Shown: piece after piece, positions 1 through 54,698 of the stretch
How positions within the stretch are numbered: position 1 is the first letter of the stretch
Layout of the letters: each line of letters starts with the position of its first letter
Origin: Desulfobacterales bacterium
GTDB taxonomy: Bacteria > Desulfobacterota > Desulfobacteria > Desulfobacterales > UBA2156
Assembly (NCBI GenBank): GCA_011049715.1
Contig: DRHF01000035.1
Span: forward strand, 1 to 54,698
Direction of reading: 5' to 3'
Length of the DNA: 54,698 bases
Program-made: the position numbers and the translations under genes
Notes under the pieces: model-generated
The model's input: the letters and a program-made list of their open reading frames with translations, nothing else
Told to the model about the DNA's origin: nothing
Database searches by the model: none

Positions 1-104
1 GTGTTGAATAAGTCATCGATTTCAATTTGAGACAGGAGATACCAGACTAAACCAATTGATAACAGTAGACTCAATCCAAAATAGCTAGCTGTTGACCTTT
101 TCAT
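1..104 (-). CDS. Flippase-like membrane protein (LPG-synthase TM family), N-terminus only
   Basis: Only the first 34 codons lie in the window; the gene runs off the left edge. ATG follows immediately after the TAG of the preceding frame, which suggests translational coupling. The peptide starts with a basic stub (MKRSTASYF), then a hydrophobic run (GLSLLLSIGLVWYLLS), then QIEIDDLF. That layout matches the first membrane segment of the lysylphosphatidylglycerol-synthase TM / flippase-like family (PF03706), members of which are common in glycan clusters and are thought to act on lipid-linked substrates. The family call rests on 34 residues, so it is tentative; another membrane protein is possible. 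Confidence 0.5.
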   Translation of the reverse strand, partial: MKRSTASYFGLSLLLSIGLVWYLLSQIEIDDLFN

Positions 105-480
105 CTAACTCTCGCCACTTTTCAATCTCATTGGTGAGGTGTTCGCCTGGATGTTTTTTGACTCAATTTCATTTAATTTTGCAGTAAGCACCTCTGCCAC
201 CATGCGATGGCCAGAGGGACGAATGTGATCATCATAGATAAAATAATGATTGTCGGTGAGCTTTTTTGATATGTTAATCGGGTATATGAAATAAGTATCG
301 CGTTTTTCCCAGTTGGCAATCTTTTCCCGAAGTGCATCCACAAAGTAAGAGTCGTTGTCATTGTAGCTATTTAACTTAATAACCAGAATTGGAATCTGCG
401 CGCAGTTCAGACATAGTTTTGTTTCTATAAATAATGACAGGGGGATCTTTGAATAAATATGAAAAGGCTCTAGAATATAA
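105..480 (-). pseudogene. C-terminal remnant of an SGNH-type hydrolase/acyltransferase
   Basis: One frame reads continuously from about 480 down to the TAG at 105-107. It contains a core beta strand (AQIPILVIKLNSYND), then ALREKIANW, and ends in a typical SGNH block V (YDDHIRPSGHRMVAEVL, with the Asp and His of the catalytic pair). The block I GDS motif and the N-terminal half are absent. Upstream of about 480 the frame runs into the TolB-like gene in another register. The only conventional start is GTG at 341-339, well inside the homologous part. I infer a truncated copy whose 5' half was lost. A short expressed protein starting at 341 (78 residues) cannot be excluded. Confidence 0.55.
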
Positions 481-1455
481 TCAATACCAATCCGGAAATT
501 TGTCCTGGGCGGGATGGTGGGTGATTTGCTTCGATTGGCCGTTGATTACATTGATAATGCGGATTTCCCAATTCCCTTTTTTTTTATGAGAAGTATTTGC
601 ATATACGATCCATTTTCCGTCTCGAGACCAGGATGGGTAATAATCGTAGTTGACAGAATCGGTTGTTAATCGTTTTTTTTCAGATCCATCTGGATTTATA
701 AGCCAGATATCACCTTTTTTGTCCGCTTCTTGCGACACATACGCAATCCGTTTACCGTCTTTTGACCAGTGCGGACGGCAGCTGCCCCCTTTCGTATCCA
801 AGGCCCGAATGTTCGATCCATCACGATCCATGATATAGACCCCCCAACCGAACAGCTTATTTGCAGTAAATGCAACCTTTTTCCCGTCAGAAGACCAATT
901 TGGAAGGCCACTTTTATACCATGAATTGGTTAATGCCGATTCTTTTTTGGTTTCTAAATCCATCACGTAAATTTGCTCTCCATTTTTTCGTCTAGATTGA
1001 TATGCAACCTTTTTCCCATCTGGAGACAAATTCGGGTATCTATTATTAAATCGACCGTCTGTAACTTTTTTTTGATTTTTTCCATTGCTATCCATAATAT
1101 AAATCTGAAATGAGCCGCTTCGATTTGATTCAAAGCTTATTTTTTTTCCATCTCTTGACCATTTAGGGTATCCATCAAACGCATTATTGTCTGTAAGTTT
1201 TATGATCCCTTTTCCCTGTGGATCCATAATGTAGATGTCGGCATCACCATCTCTGTCTGATTGGAAGGTGATCCTTCCTTCAGGTTCAAAGACCATTTCT
1301 TTTTGAATCGCTTTGTCTGTTTTATCGTTTTTATCATTCGCAGCGACGTTTTTTTTTTGATCGTTCAGATACCATAAAAACAAACTAAAACAAACTAAAA
1401 ATAAAAACGAAATTAGGATCCATGGCTTTTTGGTTAATATTTCCTTTTTTTTCAT
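481..1455 (-). CDS. Membrane-anchored TolB-like beta-propeller protein
   Basis: 324 residues. A basic N-terminus and one membrane segment (about residues 12-30, ILISFLFLVCFSLFLWYL) anchor a periplasmic or extracellular domain. After a charged linker come six WD40-like PD40 repeats, each with the hallmark '(I/V)YIMD..G....LT....YP.WS.DGKKI.(F/Y)', a six-bladed propeller as in the C-terminal domain of TolB. It lacks the TolB N-terminal domain and the tol-pal neighbours, so it is not TolB itself. A recognition or scaffolding role at the cell surface is plausible but inferred. A run of ten A residues lies just after the membrane segment (1349-1358). The ATG at 1455 is supported by a strong ribosome binding site. 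Confidence 0.82.
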   Translation of the reverse strand: MKKKEILTKKPWILISFLFLVCFSLFLWYLNDQKKNVAANDKNDKTDKAIQKEMVFEPEGRITFQSDRDGDADIYIMDPQGKGIIKLTDNNAFDGYPKWSRDGKKISFESNRSGSFQIYIMDSNGKNQKKVTDGRFNNRYPNLSPDGKKVAYQSRRKNGEQIYVMDLETKKESALTNSWYKSGLPNWSSDGKKVAFTANKLFGWGVYIMDRDGSNIRALDTKGGSCRPHWSKDGKRIAYVSQEADKKGDIWLINPDGSEKKRLTTDSVNYDYYPSWSRDGKWIVYANTSHKKKGNWEIRIINVINGQSKQITHHPAQDKFPDWY

Positions 1456-1460
1456 CTCGA

Positions 1461-1467
1461 CTCCTTT
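1461..1467 (-). promoter_or_regulatory. Strong Shine-Dalgarno for the TolB-like gene
   Basis: AAAGGAG on the minus strand, separated by five bases from the ATG at 1455. It fixes the start of the TolB-like protein. Many other starts in this window have only weak or no such site. Confidence 0.65.
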
Positions 1468-1523
1468 ATATTACTCGTCTGATACATTACTCGTCTGAGC
1501 CAATGGGCCTCATCAAAAGAACG

Positions 1524-4187
1524 TTAAATAATATCGTTTGATTTATCAATTTTGATTGTTTTTTGCAAATCCTCGGGAGACGAGATGACAAACGCATGGT
1601 TCAACCGAACCGCGCGCGTTTCTTTTGGAAAATAAGCATATGCTTTTACTACAGCACGTTTTACTCCGATCGATGGCCAATCGATACGTGCCGACCAGCC
1701 GCACATGCGCAGCACTTTGCTTTGATAGGCAGCTACAATATCGTCGCGATTTCCGCCAACATCTACATGTGCGATAATCCGTCTACCTCCTTCTCTAAAG
1801 CCAGGGCCTTCGATGGCGTCTGGAAATTTAGATCGGTCTTGATTTTCTTTTTCAATGATTCCCCCGATCGTTTCTAAGGTGACAATGACTTCTCCGGCAG
1901 GGACCTGCATGGTTGCATCTATGGCCCAACCGGAAAGCACAAGTGTTCTGCCTTGAGCACCGATTTCGGCTTGGTCGAGATAGCCAAAATAATGTATCGG
2001 CCGTTCTATCACATCAGTTATCCGGACTTGTTTGATCATCAAATGTCCATGGAGCCTGATGGCTTTTTTCGAATCCGGTAAAAACACATAGGCTTTGATG
2101 ATATTGTTTCCCGGATAGAGGTGCTTTTTTAAAATAGACATTTTCCATGGGGTACGTTGCGCTTGGAATCGGGCAGTTTTCACTTTGATGCAATTGAGCA
2201 CAGTCTTTTCATGATTCATGACAAATACTTCTGCCGGCAGTTTGGAACGATTGCGAGTCGCTATCCACCCGTGGATGGTTATTGCTTCATCTGTTTCCGA
2301 TGAACGGTTGGTTAATAACTCACCGGCACCTGCTTTGTGATGATTTACATAATCCGATGCTTTAAGATTGATCCAGTAATGGTCGTTAGGCAATCGAACC
2401 GCTTGACCGTTTTCACCAAATGCAAATGCGAATATTTTATTCGGTCCGTATTTTAGGCGATGTCGTTTAAAACAGACAGACCATCCGGTATTTAAAAGCC
2501 GGAGGTCCGAAAGATTTTCGGCAACATCGCCCCGTTCGCGATCTACCGTCGCTTCAGCAATGATATCATGATGCTGGTTAACGATCAGTACACGTTTTAC
2601 CGGTGTACGAGTTTTCAGGTTCAGCGCCCATCCTGCGCAGTGGATCAGGTTTTGTGCGATGGGGCGACAATGATCGAAAAACCCGATAAGACTGTTTCCG
2701 GCTTGGTGGGGTTCGATGTTGACGTTTTTAAATCGTTTTGGATCTGCCTTCCATATCGACACAAAGATTTCAATATCCTTTACATGCCTCTGTTCCAACT
2801 GATTCATCGAAACTCTGATTGTTTTTTTTTGACCGGTCCGTTTTTCAAAGGGAAAGATCTTAAGCCACTCAAATGCCAGACCATGGGGCAATGATGTCAC
2901 ATCAGACGACAATATCTCCCCCCAATTCGTCGGTTTCAGTGTCAGCTGGACATGAAAGACGAGCTCGGAAACATGCTGGTTTTTGAAAAGTATTGACCGG
3001 GGGATTCGGCCTTCAAATATGGACGCGCTGTTTTGTCCTATAATGAGCGAAAGTTCAACCGGTTGGCCGTTAATCCTCAACGACAGGCTTTTAAGTATCT
3101 CAAAAGACATGGCTTTAATAATTCTGAATTGAACTGTCAGATCGTCGTTTGTCGTCAAAGGGATGTCTAATGTTGAATTTTTATTAGGCCCTGTCCATCG
3201 GAATGTTCTGCCTGCTGCATCTGTTTTCGGTGGATACCATCCTGACCCGTTGATCGCTTGCTGAAATTGAATGTTTAGTTTGTCCGATGGCTGAATATCT
3301 TTGAATTGGTTATCGTAATTTGCTTTCAGCCGTTTAACGATATGCTTGGAACTCAATGGATCAAAGCGATGTTCCATTGCTCCGGTAACCGGGCGGTTTT
3401 CTGCGAACAATTCCTCCACCATTCGGGTGTAACGTTTGAAAAACAATGTCTTTGCAAACTGATACAGTTCAATGTCATAAGCCATGTTTGTTTTTATGGC
3501 TTTAAGAGCGCCTGATGACAGCTGTTGCGAATGGGGCCTATGAGGGGCTGCATTAAGGGTATAAAAAGGTACAGATGGATGCCATCCAAATGTATGACAA
3601 ATCAATTGTATTGATTTTTTAAATTCCTCCAGAAGACCGAAAAATGCAAAATGGCTCAGTTCTTCTTTAGCCATTTGAAGCCCTCTGTTGTCGATCGATT
3701 CATATCGAAGGTTTTGATCGGTGACCAAGTAGCGTGTTTGTAAATTCTTAAAGAGGTGATGGGCATATATATCGTGGTCGACGGAGCGGATAAAATCTTC
3801 AAAGGCCATGGACCTGACCCGTTCGTAAAGCTTTTTTGGTGCAACGCCGGATTTGTCGCGTTTTAAGTGCTCAAAATGAGAAATCGTATATTCAACTGGA
3901 TCGCGTAGCATTGTTATGCAATGAATGCTTTTTATCGGCATCGCATCATTCATTTCGCCCAATGATATGTGTCCCCTAAAAAGACGAAAATGTGCCAGCA
4001 CGTCTATCGGTATTTTGATTAATTCATTTCCGTAATAGGCTGGGCAGATTTGGTTGGCATCGAAATGGTTTTCAAGAATTGTCCTAAAGGTAATTCCAGC
4101 TGTTTTTGGAATATGCATAAAAAACAGCGGTTGCGTTTTAAATTCACAGATTCGCGTTTCAGAGGATTTTATATTCTGTCGACCCAT
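1524..4187 (-). CDS. Sulfotransferase fused to repeated C-terminal beta domains
   Basis: 887 residues. The N-terminal ~270 residues are a PAPS-dependent sulfotransferase of the Sulfotransfer_2 type. The 5'-phosphosulfate loop is FFMHIPKTAGITF (about 22-34), and the 3'-phosphate site is ITMLRDPVEYTISHF (about 91-105). Such enzymes move sulfate from PAPS to sugar hydroxyls. Residues ~290-470 form an unrecognised beta-rich region. Three divergent repeats then follow, each with a 'GWA/GWI' signature: near 515-530 (HCAGWALNLKTRTPV), 640-650 (ITIHGWIATRNRSKLP) and 760-775 (LVLSGWAIDATMQVP). They resemble modules attached to glycosyltransferases and may bind carbohydrate (inference). It is far longer than a single-domain sulfotransferase of about 250-350 residues. 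No signal peptide is visible, as expected for a cytoplasmic PAPS enzyme. The ATG has little Shine-Dalgarno support. Confidence 0.8.
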   Translation of the reverse strand: MGRQNIKSSETRICEFKTQPLFFMHIPKTAGITFRTILENHFDANQICPAYYGNELIKIPIDVLAHFRLFRGHISLGEMNDAMPIKSIHCITMLRDPVEYTISHFEHLKRDKSGVAPKKLYERVRSMAFEDFIRSVDHDIYAHHLFKNLQTRYLVTDQNLRYESIDNRGLQMAKEELSHFAFFGLLEEFKKSIQLICHTFGWHPSVPFYTLNAAPHRPHSQQLSSGALKAIKTNMAYDIELYQFAKTLFFKRYTRMVEELFAENRPVTGAMEHRFDPLSSKHIVKRLKANYDNQFKDIQPSDKLNIQFQQAINGSGWYPPKTDAAGRTFRWTGPNKNSTLDIPLTTNDDLTVQFRIIKAMSFEILKSLSLRINGQPVELSLIIGQNSASIFEGRIPRSILFKNQHVSELVFHVQLTLKPTNWGEILSSDVTSLPHGLAFEWLKIFPFEKRTGQKKTIRVSMNQLEQRHVKDIEIFVSIWKADPKRFKNVNIEPHQAGNSLIGFFDHCRPIAQNLIHCAGWALNLKTRTPVKRVLIVNQHHDIIAEATVDRERGDVAENLSDLRLLNTGWSVCFKRHRLKYGPNKIFAFAFGENGQAVRLPNDHYWINLKASDYVNHHKAGAGELLTNRSSETDEAITIHGWIATRNRSKLPAEVFVMNHEKTVLNCIKVKTARFQAQRTPWKMSILKKHLYPGNNIIKAYVFLPDSKKAIRLHGHLMIKQVRITDVIERPIHYFGYLDQAEIGAQGRTLVLSGWAIDATMQVPAGEVIVTLETIGGIIEKENQDRSKFPDAIEGPGFREGGRRIIAHVDVGGNRDDIVAAYQSKVLRMCGWSARIDWPSIGVKRAVVKAYAYFPKETRAVRLNHAFVISSPEDLQKTIKIDKSNDII

Positions 4188-4236
4188 GGATTAACAAAAG
4201 AAACGCCCCAAAAGTGAGCTGTTTTATTAATTGATC

Positions 4237-5217
4237 CTATGATCCGGACACTAATAATTGTGATACGTCATGAGCGAGAATATTTGATATTTCTCTGGCT
4301 GAATCCGGAAATAGATGAGATTCGTCGGAAGGAAGATCTGCGGTTCTGGGGTCTGCATCGTAATCTATAAATTGTATTGTCAGCTCCTGGGCAATCCGCT
4401 CTGGTTGAAAAAGATCCGGCAGCTCCAATTCCAATTTCAGCATTTTATCTCCGATTGGAAAACGTACCAGGATGACTTGCCAACCCAACATTTGCGCCTC
4501 ACGCAAAACCCTGATGGTTTCCTCTTTTCGTTTTCTATAATAGTCCTCTTGCTTGCGTATTTTATGAAAAACTCTCCGATAAAATGAAACATCTCGAATT
4601 CTTTTCGAACCATCATTGTTCCCACCTTTTGCATTTATAAAGCCCTCGGAGAATAAAGTTCTTGAAAACCACCCGAATTTTCTCTGATAACCCCGTTTTT
4701 GATATTCTTGAAAATGACGATATAAAAAGGCCGCCCCTCGCCCATAAGTAAACAACTTTTCAACCAAATAGTTTGTGATTCGATGATCAAAAAAATCCTG
4801 TCGTTTGATATTCGGAACTGCTTTACCAGGAGAAGTACGGAAATGATACAAACTCGCAGGGCTAAAATTGATAACTAAAATTCCGGGCGCTTTGCCTGGA
4901 TGATTGTCCAGGATAAATCTTGTAATTTTTCGAACCGATCCGGCAGAAAGCCCCGCATTTACCGCATGAATGTCACGTCCATACAATTTCTTAATCGTTT
5001 GTGTAAACAATCTATCGCCAAATCCCCAATCAACGCGGCTATCACCGATGACATAAACAATCTTTGCGGCACGCGCCTGTTGGACTCTCCATTGAAATTC
5101 CAAACCCGTTTTTCCAGGTATAACCGAGGGCAAACCACCAGAATGTCGATATTCCAATTCCAAAGCAAGAATGATCAAAACGCTTAATAAAGCAGCGCAG
5201 ATAGTTGAACGTATCAT
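4237..5217 (-). CDS. Membrane-anchored SGNH protein paired with MBOAT acyltransferase
   Basis: 326 residues from the ATG at 5217, one base after the MBOAT stop codon. A GTG 13 codons upstream (5256) would overlap the MBOAT gene; I prefer the coupled ATG. An N-terminal membrane segment (STICAALLSVLIILALEL) precedes an SGNH-like fold. Block I is YVIGDSRVDWGF, a Gly/Asn-containing segment is HAVNAGLSAGS, and the C-terminal Asp/His pair is in SDESHLFPDSA. The position directly behind an AlgI-like MBOAT gene matches AlgJ/AlgX/PatB-type partners, which transfer an acyl (usually acetyl) group to a periplasmic glycan after the MBOAT protein passes it across the membrane. An esterase role is the alternative. 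Confidence 0.75.
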   Translation of the reverse strand: MIRSTICAALLSVLIILALELEYRHSGGLPSVIPGKTGLEFQWRVQQARAAKIVYVIGDSRVDWGFGDRLFTQTIKKLYGRDIHAVNAGLSAGSVRKITRFILDNHPGKAPGILVINFSPASLYHFRTSPGKAVPNIKRQDFFDHRITNYLVEKLFTYGRGAAFLYRHFQEYQKRGYQRKFGWFSRTLFSEGFINAKGGNNDGSKRIRDVSFYRRVFHKIRKQEDYYRKRKEETIRVLREAQMLGWQVILVRFPIGDKMLKLELELPDLFQPERIAQELTIQFIDYDADPRTADLPSDESHLFPDSAREISNILAHDVSQLLVSGS

Positions 5218-5218
5218 T

Positions 5219-6628
5219 TTAAAACTGAAAGTAAATAAAATCGGTTCTTTCGCCACTATAGTAATAAAAAGAAAGCAGAATAAATGTTATCGTGATGAAT
5301 CGCACCGTACTATTTTGTTCCACACATTTCAAAAAGTCATATTTACGAGAAACACAATGGCTAAGAAACAAACCCCCGATAACCAGGAAGTCTATTATTA
5401 GTCTTTTATCGAAATGGGAATTTCCATAAAATAATCCTTTCATCATCGATATACCTTGCTCTACAGTTACCGCACGAAACGGAATCCAGGTAATCGAGAC
5501 CATTAAGTAGGTAAAGACGATCACAAACCCTAGCATCAACCTTTGCATACAACGGTTCACAATACTGATCTCCCGAAAATATTCTCTTAACAACCGCTCA
5601 ACGCATAAATACATGCCATGTAGCACACCCCAAAAAATGAACATAAAACTCGCGCCGTGCCAAAGTCCGCCCAGAAGCATCGTAATCATTATGTTTGAAT
5701 AGGTCCTGCGGGTTCCTTTGCGGTTACCGCCCAACGAGATGTAGAGATAGTCTCTTAGCCATAATGAGAGTGAAATGTGCCATCGGCGCCAAAAATCGGA
5801 AAAACCCGCAGCAGTATAGGGCGCGTTAAAGTTACGTGGAATATAGTATCCCATTATTTTTGCAATACCAATAGCAATAAGAGAGTATCCGGCAAAATCT
5901 CCATATATTTGAACCCCAAACAACATGGCGGCTGCCCAGTTCTCTGGAATCCCATTCGATTGCCAATTACTAAATAAGGTGTTCACACGGAACGCAACAT
6001 TGTCAGCAATTACAACTTTTAAAAAAAGTCCGAAGAGTATCAAAATAACGCCGTTGGCGATATCTTGTTTTCTGATGATTGGTTCTTTTGAAAGCTGTGG
6101 AAGAAAACTTTTAGCGCGAACGATAGGACCGGCAACAAGCTGAGGGAAAAATGCAACAAATAAGGCGATATCAAGTAATTGGCGTTTTGCAGGAACCTCT
6201 CCTCTATAGACGTCAATGGTATAGCTCAAAGTCTGAAATGTATAAAATGATATCCCAATAGGCAAAATAATTTTCAAAAGTGGCGGTTCCCATGTGAAGC
6301 CAAGCAAACTAGCAAGAATCGCGATTGAATCGATGAAAAAATTAAAATATTTGAAAAACCCAAGAAGCCCGAGATTAACTGTTAAACTGACGATAAGAAA
6401 TAATTTTTTTTTCTCCGGATAGACCTCAATACCTATAGCGGCCAAATAATCGATGATGGTAGAGGTCATAATCAGCAAAAGATAGGCTGGATTCCACATA
6501 CCATAAAAAAAATAACTGTAGCTCAACGTGACAACCTTTGCCTTGATAGACCGTTTCTTTTTCATAGCAAAGTAAATTGCTAAAAAAATAGACAGTGTGG
6601 CAAAAAAAAATATCGAGTTAAAAATCAT
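5219..6628 (-). CDS. MBOAT family O-acyltransferase (AlgI/DltB-like)
   Basis: 469 residues, the normal length for AlgI-type proteins, with about ten membrane segments. The diagnostic region is present: FWRRWHISLSLWLRDYLYI, then GGNRKG, then LLGGLWHGASFMFIFWG, holding the conserved catalytic-type histidine in LWHGA. An upstream VAGPIVRAKSFLPQL motif is also typical. Such proteins move an acyl group from acyl-CoA across the inner membrane for O-acylation of glycans. The start ATG (6628) is followed by a T9 run within the first codons. The gene is coupled to the SGNH gene after it, so the two very probably form an O-acetylation pair. Confidence 0.92.
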   Translation of the reverse strand: MIFNSIFFFATLSIFLAIYFAMKKKRSIKAKVVTLSYSYFFYGMWNPAYLLLIMTSTIIDYLAAIGIEVYPEKKKLFLIVSLTVNLGLLGFFKYFNFFIDSIAILASLLGFTWEPPLLKIILPIGISFYTFQTLSYTIDVYRGEVPAKRQLLDIALFVAFFPQLVAGPIVRAKSFLPQLSKEPIIRKQDIANGVILILFGLFLKVVIADNVAFRVNTLFSNWQSNGIPENWAAAMLFGVQIYGDFAGYSLIAIGIAKIMGYYIPRNFNAPYTAAGFSDFWRRWHISLSLWLRDYLYISLGGNRKGTRRTYSNIMITMLLGGLWHGASFMFIFWGVLHGMYLCVERLLREYFREISIVNRCMQRLMLGFVIVFTYLMVSITWIPFRAVTVEQGISMMKGLFYGNSHFDKRLIIDFLVIGGLFLSHCVSRKYDFLKCVEQNSTVRFITITFILLSFYYYSGERTDFIYFQF

Positions 6629-6743
6629 ACGCCGGTTGTTTTGACATAAAATCGGATTGCTTTAAAATTGTTCTTATTCTTAGGAATTGGATGAACGCTA
6701 AGTATTATATGGAGGGGAATTACGCATGACATATTATTTTGAT

Positions 6744-7436
6744 CTAACTTGTATTTCCAACCTTCTTTTTTTTTATGATGCTTAACAAGTGCTTAAACCA
6801 ATTTTCACTCATCACTTTATATCCTTTTTCGGTTGGATGAATACCCGGAAGCAACTCATTTCGATCCTGAAATAGCTGATAATTATTGACCAGTTGTAAA
6901 TTCCATTTCGCAGCCAGCTTTTCAATAGCCGGGTTTATTTCTTCTGTCACTCGCTGAACAGATTTTTGATTAAAATTCGACACCTTGGTGTCGTTAATCG
7001 GTAAAATAGTAGAAATTAGTACTGTCGGGTTTTTCCCTCTGGAATTTTTGTATTGAATTGATTCCAGAATGATCTGATTCATATTATTAATAAATTGTTG
7101 CGTCGGTGTATAATCTGCATCGATTCTGACATCATTTGTTCCGAGTTGTAACAGGATTATATCGGGATCACTCTCCCTTAATATGTTATTTCTTTTCATA
7201 TATCTCAAATATTCTCCGGATGTATGTCCCTTGACTCCCCTATCGATTACTGTCGCCTTGATCTTATTTTCATTAAATCTTTTTTGCAGCCAGTTCGGAT
7301 AGCCATCAGCTGTCAAACTATCTCCAGCACACAAAATAATTAAGTCACTTTTTTTTTCTAAATAATACCAGGAAAAACCGATGATTATTAAGACAACGGT
7401 TATCGAAAAACCAATCGTTTTATTTTTATTTATCAC
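6744..7436 (-). CDS. SGNH/GDSL hydrolase with N-terminal membrane anchor
   Basis: 230 residues starting at a GTG (7436). A single hydrophobic segment (ITVVLIIIGFSWYYL) is followed by a full set of SGNH blocks: ILCAGDSLTADGYP (block I, catalytic Ser), DRGVKGHTSGEYL (block II Gly), LLQLGTNDVRIDAD (block III Asn), and GIHPTEKGYKVM (block V Asp-His). This set is typical of lysophospholipase-L1-like esterases acting outside the cytoplasmic membrane. In this context it may remove or place acyl groups on the glycan made by the neighbours. It stands 114 bases before the MBOAT gene; I see no clear promoter or terminator in that gap. Confidence 0.85.
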   Translation of the reverse strand: MINKNKTIGFSITVVLIIIGFSWYYLEKKSDLIILCAGDSLTADGYPNWLQKRFNENKIKATVIDRGVKGHTSGEYLRYMKRNNILRESDPDIILLQLGTNDVRIDADYTPTQQFINNMNQIILESIQYKNSRGKNPTVLISTILPINDTKVSNFNQKSVQRVTEEINPAIEKLAAKWNLQLVNNYQLFQDRNELLPGIHPTEKGYKVMSENWFKHLLSIIKKKKVGNTS

Positions 7437-7469
7437 TTTGTGAAATAAACTATTTATTGTGCTTATGGT

Positions 7470-8450
7470 TTAGAAATTGTCTTTTAGAAAAGCGCCCAAA
7501 TGAGATGTCGGAATTCCGAAAAATTGGGGCCGTCGAGGTCTATCACACGCGCGGCAAGAAGTGATTTCATTATACTTCATTTTCTTTATTTTTTTCCTAT
7601 AGCTGATCTGTATCTGACTATTCCAAATGTCCTTTAATGTGTCGTTTTTCAGATCTCCGACTTTGCTTTGACCCAAAAAATCCTGCGGGCAAATGACAAC
7701 TGTCCCATCCCAAAATATAGTGAGTGCATACCATGGAAATGTACAAGAAAAACGAGTATCCGCGTTGGGCAAGGATGCTTTCACACCCGGTGCCGGCTGA
7801 TATCCCCCCCCCCAATTATGAGCTTTTTTAATGATCAATTTATCCGGTTTAATGGTTTCAAATTTTTTGATTATTTTCTTTTTCGACGCTTCATCTTGAA
7901 AAAAATCAATTACTTCGACAATAGTATAGGGCGTGCTTTTTTTTATTTGTTTTCGGATCACTAGAAACCGCCGGATGTTTTCGAGCGTCTCTTCATAGCA
8001 AGCACCGATACGGATACTTTCATACGATTTCTTATCATACCCATCGACCGAAAAAGATATAACGTTTAGCCCGGCATTAATTATTTCATATGTTTTTTTT
8101 TCTGTGAGCAAAGTGGCATTTGTATGTATTTGTGAAGCAATATGATTATCTCGACAATATCGGATCATTTTGGGTAATTCATCGTGCATCAAGGGTTCTC
8201 CTCTATGATGGAGATTGACATTATGGACAGATCCTTTTGACTCATCGATGATTTTTTTAAAAAGAGGAAATGCCATGAATCCCCTTTTTCCCATTTTATC
8301 TGATTTATTAAGACACATGGTGCATCTAAGGTTGCAATGATTGGTCGTTTCTATCCAAAGCCTGATGGGCATGTATGTCAGCTTCGATTGCTTCAGCCGA
8401 TAACCCTTAAGCACTCGAGCCATCTTAAGATAGCGTTGGAATTTATTCAT
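7470..8450 (-). CDS. Radical SAM protein with SPASM domain, contains a G10 tract
   Basis: 326 residues. The radical SAM cluster motif is ETTNHCNLRCTMCLNKSD (CxxxCxxC, about residues 37-44), followed by an 'HHRGEPLMH' motif characteristic of this superfamily. The C-terminal SPASM region has Cys residues in SCTFPWYAL, VVICPQDFLG and TSCRACDRPRR that can bind auxiliary clusters. Relatives include sugar-dehydrogenase-type and peptide-modifying enzymes; the substrate is not evident here. The ATG overlaps the stop of the preceding flavoprotein gene by eight bases. A run of ten G (minus strand, 7804-7813) encodes WGGG before the SPASM domain. Loss or gain of one base would truncate the protein. Confidence 0.85.
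   Translation of the reverse strand: MNKFQRYLKMARVLKGYRLKQSKLTYMPIRLWIETTNHCNLRCTMCLNKSDKMGKRGFMAFPLFKKIIDESKGSVHNVNLHHRGEPLMHDELPKMIRYCRDNHIASQIHTNATLLTEKKTYEIINAGLNVISFSVDGYDKKSYESIRIGACYEETLENIRRFLVIRKQIKKSTPYTIVEVIDFFQDEASKKKIIKKFETIKPDKLIIKKAHNWGGGYQPAPGVKASLPNADTRFSCTFPWYALTIFWDGTVVICPQDFLGQSKVGDLKNDTLKDIWNSQIQISYRKKIKKMKYNEITSCRACDRPRRPQFFGIPTSHLGAFLKDNF
7804..7813 (-). repeat. G10 homopolymer tract, possible phase-variation site
   Basis: Ten consecutive C on the plus strand (G10 in the coding strand) inside the SPASM gene. I saw no other G or C run of more than six in the window. The tract as sequenced keeps the frame open. A -1 change meets TGA about seven codons later, and a +1 change ends at TAG near 7618, both before the C-terminal cysteines. 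Slipped-strand mispairing at such tracts switches surface-glycan genes in other bacteria; here it is inferred. Confidence 0.6.
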
Positions 8451-9942
8451 TTCTTTGCGATTGCTTGTACACCCGTTTTACTTCTTCTTCCCAGAGCGGA
8501 CTATCGAATTGAAACAGATCGCGAATTTTAGGAATAATAAGCGGCAGTCTCATTTTATTTTCACCAAGGCTGGTTCTTCTGTAAATTAGGTCATCTAAAT
8601 GTATCACGGATTCTTCATTGATTATCCGGTGCAAGATTTTCTTCCATCCATCATCATTTGATGAAGGCATCCAATCAAATGAAAAAGTTCCTCTCTTACT
8701 ATTGGCCTCTCTCGGTGGCATTGGTTGTCGATCCTTTCTGTGTCTCGTTTCTGAAAATATGACATCTAGTGTCTTTTCAGCTACCGAACGTGAGGTTGTA
8801 AATTTTATTCCTGATATACTGTATAGTCCTTTTGGCCCGCCGTTACGTTCGTGGTTCAAAACAACTTCTCGCTTTGTCAAATTGTTGTGTGCATCGGCCG
8901 GGAGCAATCCATAATAAACGTGAGCAATGTCATCTTCTTTCAATGATAAAGACGGTATGGAGAGATTCAGATCATGAATAAACGATTTGAGATTTTCATT
9001 TGTTGGAAAATTGTTTTTTCGTAGATCTTTGACAGGTTCCTGCCCGGTACCGACAAGCATTCGCCCTTTCCAGTTGTGAAAGAAATACATATGTCCAGTT
9101 CCCTGTTGCGGTGTTACGGCCAAAGAATAATCGGAAAGGGCTTTTTTATTAAACAAGAGATTCCATAAGAGGAGATAAGTTGGAAACAGTATTGGATAAT
9201 CTTTATCAAATTTTTTGGCCACTTCCCGGTTCCACGGCCCGGCGGCGTTAATGACTACCGGAGCTCTAAATTCCAACCGATTGCCTGATATTCTGTCAAC
9301 GGCCTCGATACCGATTACATGGCCCTTTTTCGTTTTCAATCCGTCTGCACGGACATAATTTAATGCGCTTGCCTCCATGCTGCATGACCATCGTAGAATT
9401 TCCATCAACAGCCGTTCGGGTTCCATAACAATGCCGTCATACCATAAAGCGCTTCCGGCAAGTCCATTCATGTTCACTTCCGGAACGGTTTTTTCGGTTA
9501 ATTCTTTAGAAAGAATTGATCCATCAGGCAGTTTGTTTTTCGGGATGACTGAAATGTTCCGATTAGTGGATAACCGGTTGTTTATCCATAACGCCAGCCG
9601 AAACACAGATTTTCGACGTATCCCTTTATTGTACAAAGGCATCACACAAGGGAGTATTTCTACCAATTGGGGGAAATAAATGAGAAACCATTGACGTTCC
9701 CGGACGGATTCAAAGAAGCGTGGCAAATCCAATGTTTGCAGATAGCGTAACCCTCCATGGAGTGTACGAAGATGATTATAACTGGTAGCAGACGCAAAAT
9801 CGTTTTGCTCTAAAAGAAGGGCGCGCTTACCTCTAAACCCGGACTCAAGCGCCAACATGATCCCATAAACACCACCTCCGACGATGATCAGATCAAAAGA
9901 ATCATTTAGACAACCGTGCACATCTCGCGTGATGATCGACAC
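8443..9942 (-). CDS. FAD-dependent oxidoreductase, glycerol-3-phosphate dehydrogenase-like
   Basis: 499 residues from a GTG directly after the TAA of the previous gene. The N-terminus has the FAD-binding Rossmann motif FDLIIVGGGVYGIMLALE (GxGxxG type). It then shows the family hallmark DFASATSYNHLRTLHGGLRY, close to the GlpD 'DFxSGTSSRSTKLIHGGLRYL' pattern. VINAAGPWNREVA is the second conserved FAD/substrate segment. The length agrees with aerobic GlpD-type enzymes, which oxidise glycerol 3-phosphate to dihydroxyacetone phosphate at the membrane. Embedded between radical SAM genes in a glycan operon, it may act on a glycerol-phosphate or related substituent rather than in central metabolism; that is inference. 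Confidence 0.8.
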   Translation of the reverse strand: MSIITRDVHGCLNDSFDLIIVGGGVYGIMLALESGFRGKRALLLEQNDFASATSYNHLRTLHGGLRYLQTLDLPRFFESVRERQWFLIYFPQLVEILPCVMPLYNKGIRRKSVFRLALWINNRLSTNRNISVIPKNKLPDGSILSKELTEKTVPEVNMNGLAGSALWYDGIVMEPERLLMEILRWSCSMEASALNYVRADGLKTKKGHVIGIEAVDRISGNRLEFRAPVVINAAGPWNREVAKKFDKDYPILFPTYLLLWNLLFNKKALSDYSLAVTPQQGTGHMYFFHNWKGRMLVGTGQEPVKDLRKNNFPTNENLKSFIHDLNLSIPSLSLKEDDIAHVYYGLLPADAHNNLTKREVVLNHERNGGPKGLYSISGIKFTTSRSVAEKTLDVIFSETRHRKDRQPMPPREANSKRGTFSFDWMPSSNDDGWKKILHRIINEESVIHLDDLIYRRTSLGENKMRLPLIIPKIRDLFQFDSPLWEEEVKRVYKQSQRNE

Positions 9943-11451
9943 TTATAACAACCCTAATTTTTTAAATATATTTTTTACCCGATATTTTAATAAAACAATA
10001 AAGAATATAAAATTAATCAAGAGTTCTTTCACGCTTTTTAAATTTACAATTGAGTTCCGAATTTTTGATTTCGATATTTTTTTCTCGCTGGTGGATGACC
10101 AGCTCATGACCAGATCTGCAATCTGCCACCAATTTAATTTATCCTTGAAAAGCGGTACCATGCCCTGCGCAGCAGGAAGCGCGTAAACACGTTTCATATC
10201 GTCTTTTTTTGCCCACGAAAAATCAGCCGGAAGAATCCCTTTCCTTTTAGCGATTGTTTCAAGATTGGTGCCAGGATAAACATGCAAGATTGCCGTCGAA
10301 ATATCAGTAAGAGGATTAATGGCTTTCACCTTTTTCATAATTTCAACGGTTTCCTGGGCTTCTTCCCAGGTTTCGGTGTCATGTGAAAAAATAAAAAAGG
10401 GCCCTGGAATAAAGTCGATTTCTTTGGACCATTTCAGAAACTGAAATGCCAGGTCAATATCGAATTTTTTTCGAACAACATCTTGTCTGACCCTGGAGTT
10501 TCCGGCTTCAATTCCGAACGATCCAAGTTCGAGGCCGGCTTGCTTCATTTTTTCAAGAAGGGGTTTATCGACCAAATCGATTCGCAATTCGCAGGTAAAT
10601 TTAATATCCAGCTGTCTATCGATGATCATATCCATGATCTTATGGAGTCGGGTGGGGTTATAATTTAACGTATCATCATAAAACCAGATGTATTCAGCTC
10701 CATATCTGTCCATAAGATGTTCAATTTCTTCTAAAACCCTTTCAGGTGAATTGCCACGCATCTTTCTCCCCCAATTCACCGGTGTTGAGCAAAAATAACA
10801 ATTAAATGGACACCCCCGAGAGGTGATAATATTTTGAGCCTTTCTCCTTTTGCCATCCCGAGTCGTAATGTAAAAATTGTATTTCTCCATCTCGATCAGG
10901 TGTCTGGCGGGAAAGGGCAATGTGTTAAGATTTGTTATAATTTTTCTATGTCCGGTAAAAACCGCTTCACCTTTATCATTTCTGAAATATATTCCCCTGA
11001 CTTTTGACAGGGAATCGTTGTTCTCCAGAGCGGATACCAGGTCGATGATCGTTTTTTCCCCCTCTCCAATACAGAGTATATCCACTTCCTTAATATGATT
11101 GATGGTGTCCTCTTTTGCCATGGAAATATGCGGTCCGCCGAGCACTGTGACAATATTCGGATTTACCTTTTTGGCAGTCTTCATGAGTTTAAAACTGTCA
11201 AAACGATTCTCCGTAGTCGTGGTAACACCAACTATTTCTGGTTTGAATGATTCAATTCTTTTTGCAATCTTTTCCCAGTCGTATCCAAGAATATCGGCAG
11301 GGACGACATCAACTTCAACCCCTTTTTTCTCGAGAACGGCTGCCAAATACAAAATGCCTAAAGCGGGCATCGAACTGCCTTCTGACCAACGTTGTGCGAC
11401 ATATCCCTTAGGAGGAACAAATAGCTGAAATTTCATTGCAATTTTTCTCAT
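9943..11451 (-). CDS. B12-binding-domain radical SAM protein
   Basis: 502 residues. The N-terminal ~150 residues form a cobalamin-binding-like Rossmann domain (GILYLAAVLEKKGVEVDVV, TVLGGPHISM, ILCIGEGEKTI). The radical SAM core follows with SRGCPFNCYFCSTP (CxxxCxxC) and the WFYDDTLNYN motif common in BchE-type enzymes. This class includes methylases and ring-forming enzymes; the reaction cannot be read from sequence. The DxHxxG cobalamin motif is absent, as in many members. The C-terminal ~60 residues are basic with a hydrophobic stretch (LLINFIFFIVLL) that may touch the membrane. Two starts are possible, ATG 11451 and an ATG five codons in. An 89-base gap separates it from asnB. Confidence 0.85.
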   Translation of the reverse strand: MRKIAMKFQLFVPPKGYVAQRWSEGSSMPALGILYLAAVLEKKGVEVDVVPADILGYDWEKIAKRIESFKPEIVGVTTTTENRFDSFKLMKTAKKVNPNIVTVLGGPHISMAKEDTINHIKEVDILCIGEGEKTIIDLVSALENNDSLSKVRGIYFRNDKGEAVFTGHRKIITNLNTLPFPARHLIEMEKYNFYITTRDGKRRKAQNIITSRGCPFNCYFCSTPVNWGRKMRGNSPERVLEEIEHLMDRYGAEYIWFYDDTLNYNPTRLHKIMDMIIDRQLDIKFTCELRIDLVDKPLLEKMKQAGLELGSFGIEAGNSRVRQDVVRKKFDIDLAFQFLKWSKEIDFIPGPFFIFSHDTETWEEAQETVEIMKKVKAINPLTDISTAILHVYPGTNLETIAKRKGILPADFSWAKKDDMKRVYALPAAQGMVPLFKDKLNWWQIADLVMSWSSTSEKKISKSKIRNSIVNLKSVKELLINFIFFIVLLKYRVKNIFKKLGLL

Positions 11452-11541
11452 CCTTGTTGTAAAAATTATGTTTATGGTTCAGAGAGAATCTGAAAAGTTT
11501 GACCAGGTGTGAATTTTGGCAGGCAGGGAGGATGGGTAAGT

Positions 11542-13431
11542 TCAATTCAGATATTTTTGCATCCAAATCTCAAAAACCATCAGCGACCATAAACGATGAC
11601 TGTGGTTTTGAGTTCCATTTAAATGTTCGGCCTTTAATCTCTCAATGTATCTTTCATTAAAGAAACCTTCTCTTTTAATTTTGTTGGGTGAAAGAACATC
11701 CATCATCATCGGTTTAAGCTCGTTTTGCAGCCAGTTCTTAATTGGGATGCTAAAACCCTCTTTTCCTCGGGTTAATATCTCTTGAGGCAAAAGATCCTTC
11801 ATGGCTTGTTTTAATATCCATTTGGTTTTCAGGCCTTTTTGTTTTAAATGTCCCGGAAAGGATGAAATCAGTTCAACGAATCGATAATCCAAAAATGGGA
11901 CCCGCGTTTCCAAAGATGTTGACATACTCATTCGATCCACCTTCACCAGTATATTATCCGGAAGATACGTTTTAAGATCCACATAAAGCTGTTGATTTAA
12001 TGTATCACCTTGATCGTAATCCATCGCTTCATCGAAATATCGATAAATAAACTGATATTCTTCATCCATGGAGTTGCTCATCCTTAATTCCGGCGTATAG
12101 AGAAGCTCCTTTTCAGCATGCTTTAAAAAGACCATCCATCGCGTATGATGGAGGTTATGCGGTAACTGCATCCCTTCAAGAAACCGTTTTGTCCGGTTGA
12201 TGAACCCTTTTTTTTTCGATGACGGCCGGATCGATTCAAAAAGTTTCGCTATAATACCATCCTTAAGCATTTCAGGCAACTTGGTATAATAAGTGGCCAT
12301 TTTATCAGCGAGGTATGTATCATATCCAGCAAAGAGTTCATCTCCGCCATCTCCCGACAAAGCCACCTTCACATATTTATGGGCCATTTTTGACACCAGA
12401 TATGTCGGAAAGATGGAAAAATCGCCAAGCGGTTCATCCAAGTAATCCAGCAGTTTTTCGGTCAAACTCACGGCATCCGGTTTAACGATAAATTCATGGT
12501 GTTCGGTATTATATTTTTTAGCGATGAGTCTGGTATACTCCAATTCGTTATATGTTGAATCTTCAAATCCGATGGAAAACGTTTTAACCGGTTGATTCAT
12601 TTCCTGTGCCATGAGTGCGACAATGATGCTAGAATCGATTCCTCCACTAAGAAACACCCCAAGAGGCACATCACTCATAAGCTGAATTTTAACCGAGTCT
12701 TGAAGCAGTTCCCGGATAGATCTTTTGGATTCGATGAGATCATGGTGAAAATGATTATTCCTGATGCGCCAATATTGTTTGATGGAAATATTTCCATTTC
12801 GCATGATCATGGTGTGACCCGGCAGCAGTTTCTTAATCTTTTCAAAGATCGTGAGCGGCCCCGGAATATATTCAAAGGTTAAATAGTTATCCAGTGCCTG
12901 AAAATCGATTGCTCGAGGGATGCCTTCTATCTGCAAAATGGATTTGAGTTCAGAAGCGCAGATCAGTCGTTTCTGATCAAAATAATAGTAAAACGGTTTG
13001 ATTCCGATATGATCTCTCGATGCAAGCAGAAGATTTTTCTTTTGGTCCCAGATGATATAGGCGAACATGCCATTTAACTTTTTCGAGCAATCCTCTCCAT
13101 ACTCTTCATAGGCGTGTAGTATGGATTCGACATCTGACTTGGTTCTGAATGAGTGACCTTTTTTTTTCAGTTCCTCGCGCAATGTCATGTGATTATATAT
13201 TTCCCCATTGCACACGATCCATATGGACTCATCCTCATTGACAATGGGTTGGTTTCCTGTAACCAGATCGATAATACTGAGGCGGCGCATTCCCAATCCG
13301 GCATTTCTCTCAAACTTGATTCCCTCGTCATCAGGTCCGCGATGAACCATGGCCGAACACATTTTCTTCAGATTTTCTTGATCAACAAAATGATCTTTGC
13401 TGACATTAACGATGCCACAGATGCCACACAT
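11542..13431 (-). CDS. asnB: Asparagine synthase (glutamine-hydrolysing)-type amidotransferase
   Basis: 629 residues, the usual length. It begins MCGICGIVN, so Cys2 is the N-terminal glutaminase nucleophile, followed by MVHRGPDDEG, RRLSIIDL, and GEIYNH of the class II amidotransferase domain. The synthetase domain carries the ATP pyrophosphatase loop LSGGIDSSIIVALM and the downstream SGDGGDELFAGYD motif. AsnB homologues are frequent in exopolysaccharide clusters, where they are thought to amidate glycan carboxyl groups (for example uronic acids) instead of making free asparagine. Both readings are open. The gene starts five bases after the stop of a GT4 gene. Confidence 0.9.
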   Translation of the reverse strand: MCGICGIVNVSKDHFVDQENLKKMCSAMVHRGPDDEGIKFERNAGLGMRRLSIIDLVTGNQPIVNEDESIWIVCNGEIYNHMTLREELKKKGHSFRTKSDVESILHAYEEYGEDCSKKLNGMFAYIIWDQKKNLLLASRDHIGIKPFYYYFDQKRLICASELKSILQIEGIPRAIDFQALDNYLTFEYIPGPLTIFEKIKKLLPGHTMIMRNGNISIKQYWRIRNNHFHHDLIESKRSIRELLQDSVKIQLMSDVPLGVFLSGGIDSSIIVALMAQEMNQPVKTFSIGFEDSTYNELEYTRLIAKKYNTEHHEFIVKPDAVSLTEKLLDYLDEPLGDFSIFPTYLVSKMAHKYVKVALSGDGGDELFAGYDTYLADKMATYYTKLPEMLKDGIIAKLFESIRPSSKKKGFINRTKRFLEGMQLPHNLHHTRWMVFLKHAEKELLYTPELRMSNSMDEEYQFIYRYFDEAMDYDQGDTLNQQLYVDLKTYLPDNILVKVDRMSMSTSLETRVPFLDYRFVELISSFPGHLKQKGLKTKWILKQAMKDLLPQEILTRGKEGFSIPIKNWLQNELKPMMMDVLSPNKIKREGFFNERYIERLKAEHLNGTQNHSHRLWSLMVFEIWMQKYLN

Positions 13432-13436
13432 TTATT

Positions 13437-14624
13437 TTATATCCTCGAGCATCGATTTCCATCAAGTGTATCGTATATCGCTTTGGTTTTTGATAGATAG
13501 GTCTCAAAGCTGTATTTTGTTTCAGCTAATATTAAAGCGTTTGTTGATAATTTTTGTCTTAACTCTGTGTTATTGATTAATTTATTAATTCCATCTGCAA
13601 ATGCCTCCGGTCTGCATTCCGTAAGAAGTGCAACCGTGTCGTCTAGGACTTGTGTGTGCGTTGGATGATTTGTCGCAACAACAGGTTTTCCTGATCGCAG
13701 GTAGGAATATATCTTTAAAGGAGTATTGTCTCCCTTGATCCTAGGGCTCACCAAAATATCTGCAAGTTTAACGAACAGAGTTATCGTGTTCGGCCGGACC
13801 TGACCCGTGAATACAAAATAACGACTCAACCCGATCTCATAAACTTTTTGTTTGTAACGATTAACCTGAATTGTGTTTCCGCCAACTAGAACAAATGATA
13901 CATTTTTGTGATGTTCGGTGACCCTCTTTGCGGACTCAATCAACAGGTCAATCCCTTGATATGTCTCAAAAGTTCCGGTATATAAAATTTTAAAACTGTC
14001 TTTTAAGCCATATCGATTCGAAATATCGACGATGGTTTCATTGCTTTTTTTCAATACCCAGCTAGGATCAACAACGTTCTCGATAAGAACTTGATTTTTT
14101 ACAGGGAATTGTTTTTCAACATGGTTATAAAGCGCTGAACAAATGGTAATCACTGCATCTGCATTTTTAAGCGTCTGATATTCAAGCTTTTCAAAGCAAT
14201 TGAGGAGTAACCGAGATTTTGTGAATCGAAAATTATTTAACTGCTGTGGTAAAGACGAATGCATATCATATAGATGTTTAACGTTAAATATTTTCGATAA
14301 CCAGACTGAAAAAAAGCCGGCTTCTTCATGGGAATGAATTAAATCATATCTGCTTTTGATTAGCAGTTTTAAGCTTTTAAAAATGATAAAAACATCGAGT
14401 AAAAGCTTTATCTTTGAAGGGCCTACACTGATACTTTTAATAAAAGGTATTTTTGGAATCCTTTTTATTGAAACATTTTGAATAAGAATATCTTCCCCAA
14501 GATGATACGTTAGGAGATCGATCTTATGCCCCAATTTTGATAAGGCATGTAATCGGTACAGCACACTAAACGGTGTCCCGCGAGGTGTAAAAAAAGGTTG
14601 CGGCGCAATCATTAAAATTTTCAT
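13437..14624 (-). CDS. GT4-family glycosyltransferase
   Basis: 395 residues with a GT-B fold. The N-terminal acceptor half starts KILMIAPQPFFTPRGTPF, with the glycine-rich loop that usually follows the first strand. The donor half contains KILYTGTFETYQGIDLLI, VLVGG and the region around SPRIKGDNTPLKIYSYLRSGKPVVAT, where GT4 enzymes carry the 'E..G.P..' donor-binding motif (here SYLRSGKP). GT4 enzymes are retaining and use nucleotide sugars at the cytoplasmic face. No signal peptide. Donor and acceptor are unknown. It lies between the CotH-like gene and asnB with short gaps, consistent with cotranscription. Confidence 0.88.
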   Translation of the reverse strand: MKILMIAPQPFFTPRGTPFSVLYRLHALSKLGHKIDLLTYHLGEDILIQNVSIKRIPKIPFIKSISVGPSKIKLLLDVFIIFKSLKLLIKSRYDLIHSHEEAGFFSVWLSKIFNVKHLYDMHSSLPQQLNNFRFTKSRLLLNCFEKLEYQTLKNADAVITICSALYNHVEKQFPVKNQVLIENVVDPSWVLKKSNETIVDISNRYGLKDSFKILYTGTFETYQGIDLLIESAKRVTEHHKNVSFVLVGGNTIQVNRYKQKVYEIGLSRYFVFTGQVRPNTITLFVKLADILVSPRIKGDNTPLKIYSYLRSGKPVVATNHPTHTQVLDDTVALLTECRPEAFADGINKLINNTELRQKLSTNALILAETKYSFETYLSKTKAIYDTLDGNRCSRI

Positions 14625-14658
14625 GGCAGTCAGAGGTCTCTTTATCTCTTCTTTACCT

Positions 14659-16764
14659 CTATTGATCAGAGTAATTTTCTGTGCGCAAAATCGGCTCTAT
14701 AACTGTTTTTCGGTTTATTGGAAAAATTAAACGACGATCTCTTATTTTCTCCCCATTGACCAACCAGTGTGAAAATTTGCTTTGGTGTTGACTCACAACT
14801 TTAATATCAATCGTTTCCCCCTTGAAATACCAGCCTTCATACCCGGGTTCTTCTGGATAACCATCGATTAAGAATTTGATTCCGTCCGGGCCGTTCACCT
14901 GACATCGTAAACTTTCACCAATACCATAAATGCCGTAGTATTTTCGAAGTTCATTCCTGATTTGATCGGGTCGTTTTTCAAAAAAATCTCTCATTAACAT
15001 ACTGTCGAAATAAGGTTCGGACCCAAACATGGCCTTTGATAGCTTTTCATAATGGTCCACACGCGACTTTAAAAATGATGAATTGATTTTGTGATTTAAA
15101 ATATCCATTAACAAACGAGAAAAGTATTTGTTGTATTCATGATCGTTGCTCATTAGATATTTGAAAATTTCCATTCTGAATTCATTCTGCCAGGTTAAAG
15201 GAAATCCGTTTTGCTGCCAGAGTTCTCCTGGCAAAGACCACCTTTTATGAGAAAAAAAAGAAACATCCATATCCCATAATATCCAGAACCATTTTGAATT
15301 CTCTTCTGTTTTATCGAGAACGACTGCCCCTTGTTCATAATCCCAATTACCGCAAAACACCGTTGCAATAATCCACCGCGACAGATTATCAACATCGATA
15401 TATTTTTTAACTTCTTGAAGTCGGATAATATTTTTATTTTTGAATCTTTCTTTTAACAGGTTGTAACGTGTTCTATCATCAAGGAGGTTGTCTTGTTTTT
15501 TTCCTAAACGAAGAAAAACAAAATCATCATGACCGATATGATTTGCCCATTGCCTCTCGCTTAAATGCTCGATAAGAAAATAAACGGTATCTGTCAGGCG
15601 TTTTCCGTTTAAAAGAAAAATGGCCGGCTTTATTTCAGGTGTCAACCCACCCATTGCTCGAGCGATATCGAAAGCAATGGCATTATTAAATCCAGGATTC
15701 GATCTATCGCTGGTAATGACCAGTCTCTTAATCGGATGAGTCCCAAAATCAAAAATAGTGCCGGGTAATAGCTCTTTCATTCCATATTTTCTTTTGAAAT
15801 ACAGTCTAAAGTTAATTCCAGCTTTTCGAGTACTTTTACCGTGTAACCGCAGACCGGCACTTGTCGCAAATATCAGTTTTCTGTTTTCGTAATACGATAC
15901 ATACGCCAGCCTCTCCCAATCCGCACCTTTTCTCCGCCAATTATAAATAATCCCTTTTTCTTTGCTATACAGATTGTCTTCATCTGTCACAATCGATATT
16001 AAAGAGACGCCATCTTTAAGATATTCTTCCTTAACAGCTTTACTGCTGGGAAATTCATCAGCCCCACCTCTGTTTTCAGTATATAAATATTCTCCCTCCT
16101 GACGCTTTTTTGGAAAAAGAAGCGTATGCAAAAAACGTTTTCGGGGAAAAATAAATACTTCCAGTTGGGCGTCATTTCCAAGTGTCATTAAAGAAAAACC
16201 TTCTTTACCGTGGGATATCTCCTGAATATCTTTTAGGGGTTTTAGCTTTTTAAAATCATTCGGCGTGGTAAAATGTATCGGTTTATACCCTTTTTGGGTT
16301 ATTAAAATACTTTTTAAAATAATCGTACTCGGTTTGTCCGCCGGATCGATTCGGAGCCTTTGAATAGATTTCAAATTTGATAAATACAAGTAATATATTT
16401 TTTTTTGATTGCGGATGTGAACAGTTGATGAGCGCTTTTCACCATACTCTCGATTGCTTTTGGCCCAATATATTTGAAACTTTGTATCATTGTTAGTTTC
16501 AATAGTTATCTTCACTTGAGCCATGTTTTGATAAAGCTGGTTTTCATTTGACTGAACGACTCGGGAGTTATTTACAGGAACCGTCTTTACGACGGAAAGT
16601 TGTTTTAATATATTTCCCAAGGACCCATAATCTAATATGCCCATTGGGACTGTTTGACGTCGTGCATTCTTTTTTAATGGATAAAAGTAGGATATTTCTT
16701 CAAGAAAAAAACCTCCTGCAAGAAAAAAAATCAATCCGATGATAACGAGTAAATATTTACGCAT
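14659..16764 (-). CDS. CotH-like kinase family protein, membrane-anchored
   Basis: 701 residues with an N-terminal membrane segment (LLVIIGLIFFLAGGFFLEE), a beta-rich region (~50-270), and the CotH domain (~300-590). Recognisable CotH pieces are GLRLHGKSTRKAGINFRLYF (the 'RG.S' strand), RSNPGFNNAIAFDIARAMG, and ILWDMDVSFF, matching the 'WD.D' metal-binding element of CotH kinases. CotH of spore formers is an atypical protein kinase. Here there are no sporulation genes, so another phosphorylation target outside the cytoplasm must be considered. It follows the VTC and DUF4956 genes in the arrangement known from other bacteria. C-terminal ~100 residues look like an additional beta domain. An A9 run lies near 16398-16406. 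Confidence 0.82.
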   Translation of the reverse strand: MRKYLLVIIGLIFFLAGGFFLEEISYFYPLKKNARRQTVPMGILDYGSLGNILKQLSVVKTVPVNNSRVVQSNENQLYQNMAQVKITIETNNDTKFQIYWAKSNREYGEKRSSTVHIRNQKKIYYLYLSNLKSIQRLRIDPADKPSTIILKSILITQKGYKPIHFTTPNDFKKLKPLKDIQEISHGKEGFSLMTLGNDAQLEVFIFPRKRFLHTLLFPKKRQEGEYLYTENRGGADEFPSSKAVKEEYLKDGVSLISIVTDEDNLYSKEKGIIYNWRRKGADWERLAYVSYYENRKLIFATSAGLRLHGKSTRKAGINFRLYFKRKYGMKELLPGTIFDFGTHPIKRLVITSDRSNPGFNNAIAFDIARAMGGLTPEIKPAIFLLNGKRLTDTVYFLIEHLSERQWANHIGHDDFVFLRLGKKQDNLLDDRTRYNLLKERFKNKNIIRLQEVKKYIDVDNLSRWIIATVFCGNWDYEQGAVVLDKTEENSKWFWILWDMDVSFFSHKRWSLPGELWQQNGFPLTWQNEFRMEIFKYLMSNDHEYNKYFSRLLMDILNHKINSSFLKSRVDHYEKLSKAMFGSEPYFDSMLMRDFFEKRPDQIRNELRKYYGIYGIGESLRCQVNGPDGIKFLIDGYPEEPGYEGWYFKGETIDIKVVSQHQSKFSHWLVNGEKIRDRRLIFPINRKTVIEPILRTENYSDQ

Positions 16765-16785
16765 AAAAAAAACTCTGGTTTTCTT

Positions 16786-17490
16786 TTATATATTCCCGGA
16801 ACTATTATAAAATAGATTTAATTTTACCTTGTTCGCGACACTTTGGATATTTTCTTGAAATTCAAGGTATGTCTTTACTCTCAATTTAGAAAAGGTGCAT
16901 GAAATGGTTGATTCGTTATCCCCTTCTGAAATACCATCGATTCTGCCTTTTGGCAGTTGTTTTTCGATGATATTCAAAATTCCGGCTTTTTTATTTTGAT
17001 ATTCTTCAGTTGGTATTTTGATAATTAACACTCCTGCGTTTGTCTTGATATTCCATATTCTATAACTAACTCTCATCAGAATCACTGCAATTACGGCAAT
17101 GAGTAGCGTAATTCCTAAGAAAAGGAAATTAAAGATCGCACTACTTATCGATGAAGCAATGATGAGCATGATAAATCCAATTTCTTCTGGTTCTTTAATT
17201 GGAGTTCGGAACCGCACGATTGATAGGGCGCCTAATAAACCTAAAGATAAGGGAAGTGAAAATTGAATACAAATGAATATCGCGGTGATTGAAATCGCCA
17301 ATAATGGAAAACTTCTATGAATCTTGCTTCCCGTTGCGGTTACATTGGAAAAATTTACGTAAAGAAATGATATGAAAAAAGCACTCAGCATTGATACGCC
17401 CAGTACAGCAAAAAAGGGGAAAAAACCGATTTCAGCCATTTTGGGATTTGAGAAACTGCTGAGCAGTTTCATTAATTCAATTTTGTCCAT
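16786..17490 (-). CDS. DUF4956 membrane protein
   Basis: 234 residues with about four membrane segments in the first 150 residues (FFPFFAVLGVSMLSAFFIS, LLAISITAIFICIQF, FIMLIIASSISSAIF, LGITLLIAVIAVILM). Between them is the signature stretch LLGALSIVRFRTPIKEPEEI that defines DUF4956. A soluble C-terminal domain of about 80 residues follows. The function is unknown, but this family is repeatedly found next to VTC-domain and CotH genes, as here (15 bases after VTC, 21 before CotH). I infer a shared pathway at the membrane. Confidence 0.85.
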   Translation of the reverse strand: MDKIELMKLLSSFSNPKMAEIGFFPFFAVLGVSMLSAFFISFLYVNFSNVTATGSKIHRSFPLLAISITAIFICIQFSLPLSLGLLGALSIVRFRTPIKEPEEIGFIMLIIASSISSAIFNFLFLGITLLIAVIAVILMRVSYRIWNIKTNAGVLIIKIPTEEYQNKKAGILNIIEKQLPKGRIDGISEGDNESTISCTFSKLRVKTYLEFQENIQSVANKVKLNLFYNSSGNI

Positions 17491-17504
17491 TTTTTTCTAC
17501 TCTT

Positions 17505-18194
17505 TCAATTGATGCGATTTGCTTCATTTAATTTTTGATAGCACCTGCAATACTTGGAAAAAGATTCTTTTTTACAGCCCAGTAACGTAAGCTTGTGTAC
17601 CAATTCAGGGAATTCATCGATTACGCCTTTCATTTCAAAAACGCCGTTTTCCAAGTATAACGGGTTTGCTTTTGGAAACACTAACCCATTAACCTTTGGT
17701 GTCGAAATATCACAGTCAAGACAGAATCGCATTCCGGTCACTGGCTCTACAAATCTCCATCTTTTATAACTTATCTGAAAAACAGGAAATATGTTGTCAG
17801 GAATCATTTCTCCCATGGATCGAAAAGTTGAGATGATGCGAAAGAATTTTTCGTTATTTAAATCTGCTTCGGACAGAAATTTTCCCGAAATATCGCTTTT
17901 TTTTCTTATTTTTTTTCTTGTAGAACCGATCTTTTTTTTTATCTCGATAAATGAATAACCCCCTGGTTCAATTTTTTCATTCTCCGAATACCATCTTATT
18001 CGAAATTTTAATTTGAAGTAATCGCTATTGATTTTTTCCTCTAAAAAGCGCCAATCCCTCGTATCAAAATAAATACTCGAAATAATACCATACGGATATA
18101 TTGGGTCCGGTAAAAGGCGGTTTTTTACCCAATCGAGGATTAAATGAGATTTATTATTATTAAAGATAAACTTGATTTCATAACTCATCAGCAT
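17505..18194 (-). CDS. VTC-domain protein (polyphosphate polymerase-like)
   Basis: 229 residues. It begins SYEIKFIF, a typical opening, then IISSIYFDTRDWRF, FKLKFRIRWYSE (the 'K.R.R' basic strand) and YSFIEIKKKIGSTRKKIRKK (Glu plus Lys/Arg strand). Later it has KRWRFVEPVTGMRFCLDCDIS and ends with ELVHKLTLLGCKKESFSKY. These are the tunnel-fold strands of the VTC domain, whose basic residues bind triphosphate or polyphosphate. Yeast Vtc4 makes polyphosphate from ATP; the bacterial versions linked to DUF4956 and CotH have no settled function. The key charged residues look retained, so catalytic activity is plausible. The first gene of the cassette; two ATGs, codons 1 and 3, are possible starts. 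Confidence 0.85.
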   Translation of the reverse strand: MLMSYEIKFIFNNNKSHLILDWVKNRLLPDPIYPYGIISSIYFDTRDWRFLEEKINSDYFKLKFRIRWYSENEKIEPGGYSFIEIKKKIGSTRKKIRKKSDISGKFLSEADLNNEKFFRIISTFRSMGEMIPDNIFPVFQISYKRWRFVEPVTGMRFCLDCDISTPKVNGLVFPKANPLYLENGVFEMKGVIDEFPELVHKLTLLGCKKESFSKYCRCYQKLNEANRIN

Positions 18195-18297
18195 TCTTTT
18201 TCCCGGATTTGATAGTCATCGATTCATAAAAAATAAGGATATTGAAACAGTTCAAAGAAATGCTGACTTAACGAAATTCAGTGCAGTGTCTATGGAT

Positions 18298-20427
18298 TTA
18301 AGCGATCAATTTGGCGTTCTTATTGTTTTTGCGGCTTATTATATTATGCAGGTAGACCCATCCAAATCCTGGAAAAAGAATGACAAAAGCGCTTCCAAAA
18401 AAGAGTTTCATCCATGAAGAGATGTTAACAATGAATTGGACATACCAGGTAACTGGATAAAGAAAAACTCTCACCATTACTTTTAACACTTCATGATCTC
18501 TGATAAATTTTGCCGCTACAGGTGATTTTTTATAATAAAAACTTACGAATTTCTTTCCCAAAGTATTTGTTAATAAATACCTGTCTCTGAATGTTCTTAA
18601 AGCGACCACATGCGGTTCAAGCGAAGAGCCAAAAGCAGCTGTGGCAATGAAGCAGGCTTTTTTCGAAGGTTTTTCCAGCGTCTTAAATGACATAATATTT
18701 CCATTTTTCTTTATAAAATCATTTTCAGCCACCAATCGATAGTAATAGATGCTGTTGTCGGAAAAATTACCAACGCTAATACTGACTGAAACCTCACCCT
18801 TTCTATCTCCTACGTTTTCTGTATTTGTCTGGGTCCCGAAATCCGGTGTTTCCCCAAATTCAAAGAAATATCTCGTGGAATATCCCTTTAAATTAATACG
18901 ACCGTTCATTACGACAGAAGTCTCATCTATTTCACTTGCATCAAGCGTTACCACCGTCAGCTCTGGGAGCGCATCATACCAAGCCTGTGCCATAACTTTG
19001 TACCCGGCTATATTGGGATGTAATCCGTCATCTGTCAAGGAAGGCCAATTGGATATGGTTGCAGCATATTGATCAGCCAACGCACAATTTTTCCGTAAAG
19101 CCAAATCTTTAATCCGGGGGTTATAGTCGGCCGGAATATTATTCTTAGGGGACTTGGTATCCGGTGTTAGGGTCGCAATGATCGGAATGACATTAAATGC
19201 ACGGCTTTTATCGATCATTTGGCCTAAAAAATAAAGCGTTGAATCAACCGAAATGCCATAGTAGATGAGATCGTTAGTTCCCTCCAAAATCAAAACATAC
19301 TTCGCATTGTGTTTGCCAAGCGTCTGGTTTCCTAACCGGCTCAATCCCGCCGCTGACGATTCTCCCCCAAAACCATAATTTAACACTTTCGTGTTCCAAC
19401 CTAAAACCCGCCGCGTTATTGCTTCTAAATCAGGCTCATACCCGCCGATACGTCTGCCGGCTCCCGCGTCTGCCACATATGGGATGCCCTGAGTAATACT
19501 ATCGCCATATCCGATAATGGTTTTTCCATCGGATTGTATCTCAATTTGTTTTTGAAGGATATCGAGATTATTGTCATCTTCGCTTTCTTCCATGACTTCG
19601 CGTATTCGAAAAGTCGACCTTTCCCCATTACTTTTGATATGGATCGTCGCAAGTTTCTGACTTCCGACAAATTCAGGCAGATCAGAAATTAAATACTCGG
19701 AAATACTTATAAGAGATTGATTTATATTCTCTATGTCTTCAATAAGCTCTTCTGACCACTTTGAACCAGTCCACCTGCTGATATAACTTTTAGATTCTTT
19801 TCCGTCATATCCAGACCATTTTACCCATGGCAAATTGTTTTGCCCAATTTTGATGACCGGAATAATATCGGGTGTTGTGTTATCCATATTCACCATTGAG
19901 GGGGAATCCCACCCAAACCCGTTCCACCGGGTAAAATAGATATCGTCATCCTCTTCGTCAAAGCCCGCCCAGACAATCCAGGGAACATTATTGTTATCGA
20001 CCACAACAGAGGGAGCTGTGTTTGACGAAAAACCGGTCGATATCATCTCGGGAATCGACCAATTTTCACCGTCAAACACAGAGTAGTAAAGATCGCTTAT
20101 AGATCCCTGAGCGGCAAACCAGACCACCCAAATGGTTCCGTCGATTCCGGAGCCAACACTTGGAAGAAGATCCATTGCCCTATGATTCGATAATTTCGTT
20201 TTAGCGCTCCATTGACCGTTTCTAAGGCTGCTAAAATAAATTTCATAATCCTCTGTTTCAACCTCGGACCAGACCAGGTCGGCTTCTATGTTTTCTATGG
20301 GTTCTGAATTTACTAAATTAATACCACCATCCATCATAATGCCGAAAATATATAAAATGGATAATAGAAAAAAGGGCACCCATTTTCGATGTTGATGTCT
20401 CACCTTATGTTTTTCCTTCTTTATCAA
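18298..20427 (-). CDS. Secreted SGNH hydrolase with propeller-like N-terminus and CFI-box C-terminus
   Basis: 709 residues, apparently from a TTG (20427). A signal-type segment (WVPFFLLSILYIFGIMM) leads into four short repeats with 'W..(A/S)G.D......(Y/F).R(W/F)' texture (~45-220), like a small beta-propeller. The SGNH domain (~300-500) has IIGYGDSITQGIP, LNYGFGGESSAAG, LILEGTNDLIYYG and DDGLHPNIAGYKVM, so all catalytic blocks are present. A fibronectin-like stretch follows (RYFFEFGETPDFGTQT). The last ~110 residues begin CFIATAAFGSSLEPHV and continue LRTFRDRYLLTNTLGKKFV, the CFI-box C-terminal domain, with a final membrane segment and basic tail. That domain is thought to mark surface proteins for processing or anchoring. 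It directly precedes VTC-DUF4956-CotH. Confidence 0.82.
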   Translation of the reverse strand: MIKKEKHKVRHQHRKWVPFFLLSILYIFGIMMDGGINLVNSEPIENIEADLVWSEVETEDYEIYFSSLRNGQWSAKTKLSNHRAMDLLPSVGSGIDGTIWVVWFAAQGSISDLYYSVFDGENWSIPEMISTGFSSNTAPSVVVDNNNVPWIVWAGFDEEDDDIYFTRWNGFGWDSPSMVNMDNTTPDIIPVIKIGQNNLPWVKWSGYDGKESKSYISRWTGSKWSEELIEDIENINQSLISISEYLISDLPEFVGSQKLATIHIKSNGERSTFRIREVMEESEDDNNLDILQKQIEIQSDGKTIIGYGDSITQGIPYVADAGAGRRIGGYEPDLEAITRRVLGWNTKVLNYGFGGESSAAGLSRLGNQTLGKHNAKYVLILEGTNDLIYYGISVDSTLYFLGQMIDKSRAFNVIPIIATLTPDTKSPKNNIPADYNPRIKDLALRKNCALADQYAATISNWPSLTDDGLHPNIAGYKVMAQAWYDALPELTVVTLDASEIDETSVVMNGRINLKGYSTRYFFEFGETPDFGTQTNTENVGDRKGEVSVSISVGNFSDNSIYYYRLVAENDFIKKNGNIMSFKTLEKPSKKACFIATAAFGSSLEPHVVALRTFRDRYLLTNTLGKKFVSFYYKKSPVAAKFIRDHEVLKVMVRVFLYPVTWYVQFIVNISSWMKLFFGSAFVILFPGFGWVYLHNIISRKNNKNAKLIA

Positions 20428-20462
20428 TGTGTTACAGTAAAAACTAAATCAATGACGATGTA

Positions 20463-23400
20463 TTAATCAGTGATCTTGGATTTTTTCTTTAATGTAAAGT
20501 CTTCTGCTTCAGTGGTCAAGTTCGGATTGTAATAGGGATCACCCATTGTTAATATTTTCTTCCACTTTTTTTGAAAATAGTGAATTTCCCTTTGAAATCG
20601 GATTTTTTGTTCCGGTGTTTCCTCATAGCCTCTTGAGACTGATTCATGATGAATGGCCTCACAATAAGGTGTAAAAATATTTAAAAAGCCCCTTTCTCTC
20701 AATCTTAGACAAAAGTCAATGTCATTCAATGCGACGGGTAAATGATCTTCATCCAATCCTCCGATTTCTTCGTACAATCTTTTTTTCACCATCAACAGAG
20801 CGCCCGACACAGCGCTAACATTCTGGGTGCACATTAACCGGTTTGAATAACCGCTTTCATCCCGTTTAGAATGCCGGTGAGAATGGCCGGCAAACCCAGC
20901 GATCCCAATAATTACCCCTGCATGTTGAATGGTATGATTCGGGTAGTACAGTTTTCCACTGACCGCACCCACCTCTTGTCGTTGGGAGTGCTCGAGCAGG
21001 GATTCGATCCAGTCGGAATGGGTGATTTCCACGTCGTTGTTCAACAACAGAATCGTTTCTGCTTCTGTCAAAGACACCCCGTAATTATTGATCTTCGAAT
21101 AATTAAAGGGAATGTCGTACTCAAAAAACTTGACTCGCGAATCGGCGGCCTTCAATTTGGACATCCAATCGAAAGTTTCATTTTCCTGGCTGCCATTGCT
21201 GATGCCGATGATCTCAAAATTCGAATAGGTCGTTTTTTTCAAGATGCTCTGGATGCATCTTCTCAAATACTCCGGCTGGTCCCTGAAAGGGATGATGATG
21301 GCCACTTGCGGCTCGTTCACGATCCTTCGTTTCACACGGTAAAAAAACGGGCGGTTTGCCTTCAGGACAGTTCCATCAATTTCGCGGCGTCTTAAAGCGG
21401 CTTCTATCGCCCGCTTTCCTGAGTCGTCGGCATAATGTTTGGTTTCGGGGTTGAAACTGGTTGATGTGGAGGCCTTCCTCCATAAGTATAGCACCTTGGG
21501 GATATGATGGATCCGTTCCGTCCTCTCGATGATCTTTAAAATCAGATCATAATCCTGCGCACCATCACAACTGGATGAAAAACCACCTACTCCATCAAAG
21601 AGGTGTTTTTTTACGATGAGCAGATGGGTGATGTAATTATGAGAAAATAAGAGGTCGGGCGAGAAATTAGGCTTGTGGATCGGATCGAGATATCTCCCTC
21701 CCTCATCGATCAGGGATTCATCGGAATAAATAAAATCGGGATCTTCTTTATCGATTGCGTTAACCACTTCGAACAATGCATCCATCGTTAGAACGTCGTC
21801 ATGATCTAAAAATCCAATATATTCCCCGGTTGCATGGGAAGCGGCTTGGTTTGAGGCGGCTGAGATTCCATTGGTTTTATCCGAAAAGAATATCCTGATC
21901 CTTTCATCTTTTGCGGCATATTCACTCAGTATTTCTTTGACATGTCTTCTCGTGCTTCCATCATCGGTAATACACAATTCCCAATTGGTGTAAATCTGGC
22001 GCCTTACGGAGTCGAGCGTCTCATGAAGGGTGCGATCCTCGGTGTTATATACGGGTGTGATGATGCTGATTTTGGGTTTGAATCGAAACCGCTCTAACTG
22101 GGGATTGGCAATTCTTCTTTCTGAAATGCCGGATTCGAGATAATGCGATAAAGGATTGATGCCGGTTTTAGCCACATCCGGGTTTTGGTCCAGATAAAAG
22201 CCGGTGTCGAACAGCTCGCTCGTCGATTTTTTTCTCTTTGCTCCAATTGTTAAATAGTGCTCGAGTGTCGTCATCCCTTCTTTGGCGACATCGGGATTAT
22301 GGTTCATATAAAAGGCGGAATCAAATAGCGGATTCGGATCTCGGTACTCACTTGAGCTGGTTTGGATGTAATGTGAAAGTGGGTTCACACCCTCTTCATC
22401 GACGTCTCCGTTTTTATCCAGATAATATGACGAATCGAAAAGCGGGTTGGGGTCACACCCTCTTTTTGCACCGATCAGGAGATAGTGCTCCAGCGGCGTC
22501 ATGCCGGACAATTCGGCTTCATGAGCATGTGCCAAATAATATGACGAATCGAAAAGCGGGTTGGGATTTCGCCCTTCTTTTGCCCCGATTCGGAGGTAGT
22601 GCTCCAACGGCGTCATACCGGTCGATTCAACATCCGAGCACTGTTCCAGGTAATAGGGCGTATCGAATAATGGATGGGGGTCATGCCCCTCCTCTGTACC
22701 GGCTTCAAGGTAGTTGGCGAGCGGATTGATGCCGAGCGGTATCAAATCCGGGTTTTGCGCGAGATAGTACGAACTGCTGAATAATGGATGGGGATCACGC
22801 CCCTCCTTTGCTCCGATTTCAAGGTAATGGGCCAATGGATTGATTCCAAGCTTCCTGACATCCAAATTCTGAGAAAGATAATATGAGGGGTCAAATAAAG
22901 GGTTCGGCTTTAGGCCTCTTTGAATGCCGATTGTCATGAAATGGGCAAGTGGGTTTAGACCCGATTCCTCGACATTCTCGTTATTGGCGAAATAATACAT
23001 CGTGTAAAACAATGGATTTGGATTTTTATTTTCTCCAACTCCGGTTTGAATATAGTGTACTAACGGATTTATACCCGCTTTGGCGATGTCGGGATTTTGG
23101 TCTAGATAATAGGAAGTATCAAACAATGGGTTGGGGGACCGGCCTTCTTTTGCACCTATCCAAAGATAGTGGGTTATGGGATTTAGATTCGCATCCTTCA
23201 CATCTGGATTTCGTTCAAAGTAATATTTGATATCGAATAAGCCCGAATTCTGAATCAATATCAACCATCGATTTATATAATAATAAGCAGTCCTGAGCGC
23301 ATGGGTTAATACCCTGGCATGCACTGTCATCGATCGGACCGGTGCTGTCAATTTCCAAGATTTTGAATTTAAAAGATCAGTCCGAAAAAGCGTTTCGGCA

Positions 23401-23954
23401 ACAAAATTTTGCTTTAATACATCCAACTCCTGTTGAAGCTGATGTACTTTCTTATCTTTCTTTTGAATCTCTATGTCCTGTTTCGATAATTTCTTTTTTA
23501 GGTCATCGTTTTTTTCCAAATACACATGAATCTGGTGATCATATTCCTTTATCGTTTTACTAGTGCATTTAAAAATACAATTAAATGCCTCTTTTCCGAT
23601 AGCTTCATACCTCAACGAAAAAAGAATCCGATCGACCCGGCTGTTGATTATATTGATAGATATTTGCGGATTTCTTGTCGAAAAAATGAAAAGGTCATTC
23701 TCTTGATATGCAGCGTTGGTCGAAAAGACATCCAGACAATATCGACTCTCATCCGGTCTGAAAATCTCGATTTGTTTTATCTGCAGAACCAAATAATCAT
23801 TTAAGGGGTGAAGCTGCAGTGCCCGGATGCGGTCAAAGGTTTCCAGATAAAATTCAAGCTGTTCTTCCCCGCCCCTGATCTGGCAGGACAAACCCTTGTT
23901 TTCGTTAAACCCGTTTCCCGTATCGATATCAAGATGTGCTTCTAGTTTATACAT
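20463..23954 (-). CDS. Giant modular glycosyltransferase: beta module, ten 38-residue repeats, two GT2 domains
   Basis: 1163 residues. Order: a beta module (~3-130, DIDTGNGFNE ... LHPLNDYLVLQI); a coiled coil (~140-190); the linker NSKSWKLTAPVRSM; ten tandem 38-residue repeats (237-616); and two GT2 domains. GT2-I (~625-850) has SIITPVYNTE and FLDHDDVLT (DxD type). GT2-II (~880-1130) has AIIIPFRDQPEYL and LLLNNDVEI. Tandem GT2 domains are usually processive or add two sugars in turn. No membrane segment is visible, so it should work at the cytoplasmic face. Its ATG overlaps the stop of the 1571-residue gene by eight bases (ATGTATAA). Substrates are unknown. Repeat function is not established; I infer scaffolding or binding of glycan or partner proteins. 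Confidence 0.87.
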   Translation of the reverse strand: MYKLEAHLDIDTGNGFNENKGLSCQIRGGEEQLEFYLETFDRIRALQLHPLNDYLVLQIKQIEIFRPDESRYCLDVFSTNAAYQENDLFIFSTRNPQISINIINSRVDRILFSLRYEAIGKEAFNCIFKCTSKTIKEYDHQIHVYLEKNDDLKKKLSKQDIEIQKKDKKVHQLQQELDVLKQNFVAETLFRTDLLNSKSWKLTAPVRSMTVHARVLTHALRTAYYYINRWLILIQNSGLFDIKYYFERNPDVKDANLNPITHYLWIGAKEGRSPNPLFDTSYYLDQNPDIAKAGINPLVHYIQTGVGENKNPNPLFYTMYYFANNENVEESGLNPLAHFMTIGIQRGLKPNPLFDPSYYLSQNLDVRKLGINPLAHYLEIGAKEGRDPHPLFSSSYYLAQNPDLIPLGINPLANYLEAGTEEGHDPHPLFDTPYYLEQCSDVESTGMTPLEHYLRIGAKEGRNPNPLFDSSYYLAHAHEAELSGMTPLEHYLLIGAKRGCDPNPLFDSSYYLDKNGDVDEEGVNPLSHYIQTSSSEYRDPNPLFDSAFYMNHNPDVAKEGMTTLEHYLTIGAKRKKSTSELFDTGFYLDQNPDVAKTGINPLSHYLESGISERRIANPQLERFRFKPKISIITPVYNTEDRTLHETLDSVRRQIYTNWELCITDDGSTRRHVKEILSEYAAKDERIRIFFSDKTNGISAASNQAASHATGEYIGFLDHDDVLTMDALFEVVNAIDKEDPDFIYSDESLIDEGGRYLDPIHKPNFSPDLLFSHNYITHLLIVKKHLFDGVGGFSSSCDGAQDYDLILKIIERTERIHHIPKVLYLWRKASTSTSFNPETKHYADDSGKRAIEAALRRREIDGTVLKANRPFFYRVKRRIVNEPQVAIIIPFRDQPEYLRRCIQSILKKTTYSNFEIIGISNGSQENETFDWMSKLKAADSRVKFFEYDIPFNYSKINNYGVSLTEAETILLLNNDVEITHSDWIESLLEHSQRQEVGAVSGKLYYPNHTIQHAGVIIGIAGFAGHSHRHSKRDESGYSNRLMCTQNVSAVSGALLMVKKRLYEEIGGLDEDHLPVALNDIDFCLRLRERGFLNIFTPYCEAIHHESVSRGYEETPEQKIRFQREIHYFQKKWKKILTMGDPYYNPNLTTEAEDFTLKKKSKITD
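22107..23246 (-). repeat. Ten in-frame tandem 114-bp repeats
   Basis: Ten units of exactly 38 codons without spacer in the 1163-residue glycosyltransferase. The consensus is N-P-L-F-D-x-x-Y-Y-L-x-x-N-P-D-V, then a short variable part, then N-P-L-x-H-Y-L-x-x-G-A-K-E-G-R-D-P. The Tyr-Tyr, Asn-Pro-Asp and His-Tyr positions hold best. Units 6 and 7 share TPLEHYL instead of NPLAHYL. Unit 7 has lost the NPDV core. The units are less alike at DNA level than those in the neighbouring gene. Confidence 0.9.
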
Positions 23955-26900
23955 ATAACCGCTTGGGTATCCTCAAAATCCTCTCCGGTTTGGTTTGGCT
24001 GATAAATTTGAGCAGAAAATGATAATCATAAGGCCCTTCATGTTCTTTGTTGAGCCCCCCGATAGCATCAATAATCGATTTTCTGAACAGAATGGATCGA
24101 CCGACGAAATAATCCATTGTCAGCAAAAGATCCGGCCGCACATAGTCAACGATTCTATACCCGTTTATATCCGAGTCATGATCAGAAAATATGAGGTCTG
24201 CTTCGGGGTTCTGATTTAACAGATCGACGTATTCATACAGGGCATTATATTTTAGATCAGAACCATTTAAAAACAGCATAAATTCACCTGCTGAGATGGA
24301 TATCCCCTTGTTGGCGCTTATTGCATGCCCCTGCCTTTCATCAAATACCGCGACTCTGACCCTTTGATCTTTTTTCTCATAGTCTAACAAAATGGACTGG
24401 ATTCCTTCATGCTTGTTGCCGTCGTCTATCAAAACCAATTCGAAATGATCATAGATCTGCGTTAAGACAGAACGTATGCGTTCATCGAGCGCTATTTCCT
24501 TGATGTCATGCAGACAAAAAATGACGCTGATAAGCGGACGAAATGGAAAACTCTTAATAAACGGATTTGGATCTTTCCCTTCTTTTGCACCCACCAACAA
24601 ATAATGCTGCAGGGGGTTCATCTCCGATGCCGCGACATCCGGATTCTGTTCCAGGTAATAGGCGGTATCGAACAAGGGGCCCGGATCCCTCCTTTCAGTA
24701 CCGCCAATCTCAATATAGTGAGCCAATGGATTCATGCCCATTTTAATGACATCGGGATTGCTTTTAAGATAATATAAGCTTGAAAATAATGGATTCGGAT
24801 CTCTTCCTTCTTCAGCGCCATATTCCAGATAATGGGCCAGCGGATTCACTCCAGATGACGCAACATCCGGATTCTCGCTTAAATAGTATCCTGTGTGAAA
24901 TAACGGGTTCGGATTTTTTCCCTCTTTCGCACCGTATTCCAGATAGTGGGCCAATGGATTCATCTCAGATTCCGCAACATCCGGATTCTCGCTTAAATAG
25001 TATCCTGTGTGAAACAATGGGTTCGGATTTTTTCCCTCTTTCGCACCAACGGTTAAATAGTGTTCCAAGGGATTGGTTTTAGACTTCAAAACATCAGGAT
25101 TTCTTGTCACATAATACAGCACATCGAATATTGCACATGGGTTTCTCATTTCATCTGCACCAGCTTCCAAAAAATGAGCCAGGGGATTTTGGCCCGATTC
25201 CCGGACTTCCGGATTTTTAGAAAGATAATAGGTGCTGGAAAACAGCGGATTCGGATCCCGTCCCTCATCCGAGCCGACCCTAATATAATGAACAAGAGAA
25301 TTCTGGCCCGATTCCCGGACTTCCGGATTTTTTAAAAAATAATAGGTGCTGGAAAACAGCGGGTTCGGATCCCGACCCTCTTCCGAGCCAATCGTCAGAT
25401 AATGCTCCAGCGGGCTCAGCCCCGTTGCCAACACATCCGGATTTCTGGATACATAAAAGGCTGTTTCAAAAAGCGGACAAGGGTTTTTCTTCTCACCGGT
25501 TCCATATTTCAGGAAATGAGCCAGGGGATTCTGGCCCGATTCCCGGACTTCCGGATTATTAAAAAGATAATAGGCGGTGGAAAACAGCGGATTCGGATCC
25601 CGATCCTCATCCGCGCCGATCGTCAGATAATGCTCCAGCGGACTCAGCCCCGTTGCCAACACATCCGGATTCTTGGATACATAAAAGGCTGTGTTAAAAA
25701 GCGGACCCGGATCCCTCCCCTCAACCGATCCGGTATCGATAAAGTGGACCAATGGATTCATCCCAGCGCTGGACACATCCGGGTTTTTTAAAAGATAATA
25801 GGCGGTGGAAAACAGCGGATTCGGATCCCGTCCCTCATCCGCACCGATCGTCAGATAGTGCTCCAGCGGGTTCGTTTCTGATTTCAGCACATCCGGATTC
25901 TTGGATAAATAGTATGCTGTGTTAAAGAATGGGTTCGGATTTTTCTCTTCCTTTGCACCAATGACAATGTAGTGTTCCAGTGGATTCATTCCAGATGCTG
26001 ACACATCCGGATTCTTGGATAAATAGTATGCTGTGTCAAAAAGCGGACCCGGATTTAAATTGTTAACCACCCCTCTTTTAATGAAGTGTATGATCGGATC
26101 TTTGCAGGACAAGTCAACATCCGGATTTTGACGCAAATAATAAGATATATCAAACAGACAACTATGTTTGATAATTTCATAGGTTCGATCCAAACGAAAT
26201 GTCATTATCTTTCTAACAGTATTTCTGAAGAGTAAAATAATCGTCTTTTTTAGTTTTTTGAACACCTTCCAAGGCAGCGTTTGTTTAATCGTTTCAAAAG
26301 ATCGAAAAACCTTTTGATTTCTTCTCTCCAACTCAACTATTTGAATGCGATCTTGATAACGATTTATCCTATTGCTTTCGATTTGTTTGGATTGCTGTTC
26401 AATCTGTTTAAATTGCTGTTCAATCTGTTTTTGTCGTCTGCTGATTTTTTGTTTCAATTCCCAAATTTTATTTAAATAATCGGTACGGTTCTTCTCCTGC
26501 AAGGCTTTCATTCTTGCTAGTGTTTTTCCGGCTGAGAAGTATTCGATCGCTGCCGGCCACTCAATCATCACGTCGAAAAAAAGAGGTCCTTTTCTCAAAT
26601 CCAAACCATTTAGCGCCGGCAGTTCAAAATCCATATAGGGTTCGTTGCTGGTTGATAAAAATACGTTTCCATATATATTTTTTTGGAACAGGACGTCTTC
26701 CATGTTTGCCGATTCGGCAATTTGATCTGCATCATCTAACCTGAACAGGATCTGTTCTTCGTCATTCTTAATATCCATCCACTTTAGCGTTGCATGAAAC
26801 AGGTTGAAAAAACCCGGTCGATTCATCGGTTTAAGTCTTAACCGCTTCAAATTCTTATCGGGATTGTAGAAAATAAATAAAAGCTTCTGTGGCCCTCTTC

Positions 26901-28662
26901 CCAGCGGAGTGAACGCATATACGCTTTTATTTTCAAAATACCTTTGCCCATCACCGGCCCAGAACAGTTGTGCCGAGTTTATATGCGTTTGTTTGTCTAA
27001 GCTCCAGAACTGGAACGGCTCTTCTATCATTCGCTTAATATTATTGATGCCTTTTTGAAAATAAATCTCTGTTTGAAACCGTTCTTCAGTATCAATAAAG
27101 TTGTTAAGATTCTTCATTAAGGGCAAAGAAAGAATGCTGAAACCGTATTCGATAAATTCTAAAATATTGCCGATGCCCTTCAATTCGCAAAGTCGTTTTA
27201 ATAGAGGCCCGCTGATTTTGGGAAACCACAACAGCGTCCTGAAAAGAACATTTTCCGGGCTGACTGATTCAGCAAATAACCATTCAGAATCTATCGCCGT
27301 GTATGACCCCTTGTCGTCTACAATGATGTTAAACGGCAAGATATCGATGGCGTTATTTGGATCATGATGTTTTTGATAAAACTGTAAAATAAAATTGTAA
27401 TATTTTTTAATCAGCGCTTCGAATTCAGAGGTGCTGTCACATTCAACCACAGATTTCAGCCACAGTGTGGAGAGCAGGTCACCTCTAATATATTTTTGAT
27501 TTGAAAGGTCCTGCCTGATATCAGTATCACTAAAATTGTCATCTTTATCATCTGATAGACTTCTTTTAACAATGTACTTCTGGTTGCGAGGTTTTCTCGT
27601 TAATGTTCTGTATCTCGGTTTTCGATCAAGATCCGGAAAAACGACAAAATCATTTTCAAACACCTCATTCAGTCGAACTGCCGAGTCGGATCCAATGATA
27701 AAAAACGAATTTGCAAACTGTTCCAAATATCCGGTCTGGTGAAGCGCTCTCCAAATCAAAAATTCATTTGCATCCGGCTGCCATGGATTAAAGTAATCCT
27801 TCGCCATTACACGGAAAAGCACGGAATGCGCATGGCTGTCATTTTGGATGTAAGTATCCGATAAAACAACCTTGGAAAATTGGTAATCCGGAAATGGGTA
27901 GATAAATCGATGTTTTCGGATCATTGCTTTTTGAAGGAAATCATCCCATTCCTTTTTATCAAAGGATCTGATCCCCTTATCCTGTAAATATCCGTATAAT
28001 CCGGTATATGGGCGCCGATAGTGGTTGTCGGATGCACCTAACCAATATTTGAGACCCATCCGGTTATCTCCGGCAATAAACAGCAAACCATCTTTTCGAA
28101 GCGATGCTGTTGCTTTGGAAAGCATCTCAACCACGGCATTTTTATCATCGATTGTTGGTTTGAGATACTTTTTTGCATATTCCACTGTTCCCATTAAAAA
28201 AACCGCATCGTAGGTGTCTTGAGGGAGTTTTAGATTGCAAAACAGTGCATTTACTATTTCAACATGTTTTAGATCGCGACATCGAAGCCGAGCAATTTCG
28301 GTTTTTTGAGGCGAAGCTTCTACAGCATCCACGCGTATGTTTTGCTCTCCCAAATAGCGTGTCAGCGTTCCGCAACCACATTCGATTTCCAGCGCGTTCC
28401 TGATGCCTTTAAGATTAAGACTTTGAAATATGTTTGTCCGCCTGGGGCTGAAATAGTATTCAGATAGCCAATTGTGATCGATTAATCTTTTTTCCAGTTC
28501 AATGGAGTTCGAGGTGACGTCCTGTAACCCCGTCATCATCTGTCGCAATGGTTCATACGGGATATCGTTATCGGTTTTATCCGAGATTTCATAGCCATCA
28601 ATAAACCATACACACGAACTCTTTTGGATTAGCGGGTTTGTTTCAAGTAATGGAAAAACCAT
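23947..28662 (-). CDS. Giant modular protein: methyltransferase, beta module, fourteen 38-residue repeats, GT2 domain
   Basis: 1571 residues. The N-terminal SAM methyltransferase has motif I ALEIECGCGTLTRYL (~90-104), VDAVEASPQK, and YDAVFLMGTVEYAKKY. A middle region (~240-550) includes FNIIVDDKGSYTAIDSEW, reminiscent of aminoglycoside-phosphotransferase-like folds, though I cannot confirm that. A beta module follows (~560-690, QLFWAGDGQRYF ... RLRLKPMNRPG), then a coiled coil with QIEQQ heptads (~715-785), a TLPWKVFKKLKK linker, and fourteen repeats (834-1365). The C-terminal GT2 domain (~1375-1571) has LISVIFCLHD and LFLNGSDLKYN in place of a clean DxD, and stops at IPKRLYV, the end of domain I in the neighbour. 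It is possibly a weakened or non-catalytic transferase. Cytoplasmic. Substrates unknown. Confidence 0.85.
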   Translation of the reverse strand: MVFPLLETNPLIQKSSCVWFIDGYEISDKTDNDIPYEPLRQMMTGLQDVTSNSIELEKRLIDHNWLSEYYFSPRRTNIFQSLNLKGIRNALEIECGCGTLTRYLGEQNIRVDAVEASPQKTEIARLRCRDLKHVEIVNALFCNLKLPQDTYDAVFLMGTVEYAKKYLKPTIDDKNAVVEMLSKATASLRKDGLLFIAGDNRMGLKYWLGASDNHYRRPYTGLYGYLQDKGIRSFDKKEWDDFLQKAMIRKHRFIYPFPDYQFSKVVLSDTYIQNDSHAHSVLFRVMAKDYFNPWQPDANEFLIWRALHQTGYLEQFANSFFIIGSDSAVRLNEVFENDFVVFPDLDRKPRYRTLTRKPRNQKYIVKRSLSDDKDDNFSDTDIRQDLSNQKYIRGDLLSTLWLKSVVECDSTSEFEALIKKYYNFILQFYQKHHDPNNAIDILPFNIIVDDKGSYTAIDSEWLFAESVSPENVLFRTLLWFPKISGPLLKRLCELKGIGNILEFIEYGFSILSLPLMKNLNNFIDTEERFQTEIYFQKGINNIKRMIEEPFQFWSLDKQTHINSAQLFWAGDGQRYFENKSVYAFTPLGRGPQKLLFIFYNPDKNLKRLRLKPMNRPGFFNLFHATLKWMDIKNDEEQILFRLDDADQIAESANMEDVLFQKNIYGNVFLSTSNEPYMDFELPALNGLDLRKGPLFFDVMIEWPAAIEYFSAGKTLARMKALQEKNRTDYLNKIWELKQKISRRQKQIEQQFKQIEQQSKQIESNRINRYQDRIQIVELERRNQKVFRSFETIKQTLPWKVFKKLKKTIILLFRNTVRKIMTFRLDRTYEIIKHSCLFDISYYLRQNPDVDLSCKDPIIHFIKRGVVNNLNPGPLFDTAYYLSKNPDVSASGMNPLEHYIVIGAKEEKNPNPFFNTAYYLSKNPDVLKSETNPLEHYLTIGADEGRDPNPLFSTAYYLLKNPDVSSAGMNPLVHFIDTGSVEGRDPGPLFNTAFYVSKNPDVLATGLSPLEHYLTIGADEDRDPNPLFSTAYYLFNNPEVRESGQNPLAHFLKYGTGEKKNPCPLFETAFYVSRNPDVLATGLSPLEHYLTIGSEEGRDPNPLFSSTYYFLKNPEVRESGQNSLVHYIRVGSDEGRDPNPLFSSTYYLSKNPEVRESGQNPLAHFLEAGADEMRNPCAIFDVLYYVTRNPDVLKSKTNPLEHYLTVGAKEGKNPNPLFHTGYYLSENPDVAESEMNPLAHYLEYGAKEGKNPNPLFHTGYYLSENPDVASSGVNPLAHYLEYGAEEGRDPNPLFSSLYYLKSNPDVIKMGMNPLAHYIEIGGTERRDPGPLFDTAYYLEQNPDVAASEMNPLQHYLLVGAKEGKDPNPFIKSFPFRPLISVIFCLHDIKEIALDERIRSVLTQIYDHFELVLIDDGNKHEGIQSILLDYEKKDQRVRVAVFDERQGHAISANKGISISAGEFMLFLNGSDLKYNALYEYVDLLNQNPEADLIFSDHDSDINGYRIVDYVRPDLLLTMDYFVGRSILFRKSIIDAIGGLNKEHEGPYDYHFLLKFISQTKPERILRIPKRLYV
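24568..26163 (-). repeat. Fourteen in-frame tandem 114-bp repeats
   Basis: Fourteen units of 38 codons in the 1571-residue protein, same family as the array in the next gene. Several units are nearly identical in DNA. Units 11 and 12 (about 24800-25030) share long exact stretches. Units 5-6 and 7-8 form a duplicated two-unit block, with VLATGLSPLEHYLTIG in units 5 and 7 and NPEVRESGQN in units 6 and 8. Unit 9 repeats NPEVRESGQN again. This points to recent unequal crossing-over. Confidence 0.9.
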
Positions 28663-28724
28663 TTAGCAATTGTGTCCTTCAAGTTTTCTTAATGTGGGGG
28701 TGTTTTTGATTTTCATTTTTCTAT

Positions 28725-29606
28725 TCATCTTCCGACTTTTCCTATTAATCCGTGAAGAATTCCTTTCAAAACCGCTTTAGTTACGTTTTTCTGTTTATTC
28801 ATAAAAGAGATAGCGGCGTGGAGAAAATGTCTATAAATCCAAAATGGGTATAATATTGGAATATAAACCTTGAAAAATTTTCTAATGTAGATATATCGGT
28901 TTCTAACCGTATAATAAGTATATAATGGGCCTCTGTGGGCCGATGATACGTGAAGGTCATGAACAGCTTTGGCTTGAGGATGAATGGTTACCTTAAAATG
29001 TGACCTACTGGGGTGCCGGTAGTTATGAATCCGCTTACAAAAATCAGCAACTTCACCGCTGAAAAAATAGCTTTCGTCAAATAATCCGATGGTTTTAAAA
29101 ACATCTCCGCGGGCTAAAAAAGCCGTTCCAGATACATAATCGACTTCATAAATATCTTGGGGGTCGGCAATATGTCGCCAATGTGAGATATAATGCCATC
29201 CGATATTCTTTCCTCCGGCATTTAATAGGGCGTTTGTGTTTGCATCATAGATGACCGGTCCGATCACGCCGATATCCGGTTTGGAGATCAATGCTTCTAA
29301 TAATAAATTAAAGTCCTTTTCTTGAATCCTGGCATCATTATTCAGTAGAAAAATCGCATCATGCCCATTATTTAATGCAGCCTTGATTCCGATATTGCAT
29401 CCACCTGAAAAACCTGCATTGATTTTATTTTTTAGGAGATTAAAATTCTTCTCCTGTGCGAACAACCTTTCTTTTTCTTCGTGAGTTGAATTGTTATCAA
29501 CGACGTATATTTGATGGGGTATGGCAATCCATTTTTTGATGGATTCAATACAAGTAAGCGTATCATCAGTAGCATTCCAGTTGATGATGATGATTGCCGT
29601 ATTCAT
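28725..29606 (-). CDS. GT2-family glycosyltransferase (rhamnosyltransferase-like)
   Basis: 293 residues. It begins TAIIIINWNATDDTL, the opening of WbbL/RfbF-type rhamnosyltransferases. YVVDNNSTHEE is the nucleotide-binding strand, LLKNKINAGFSGGCNIGI follows, and AIFLLNNDARI holds the metal-binding Asp. VDYVSGTAFLARGDVF and LFDESYFFSGEVADFCKRI cover the acceptor side (the 'ED' position appears as E-V-A-D). These are inverting enzymes in the cytoplasm acting on lipid-linked acceptors. The donor (dTDP-rhamnose in relatives) is not proven, and no rml genes are in this window. Sixteen bases downstream of the stop of the next modular gene upstream. Confidence 0.87.
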   Translation of the reverse strand: MNTAIIIINWNATDDTLTCIESIKKWIAIPHQIYVVDNNSTHEEKERLFAQEKNFNLLKNKINAGFSGGCNIGIKAALNNGHDAIFLLNNDARIQEKDFNLLLEALISKPDIGVIGPVIYDANTNALLNAGGKNIGWHYISHWRHIADPQDIYEVDYVSGTAFLARGDVFKTIGLFDESYFFSGEVADFCKRIHNYRHPSRSHFKVTIHPQAKAVHDLHVSSAHRGPLYTYYTVRNRYIYIRKFFKVYIPILYPFWIYRHFLHAAISFMNKQKNVTKAVLKGILHGLIGKVGR

Positions 29607-29621
29607 ATAAAAAATTACACG

Positions 29622-31721
29622 CTAAGTTCTTTTCTCTGCAATGATAATATCCTGACCGTGTATCTCTCCTTTTCTATTGCACCATGTTCCATAGTGTATC
29701 GCACCTTTGATAGACAGATTAGCGGCTTTAAATAATTCCCGGAAAAACGACTCTTCATAAGCAATAGCTGCTTCTGGGTTTTCTATAATCATCACGCCAT
29801 ACCGTTTATCGATCAGTTTGAAGTTAAACTCGCTTGAGCTCATATATGTTTTTGAATCTTGCTTCAACAGAAAACAAGAGATGAACACCCGTCCGCCTGG
29901 TTTTAAAACACGATAAATCTCATTTAAATAATGGGATGCCGCATCGGGCAGTATGTGGGTAAATACAGAAGCGGCAAAAGCAAAATCAAAAAAGCCGGCT
30001 GTATATGGAAACACGAATTCAGTAGCTTCGATTGTTCCATTTTTATTGTATTCTTTGTTGTAAATATTGGCGTGTTGAAAACAGAAAACGGGACTTTGTT
30101 TAGTCAATTTTTGATTGCACCACTTGACGCCTCTTTCCACAATTTCAAATCCTTCATATCGGCCTTCATTATTGAGATAATCCATAAAATGGACTGCAAC
30201 CCGGCCGATACCGGATCCGATATCGAGTATCTTATCGCTCTCTTTTACGCCACAAAAGTTGATGATGTTATCGAAATAAAGTTTACCAATTTTAACAAAT
30301 TCGATCCCTCCAACATAGTTGAATCTTTGTGGCGGAATTGGATCCTTCTTCAGATAGCAAAAGTAAAAAAAGGAAATTTCATCTATAATAGCTTTTTTTC
30401 TTTCAACGCCAATAAATCTCATCACTTTCTTGAGCTTACCAAATATCCACCTTAACGGAAATGTGATTTTCCATGCGGTTGAGCTGACCACTTCCTGATA
30501 ACGTTTTTCCCACGAATTAATACAGCCATCCACTGCGTATGATTGTATTTCTTGTTGGTGTATAGATACATCTTTTTTTTGCTGATCGTTACATTCGCCA
30601 ATCTGTTTTTTCTGAGATATGAGTTCGTTTTGATAATTGATAATATAAGTCAGAGCCGCTTTTCCGGTTGTGATAAAATTCAGCTTAATAGTTACCTTTT
30701 TTATTTTCCTGTTAGGAACCTCAAAATACACCCGCGGATCATTACTAAGGAAAATAAAGTTTTGGTCTTGTCGATAGGCCGCATTGGTCTCGATATTTTC
30801 AATTTTATGCCACGATCTATCATCAAACTGAATTGAAATCTTTTCGATATGAATGACACAAAAATCATTGATCGGGTCAAATCGCAATCCTTTAATTTTC
30901 CCGGTCTCATTCAGATCAAACTCGATCTGTTTTCCCGAGCCAAAGATGACTTTTTTAATCACTTTCTGGTTGTTAAAACCAAATCCCGTGTCAATGTATA
31001 GCTGTGTCACTTTAGGAACGATATATATCTCTGCACAATCTTTGAATAATTGACGATGATTGAAGATGACGTTTTTGATCATAAAGAATGGTGCTTCTTC
31101 TGACATGGTATTTAACATGGACGTTTTCTTTATTCTGTAATAAAAAAGGGTTTTGGGAATTCGATATGGTTTTAAATTGAGTTCAAGCAGAGAAAGCCAA
31201 AAGTCCCAATCCTCCAATCCATAAACCATATTGGTGTTGTATCCTTTCACTCTTTCCCAATCTCTTTTTCTAAAAAAACCTGAACAAAAAATAATATTCT
31301 TTTTCAATATCCCTTCTAAGGAAAACTCAGGCAAATCGATCAAGCCATCTTTATCTCCGAAATAAGAGGCCTGGCAATATACAATCCCAATATCCGGATT
31401 TTCATCCAGTATCTTAACAGCGATGTCTGTATATTCCGATCCGATTTTATCATCAGCATCTAGGGGAAGAACGTATTCCCCTTTTGCTTCTTTAATGCCA
31501 TTGTTTCTGGCCGAGGCTAAACCTTGATTATCGGTGTGAATAATCCTTGTTTTCGGCTTGTTATAATCTGCCAAAATCAGCCTTGTTTTTTCGTCATCTG
31601 ATCCATCGTCAACAATGATAATCTCGAAATTCTGCCAGGTCTGATTTAACACCGATTCAACCGCCTCGTTTAGATACTGGCCGTGGTTATAACAGGGAAT
31701 GATGACGCTGACTTTAGGCAT
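29622..31721 (-). CDS. Modular GT2 glycosyltransferase with beta module and SAM methyltransferase
   Basis: 699 residues. GT2 domain (1-220): KVSVIIPCYNHGQYL, IIVDDGSDDE, YVLPLDADDKIG (DxD) and NMVYGLEDWDFWLSL (the catalytic-base 'ED' motif). A beta module follows (~235-365, TQLYIDTGFGFNN ... RFDPINDFCVIHI). Then a charged helix with Gln-rich turns and the linker SSTAWKITFPLRWIFGKLKK. The C-terminal methyltransferase (~480-690) has ILDIGSGIGRVAVHF (motif I) and VLKPGGRVFISCF. I infer sugar transfer followed by methylation of the product, for instance chain capping; that is not shown. The ATG overlaps the fcl stop by eight bases (ATGCCTAA). Confidence 0.88.
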   Translation of the reverse strand: MPKVSVIIPCYNHGQYLNEAVESVLNQTWQNFEIIIVDDGSDDEKTRLILADYNKPKTRIIHTDNQGLASARNNGIKEAKGEYVLPLDADDKIGSEYTDIAVKILDENPDIGIVYCQASYFGDKDGLIDLPEFSLEGILKKNIIFCSGFFRKRDWERVKGYNTNMVYGLEDWDFWLSLLELNLKPYRIPKTLFYYRIKKTSMLNTMSEEAPFFMIKNVIFNHRQLFKDCAEIYIVPKVTQLYIDTGFGFNNQKVIKKVIFGSGKQIEFDLNETGKIKGLRFDPINDFCVIHIEKISIQFDDRSWHKIENIETNAAYRQDQNFIFLSNDPRVYFEVPNRKIKKVTIKLNFITTGKAALTYIINYQNELISQKKQIGECNDQQKKDVSIHQQEIQSYAVDGCINSWEKRYQEVVSSTAWKITFPLRWIFGKLKKVMRFIGVERKKAIIDEISFFYFCYLKKDPIPPQRFNYVGGIEFVKIGKLYFDNIINFCGVKESDKILDIGSGIGRVAVHFMDYLNNEGRYEGFEIVERGVKWCNQKLTKQSPVFCFQHANIYNKEYNKNGTIEATEFVFPYTAGFFDFAFAASVFTHILPDAASHYLNEIYRVLKPGGRVFISCFLLKQDSKTYMSSSEFNFKLIDKRYGVMIIENPEAAIAYEESFFRELFKAANLSIKGAIHYGTWCNRKGEIHGQDIIIAEKRT

Positions 31722-32859
31722 CTGTTAAACCAGATATATACCGACGGTAAGTCATTTCTATGCCGTCCTTTAAGCTTAATTTGGGTGCCCATCCTAGATG
31801 CTGCATTCGGGATATATCCAATCGCTTCCTTGGCGTTCCTTCCGGTTTTGAGCAATCGTATCGGATCCTTCCGTTATAAGAGACGACGTTTTTAATGATT
31901 TCTGCCAGGTCTTTAATTTTAATCTCTTCACCGGTTCCGATATTAATGAATTCCCCGATTTCCTGATGGTTATGCCCCTTCATCAAAAAAATAGACGCAT
32001 CGGCAAGATCATCCACATACAAAAACTCACGGTAAACCTCACCTTTCCCCCACACCATGACATGTTCTTCTGTGATTCCCACCTTTTCTAAGAACGCTTC
32101 AATGTCGTCAGTACAGTTTTTGGAATAATCAATATTAAAATTATACCCTAAAGAATTATTTTTTATATCTTGAATTATTTTAATATAATATTTCTTATCT
32201 TTCTTGGCTTTTTTCAAAAGTTTTGCCAGATGAAATTTTCGAAGAATAGCTGGTAAAACGTGCGAGGTTTCGAGGTTAAAATTATCGTTCGGCCCATATA
32301 GGTTCGCCGGCATAACAGATATAAAGTTAGTTTCGAACTGTTCGTTATAATATCTGCAAAGTTTTATGGCAGCTATTTTTGCAATGGCATACGGTTCATT
32401 TGTTGGCTCCAGTTCACCAGAAAGAAGAAATTTTTCTTTCATCGGCTGTGGTGCGAATTTAGGATAAATGCAGGAAGATCCCAGATTGAGAAGTTTTTTC
32501 ACATTATTTTTATATGATGCATGGATGACATTTGCTGCAATCATGGTGTTGTCGTAAATGAATTCCGCCTTAAAAATGCTGTTCGCAAGTATGCCTCCAA
32601 CTTTTGCGGCTGCCAAAAAAACATATTGAGGTCTTTCTCTTTCAAAAAAGGCTTCAACTTTTGATTGACGTCTCAGATCGATTTGAATCAGCCGAATCCC
32701 ATCAACATTAAGTTTATCATTTGCTTTTGGCTTATGGGTGAGATAACTTCCCATAATATTTTTAAAACCCAAAGATAGAAGTCTTTTCAAAATCGCGCAT
32801 CCAACCATTCCGGAACAGCCGGCAATTAATATTTTTGAATCTCGTTTCATCAGTCCCAC
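31714..32859 (-). CDS. fcl: GDP-L-fucose synthase-like epimerase/reductase
   Basis: 381 residues, a little longer than the usual ~320 because of a ~55-residue charged insert (near 175-225, KAKKDKKYYIKIIQDIKNNS). NAD(P)-binding motif KILIAGCSGMVGCAIL; YVFLAAAKVGGILAN; catalytic Ser in LGSSCIYPKFAPQPM; YAIAKIAAIKLC with the Tyr/Lys pair; SVMPANLYGPNDNF. The signature GSSCIYPK-PQP-E is specific to GDP-fucose synthase (WcaG/Fcl), which turns GDP-4-keto-6-deoxymannose into GDP-L-fucose. Its substrate would come from gmd at 36849. It starts at ATG 32859, immediately after repeat-like DNA. Confidence 0.88.
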   Translation of the reverse strand: MGLMKRDSKILIAGCSGMVGCAILKRLLSLGFKNIMGSYLTHKPKANDKLNVDGIRLIQIDLRRQSKVEAFFERERPQYVFLAAAKVGGILANSIFKAEFIYDNTMIAANVIHASYKNNVKKLLNLGSSCIYPKFAPQPMKEKFLLSGELEPTNEPYAIAKIAAIKLCRYYNEQFETNFISVMPANLYGPNDNFNLETSHVLPAILRKFHLAKLLKKAKKDKKYYIKIIQDIKNNSLGYNFNIDYSKNCTDDIEAFLEKVGITEEHVMVWGKGEVYREFLYVDDLADASIFLMKGHNHQEIGEFINIGTGEEIKIKDLAEIIKNVVSYNGRIRYDCSKPEGTPRKRLDISRMQHLGWAPKLSLKDGIEMTYRRYISGLTDA

Positions 32860-33124
32860 CTATTCATTATGTCTGAACCCTAATTGAGCGAAAGCTGAGG
32901 GTGTCCTAGTTTCAAGGCGTCCATACAAGAAAAGTGAAGTCAAGACACAAACAATAGAGGTGTCCAATTCAGAAATGAGCAAGTTTTTCGTCCGGGTCAA
33001 GGCCGCACAAGGGGTTGCGGGCACGCACAGGCAGGCACCGAAATAGAGCGAAAGGGGGTATTTTGAAAAGGTCTCGAAGCTTTCTGTAGTCATCCTTGGC
33101 GGTTGACCCCAAAAAACTCAGGAA
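32860..33124. repeat. Repeat-like non-coding DNA between fcl and the GT2 remnant
   Basis: This stretch reads open in two minus-strand frames but neither gives a recognisable protein. The frame of the GT2 remnant runs on through it to TGA at 32969. It is richer in G+C than its surroundings near 32990-33060. On the minus strand it contains GAGACCTTTTCAAAATACCCC (33055-33075), a motif that recurs in similar form at 34052-34073. I read it as part of a dispersed intergenic repeat or an old insertion; no transposase is present. Confidence 0.4.
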
Positions 33125-33808
33125 GAAAAAGCGATATTTTAAAATACAACGCAGAGCACTCAATCCGTCTTGCCAGCCTATTTTTTTCCCCTCTTGATAG
33201 GTTCGGCCGTTGTAGGAAATTCCTACCTCATATATTCTGCAACGTAGTTTGGCAAGCTTTGCAGTAACTTCAGGTTCAAAGCCAAATCGATTTTCTTCAA
33301 TGGTGATCTGGTCAAGCACGTCTTTTCGAAAAATCTTATAACCGGTTTCTATATCGGTCAGGTTGAGATTGGTGAGCATGTTGGAGAACAAGGTCAGGAA
33401 CTTGTTGCCCATCATGTGCCAGAAGTAGAGTACCCGGTGCGCCTCGGAGCCGACAAAACGGGAGCCATATACAACATCGGCCTTGCCGGCTATGATCGGC
33501 TGCAGCAGCTTAGGATATTCCTCCGGGTTGTACTCCAGGTCTGCGTCCTGGATAAGGACAATATCACCGCTGGCCCTGTTAAAACCGGTGCGCAGGGCCG
33601 CCCCCTTCCCTTGGTTGATAGAGTGATACGCCTTGATCAGGTTTTCGTCCTTAAACTCAGTTTTCAACATCTGCCGAGTTCCGTCCGTCGAGCAATCATC
33701 GACCAGGATTATCTCTTTTTGCAGAGGTAGTTCTACAGCCTGTACCTGCTTGACGATATTGCAAAGAGTCTCCCGCTCGTTGAATATCGGTATGACTATT
33801 GAGAGCTT
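32969..33808 (-). pseudogene. GT2 (DPM1-like) glycosyltransferase lacking start and native stop
   Basis: The frame reads [15 protein letters not shown] at 33808 and on through [27 protein letters not shown] (DxD), [10 protein letters not shown] and [15 protein letters not shown] to [14 protein letters not shown]. It is close to the intact paralogue at 38065, collinear to about 33125. The codon where that paralogue has ATG is CAC here, and no ATG, GTG or TTG occurs between it and the upstream in-frame TAG. The first usable ATG (33670) would drop the first nucleotide-binding strands. After KYRFF the frame passes into repeat-like DNA and adds ~50 unrelated residues. Base composition is more G+C-rich than the paralogue. 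Likely a non-functional or recently rearranged copy. Confidence 0.65.
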
Positions 33809-34073
33809 GTGAAAACCGTTCGCAGGTGCATCATAGCAAAGCTATCCATTCGTATAAAATTCGTCTCAAAGATCCCGGACTTTGAGCGGGGGAAAACGAT
33901 AATTTTAACAGCGAGTATTTCGAGGGTTTATCCGCCTCCGGAGGGTTGATATTTGAGCATGTTGACAAATCCCATTAACCGGGGACACAGACACGTTAGG
34001 TGTAATGTCCTCAAGCCGTTAGGCGCAACCATAGCGCTCAATTGGGCAAAAAGTGGGGTTTTGCAAAGGTCTC
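33809..34073. repeat. Non-coding, repeat-like segment between GT2 remnant and GT4
   Basis: About 260 bases with no plausible gene. It holds a GGGGACACAGACACG string (near 33981-33995), which resembles sequences I associate with REP-type repeats, and ends on the minus strand side with GAGACCTTTGCAAAACCCC right after the GT4 stop. That motif is nearly repeated at 33055-33075. I saw no clear rho-independent terminator. Origin as a decayed mobile or REP-like element is inferred. Confidence 0.4.
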
Positions 34074-35724
34074 AATTCATCTGATTGAATCCGCATATAA
34101 CCGATTTCTTTTCAACAACGGCGATGATTTCACGCAGGGCCATTCTATGTGGAAGATATTTTAATAAAACTTCAATCAGGATCTCTGAATCACAACCATC
34201 ATCGATCTCAATCGCTGGAATCGCGATCTGCGGATCATTTCCGGTCGATTCAAATACAAACATCCATTTACTGTAAATCAGAGACGCAGTCCCATGAACT
34301 TCAACCCCTTCCCAGCCATAATTTGAATTAAACTCCAGGAAAGGTCGCTTTTGTGTTGCTTTGGAAACAGACAGATGATTAACGAACACGACACCCTCCT
34401 GAATACAGGGATCGATCCGTAGATTGATTTTTTCTGAATCAGTCCGGATTTTTTTTTGAAACAAAACCCATTCACCGCTTCGATACATCTTTTTCCAGGA
34501 TTCAGACTCTGAAAATCCGTCACCAGCGTGCCAGAAAAGCTGAAAGAATTGGCGGGATGAGTTTTCCTTAAATTGTAGCTTTATATCGTTTTCACAATTC
34601 CTAATAAAATAGTCAGAAGCCTCTGATAGATAGGCACGGTTTGGCCAATTTTGATCTCGCAACTTCTTCAGAACCTTCTCGAAATTGTCCGAAGCGGTTT
34701 CCCAGTCCGGCCAATTGGAAGTCGTGATCTTTGCTCCTCTTTTAAGGTTCTGAAGGAGCTCTGGATCATGTTTGAGTAAATTGAGGTGATGTATAACCTC
34801 GTGTTCATCTCCCACCGGCAATACGAAACTGTTGAAATTGTGGCGGATATATTCTTCATGACCGGTCACATTGTAAACGATGGCTGTCCCGCCGCAATGA
34901 AATATTTCCAAAGGTGGACCGAACATCCCTTCCACAGTGCTCAACTTCAAAAGAACATCGCATGAACGATATATTGGAGGCGTTTCATGAATTGGAACTT
35001 GTGAAAATATACGGGTGGCACCTTTAACAGAGTCCACCTTCGTAGATGTAAAAAGCCAAACTTCATCGGCATCCGATTTTCGAGCGATTTCGATTGCTTT
35101 TTCGACATTTTTATACGGAACTCCAAGGGGACCTTCAACGAGCACCCTTAATTTACCTTTCTCACGGAGGCTGTGTGCTTCTCCAACTTCAGTATAGAGG
35201 TCCTTTCGAATTCCATTTTGGACAAGGAAAGCATCGATTCCATATTTTTTATTGAGATATTCCTTGATCCATCCTGCTTCGGTAATTACAGGGATCGGCA
35301 AAAGATAGGTGCTTTCGGCAATCCGCTGGTATGCTTTTTCCTCATTTGTTGCGTTTTCGTCGGAGGGAAAAAATCGTGATTCGATGGACTGTACGAAATA
35401 AATATAGGTCGTGGCACTGACCTGGCCTAACAGGATAGCGCTTCGCCACCACGTGGCGATAGCAATATCGAAGTGCAATTGACCCGCTTTCCCGATTGTA
35501 AGCCATTCGAGCTTCCTGGCTTTTGGATGCCATTTGAATCTATCGGGATGAACATCTTCTCGTGTTAAAATGAAAACCGAGTAGCCTTTCTTTTTAAGCC
35601 GAACAGCATGTTCAAAGATCACATAGGTACCGCCGCTGATTTCCGGGGTCCCCAGAAAAAAAGCGATTCGGGTATGCCTTTTTGCGTTCAAACAGTTCAT
35701 CTTTTTGAGTAGTTTTTCCCCCAT
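34072..35724 (-). CDS. GT4-like glycosyltransferase with C-terminal beta module
   Basis: 550 residues. Residues 1-385 form a GT-B enzyme: RIAFFLGTPEISGGTYVI at the N-terminus, then FDIAIATWWRSAILL, VQNGIRKDL, KLRVLVEGPLGVPYKNV, and LKLSTVEGMFGPPLEIFHCG with the conserved Glu of the donor site. This pattern resembles WsaF-type rhamnosyltransferases. Residues ~395-535 are the same beta module seen in three other proteins here (FFQLFWHAGDGFSESES ... INLRIDPCIQ). Retaining transferase at the cytoplasmic face; donor unknown. The start may be ATG 35724 or the ATG eight codons later. Its stop lies at the edge of a repeat-like element. The 138-base gap upstream shows no clear signal. Confidence 0.83.
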   Translation of the reverse strand: MGEKLLKKMNCLNAKRHTRIAFFLGTPEISGGTYVIFEHAVRLKKKGYSVFILTREDVHPDRFKWHPKARKLEWLTIGKAGQLHFDIAIATWWRSAILLGQVSATTYIYFVQSIESRFFPSDENATNEEKAYQRIAESTYLLPIPVITEAGWIKEYLNKKYGIDAFLVQNGIRKDLYTEVGEAHSLREKGKLRVLVEGPLGVPYKNVEKAIEIARKSDADEVWLFTSTKVDSVKGATRIFSQVPIHETPPIYRSCDVLLKLSTVEGMFGPPLEIFHCGGTAIVYNVTGHEEYIRHNFNSFVLPVGDEHEVIHHLNLLKHDPELLQNLKRGAKITTSNWPDWETASDNFEKVLKKLRDQNWPNRAYLSEASDYFIRNCENDIKLQFKENSSRQFFQLFWHAGDGFSESESWKKMYRSGEWVLFQKKIRTDSEKINLRIDPCIQEGVVFVNHLSVSKATQKRPFLEFNSNYGWEGVEVHGTASLIYSKWMFVFESTGNDPQIAIPAIEIDDGCDSEILIEVLLKYLPHRMALREIIAVVEKKSVICGFNQMN

Positions 35725-35863
35725 GAATTTGAGAGAGCTCTAACCCTTATTTAAAGGTTCAAATCACACATTTCATGCTTGGATAGATTCGAGAATCGTT
35801 ATAATTTCAGTCGATTAGTTTTTTCCTCAAATAACAAAAACGTAACAAATATCGGTTATACTT

Positions 35864-36811
35864 CTACACTGAGAAAAGGATTCTTTTCAACAGGTCTTTT
35901 AATCGATGAGGGAGCAACATACCCAGAATACGCCATCCAGGTCGAACAGATGGTACTTTCTTACGGTTGTCTTGCGGAAATGCCTCCTTAAATTCCCGAG
36001 CATAATTTTTCTGCAACTGAGGGCAGGTGGCCAAATTCTCGTTCTTCCCTTTGATCGCCAAAAAAGTGACACGATTCTCCGGTTTCTCAGGCTCCTCCGG
36101 AATATGGCATTCGTATACTGAAGTGAAGCCCACATGTGTAAGCAAACAGCATAATGAAGGATGTGTTAAATAAACACTGGTTGGATTGTCTAAAGATGCC
36201 CACAACTTTTTCTGTTTTTCCTCAACGGTTGTATTAGGTGGATGTTCCAAAACTGTTTTGCCCCAATACAGCCTACCGTTATATTGAAAGGATTCTTCTG
36301 GATATAGGCTGATGTGCGTGTCAATAACCACAAAGCTCCGACACACATTAAAAACCTTTTCAAGAAAACTGAATAGATCCGGGGCATTTAAATGATATAG
36401 GATGCCCAAGCAGAGGACAACGTCAAACGATCCGTATTTTTCTTCGCTAAGGTTTCGAACATCATCTTGATAAAAATCGACATTGCTTAAAGAAAGGATT
36501 TGTGCAGCAAATCGCGCTTTCTCGATATTGGCTTTTCGTCCTTCAATTGCGCAGACCCTTGCACCCTGTTGAGCAAACTCAATGGAATACATGCCTTCCA
36601 GGCAAGCCAAGTCCAAAATGTGTAAGTCGCCGACAGGTCGATTGGAAACGTCCGAAACAATCTGAGCCACACGCCGAAGCTTAACCTCATCACCAGCCAC
36701 TTCGGTTTTCATCGTAAAAATATCTTTTCCTAGACTGAAGTTGTGAGCAGTCCACGGACCATATCTCTCTTCAATGGCTTTCTTGCCGTTTAGAATCTCT
36801 GCTTCATTCAT
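35864..36811 (-). CDS. Class I SAM-dependent methyltransferase
   Basis: 315 residues. Motif I is ILDLACLEGMYSIEFAQQG (~65-83, 'DLACxEG' in place of the common DxGxGxG). VCAIEGRKANIEKA is the acidic loop binding the ribose, and DVVLCLGILYHL the post-motif strand. The 'LGILYHL' element also occurs in CmoB-like and glycan methyltransferases. The C-terminal ~60 residues are basic and lack family features. In this setting O-methylation of a sugar is likely, but the acceptor is unknown. It lies between gmd and the GT4 gene, 37 bases downstream of gmd. Confidence 0.83.
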   Translation of the reverse strand: MNEAEILNGKKAIEERYGPWTAHNFSLGKDIFTMKTEVAGDEVKLRRVAQIVSDVSNRPVGDLHILDLACLEGMYSIEFAQQGARVCAIEGRKANIEKARFAAQILSLSNVDFYQDDVRNLSEEKYGSFDVVLCLGILYHLNAPDLFSFLEKVFNVCRSFVVIDTHISLYPEESFQYNGRLYWGKTVLEHPPNTTVEEKQKKLWASLDNPTSVYLTHPSLCCLLTHVGFTSVYECHIPEEPEKPENRVTFLAIKGKNENLATCPQLQKNYAREFKEAFPQDNRKKVPSVRPGWRILGMLLPHRLKDLLKRILFSV

Positions 36812-36848
36812 CCCGATACGTTACTCGAAGTCGTGTGATGCAATGCTC

Positions 36849-38012
36849 TTATTCATTATATTTATAAATCCGATATCCTTTTTGATACAAGAGGTGTTCA
36901 CGTTCAGCCTCTTTAACATCTTCCCGAACCATTTCGGCCACGAGTTCATTGAAACTCATCGTTGGTTGCCAGCCGAGTTCTTCTCTTGCTTTTGTTGCAT
37001 CCCCGATCAAGGTATCGACTTCAGTCGGCCTGAAATACCGGGAATCGATTTCGATAACCACGTCTCCAATACTCAGATGCGATGAGTTTAATCCCGAATC
37101 AAGCGAAGCAACAATCCCTTTTTCATCAACACCTATTCCCTTCCATTCAAGTCCGACACCAATCTCTTTGAAGGCAAGCTCGACAAATTCCCTGACTGAA
37201 TGTTGCTCACCTGTAGCAATGACATAATCATCGGGTTGATCCTGTTGCAACATCAGCCACATGGCTTTGACATATTCTTTTGCATGACCCCAGTCTCTTT
37301 TTGCATTGAGATTTCCCAAGTAGAGTTTTTTCTCAAGTCCCAATTTAATCCGTGCGACAGCCCGGGTTATCTTTCGGGTTACAAAGGTCTCACCTCGAAT
37401 CGGCGATTCATGATTAAAAAGGATACCATTGCAGGCAAACATATCGTATGCTTCGCGGTAGTTAACAGTGATCCAGTAGGAATAGAGTTTTGCAACGCCG
37501 TAGGGACTTCTTGGGTAGAAGGGCGTAGTCTCCTTTTGTGGAATCTCCTGGGCCTTTCCGTAAAGCTCGGATGTGGATGCCTGATAAAATTTCACTCTGC
37601 CGGCTAGATTCAGGATTCGAATGGCTTCTAACAATCTCAGGGTGCCGAGAGCATCGGCATTTGCTGTGTATTCCGGTGTCTCAAAAGAAACCTTCACATG
37701 GCTCTGTGCAGCGATGTTATAAATCTCGTCAGGCTGAACATCCTGGACAATACGGATCAAGTTTGTACTGTCAGTGAGATCTCCATAATGGAGATAAAAC
37801 TTCAATTCCTTTTCATGCGGGTCGTGATATAGGTGGTCAATCCTGTCCGTATTGAATAGGGAGCTCCTGCGTTTAATACCATGAACCTCGTACCCTTTAT
37901 CGAGCAAAAATTCCGCCAGATAGGCACCATCCTGCCCAGTAACCCCCGTGATTAAAGCTACGCGCTTTTTCTTATTGCTTTTAAGCACATGTTTTGAGTA
38001 TTGTGTTTTCAA
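36849..38012 (-). CDS. gmd: GDP-mannose 4,6-dehydratase
   Basis: 387 residues (typical about 345-373). The NADP-binding motif is [18 protein letters not shown], followed by [48 protein letters not shown] (active-site Thr/Ser and Glu) and [15 protein letters not shown] (Tyr-x3-Lys). [15 protein letters not shown] and [17 protein letters not shown] are further signatures of this enzyme. It converts GDP-mannose to GDP-4-keto-6-deoxymannose, which Fcl (31714) turns into GDP-L-fucose. The long frame begins at TTG 38012. An in-frame GTG eight codons later (37988) would give an N-terminus closer to homologues. It is divergent from the plus-strand GT2, 52 bases apart. GDP-mannose must be made elsewhere. 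Confidence 0.95.
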
Positions 38013-38064
38013 ATTTCTTTTACCTTTTTTTCAATGAGTTAATTCCAGTTTAGGAACGAAAAAA

Positions 38065-38751
38065 ATGAAGCTTTCGGTTGTAATTCCCTGCTACAACGAA
38101 AAAGATACGATCGAACCACTTTTATCATCAGTAAAAAACGCTCCCTACCCAAATAAGGAAATCATCGTTGTGGATGATTGCTCAACAGATGGTACTCAAG
38201 AATTGCTAAAAAATTTCACCGAGCTCGCTGATAAGATTCTTTTCCATGATTATAATCAAGGAAAAGGTGCTGCTTTGCGCACCGGTTTCAAGGCTGCTAC
38301 AGGCGATATTGTCATTATCCAGGATGCGGATCTAGAATATGATCCCAGAGAATATCCAAAGCTGCTTGAACCCATTCTTGCCGGCAAAGCAGATGTTGTT
38401 TACGGGTCAAGGTTTTTGGGTAGTGGGCCACACCGAGTCTTATTTTTTTGGCACCGGGTCGGCAACAGTCTTTTAACTTTGCTATCAAATATGTTTACGA
38501 ACCTCAATCTAACAGACATTGAGACTTGTTACAAAGTTTTTCGAAGAGAAGTAATTGCCTCCATCAAAATCGAAGAGGATCGTTTCGGCTTTGAGCCGGA
38601 AATTACTGCCAAAGTAGCAAAGCTAGGATGTCGGGTTTACGAGGTGGGTATTTCTTATTCCGGTCGCACATATAAAGAGGGCAAGAAAATAAATTGGAAA
38701 GATGGTATTCGAGCGATTTATTGTATTATTAAATATAACCTGTTCAGGTAG
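38065..38751 (+). CDS. GT2 glycosyltransferase, DPM1/polyprenyl-phosphate-sugar-synthase-like
   Basis: 228 residues, the only plus-strand gene here. [50 protein letters not shown] with the DxD metal site; [44 protein letters not shown]. The pattern matches bacterial dolichyl-phosphate-mannose-synthase-like enzymes that load a sugar onto a polyprenyl phosphate. No C-terminal membrane helices, so a soluble or peripheral enzyme. A Shine-Dalgarno (AGGAA) precedes the ATG by about eight bases. It could supply the lipid-phosphosugar to the GT-C proteins nearby. Paralogue of the damaged copy at 32969-33808, with an AT-richer composition. Confidence 0.88.
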
Positions 38752-38798
38752 GCTGTAATTTTGTAGTTAAACAAAAGTTGATAAAACACTGCATCTAG

Positions 38799-40601
38799 TT
38801 ACTTACCGTCACTTAGTTTTAGAAAACCACTAGGATTGATGACAATCGCTATTATAAAAAGTGGAATCGCTTGTATAGTTAAGCGGTTCCAGGAAGTGCC
38901 TACCTGCCACCCGATATTTTGAGAATGAAAAAGGATAATGACTAAAAACCCCAACAGCAATGATACCGGCAGCATAATATCGATCCACTGGTGTTTTTTC
39001 CCTTTCACTAAATGAAATATCATCGCTAAACCGATTAATCCCAACACCACGTTCCACTGTTTGATGTCCAGCCACATATTGCCGATCAAACGCATAGTTT
39101 CCGGTACACGCTTTAGCGCTATCATCACAGCATCGGTGTTAAATACCAACCCTACAGTGGCATGGGAGCTCATGTCCAACGATATCCTTGTCCAGTATAC
39201 CCAAGGGGCATATAAAATGGCGAAAGGTATCAGATAGATAAAAATTGCATCCCTCCATCGGGTGGATTTTGTCGCCAAAACCCACAAGAACCCCAATAGC
39301 GCAAAAAGCACACCTTCGTTCTTTGTGTATGCGGCCGCTGCGGCAAACAGCGCCCCTAAAAACAGATTGATTTTGGATTCATCCGTGCGCCAGCGAAGTA
39401 AACAGCCAAAACAACATGTTATCATCAACCACAAGGGCGCTTCTGCGTAACTCCATGAGGCAACCAGTGGCACCATTGGAATCGAAAGAAACAAGATCGC
39501 GCCGGTGAGTGCCGTTTTGGTGTGTCGAGTTTGGCGATGGATGATGGTGCTTATTTGCCATGCAGTCAACAGCATGAACAGGACCCCCCACCCCCTGCTC
39601 CAGTGCTCTTCCCATCCCCCGGAGCACCAGCCGGAAAAAGCCCACACCGCAGGCCAAAGCAATGGATAATCCTGATGGCCGAAATAAATCACGTTTTCCA
39701 GAGGTCCCTGTGCGAGCGCCAGGACTTTGGCCTTTGCACCCCATATGGCCCACGCGTCCCAATCATCCGGGACAACAATAACAGCCATCAAAAGAGACCA
39801 CACAAAAATCAATAAGCCAATTAAGTAAAGAAGTGTCATAAAAAGCCTCCGACCTTCTTTTGTTTGGCTTTTGTTATCGGGAAAAATTTTTTTAAAAAAA
39901 TATGATCGCGTTTCCGACCACTTTCCGGCACTTGAGAGGCTAAGTTTTTTGATATGCTCATACGAAAAGAGCACCCAACCGATGCCCCCAACGGCTGCAT
40001 ATAACTTAAAACCAAATCCAGCGCTATTAAACACGCGTATCGATAGTAGAACAGCCGTCATAAGCAAAAAGCATGCGAGCCCGCTAAGCTCGGGTACACT
40101 CATTTTCAATGAGGGTCTTACAAATTTGAGTATATATGCAAAACCACTAACAAGAAGTATCGACAAAATAAGGCCCTGCACCTTTGGACCATCTGTATAC
40201 GGGTGCTTTGTCGGCACCGGTGAAGGGTTGCCGGAAAAGTCAACTTTGGCCCTTTCAACTTTGAGACGGTATTCAGATTCACCAGAAGGAATGCGAGGGA
40301 TCAGCAGATAGGTTAAATAAGAGAGTGTGTTGTGATTTCCAGAAGGTTTATAATGAATGTTTATCGGCCATTTGGAATCAATCTTTTTGAAATCTTTTAA
40401 GGTTGAAACAGGAATACCAGCTCTTTGTAATACTTTCGATCGTTGGGTGGTGATATCCTGTCCCCAGTACAGGGTTCTTTCCCGCTGCCACCACAATCGG
40501 TACATTCCGGCTATAGCAATCAGTGTAACCAGAAGCCAAATCAGTAGCAGTCCTGAAATAAAATATTTCCGCAAAATATTTAACTTAACATCATCGAGCA
40601 A
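38799..40601 (-). CDS. Polytopic GT-C-type glycosyltransferase (PMT/GT39-like), membrane
   Basis: 600 residues, apparently from a TTG start. An N-terminal membrane segment is followed by a ~120-residue extracytoplasmic stretch, then about ten membrane segments. The conserved loop PDDWDAWAIWGAKAKVLA has the acidic residues expected of the first periplasmic loop of GT-C enzymes. HQDYPLLWPAVWAFSG follows, and AAAAYTKNEGVLFALLG is the family's later signature. The loop is shared with the protein at 47081. Such enzymes take sugars from polyprenyl phosphates on the periplasmic side. Donor and acceptor unknown. Eighteen bases after the next gene's stop. Confidence 0.72.
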   Translation of the reverse strand: MLDDVKLNILRKYFISGLLLIWLLVTLIAIAGMYRLWWQRERTLYWGQDITTQRSKVLQRAGIPVSTLKDFKKIDSKWPINIHYKPSGNHNTLSYLTYLLIPRIPSGESEYRLKVERAKVDFSGNPSPVPTKHPYTDGPKVQGLILSILLVSGFAYILKFVRPSLKMSVPELSGLACFLLMTAVLLSIRVFNSAGFGFKLYAAVGGIGWVLFSYEHIKKLSLSSAGKWSETRSYFFKKIFPDNKSQTKEGRRLFMTLLYLIGLLIFVWSLLMAVIVVPDDWDAWAIWGAKAKVLALAQGPLENVIYFGHQDYPLLWPAVWAFSGWCSGGWEEHWSRGWGVLFMLLTAWQISTIIHRQTRHTKTALTGAILFLSIPMVPLVASWSYAEAPLWLMITCCFGCLLRWRTDESKINLFLGALFAAAAAYTKNEGVLFALLGFLWVLATKSTRWRDAIFIYLIPFAILYAPWVYWTRISLDMSSHATVGLVFNTDAVMIALKRVPETMRLIGNMWLDIKQWNVVLGLIGLAMIFHLVKGKKHQWIDIMLPVSLLLGFLVIILFHSQNIGWQVGTSWNRLTIQAIPLFIIAIVINPSGFLKLSDGK

Positions 40602-40619
40602 AATCTAAGCGCGGCAGCG

Positions 40620-42935
40620 CTATATTCCCTTGATTTCAATCGATTGGATTTTGTAAGAGTCCTTTTTTCTCCCCGGGTCAAACCGAACTAAATTTATTAT
40701 CTCATCCAATGGAAGGAAAAAATAAAGGTTATTAGAGCCCTTTTTCACCTCAACCTTCACGCTATTTTTTTCAGAGAAATTGGGGGACCCCTTTGTTTTA
40801 TAATATACTTGTGCAATTGTATTTACCGAGCTTTGCATCTCAACTCTCATTACCCCTGAACGAAAATTCCCGCTGCGAAATTCGGGTAATAACATCTGAG
40901 GGTCTCCACCCGACGCTTTCACCAGCAAGTTATCCGTTTCGATCATAAAATCTGCCTGATTCACATGCTGAATTCTTTTTAACCCTCTATGACCCATCAG
41001 AGACAAAATCGGCATAGTAGATCGAACAAACTCCCATTCTAGATTCCTATAAAAAGTATGATAATCACCTGCGGATATCCATTGGGTTCCCCTATTGGGA
41101 ACATGTTCCACATCCCCGTATGTTGCATAAATTATGCATGGCCATTTCAGTCGTTCTTGATCCGTATGCCATGCAGGATTTCCCTTCTTAAATTTCTTGT
41201 AACGCAAATATTCAACCCTTCTGCCGGAAATCATGGCACGCCATACCAGCGGGTAAACCGCACCATCTGGGCCTGAAATCAGGCCGATACGCTCACAAGC
41301 GAATCTTTCGGCAATCTTCAGGAAAAAATCATGATCCTTTTTTAACCCGACATTGTTGTAATATCCGGCCGTTCGACTAGGGCGATCACCCCAAAAATAA
41401 TGAGGTATCAACGGCCTTGGCGGCACCTTCACGGCAACCAGTCCGGCATATGCTAAAGATAGAAATGCAGTTAGAAGCAGGCCAAGCCCGATAAAATGAG
41501 GCCATATTTTTGACCTGATGGAAACCCGAGCAAGGAAAACAAGGGAAAACGGGAAAAGGTAAAACAGCGGGATTTCCAGACGGGTAATCCACGCCTGATC
41601 CCTGACCATGATCCCAAACAGAAACCATGCCACAACCGGTGAAAAAGACAGCAGTAATCGCGGTCGATATTTCGGATCCCGAAATATTTTTGGGGCAAGG
41701 ATCAGTGTCAACAGGGAAATGGCCAGCAGAACCATGGCCTGGTAGGGATTTCCAATCATATCTTCATGCAGGTTGAAGACATCTTTGGTAATAATGTCTC
41801 CTCGAAAACCGATCATGTGCAAAAAACGCCGAGCCTCCTCTGGAAACGGAATATTATGGGCAAGAACCCGAACCGGGTTCCACATCCTATCTGCAGTATA
41901 CTCAGAAAAAAGGGGGTAGACTTCATATCTTGGAGCAGCATAGACAACTTTTCGATATAAATCCGGGCCGGCAACCGCAGTTGCAGCTAATAAAGAGAAC
42001 AAAAAACCCAAAACGGACCTTTTCCAAAATAGTTGAACTGTCTTAAATTTCTTAACTTGAGCAACAATGCCGATGATAAGTACGGGAAGAGCAACTATCA
42101 GCGCAGTCGGTTTTACCAAGAATCCCACACCCAAACACATACCAATAATTACAAAATCAAACAGCTGTGTCTTTAGAATGTTACCGGAAAAGAATCGCGC
42201 ACCGGAAATAATTATTGATAGGGTGATAAGAGCTGCCACCAAATCATTTTTCGTATTGGATGCTTCCATTATCGCTATGGGTGCCGTCGTTGCGATGATC
42301 ATAATATAGGGCAGCCATTTTTGAGGAAGCTTAATTATCCGAATAACATAATAGGTTGATATTATAAGTAACATAAAAGAAAAAAATTGAACGAGCGTTG
42401 CAAGCCGATCAGACCCGGTAAGGAGCTGAAAAAAAAGGATGAGATATTCCGCACCCGGCCCCATGACATTTTGTCGATCAATGGGAGTGGGGTAATACTC
42501 GATACTCTGGTTCTGTATCCAATGGGCAACTCTTGGCATATGATAAGTGAGGCTGTCATAATTATTGGGAGGATAAATCCAGGCCGTTATTCCGATAATG
42601 ATCCACAAAGGAACCAGCAACTGGAATGAGCGCCGAAAAATAAGCATTCGAAATATGCGGTAATAGATAATCAAGCATTTTTTTACCCTTTTATCCTTTT
42701 TAAAAAAAACCCACACGGCCCATGAGCAAATAATCACGATATGAATAATGAAGATATATTTGGAAGTGACAGCCCGGAATAAACTCAGAATGTTCAATAA
42801 AATAGCTTCTAGGCCAATTAGTCCTGCAAAACCTACTGAGATCGCGCCTGACAACGGCATAGGGCGATTCCGGATAATTTCGTTTGATAAAATAAAAAGA
42901 AGCGTTAAAAACAAAAAAATTGAAAGAATAATCAT
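40620..42935 (-). CDS. Polytopic GT39-like membrane glycosyltransferase with C-terminal soluble domain
   Basis: 771 residues. About twelve membrane segments, then a ~220-residue soluble C-terminal part. YPPNNYDSLTYHMPRVAHW is the acidic first loop ('NYDSLTYH') typical of PMT_2/GT39-like proteins; IMEASNTKNDLVAALI and VKPTALIVALPVLI are later family features. The C-terminal part includes FACERIGLISGPDG and a beta-rich ending (RSGNFRSGVMRVEM ... LVRFDPG), again with an 'RFDP' element recalling the beta module of the middle region. Predicted to transfer a lipid-linked sugar in the periplasm. A GAGG sequence lies about nine bases before the ATG. Confidence 0.72.
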   Translation of the reverse strand: MIILSIFLFLTLLFILSNEIIRNRPMPLSGAISVGFAGLIGLEAILLNILSLFRAVTSKYIFIIHIVIICSWAVWVFFKKDKRVKKCLIIYYRIFRMLIFRRSFQLLVPLWIIIGITAWIYPPNNYDSLTYHMPRVAHWIQNQSIEYYPTPIDRQNVMGPGAEYLILFFQLLTGSDRLATLVQFFSFMLLIISTYYVIRIIKLPQKWLPYIMIIATTAPIAIMEASNTKNDLVAALITLSIIISGARFFSGNILKTQLFDFVIIGMCLGVGFLVKPTALIVALPVLIIGIVAQVKKFKTVQLFWKRSVLGFLFSLLAATAVAGPDLYRKVVYAAPRYEVYPLFSEYTADRMWNPVRVLAHNIPFPEEARRFLHMIGFRGDIITKDVFNLHEDMIGNPYQAMVLLAISLLTLILAPKIFRDPKYRPRLLLSFSPVVAWFLFGIMVRDQAWITRLEIPLFYLFPFSLVFLARVSIRSKIWPHFIGLGLLLTAFLSLAYAGLVAVKVPPRPLIPHYFWGDRPSRTAGYYNNVGLKKDHDFFLKIAERFACERIGLISGPDGAVYPLVWRAMISGRRVEYLRYKKFKKGNPAWHTDQERLKWPCIIYATYGDVEHVPNRGTQWISAGDYHTFYRNLEWEFVRSTMPILSLMGHRGLKRIQHVNQADFMIETDNLLVKASGGDPQMLLPEFRSGNFRSGVMRVEMQSSVNTIAQVYYKTKGSPNFSEKNSVKVEVKKGSNNLYFFLPLDEIINLVRFDPGRKKDSYKIQSIEIKGI

Positions 42936-42994
42936 TCTACTGAGCCTCTAAAATAGTGCCCATCCACGATTTTAAATAAATAATAGGGGTATCC

Positions 42995-43131
42995 AATAGT
43001 GACAAACTCGTAAAAAGTCAGAAAGTTCGGGATTTTGAGTGATGCTCTTAGCGCTAACTGATTATAATAATTCGTAATTTCTAAATCCATCAATCCATGT
43101 AAAAAGGACTTTTTGCATAGGCGTCAATAAT
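42995..43131. mobile_element. 137-bp MITE-like element with imperfect terminal inverted repeats
   Basis: The left end (42995-43019, containing GTGACAAACTCGTAAAAAGTC after the first four bases) and the right end (43107-43131, GACTTTTTGCATAGGCGTCA) are imperfect inverted repeats. Each reads inward GAC, six variable bases, G, then AAAAAGTC. No coding capacity. It fills the 207-base gap between two GT-C genes. The 'CTCGTAAAAAGTC' ends resemble intergenic repeats I associate with Desulfobacterales genomes (recollection, not a search). Confidence 0.5.
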
Positions 43132-43143
43132 GAAGGAGATAAA

Positions 43144-45471
43144 TTATCCCGAGCTGGAAGCTTTTATCGGAGGAACCTTGAAAATGATCACCCCCTCATT
43201 TTCAAACACTTTTTCGAAACGATCATCTTTTCTGAGATCCTCGACAAAAAATGTGGGGTAAACCCCCAGATTGATAATTTCCGGATCAACTTCGGCGATC
43301 AAATGCTTTTTAATTACCACGGCACCGATACCCATGCGATGCAGCATTTGAATGCGTGCATCGTTATCCGCACGCCAAAATTCCCTTAATCGATAATCCA
43401 GATACCATTCATGAGGAACCGGAAACAGTCGATAATTCCCTTCGGGATACATAAACACGGTACGGGGAGATGGCTCGTTTTCTTCCAGATATTCGATCGC
43501 CGCTGTGATTTGAGGGCTCACATGCCTTAATTTATAAGTCTTGTTCAACACATACCCACCTTGCAGAACCGCCAGTGCTGATATTGTCGCAATAATCAGT
43601 TTTGGTCTGGGAAGTCTGACGGTGTGCTCCACGAACGGTAGGATTACAAAAAGTACTCCGGGCAAAAAAAATCTCGCATCCGGGGCCGTTCGTAAATAAA
43701 ACGCCGTCAGCAGGATGTAAGAAAGTCCCGCACCGAAAAGCCAGCCAGTGGATCCGCTCTGTGCCAACGAGCAGTTCATTCCGAATCTGGCGCAAAAAAA
43801 GGACGCGGTTCCCGCCAAAAGAACTATCCAAAGGATCACACCCCCGTAAACAAGGTGATTTTCCGGAATCCGCAAGTCCCCAGGATGATTGGCAATAATT
43901 TCAATTTCATAACGGGTTACAGGTTTGGTTTTTTTTGCAAGATCGACATTAGAATCAGATTTTGGAGTTGTGGATCGAGATATTCCCTTTTTGCCTTTAT
44001 CTGTGTGTTTGATTGTACGTTTGATTGTTGTCATCAGTTGATGGAGTTTTATTTCAGGATAGAATCTTGTTCCCGCATGAGTCTCGACAATTTTGCCCAT
44101 CGTCCATGTGAACGAAAATAGAATGAATATCGAGCATGCGAGACGAAAGATGCTGCGTACCCAGCCACTCGATTTAAACTCCCATATCGCTAATAAAATT
44201 AAAAACGCGGGAACAAACAACAACGCGTTGACCTTGAATCCAATCGCCAGGCATAGAAACAACGTACCGAGAAACCAACGCCGATGTCGTAAAAAATAAA
44301 ATGCTGTGAACACCTGAGCGGTCATGGGAACGTCCTGATAAAAGGTTATTGAAAAAATAATAGCAACCGGAAGTGATGAAATCAGAATAACATAAAGAAG
44401 CACCGATCTGTTTTCGATACCATTTCGTGACTTTGCTAACAGATATGCAAAGATAAGAAGCTGCGCCCAGAAAAGCGTCTGATACAGCTGGAGGATATAG
44501 AAGCTTTTCCCGGTAAGGCGATAAAGCACGGCACCTATATAGTGCCATAGAAAAGAATGCGGATAACGCCGCACTTCTGTAGCACCCCAATTTGTGGGTA
44601 TATCCGCATAAAAGTTGGGCTTTGATAAATAGTCGGCCTGTTTGGAAAGCATATAGAAGTGAGTGACCTCGTCTCCGACCATCGGACGAGGGGTCAACCA
44701 ACCGACAATAAGCACCGATAGGGTGATGCCTGTAATGATAAGCGGTACCGCGATTTGAGATCCCCTCAATAATCGCGCTTTCGGTTTGTGGGTCTCGGTC
44801 TCATCATCGCTTTCCATAAGATGTGTCACCACTGGAAACGGGTCGGTTTGATGCTTTTTTTGAACTACATCTGAATTGACTCCTTCAAGTCGTGTGGTGA
44901 GGCGTCGAACTCGCTCTTCAAGGAGGACTTGTCGTTGGGCAATTTGGGCTTGGTTTTTCCAGTAGGTCGAAAGTGAAATGGAAAAATGAAACGCAATGAG
45001 CAGCAAAAATATAAATACAATGCCGACCACCGCAGCCACATAATCGGTCCCCAGAATAATTCTTAAAAAATCCAGAACACGCGGGAAAAAAGCCGTTGCA
45101 AGAATAATCAGGCTGGTGGCAATCCAAAGAATGGCATATCGCTCCTGCAGATGAGATCGTCGGATGGCTTCTATTGTTGTTACGATTACCATAAAGCTCA
45201 ATGCGGTCATCAGAAACCTGACGCGAGTGAAATAGCTCGTCTGTACAAGAAAATGGATGATACCCGGTTCCAGGGCCACCATCACCATCAACAGCCCGAT
45301 CGTCACCCCGGTTGCCCCGACAATCGTTTTTATGCGCCGGTCCCATAAAAAGACAATCGACATAATGGCGCATAACAGCCCGAAAAACGCAACCAGGATG
45401 CGGGGGGCAGTCGTCCCCACCCATTTTGAAATAAAATACAGAACTGAACTTAAAATATGAGCAATATCCAT
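43144..45471 (-). CDS. DUF2304 domain fused to GT39-like membrane glycosyltransferase
   Basis: 775 residues from ATG 45471 (a TTG one codon earlier is possible). Residues ~20-190 match DUF2304: three or four membrane segments with the signature RRSHLQERYAILWIATSL and a coiled coil (RQVLLEERVRRLTTRLEG). A GT39-like half follows (~225-776) with RPMVGDEVTHFYMLSKQ, the acidic loop, and IIFSITFYQDVPMTAQVF. DUF2304 proteins are normally small partners of DPM1-like GT2 enzymes. Here the partner gene immediately precedes, sharing one base (TGATG). I infer a coupled unit: the GT2 makes a lipid-phosphosugar, DUF2304 holds or assists it, and GT-C uses it in the periplasm. A ~60-residue insert rich in Lys, Thr and Ser lies near 470-520. 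Confidence 0.78.
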   Translation of the reverse strand: MDIAHILSSVLYFISKWVGTTAPRILVAFFGLLCAIMSIVFLWDRRIKTIVGATGVTIGLLMVMVALEPGIIHFLVQTSYFTRVRFLMTALSFMVIVTTIEAIRRSHLQERYAILWIATSLIILATAFFPRVLDFLRIILGTDYVAAVVGIVFIFLLLIAFHFSISLSTYWKNQAQIAQRQVLLEERVRRLTTRLEGVNSDVVQKKHQTDPFPVVTHLMESDDETETHKPKARLLRGSQIAVPLIITGITLSVLIVGWLTPRPMVGDEVTHFYMLSKQADYLSKPNFYADIPTNWGATEVRRYPHSFLWHYIGAVLYRLTGKSFYILQLYQTLFWAQLLIFAYLLAKSRNGIENRSVLLYVILISSLPVAIIFSITFYQDVPMTAQVFTAFYFLRHRRWFLGTLFLCLAIGFKVNALLFVPAFLILLAIWEFKSSGWVRSIFRLACSIFILFSFTWTMGKIVETHAGTRFYPEIKLHQLMTTIKRTIKHTDKGKKGISRSTTPKSDSNVDLAKKTKPVTRYEIEIIANHPGDLRIPENHLVYGGVILWIVLLAGTASFFCARFGMNCSLAQSGSTGWLFGAGLSYILLTAFYLRTAPDARFFLPGVLFVILPFVEHTVRLPRPKLIIATISALAVLQGGYVLNKTYKLRHVSPQITAAIEYLEENEPSPRTVFMYPEGNYRLFPVPHEWYLDYRLREFWRADNDARIQMLHRMGIGAVVIKKHLIAEVDPEIINLGVYPTFFVEDLRKDDRFEKVFENEGVIIFKVPPIKASSSG

Positions 45472-46223
45472 CAAATAATTCTTAAACGTGCTTTCTCAAA
45501 TCGCCTGTTTATGGGACGAATCCGGTCGACAGCAAGCGCAAGGCTGACCTTTATCATATAATAGATCGCTCCAAATCCATGGATCGTTGACTTTCCGCTT
45601 GTTCGGAGGCGGAATCTCACGGGGACTTCATGACAGTTGTATCCATGTCTGTGAAGCAGCGCTATTGCTTCCGGCTCAGGATACTCAGCCGGGTACTCAT
45701 TGGCAAAGTAATACAATAGCTTTCTGTTAATGATCCAGAAACCGGATGTGGGGTCTGTGACCCAGTTCCTGCATATCAACGACAAAAAGAATGAAAGCAA
45801 TTTGATTCCGATTGATCGAAGGGTTGTATTTTCATATGAACGCTTGCCGACATACCGTGATCCAATAACAAGATCAGAACCCTGTTTCGATATGGTTTTT
45901 ATCAGCTTCGGAATCTCTTGAGGCGGGTGCTGTCCGTCACCGTCTACCCGAACGACTAAATCGTATCCTCTTTCATATGTATATCTAAAGCCTGCCTGCA
46001 CCGCACCGCCAACACCTAGGTTACAGGGCAAATCGAGCACCACGACGTTTTTCGAACAAGCAACAGAAGCTGTTTCGTCTCTTGACCCGTCATTGATAAC
46101 AATAATATCAAGAAATGGGACTTCTTTTTTTATTTCATCTATCAGTGGGCCGATAGATTTCTCTTCATTATATGCGGGGATAATAACAGCAATTTTGCTT
46201 TTTTTTGGTTGATGTTCTATCAT
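45471..46223 (-). CDS. GT2 glycosyltransferase, DPM1-like
   Basis: 250 residues. KIAVIIPAYNEEKSIGPL; DIIVINDGSRDETA; DLPCNLGVGGAVQAGF; LVVRVDGDGQHPPQEIPK, with the DGDGQHP motif diagnostic of dolichyl-phosphate-sugar-synthase-like enzymes; DLVIGSRYVG; DPTSGFWIINRKLL. Such enzymes use a nucleotide sugar to glycosylate a polyprenyl phosphate at the cytoplasmic face. The short basic C-terminus has no membrane helix, so the DUF2304 domain of the next protein probably provides the membrane contact. Its stop codon shares one base with that gene's ATG. Confidence 0.9.
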   Translation of the reverse strand: MIEHQPKKSKIAVIIPAYNEEKSIGPLIDEIKKEVPFLDIIVINDGSRDETASVACSKNVVVLDLPCNLGVGGAVQAGFRYTYERGYDLVVRVDGDGQHPPQEIPKLIKTISKQGSDLVIGSRYVGKRSYENTTLRSIGIKLLSFFLSLICRNWVTDPTSGFWIINRKLLYYFANEYPAEYPEPEAIALLHRHGYNCHEVPVRFRLRTSGKSTIHGFGAIYYMIKVSLALAVDRIRPINRRFEKARLRII

Positions 46224-46233
46224 ATGCTATTTT

Positions 46234-47034
46234 TTAAGCTGTGAGATCTTTGGAAAATGATGATTTTTCATCACTCCTTGCAGACCCACATGAAAGAAAC
46301 AATTGTGGCTTGAGTACGCCCATTTTAGCAAATCGATATAAAAAACCGGTCCACAAGCACCCAAATGCGTATTTTATAGAATGTTTAAAGTCGATTGCTG
46401 ATGCTTCTTTGAAATATTTTGCCGGACACGTAATTTCCGCAATGGTGTAGCCCATCCAGAGAATCTGAAGCAACAACTGGTTGTCGAAGACAAAGTCGTC
46501 TAAATTCACCCTGAAATCAATGCATTCTAATAATTTACGCGAAAATGCTCTATACCCTGTGTGGTACTCTGAAAGCTTTCCCCCAGTCAATAAATTCTCA
46601 ATTAGTGTAAGAAAACGATTGGAAATATATTTATATTTGGGCATACCGCCTTTGAGAGCATTTCCTCCAAGGATACGTGAACCTATCGCACAAGGGTATA
46701 AACCGCTAGCTATAAGGGATGCCAGGGCGGGGATTAGCTTCGGAGTGTACTGATGTCGGGATGTACCATTATAATGATGTCTGCCCCTGCTTTAAGGGCA
46801 GTATCAAAGCATGTTTTCTGATTTTCTCCATATCCTAATGTTCCGAGCATGCTCAATTACATGAAGGTTAGGCAAAGAACGAGCAATTTCTACCGTTTTA
46901 TCCGAGCTGGCATCATCAACCATAATGACTATGTCTACAATTTCTTCATCCATGATCTCCTGATAAGTTTGAATAAGTGTTTTCTCAGCATTATATGCCG
47001 GCATAACAACCGATACGGCTTTTCCTTTAAGCAT
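46234..47034 (-). pseudogene. GT2 (DPM1-like) gene with two compensating frameshifts
   Basis: The frame starts at ATG 47034 with AVSVVMPAYNAEKTL and VDIVIMVDDASSDKT. After IEHARN it slips: one extra base near 46836 moves the homology to another frame ([25 protein letters not shown]). Near 46754 one base is missing, returning to the first frame in [14 protein letters not shown] and PCAIGSRILGG, then MPKYKYISNRFL and SEYHTGYRAF to the end at 46234. The 390-base distance between the outer parts is a multiple of three, so both ends share a frame. As sequenced, translation ends at TGA after ENML. Two single-base indels in ~85 bases mean either true decay or assembly errors. The intact product would be about 266 residues, a polyprenyl-phosphate-sugar-synthase type. 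Confidence 0.8.
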
Positions 47035-47080
47035 TTAGTAGTCCTGTGGAAAAGATGATAGCAGTACGTTACGGAACAAT

Positions 47081-48421
47081 CTAGCGGCTTTGGAGATTGG
47101 TATTTATCCTAGCGAATGAATAATTATTCCCTAGTGTAGTGACCATTGTATAAACAAAAGATGGGTATAATTGATGAAATAGTCTTGAGTATGCAGATTC
47201 CAAATACCATTTCAAGTCGTAAGGCGAAATTATAAAAATAGCATAATATCCAAGCAAAACCGTTGCTAAACCCATAAAATCTATTGAGAGATAGTACTTT
47301 TTATATAATATAAAAATAATAATCGACAGATAAATTATAAAAGGGTAATGATTCATGGTTGTGATGACGAAATAGGAAATGGTTGTAGTATATCTTTTAA
47401 TATCGAGCAGTTTTTCAAAATTATTTCCGAATAAACTATACGACAGCAAAGCATTTGGTGGTGCATATACTAATTTAAAGATAATTGTAACTAAAAGTGG
47501 GGGCAATGCGCCTATAAAATATTTACTGCCAGAGAAATGTTGATCTTTATATTTTGATAAAATCAAATAGAATGAAAAGACAATAAAAAATAAACCGCCT
47601 TCATTTTTTATCCAGCAGCTTGATGCTGAAAAAAATCCTATGAGAAACAGGTTATTTTGTTTTTCTGTTCTGAATTGATTAAAAAGAATAATAGTTAATA
47701 AAATATAAAGAGACAATAAAGTATCTGAATATTGAGAAGCTGCACGGTAGATAAATTTTGAATCTAATGCGAATATAAGGAATAAAATTAGACCTAATAA
47801 TTCTAAATTCTTAGATTTTAATGAGGAGTAGATTGATAAAGGGACTGCTGCTAATACGATATATGCTAATATTGAAGGAACTATCGGGGTAAAATTTCCT
47901 AGTAATTTCCAAAATATAGCAATGTAAGACGGAAGCATCAGTGGATAATCAGGATGAGTCCATTCAATATGATTCGTAAACAAATTAGTCCAATTATTAC
48001 TAAAGGTGAGAAATTTTGCGTGCATATTCCATATAGCCCAACTATCCCAACCTACCCATCTTGCAGAATGAAGGCTAAAAACAAGGGACATCAAGAGAAT
48101 TGATGCCAGAATGATAACTGACTCCCTCCTATAAAAGAACGATTTGATATTAGAAAAGATACTTTTCATATATTTTGAAATGTCTTTAATAAATATTAGA
48201 GATGTAATTGATATAACTGATATAATTATTAAATAGAAGCCAACAGTTGCTGATAAAACTAAACAAATTAAGTAAATAGTACTAATTCCTGTTAGAGAAA
48301 CAAAAAAAGAAATAATGTTATTGAATAAAAGAGTATTTTGGGGAAGAGATCGCATTAGAAAATAATTAAGTGAGAAAGACCAAACAATAATATTTAAAAT
48401 TAGCAAAATAGTATTAATCAT
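47081..48421 (-). CDS. Polytopic GT-C-like membrane glycosyltransferase
   Basis: 446 residues with about eleven membrane segments and very AT-rich codons. The loop RWVGWDSWAIWNMHAKFLT parallels DDWDAWAIWGAKAKVLA of the protein at 38799, followed by HPDYPLMLPSYIAIFW (parallel to HQDYPLLWPAVWAF). SSCWIKNEGGLFFIVFS parallels AAAAYTKNEGVLFALLG. This makes the two clear members of one family. Periplasmic transfer from a lipid-linked sugar is likely. It lies one base after the stop of a small anchored protein gene (48423), which suggests a partnership. Confidence 0.72.
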   Translation of the reverse strand: MINTILLILNIIVWSFSLNYFLMRSLPQNTLLFNNIISFFVSLTGISTIYLICLVLSATVGFYLIIISVISITSLIFIKDISKYMKSIFSNIKSFFYRRESVIILASILLMSLVFSLHSARWVGWDSWAIWNMHAKFLTFSNNWTNLFTNHIEWTHPDYPLMLPSYIAIFWKLLGNFTPIVPSILAYIVLAAVPLSIYSSLKSKNLELLGLILFLIFALDSKFIYRAASQYSDTLLSLYILLTIILFNQFRTEKQNNLFLIGFFSASSCWIKNEGGLFFIVFSFYLILSKYKDQHFSGSKYFIGALPPLLVTIIFKLVYAPPNALLSYSLFGNNFEKLLDIKRYTTTISYFVITTMNHYPFIIYLSIIIFILYKKYYLSIDFMGLATVLLGYYAIFIISPYDLKWYLESAYSRLFHQLYPSFVYTMVTTLGNNYSFARINTNLQSR

Positions 48422-48422
48422 T

Positions 48423-48821
48423 TTAATTCGTGCCAGTTAATCTTATGAAATAATTATTTTTATTAAACGATAATATTGTTTTGCCACTAGGTATCAAATA
48501 CTTCTTTTTTTGATTTATGCTTATATTTGTGCGTTCAATTGTGAGATAATATTGAATATTTTTTCTGCTCTTGGTAAGTATTCTTGGTGATAGTACAAAT
48601 TGACTTTGATAATACAACTTGTCGTGCTTTCCATTAGTATGACTCGTTTGAAAAGAGATGATTGAATCTTTAGGAACTCGCCGTCTTACTTCAAATAGGG
48701 CGTCTTCAAGATAGTCAATTTCAGTTTTATCCTTAGACATTGAAAACCAATGAAAAATCAAAACAATAGCTATTGTTATCATTAACAATAAATTAATATA
48801 CGCAGAGATAATTTTATTCAT
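48423..48821 (-). CDS. Small membrane-anchored protein of unknown function
   Basis: 132 residues. An N-terminal membrane segment (LLLMITIAIVLIFHWF) and a soluble part of about 100 residues, presumably periplasmic, with YLEDALFEVRRRVPKDS, LYYQSQFVLSPRIL and IQYYLTIERTNISI. I do not recognise a named family. The 'YxxQFVLSPRIL' stretch resembles C-terminal soluble parts of some GT-C proteins, so it may be a detached accessory domain for the membrane transferase gene that follows after one base. Base use is like its AT-rich neighbours. Confidence 0.6.
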   Translation of the reverse strand: MNKIISAYINLLLMITIAIVLIFHWFSMSKDKTEIDYLEDALFEVRRRVPKDSIISFQTSHTNGKHDKLYYQSQFVLSPRILTKSRKNIQYYLTIERTNISINQKKKYLIPSGKTILSFNKNNYFIRLTGTN

Positions 48822-48876
48822 TCTTTTACATTACAATATCGATATTTTTTATTCTTGCTGTGCTTAGAAAATGTTT

Positions 48877-50499
48877 CTATCGATTAGCCTTTTGCAAGGG
48901 CAATAAATATACAGCATATCTCTCATTCTTTTCACTCGTAACAAACTCTTTTATTTTAACTGTTGAAGCGCCAAAATCATCCATTTCTTCAGAAGTCCAA
49001 CTAAATTTTTTATTATGTTGGATTGTTCGAATAAAAGGTTTATCTTTTTGCTTGGCCAAACCAAAATGCCCGAGAACAATAAGCACGGGTTTCATCTCAC
49101 TTATTCGAAGTTGCCGACCTGATTCCAATAATTCGCCCATGGTTAGCTTGCTTTTATTTGCTCTTGTTTGCGCGATGTAATTTCTGAAAATCCCTTCTCG
49201 AGGAATAAAAATCCGATTTTTAACATAATAGGGTAAGGATTGCAGTCTGTAATCAGGCTCTCCTATTATAATCGCTTCTTGGAATCGTTTACTCGCCATA
49301 ATAAATTCACCAAAAGCCCGACTTGAACTCAATTCTTTGACTAAATCTCTATAAATCAAACGCATAGCACCTGCAATATGGACAAGAAAAATTGCTGAAA
49401 GAACAACATAAACCGATCCTTTTAATAGTAAAACACGATATTTTGCTAACTTGTCTATAGGAGTGATCATCGTTTCTTTGTAAACAATCCAGTAAAGAGA
49501 AACGATAAAAATAAAAACGAGCCCCTGGTGTCGTAATGCACCGTAGTATACGACTGAGAAAAATAGCCCTACTAAAACAACGCCAAGAAAAAGTGAAATC
49601 GCCATAAGTGGACGAACAATAAGGCCTGCAATTAGTATCCACATAAGAATATCCCTCATCAAAGCGGATAACCCAAAAAATATCACAGTAAAATGTAAGC
49701 CAGGATGTTTGATATTTGTCCATAATTCTTGTAAAAGTTGTGAAATGTTGAGAGAGAGCGCTTGAGTCACAATGCTATCTTGAGTCGGTAAAGTGGTAAC
49801 AGCAGAGAAGACAACTCCAATTCCAACAATTACAAATGAACATGAAAGAATTATAATTCGACGAAAATCAAACAAAGAACGATCATATACTAGAACATTT
49901 ATTAGCCAGAGAAATGCTATGACACAAACAAAAATGGCAGAATGTACATTGGTGTTCGCTAATGCAACAAGAATAAAAGCCACAAGAAATGGTTTCTCCT
50001 CTCTTTGCGTATAGAATTTTGCAAGCAAAAATAGGAAAAGCATGCTGATGCCATAGTTTCTGGCCACAACAGGATACTCATAAAATGGTAACACACCACC
50101 GATAAAGAGAATTCTCTGCCACATGGGGAAAGGAGCATATTTATAAAAAACAACTACACCTCCAAAAGCAATACAGACACTGGCTATCTTGAGTATCACA
50201 GAAGAGTTTATAATCATAAACCCGATTCGTAAAATCAAATACCAGAGAATAGGATGCCCTTCATTTTTAAGGGCTGTGAAAAGCCCCCATATCGTATCGG
50301 GTTCTAAAGCAATTGAAAGCGCCCTGACTTCATCACGCCAAACTTCATGTTTTGTAGATACAAAAATTACCATTATAAGCCACAACGCAAGGACCAATGT
50401 GGATATTATGGCATTCTTTCTATTTTCAAATGCATTGTTAGAACAAAGGTATCCTATAAAATCTTTTTCATGCCTCCTGTATTTAGAAATCAAGATCAT
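48877..50499 (-). CDS. Polytopic GT39-like membrane protein
   Basis: 540 residues with about ten membrane segments. KHEVWRDEVRALSIALE is an acidic first loop like those of ArnT/PMT-type GT-C enzymes ('DE' pair), followed by NEGHPILWYLIL and FYEYPVVARNYGISMLFLF. The C-terminal ~130 residues are soluble (FQEAIIIGEPDYRLQSLPYYV ends the membrane part). Likely takes a polyprenyl-phosphate sugar in the periplasm. No catalytic assignment is possible from sequence alone. It is the first of five such proteins in this part of the cluster, and 78 bases follow the previous gene without a clear signal. Confidence 0.68.
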   Translation of the reverse strand: MILISKYRRHEKDFIGYLCSNNAFENRKNAIISTLVLALWLIMVIFVSTKHEVWRDEVRALSIALEPDTIWGLFTALKNEGHPILWYLILRIGFMIINSSVILKIASVCIAFGGVVVFYKYAPFPMWQRILFIGGVLPFYEYPVVARNYGISMLFLFLLAKFYTQREEKPFLVAFILVALANTNVHSAIFVCVIAFLWLINVLVYDRSLFDFRRIIILSCSFVIVGIGVVFSAVTTLPTQDSIVTQALSLNISQLLQELWTNIKHPGLHFTVIFFGLSALMRDILMWILIAGLIVRPLMAISLFLGVVLVGLFFSVVYYGALRHQGLVFIFIVSLYWIVYKETMITPIDKLAKYRVLLLKGSVYVVLSAIFLVHIAGAMRLIYRDLVKELSSSRAFGEFIMASKRFQEAIIIGEPDYRLQSLPYYVKNRIFIPREGIFRNYIAQTRANKSKLTMGELLESGRQLRISEMKPVLIVLGHFGLAKQKDKPFIRTIQHNKKFSWTSEEMDDFGASTVKIKEFVTSEKNERYAVYLLPLQKANR

Positions 50500-50578
50500 T
50501 GTAAAAAAATTTTATTAAGTTCACGTTCAAAAAAATGAATTTTTGTGTTCATCGATGAATTTGAAAAATGGATGGACA

Positions 50579-51967
50579 CTATCTAACAAACTGCTCTAAA
50601 TGCCTAAAAGCATCGTCAGCTTTTTTCTGTTCTTCCATAATTGCATAGCGTGCATGAGGCGAGTTGTGTTTTGTGAAAATATCTTGTGTCCAAACCTCAC
50701 CGTTTTCGATTGCAATGCGCTTTATAAAATTGTTTAATTTTTTCGAAGAATTTAAATATCCTGTATTTTTTAATGCCCATTCCCGGGGATTATATTTGTG
50801 ATACTTGTCAAGCATATGGAGGATCGCACCTGATAGATCCGTATCTTTCGCCAAAATACCTGTGTGAGAATTGATATGATCTCTATTAACACCTCTATTT
50901 TGATCGGTTAAAATGACTGGTACATTGGAAAAGAAACATTCGTAAATACCTCGATTAGCGCCCTCTTCTTTGCTGAGAAGAATTCCCATTTTTGATTTTT
51001 GGACGATTTGTAAGACTTCTTCATGTGGGATACGTTCAAAATAATCTGAAATCTCTTGAACCCCGTATCTCTTACCCTCAGCTTTTATATCTTCGATCAT
51101 CGCCCCATCAATAGGATAGCCGACAAGAGCGATCCTGTTAATTCTTGTTTTAATTTTCGCCAATGACTCAAAAAGAAGTTCGTGACGCTTCCATTTCAAC
51201 CAATTTGCGATCATGACAAGGTCATATTTTTTTTTTGTATCCGGGCTAGGAGAAAATAGATCTGTATTTGTCCAATCACCAGCGCCTAAGCGAATCGGAA
51301 AAAAATTATGGCCTATTCTCTCTATATAATCGAAATCAGGTTTGTATTGTGCTTGGAAAATCACTTCGGTTTTTAACCCCAAACACAAGAAAAACATTGG
51401 ATTTTGATAATCACATGTACTGGGTTCCACAACGAACCGGTAGAAATTGGCCAACTGTTCGATGTCATAGATGGATGCCAGCTTTTTTACGCCCTGGTCA
51501 TAATTAATTAATAAGACACCTTTTTCTTTTTTGTGGATGTAAGGTTTCAAGACAAGCAGTTCACCCTGGCGGCTCCAATCCTCATCTTTTTTAGGATATC
51601 TAATTCTGAGTAAGTTGTATAGACCGAAGCCCTGAAATTGCTTTCTGTATTGGTTAGCCTCGGTTGAATTCACGTATGATTTCAGAATCTGATTTTGTTT
51701 GGCTATATGTTTTGATATAAACCTGGTGTAAAACCTCCAATATATACTGGAACACATTTGACTACCATCAAGCGAAGTTATATCCCGTTCATATCTCAAC
51801 AATGATGATATTGCCTGGTAATAATCTTTTTTTATTTCCCCATAGAAAACATGTCTCAGAACTGAAAACCATAAATAGATAATTTTAATAAGAAATATTT
51901 TTAGTATATAGTTTTTCTTATCATATAAGAAATATCTGATTTCATAAACAATTTTATGATATTTCAT
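50579..51967 (-). CDS. GT4-like glycosyltransferase
   Basis: 462 residues from ATG 51967 (TTG 51973 is an alternative). The first ~200 residues are unusual: a basic/aromatic N-terminus with a hydrophobic stretch (ILKIFLIKIIYLWFSVL). The C-terminal half is GT-B-like: YDLVMIANWLKWKRHELLF, INRIALVGYPIDGA, HEEVLQIVQKSKMGILLSKEE and GANRGIYECFFSNVPVI, where the Glu of the donor motif sits in YECFFSNVP. Donor unknown. It overlaps the preceding GT2 gene by 14 bases, so the two are translationally coupled. Confidence 0.78.
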   Translation of the reverse strand: MKYHKIVYEIRYFLYDKKNYILKIFLIKIIYLWFSVLRHVFYGEIKKDYYQAISSLLRYERDITSLDGSQMCSSIYWRFYTRFISKHIAKQNQILKSYVNSTEANQYRKQFQGFGLYNLLRIRYPKKDEDWSRQGELLVLKPYIHKKEKGVLLINYDQGVKKLASIYDIEQLANFYRFVVEPSTCDYQNPMFFLCLGLKTEVIFQAQYKPDFDYIERIGHNFFPIRLGAGDWTNTDLFSPSPDTKKKYDLVMIANWLKWKRHELLFESLAKIKTRINRIALVGYPIDGAMIEDIKAEGKRYGVQEISDYFERIPHEEVLQIVQKSKMGILLSKEEGANRGIYECFFSNVPVILTDQNRGVNRDHINSHTGILAKDTDLSGAILHMLDKYHKYNPREWALKNTGYLNSSKKLNNFIKRIAIENGEVWTQDIFTKHNSPHARYAIMEEQKKADDAFRHLEQFVR

Positions 51968-52871
51968 AATCAATTATTCGATTGCCATATAAAAGGTTAA
52001 CCCAAACTCCGACTTGATAAGAAATTCGACTGAGGAGAATAAATGGGCTAAAAAGAAAGAGCCTCGGTTCAGTCTGTCTGAGTTCCCAGATTAAAAAAAG
52101 TGTCAACGTGGCTGCATAAGGTATTATAGCAAGTGGATAAATAAAAGGGTTCTTAAGTCGTAATAACATCTTGGCAGGCAAAGACATTTGACTTTCGTGT
52201 TTAGCTTGAACAACTAATCCTGATCGGAAGCCCGACTTAAAACCCATGACAATAATGCTAACCAAACCATCGCGTTGATGATTATGTTTGACCTCAGCAT
52301 TTGGATTAAATAAACATAGCCATCCTTTTTTGGTAAGCTTCAGGCTTAAATCCCAATCTTCAGAAGCCAACAATGTCTCTTGAAAACCTATAACGCTTAA
52401 AAATGCTTTTTTTCTGATCGCAATAGCAGCAGAACCAAGATGACCGAAAAATGGTGTGTTATATTGATATCTTGAAAAAAGGGCATAATCGGCACACCGA
52501 TACCAAAATGTATTCTCTATCCCAATAACTCGACATCCTACTGCACCAACATCTTTATTTTTATGGAACTTCTCAGTAATGATCTCTATCCATTCTTGAG
52601 AGGGTATACAATCATCATCAATAAAGCACAGGATATCCCCTGTGGCCCTCTGCGCCCCTAGGTTTCTCATTTTACCAGGTGGATACAGTTTCTTTGTTTT
52701 AACAACTTGAACCCTCGATAGTTGTAATTTCTCAAAATTCAGCTTTGATGGGATAATGACGATGATTTCATAACAGTCTTTTGGAATCGACTGATTTGAA
52801 AGTCCTTCAATTGTTTGCTTTAATGTGTCGGTTCTGCTAGCAGGAACGATAACGCTAATAAATGGTGACAT
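51954..52871 (-). CDS. GT2-family glycosyltransferase with C-terminal membrane segments
   Basis: 305 residues. FISVIVPASRTDTLKQT; PPGKMRNLGAQRATGDI; LCFIDDDCIPSQEWI (DDD metal site); LLASEDWDLSLKLTKKGW with the 'ED' catalytic-base motif. The second half has hydrophobic stretches (YPLAIIPYAATLTLFLIWEL and LFLFSPFILLSRI), as in membrane-associated GT2 enzymes. Inverting transfer at the cytoplasmic face of the membrane is expected. Sugar specificity is unknown. Its end overlaps the next gene. Confidence 0.87.
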   Translation of the reverse strand: MSPFISVIVPASRTDTLKQTIEGLSNQSIPKDCYEIIVIIPSKLNFEKLQLSRVQVVKTKKLYPPGKMRNLGAQRATGDILCFIDDDCIPSQEWIEIITEKFHKNKDVGAVGCRVIGIENTFWYRCADYALFSRYQYNTPFFGHLGSAAIAIRKKAFLSVIGFQETLLASEDWDLSLKLTKKGWLCLFNPNAEVKHNHQRDGLVSIIVMGFKSGFRSGLVVQAKHESQMSLPAKMLLRLKNPFIYPLAIIPYAATLTLFLIWELRQTEPRLFLFSPFILLSRISYQVGVWVNLLYGNRIIDYEIS

Positions 52872-52920
52872 TAAATTAAAGAATTCAGGGATAAGGGGGT
52901 CTCAGGATTAGATTACTGTT

Positions 52921-53883
52921 TCATTGCCTGTGTCTTTGCCAATATTTTGCAGCACCCATTAAATAACCAAAGCAGTAAGACAAATAAATTCGACCCCAAA
53001 TTTTCTCATTTGGTGATGGACCAAATCCAAAAGACCATAATGTATTTTTCGAGAATCGCTTCACCTGATTTAATCTATTTTCAATTTCAGAAAACGGTTT
53101 AGAACTGAGAGGTGAGTTCCTTTTAAAATCTTCAAGAGATTTATTCATGAAAAAATCTGTAATTCCCCCCCAATAGTACCGTCTGTAAAACCAACTCGGT
53201 TTGACTCTTTCGACTGGAACATGATGCCAAATTGAAATGTCTGAGTGGTAGTAAAAATATCCTCCTTTAGCTTCAATACGTCTTTGCAGTTGAATTTCCT
53301 CTCCCGAGAGCAGCAATTTACCTTTTCGGCCAAATCGCTCATCAAAACCATTGCAGCTTTCAAGTTGCTGCTTTGAAAAAAAGCAGTTTGCCCCAATAAT
53401 ATTGTGGCTGGTCGTCAAACGAAATGGTTTGTCTCCCCAATATACTTTTCCCAAGGTAGTTTTTAAATCTTCATTGATCCAGGGGGGACTGTTAACTTCC
53501 CAGTTTAAATAGATAGGGCCAGCTAGCCCAGCAGGTTGAGGAGTTGCTTTTTTAAAGCAATACAGAGCCGATTCAAGCCAAATGTTAGATGCAATCGCAT
53601 CGTCATCAATAAACCCGATGTATTGGGTTTTTGAATATTTCCAGCCTGTATTTCGTGCCTTTGATAAACCTATCTCAGGTTCGATGATTGCATGCAATTG
53701 GTGTTCTCTCTCATATTTTGACAACACATTTTGTGTATCATCTGTTGAATCATTATCGACAACAATTATTTCATATTTTTTGCCATCAAGGCTTTGGTTT
53801 ATAAGGCTATTGACGCATTTCTCAAGTAAATGGGAACGATTTCTGGTACAGATTAGAGCAGAAATGATCGGAACGGTAGACAT
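52921..53883 (-). CDS. GT2-family glycosyltransferase
   Basis: 320 residues. PIISALICTRNRSHLLEKCV opens the nucleotide-binding fold; YEIIVVDNDSTDDT; GLSKARNTGWKYSK; YIGFIDDDAIASNIW (DDD); GRKGKLLLSGEEIQLQRRI with the acidic catalytic-base region. The C-terminal ~90 residues are basic and aromatic (VKPSWFYRRYYWGG), a pattern common in enzymes that touch the membrane. A soluble cytoplasmic enzyme acting on lipid-linked glycan is likely. It is separated by 53 bases from the SPASM gene upstream. Confidence 0.87.
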   Translation of the reverse strand: MSTVPIISALICTRNRSHLLEKCVNSLINQSLDGKKYEIIVVDNDSTDDTQNVLSKYEREHQLHAIIEPEIGLSKARNTGWKYSKTQYIGFIDDDAIASNIWLESALYCFKKATPQPAGLAGPIYLNWEVNSPPWINEDLKTTLGKVYWGDKPFRLTTSHNIIGANCFFSKQQLESCNGFDERFGRKGKLLLSGEEIQLQRRIEAKGGYFYYHSDISIWHHVPVERVKPSWFYRRYYWGGITDFFMNKSLEDFKRNSPLSSKPFSEIENRLNQVKRFSKNTLWSFGFGPSPNEKIWGRIYLSYCFGYLMGAAKYWQRHRQ

Positions 53884-53936
53884 GAATCATTTTTTCGATA
53901 AAAATATTTGACCCTTAATTCAATTCTTTCACTATA

Positions 53937-54698
53937 CTATAATGTTAGTTTAGACTTCTCAGCTATATCCCAGTTCATGATATGCGTCTCTTTGCAATCT
54001 GGCCCTAACCAATCAATAGCCATTCCACAACAAAGGCATTCCGGAACAACATCGATTCGATCTTTGACTGCATTGGTTTTTCGTAAGGCCGCCCAAAAGG
54101 GATTGTTCCAAATTTCTTCGACCGGTTGTTCAATTATGTTACCACTGTGGTATTGGCCGGAGGCGACTTTATTCATAAACAAAATTTCACCGGCAGCACA
54201 TGGAAAAAGATCGCCGTTAAAATTGATAAAAAGTGACTTCCACGGTTCTTTGCAATTTCGCTTCTTTTTACCGTCGCAACCAAACAACGGTTGGTGGCTA
54301 AAAGACGTTCCTAATTTTTTTGCCAAAGCAGCAGCGCTTAGTATCTCGTGATTACTTTTACTTTGATGAAAGAAAAGGGAATCGTTTGGTAAAATATGGA
54401 TTCGTCCATTCTTTTTAACTCTATATTTCTCGGGATAAATCCTAACGTATACCGCTTTTACACTATCAACTCCTATGGAATGAGCGAGTCGAACTAAGTT
54501 ACTAAGTTCGTCTATATTTTGTTTCATCAGAATAATTGAAACAGATATTCCAGACAGTGATTTAATTTTCTTCCTTAAATCTACTAGCTTATGAATATTT
54601 TTGCAAACTTTTTCATAAGCGTCAACACCGGATATTTTTTTGTAAGTTTCTTTTGTTGAAGCATTAATTGAAATTAAAAAATTAACTCTGTTTTTCAA
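53937..54698 (-). CDS. Radical SAM/SPASM protein, C-terminal part
   Basis: 254 codons up to the right edge. The window cuts the gene, so the terminal TTG is probably not its start. The visible part begins in the radical SAM barrel (FLISINASTKETYKKIS, a strand-helix common to the SPASM/MoaA-like group). It continues to a SPASM region with cysteines in FGCDGKKKRNCKEPW, FPCAAGEIL and PECLCCGMAI. The CxxxCxxC motif should lie outside the window. SPASM proteins in glycan clusters are often sugar-modifying or of unknown substrate. A second, unrelated SPASM gene lies at 7470. Confidence 0.82.
   Translation of the reverse strand: MKNRVNFLISINASTKETYKKISGVDAYEKVCKNIHKLVDLRKKIKSLSGISVSIILMKQNIDELSNLVRLAHSIGVDSVKAVYVRIYPEKYRVKKNGRIHILPNDSLFFHQSKSNHEILSAAALAKKLGTSFSHQPLFGCDGKKKRNCKEPWKSLFINFNGDLFPCAAGEILFMNKVASGQYHSGNIIEQPVEEIWNNPFWAALRKTNAVKDRIDVVPECLCCGMAIDWLGPDCKETHIMNWDIAEKSKLTL

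Follow-up and report, generated by a model that had tools for sequence, protein, structure and literature searches.

Arrays of an unnamed 38-residue repeat in a putative chain terminator and an adjacent putative polymerase for surface polysaccharide

Introduction

Two neighbouring genes in the window, by which we mean the whole 54,698-nt stretch of desulfobacterial DNA analysed here, encode large proteins that carry long tandem arrays of one 38-residue repeat. The locus raises the question of what these two proteins are and what the arrays do in them. A preliminary, sequence-only reading took the pair for two giant glycosyltransferases and proposed that the arrays serve as a scaffold or a ruler. 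In the following, all features lie on the minus strand and coordinates are positions in the window.

Results

Two arrays in overlapping genes

The genes for P0002 (1571 aa, 23947..28662) and P0001 (1163 aa, 20463..23954) overlap by 8 bases. P0002 carries 14 consecutive units (residues 836-1367, 24562..26157), delimited by unit spacing and unit profile, and P0001 carries ten (residues 239-618, 22101..23240), delimited by spacing and predicted structure; both arrays are ungapped and every spacing is 38 residues. The sequence-only reading had described long arrays of exactly 38 residues, without spacers, in two neighbouring and overlapping genes, and all of this was borne out; the span it gave, 22107-26163, does contain arrays, with coordinates shifted by 6 bases. 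A profile (A1) built from the 24 units of P0002 and P0001 recovered all 24 at E values of 1e-16 to 3e-23 and matched only one other place in the 5.4 Mb draft genome, weakly (E 5e-5), which excludes a chance origin of the arrays. The underlying 114-base (38-codon) period was also detected by Tandem Repeats Finder.

Structure prediction, named earlier as a check, gave a confident fold for the P0001 array rather than disorder (AlphaFold2, pLDDT about 90), each unit forming three short helices (about 7, 5 and 9 residues long) and a paired bridge. The consensus of 477 units from other genomes is LFDTAWYLEQNPDVAAAGINPLVHYLRHGAAEGRDPHP, with strong conservation of His24 and of the aromatic residues at positions 2, 6, 7 and 25. 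The alpha-solenoid repeats represented in Pfam, among them TPR and Sel1, likewise string together short helical units of about this length, but they differ from the 38-residue unit with its three short modelled helices. No Pfam repeat family matched P0001, P0002 or the unit consensus, and when Pfam, NCBIfam, PHROGs and PDB were searched with the unit, all matches were at chance level (B12D, NTP_transf_5, phytase). A literature search found no paper on a 38-residue repeat of this kind, nor did we find a curated family that includes it or a structure or function assigned to it. The repeat is real, unnamed, widespread (see below) and, according to its model, folded.

P0001 resembles a two-enzyme chain polymerase

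P0001 is a putative polymerase with six successive parts. A beta-sandwich-like domain (residues 1-120, 23595..23954), its strands modelled at pLDDT about 50-85, is followed by a predicted coiled-coil helix (residues 121-194, 23373..23594) and, directly ahead of the array, by a basic helix that is a candidate membrane contact on the strength of the model and the charge average (residues 205-237, 23244..23342). Downstream of the array lie a first GT2 domain with an intact DHDD motif (residues 626-830, 21465..22079; Pfam and alignment) and a second with the motif LNND (residues 880-1130, 20565..21317; Pfam and model), corresponding to two PF00535 stretches in the Pfam search. The best Foldseek matches of the P0001 model were chondroitin polymerase K4CP (2z86) and heparosan synthase 2 (8vh7), at about 16% identity, and they argue for a two-enzyme chain polymerase; K4CP was also matched with phmmer. 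Like P0001, both enzymes have tandem GT2 modules, and the matches listed for the whole model were to GT domains. To our knowledge, K4CP and heparosan synthase 2 lack the sandwich, the coiled coil and the array. With its two intact GT2 domains, P0001 alone of the pair looks like a working glycosyltransferase.

P0002 is most likely a chain terminator with a degenerate GT2

To call both proteins glycosyltransferases was correct for P0001 and not for P0002, whose N-terminal half is methyltransferase and kinase-like and whose GT2 is degenerate; the sequence-only reading recognised neither the putative terminator, with what is left of its GT2, nor the wide occurrence of the repeat. The first 560 residues of P0002 belong to a family (alignment A4) that combines a methyltransferase core with a second domain bearing the signature D-x-x-P-x-N ... 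D-x-E-W. The SAM-dependent methyltransferase core (residues 88-222, 27997..28401) was assigned by Pfam (PF13649, E 3e-8; PF08241), with Glu94 replacing the first Gly of the SAM motif. In the kinase-like domain (residues 296-545, 27028..27777), D440, P443, N445, D458, E460 and W461 are invariant across 7 homologues; a profile search of the PDB gave no match. A beta-rich, carbohydrate-binding-module-like domain comes next (residues 564-702, 26557..26973; strands in a low-confidence model), and then a coiled coil (residues 711-795, 26278..26532), indicated by a long helix in the low-confidence model and by a heptad-sized 21-bp tandem repeat at 26371-26430 (Tandem Repeats Finder). The predicted N-terminal structure was derived from two sequences and is of low confidence (pLDDT 38).

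The array leads directly into a truncated GT2 (residues 1368-1571, 23950..24561) that ends after 'RLYV', where P0001 starts. It has lost both Asp of the DxD motif (NGSD), E746 and D803 (each His) and H817 (Arg), whereas 56 of 65 distinct homologues keep all three motif Asp. Truncated and deprived of catalytic residues that most homologues retain, this domain is very probably inactive. Both arrays do sit between a coiled coil and GT2 sequence, as had been read, with the correction that P0002 has one truncated GT2. From domain order and signatures, P0002 is most likely a chain terminator that would phosphorylate and methylate the chain end. Many of its homologues among the terminators extend no farther than the coiled coil, so that active GT2 modules in the same protein are not obligatory for this type.

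Comparison with known terminator-polymerase systems

ORF6 of Klebsiella pneumoniae O7 comprises a methyltransferase, a kinase (catalytic D441), a CBM, a coiled coil and two GT2 domains, and performs methyl-phosphate capping (PMC11231755). Its order of methyltransferase, kinase-like domain, sandwich and coiled coil recurs in P0002, whose kinase-like domain and sandwich are putative, with GT2 downstream of the coiled coil, and its D441, Y66 and E112 correspond to D440, Y69 and E115 of P0002 by comparison of published residue numbers only. The kinase assignment draws on the signature and on these numbers. Because ORF6 was compared by residue numbers only and the P0002 model reaches just pLDDT 38, the kinase activity is putative. 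ORF6-O7 unites terminator and GT2-GT2 in one protein, whereas here the active GT2 pair is in P0001 and P0002 has a dead stub; no 38-residue array has been described in ORF6-O7, in contrast to the 14 units of P0002. WbdD and WbdA of E. coli O9a, like P0002 and P0001, divide terminator and dual-GT polymerase between two proteins and include a coiled coil and a membrane-proximal region (PMC5082667, PMC3482155); unlike P0002/P0001, they are described without mention of a repeat array in the portions of these two papers available to us. P0002 was also considered as a sequence homologue of WbdD and this was rejected, with no WbdD chain among the PDB matches listed. In terminator-polymerase proteins the coiled coil acts as a length ruler (PMC11231755, PMC5082667), as demonstrated for WbdD.

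The Wzm/Wzt ABC transporter expected in the cluster of an ORF6-O7-type terminator is represented beside P0002 relatives (Wzm and Wzt in locus L066, Wzt in L168, L181 and L182) but is absent from the window; no wzm or wzt was found within its 54,698 nt. Two Wzt_C proteins are encoded elsewhere in the same draft genome, on contigs C247 and C343. L066 encodes, in order, Wzm, Wzt, a terminator that extends no farther than its coiled coil, and a protein resembling P0001 whose array has 2 units. In L168 (genome G216), Wzt adjoins a terminator-coiled coil-GT2-GT2 protein with 0 units. In L181 (G402), Wzt is followed by a 1749-aa protein with no obvious long coiled coil, in which nine units (seven by profile and two by eye) lie between the methyltransferase-kinase terminator and GT2-GT2. 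L182 (G554) has Wzt and then a terminator with a short coiled coil, eight units and no GT. The L181 and L182 genomes also encode array-bearing GT2-GT2 proteins.

Distribution and companion domains of the repeat

A scan for relatives of the repeat found it in Pseudomonadota, in desulfobacterial and other deltaproteobacterial genomes, and in Acidobacteria, Verrucomicrobia, Cyanobacteria, Chloroflexi and Melainabacteria; across several phyla, surface-polysaccharide enzymes carry between 1 and 23 units in array. In a viral collection the repeat had few relatives, all weak, and the terminator had none. The unit length is nearly constant, 375 spacings in the relatives' loci being exactly 38 and the second commonest value occurring 9 times. 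Copy number per protein has a median of 4 and a maximum of 23. At least 10 units are present in 12 of 98 proteins and further adjacent pairs of array genes exist (four in the surveyed loci and two in L213 and L214), so neither long arrays nor adjacent array genes are unique to this locus.

GT2 domains occur in 29 of the 41 array proteins scanned and a GT4-type model matched 12 of the 41; methyltransferase, WbsX, WsaF, RgpF and sulfotransferase domains were also found. The array has a defined place in the architecture, which had been proposed as a check: in homologues with a GT2 pair it lies mostly directly ahead of GT2-GT2. Arrays were not enriched near Wzt over array-less GT2-GT2 controls (24/78 versus 8/20, p=0.44), and the array is thus not confined to the Wzt pathway. 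It is a general accessory of surface-polysaccharide enzymes of this kind. The 30 residues preceding the arrays have a mean charge of +3.5, compared with -0.5 in random segments (84 proteins), which suggests a membrane-surface helix and a candidate membrane contact; we liken it to the membrane-proximal region of WbdD (PMC5082667).

Evolution of unit number

Arrays change by duplication of whole units. Units 5 and 7 of P0002 are identical at 104 of 114 bases, and units 3-7 are nearly identical in a same-genus relative (G001, Desulfobacteraceae UBA2156). In the closest, measurable unit pairs dN < dS, consistent with constraint on the unit sequence. The P0001 orthologue of G001 is 53% identical, has the same downstream gene and likewise carries 10 units; a one-to-one match between the units of the two proteins was not significant (p=0.087). 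Eight GT2-GT2 cores that are 63, 61, 59, 58, 57, 57, 56 and 54% identical to that of P0001 are accompanied by 2, 10, 6, 0, 0, 0, 0 and 0 units, respectively. With 0, 2, 6 or 10 units on cores 53-63% identical, the array is an optional insert ahead of the polymerase.

Discussion

We propose, giving it an even chance, that P0002 as terminator and P0001 as polymerase belong to a single system of surface-polysaccharide assembly, with the arrays as a spacer and docking solenoid. Chains would be made in the cytoplasm by the two GT2 enzymes at the C-terminus of P0001 and then capped, in the methyl-phosphate manner, by the enzymes at the N-terminus of P0002. Each protein would run from a coiled coil through a basic helix into a solenoid of 38-residue units, an optional spacer and docking surface adjustable unit by unit, and the solenoid would fix the position of the GT2 part with respect to both membrane helix and terminator. 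P0002 keeps 14 units and only a dead GT2 stub, so its array probably acts in trans, as a dock that joins the terminator either to itself or to the polymerase. A spacer and docking solenoid would explain the placements in P0001-type proteins and in L181 as well as the arrays of P0002 and L182, which have no active GT in cis. Number and spacing of the units, their predicted fold, their placement, distribution and variable copy number, the order of domains, the conserved signatures and the catalytic losses in the GT2 of P0002 are all established computationally; terminator activity, contact with the membrane and the role as spacer or dock are inferences. Of the two roles first suggested, that of scaffold or spacer is the better supported by the confident fold and the place before GT2-GT2; a ruler is known for the coiled coil, and that role is unproven for the array. 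Several observations speak against this proposal: the window without wzm or wzt, an array no more frequent near Wzt than in controls, a kinase assignment drawn from a signature and published residue numbers with no PDB profile match and a model at pLDDT 38, and the Glu94 substitution in the SAM motif.

The array could instead be a platform for protein-protein docking in general, on which multi-enzyme polysaccharide complexes assemble and which has no part in termination, an idea with a lesser but real chance. It accompanies GT2, GT4, WbsX, WsaF, RgpF, methyltransferase and sulfotransferase domains and is not enriched near Wzt, P0002 and L182 keep it in the absence of an active GT in cis, and adjacent array-bearing genes recur; the same data, however, fit a pure spacer. 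We consider it unlikely that the array acts as a molecular ruler of its own, in place of the coiled coil or as an extension of it, with the number of units fixing how far the capping enzyme lies from the polymerase and thereby how long the glycan becomes. Such a role would agree with the L181 protein, whose nine units occupy the place of the Klebsiella O7 coiled-coil ruler between terminator and GT2-GT2, with the change of unit count by whole units, and with the ten units shared by P0001 and its 53%-identical orthologue, even though these do not correspond one to one. Against this, the P0001 and P0002 arrays come after the coiled coil as well as after the helix presumed to touch the membrane, on the polymerase side, so that, unlike the coiled coil of WbdD, they would not move the terminator farther from the membrane; moreover, unit number ranges from 0 to 10 among similar polymerases, and the conserved ten is a single pair.

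That the tail of P0002, array and GT2 stub together, is decaying and functionless debris of a gene fusion would account for the truncation and lost catalytic residues of its GT2 and for homologous terminators that often stop after the coiled coil. The 14 units and 204 further codons are nevertheless open and in register, the array units have dN < dS and two other terminators (L181 and L182) also carry arrays, and we regard decay as quite unlikely. Binding of the growing glycan or its lipid carrier by a carbohydrate-binding repeat is improbable: its strongly conserved aromatic residues and His24 would suit such a role, but the aromatics could equally pack the helices, and our searches found no relative of the repeat with known sugar binding.

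What is new from the window is a putative terminator-polymerase pair in which both members carry the array. It ties the repeat to a terminator-polymerase system with a proven coiled-coil length ruler, and thereby to a concrete, testable role. There is a small chance that the array is a second kind of glycan ruler, an alpha-solenoid of 38-residue units that takes the place of the terminator-polymerase coiled coil or supplements it, with a copy number that would tune chain length as whole units are gained and lost. Closely similar polymerases with 0, 2, 6 and 10 units offer a ready-made natural experiment.

Features of the polysaccharide cluster

The window encodes a third large protein beside the putative polymerase P0001 and the putative chain terminator P0002. 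This protein (window 29622-31721) comprises a GT2 domain, a sandwich domain resembling the one in P0001, a methyltransferase and, probably, a coiled coil, and is without an array of 38-residue units. A GDSL-lipase-type gene (window 18298-20427) is next after P0001 both in the window and in the same-genus relative (Desulfobacteraceae UBA2156), and represents a retained flanking gene. The polysaccharide cluster also holds neighbouring genes for CotH, DUF4956 and VTC-domain proteins (window 14659-18194).

Within the coiled coil of P0002, a 21-base tandem repeat of 2.9 copies (window 26371-26430) duplicates one heptad (KQIEQQ..), indicating that the coiled coil, like the array, varies in length by whole structural units. 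P0002 also differs from most relatives at residue 94 (window 28381-28383), where glutamate replaces the first glycine of the SAM-binding motif (LEIECGCG); judging from this substitution, its methyltransferase may be weakened.

Arrays in other genomes

The longest arrays observed, of 23 and 20 units, were found in purple sulfur bacteria (loci L098 and L062; Thiospirillum, Rhabdochromatium), in proteins each exceeding 2000 residues. Looser relatives of the unit, spaced at 42-60 residues, occur at loci L040 and L042 in other proteins, one of them large and repetitive, the other probably carrying a signal peptide, suggesting that the reach of the unit may extend past glycosyltransferases. At locus L181, a 1749-aa protein adjoining Wzt (6312-11558, minus strand) runs as a single chain from the terminator through nine repeat units to GT2-GT2, and provides the cleanest natural case for asking whether the array acts as a ruler.
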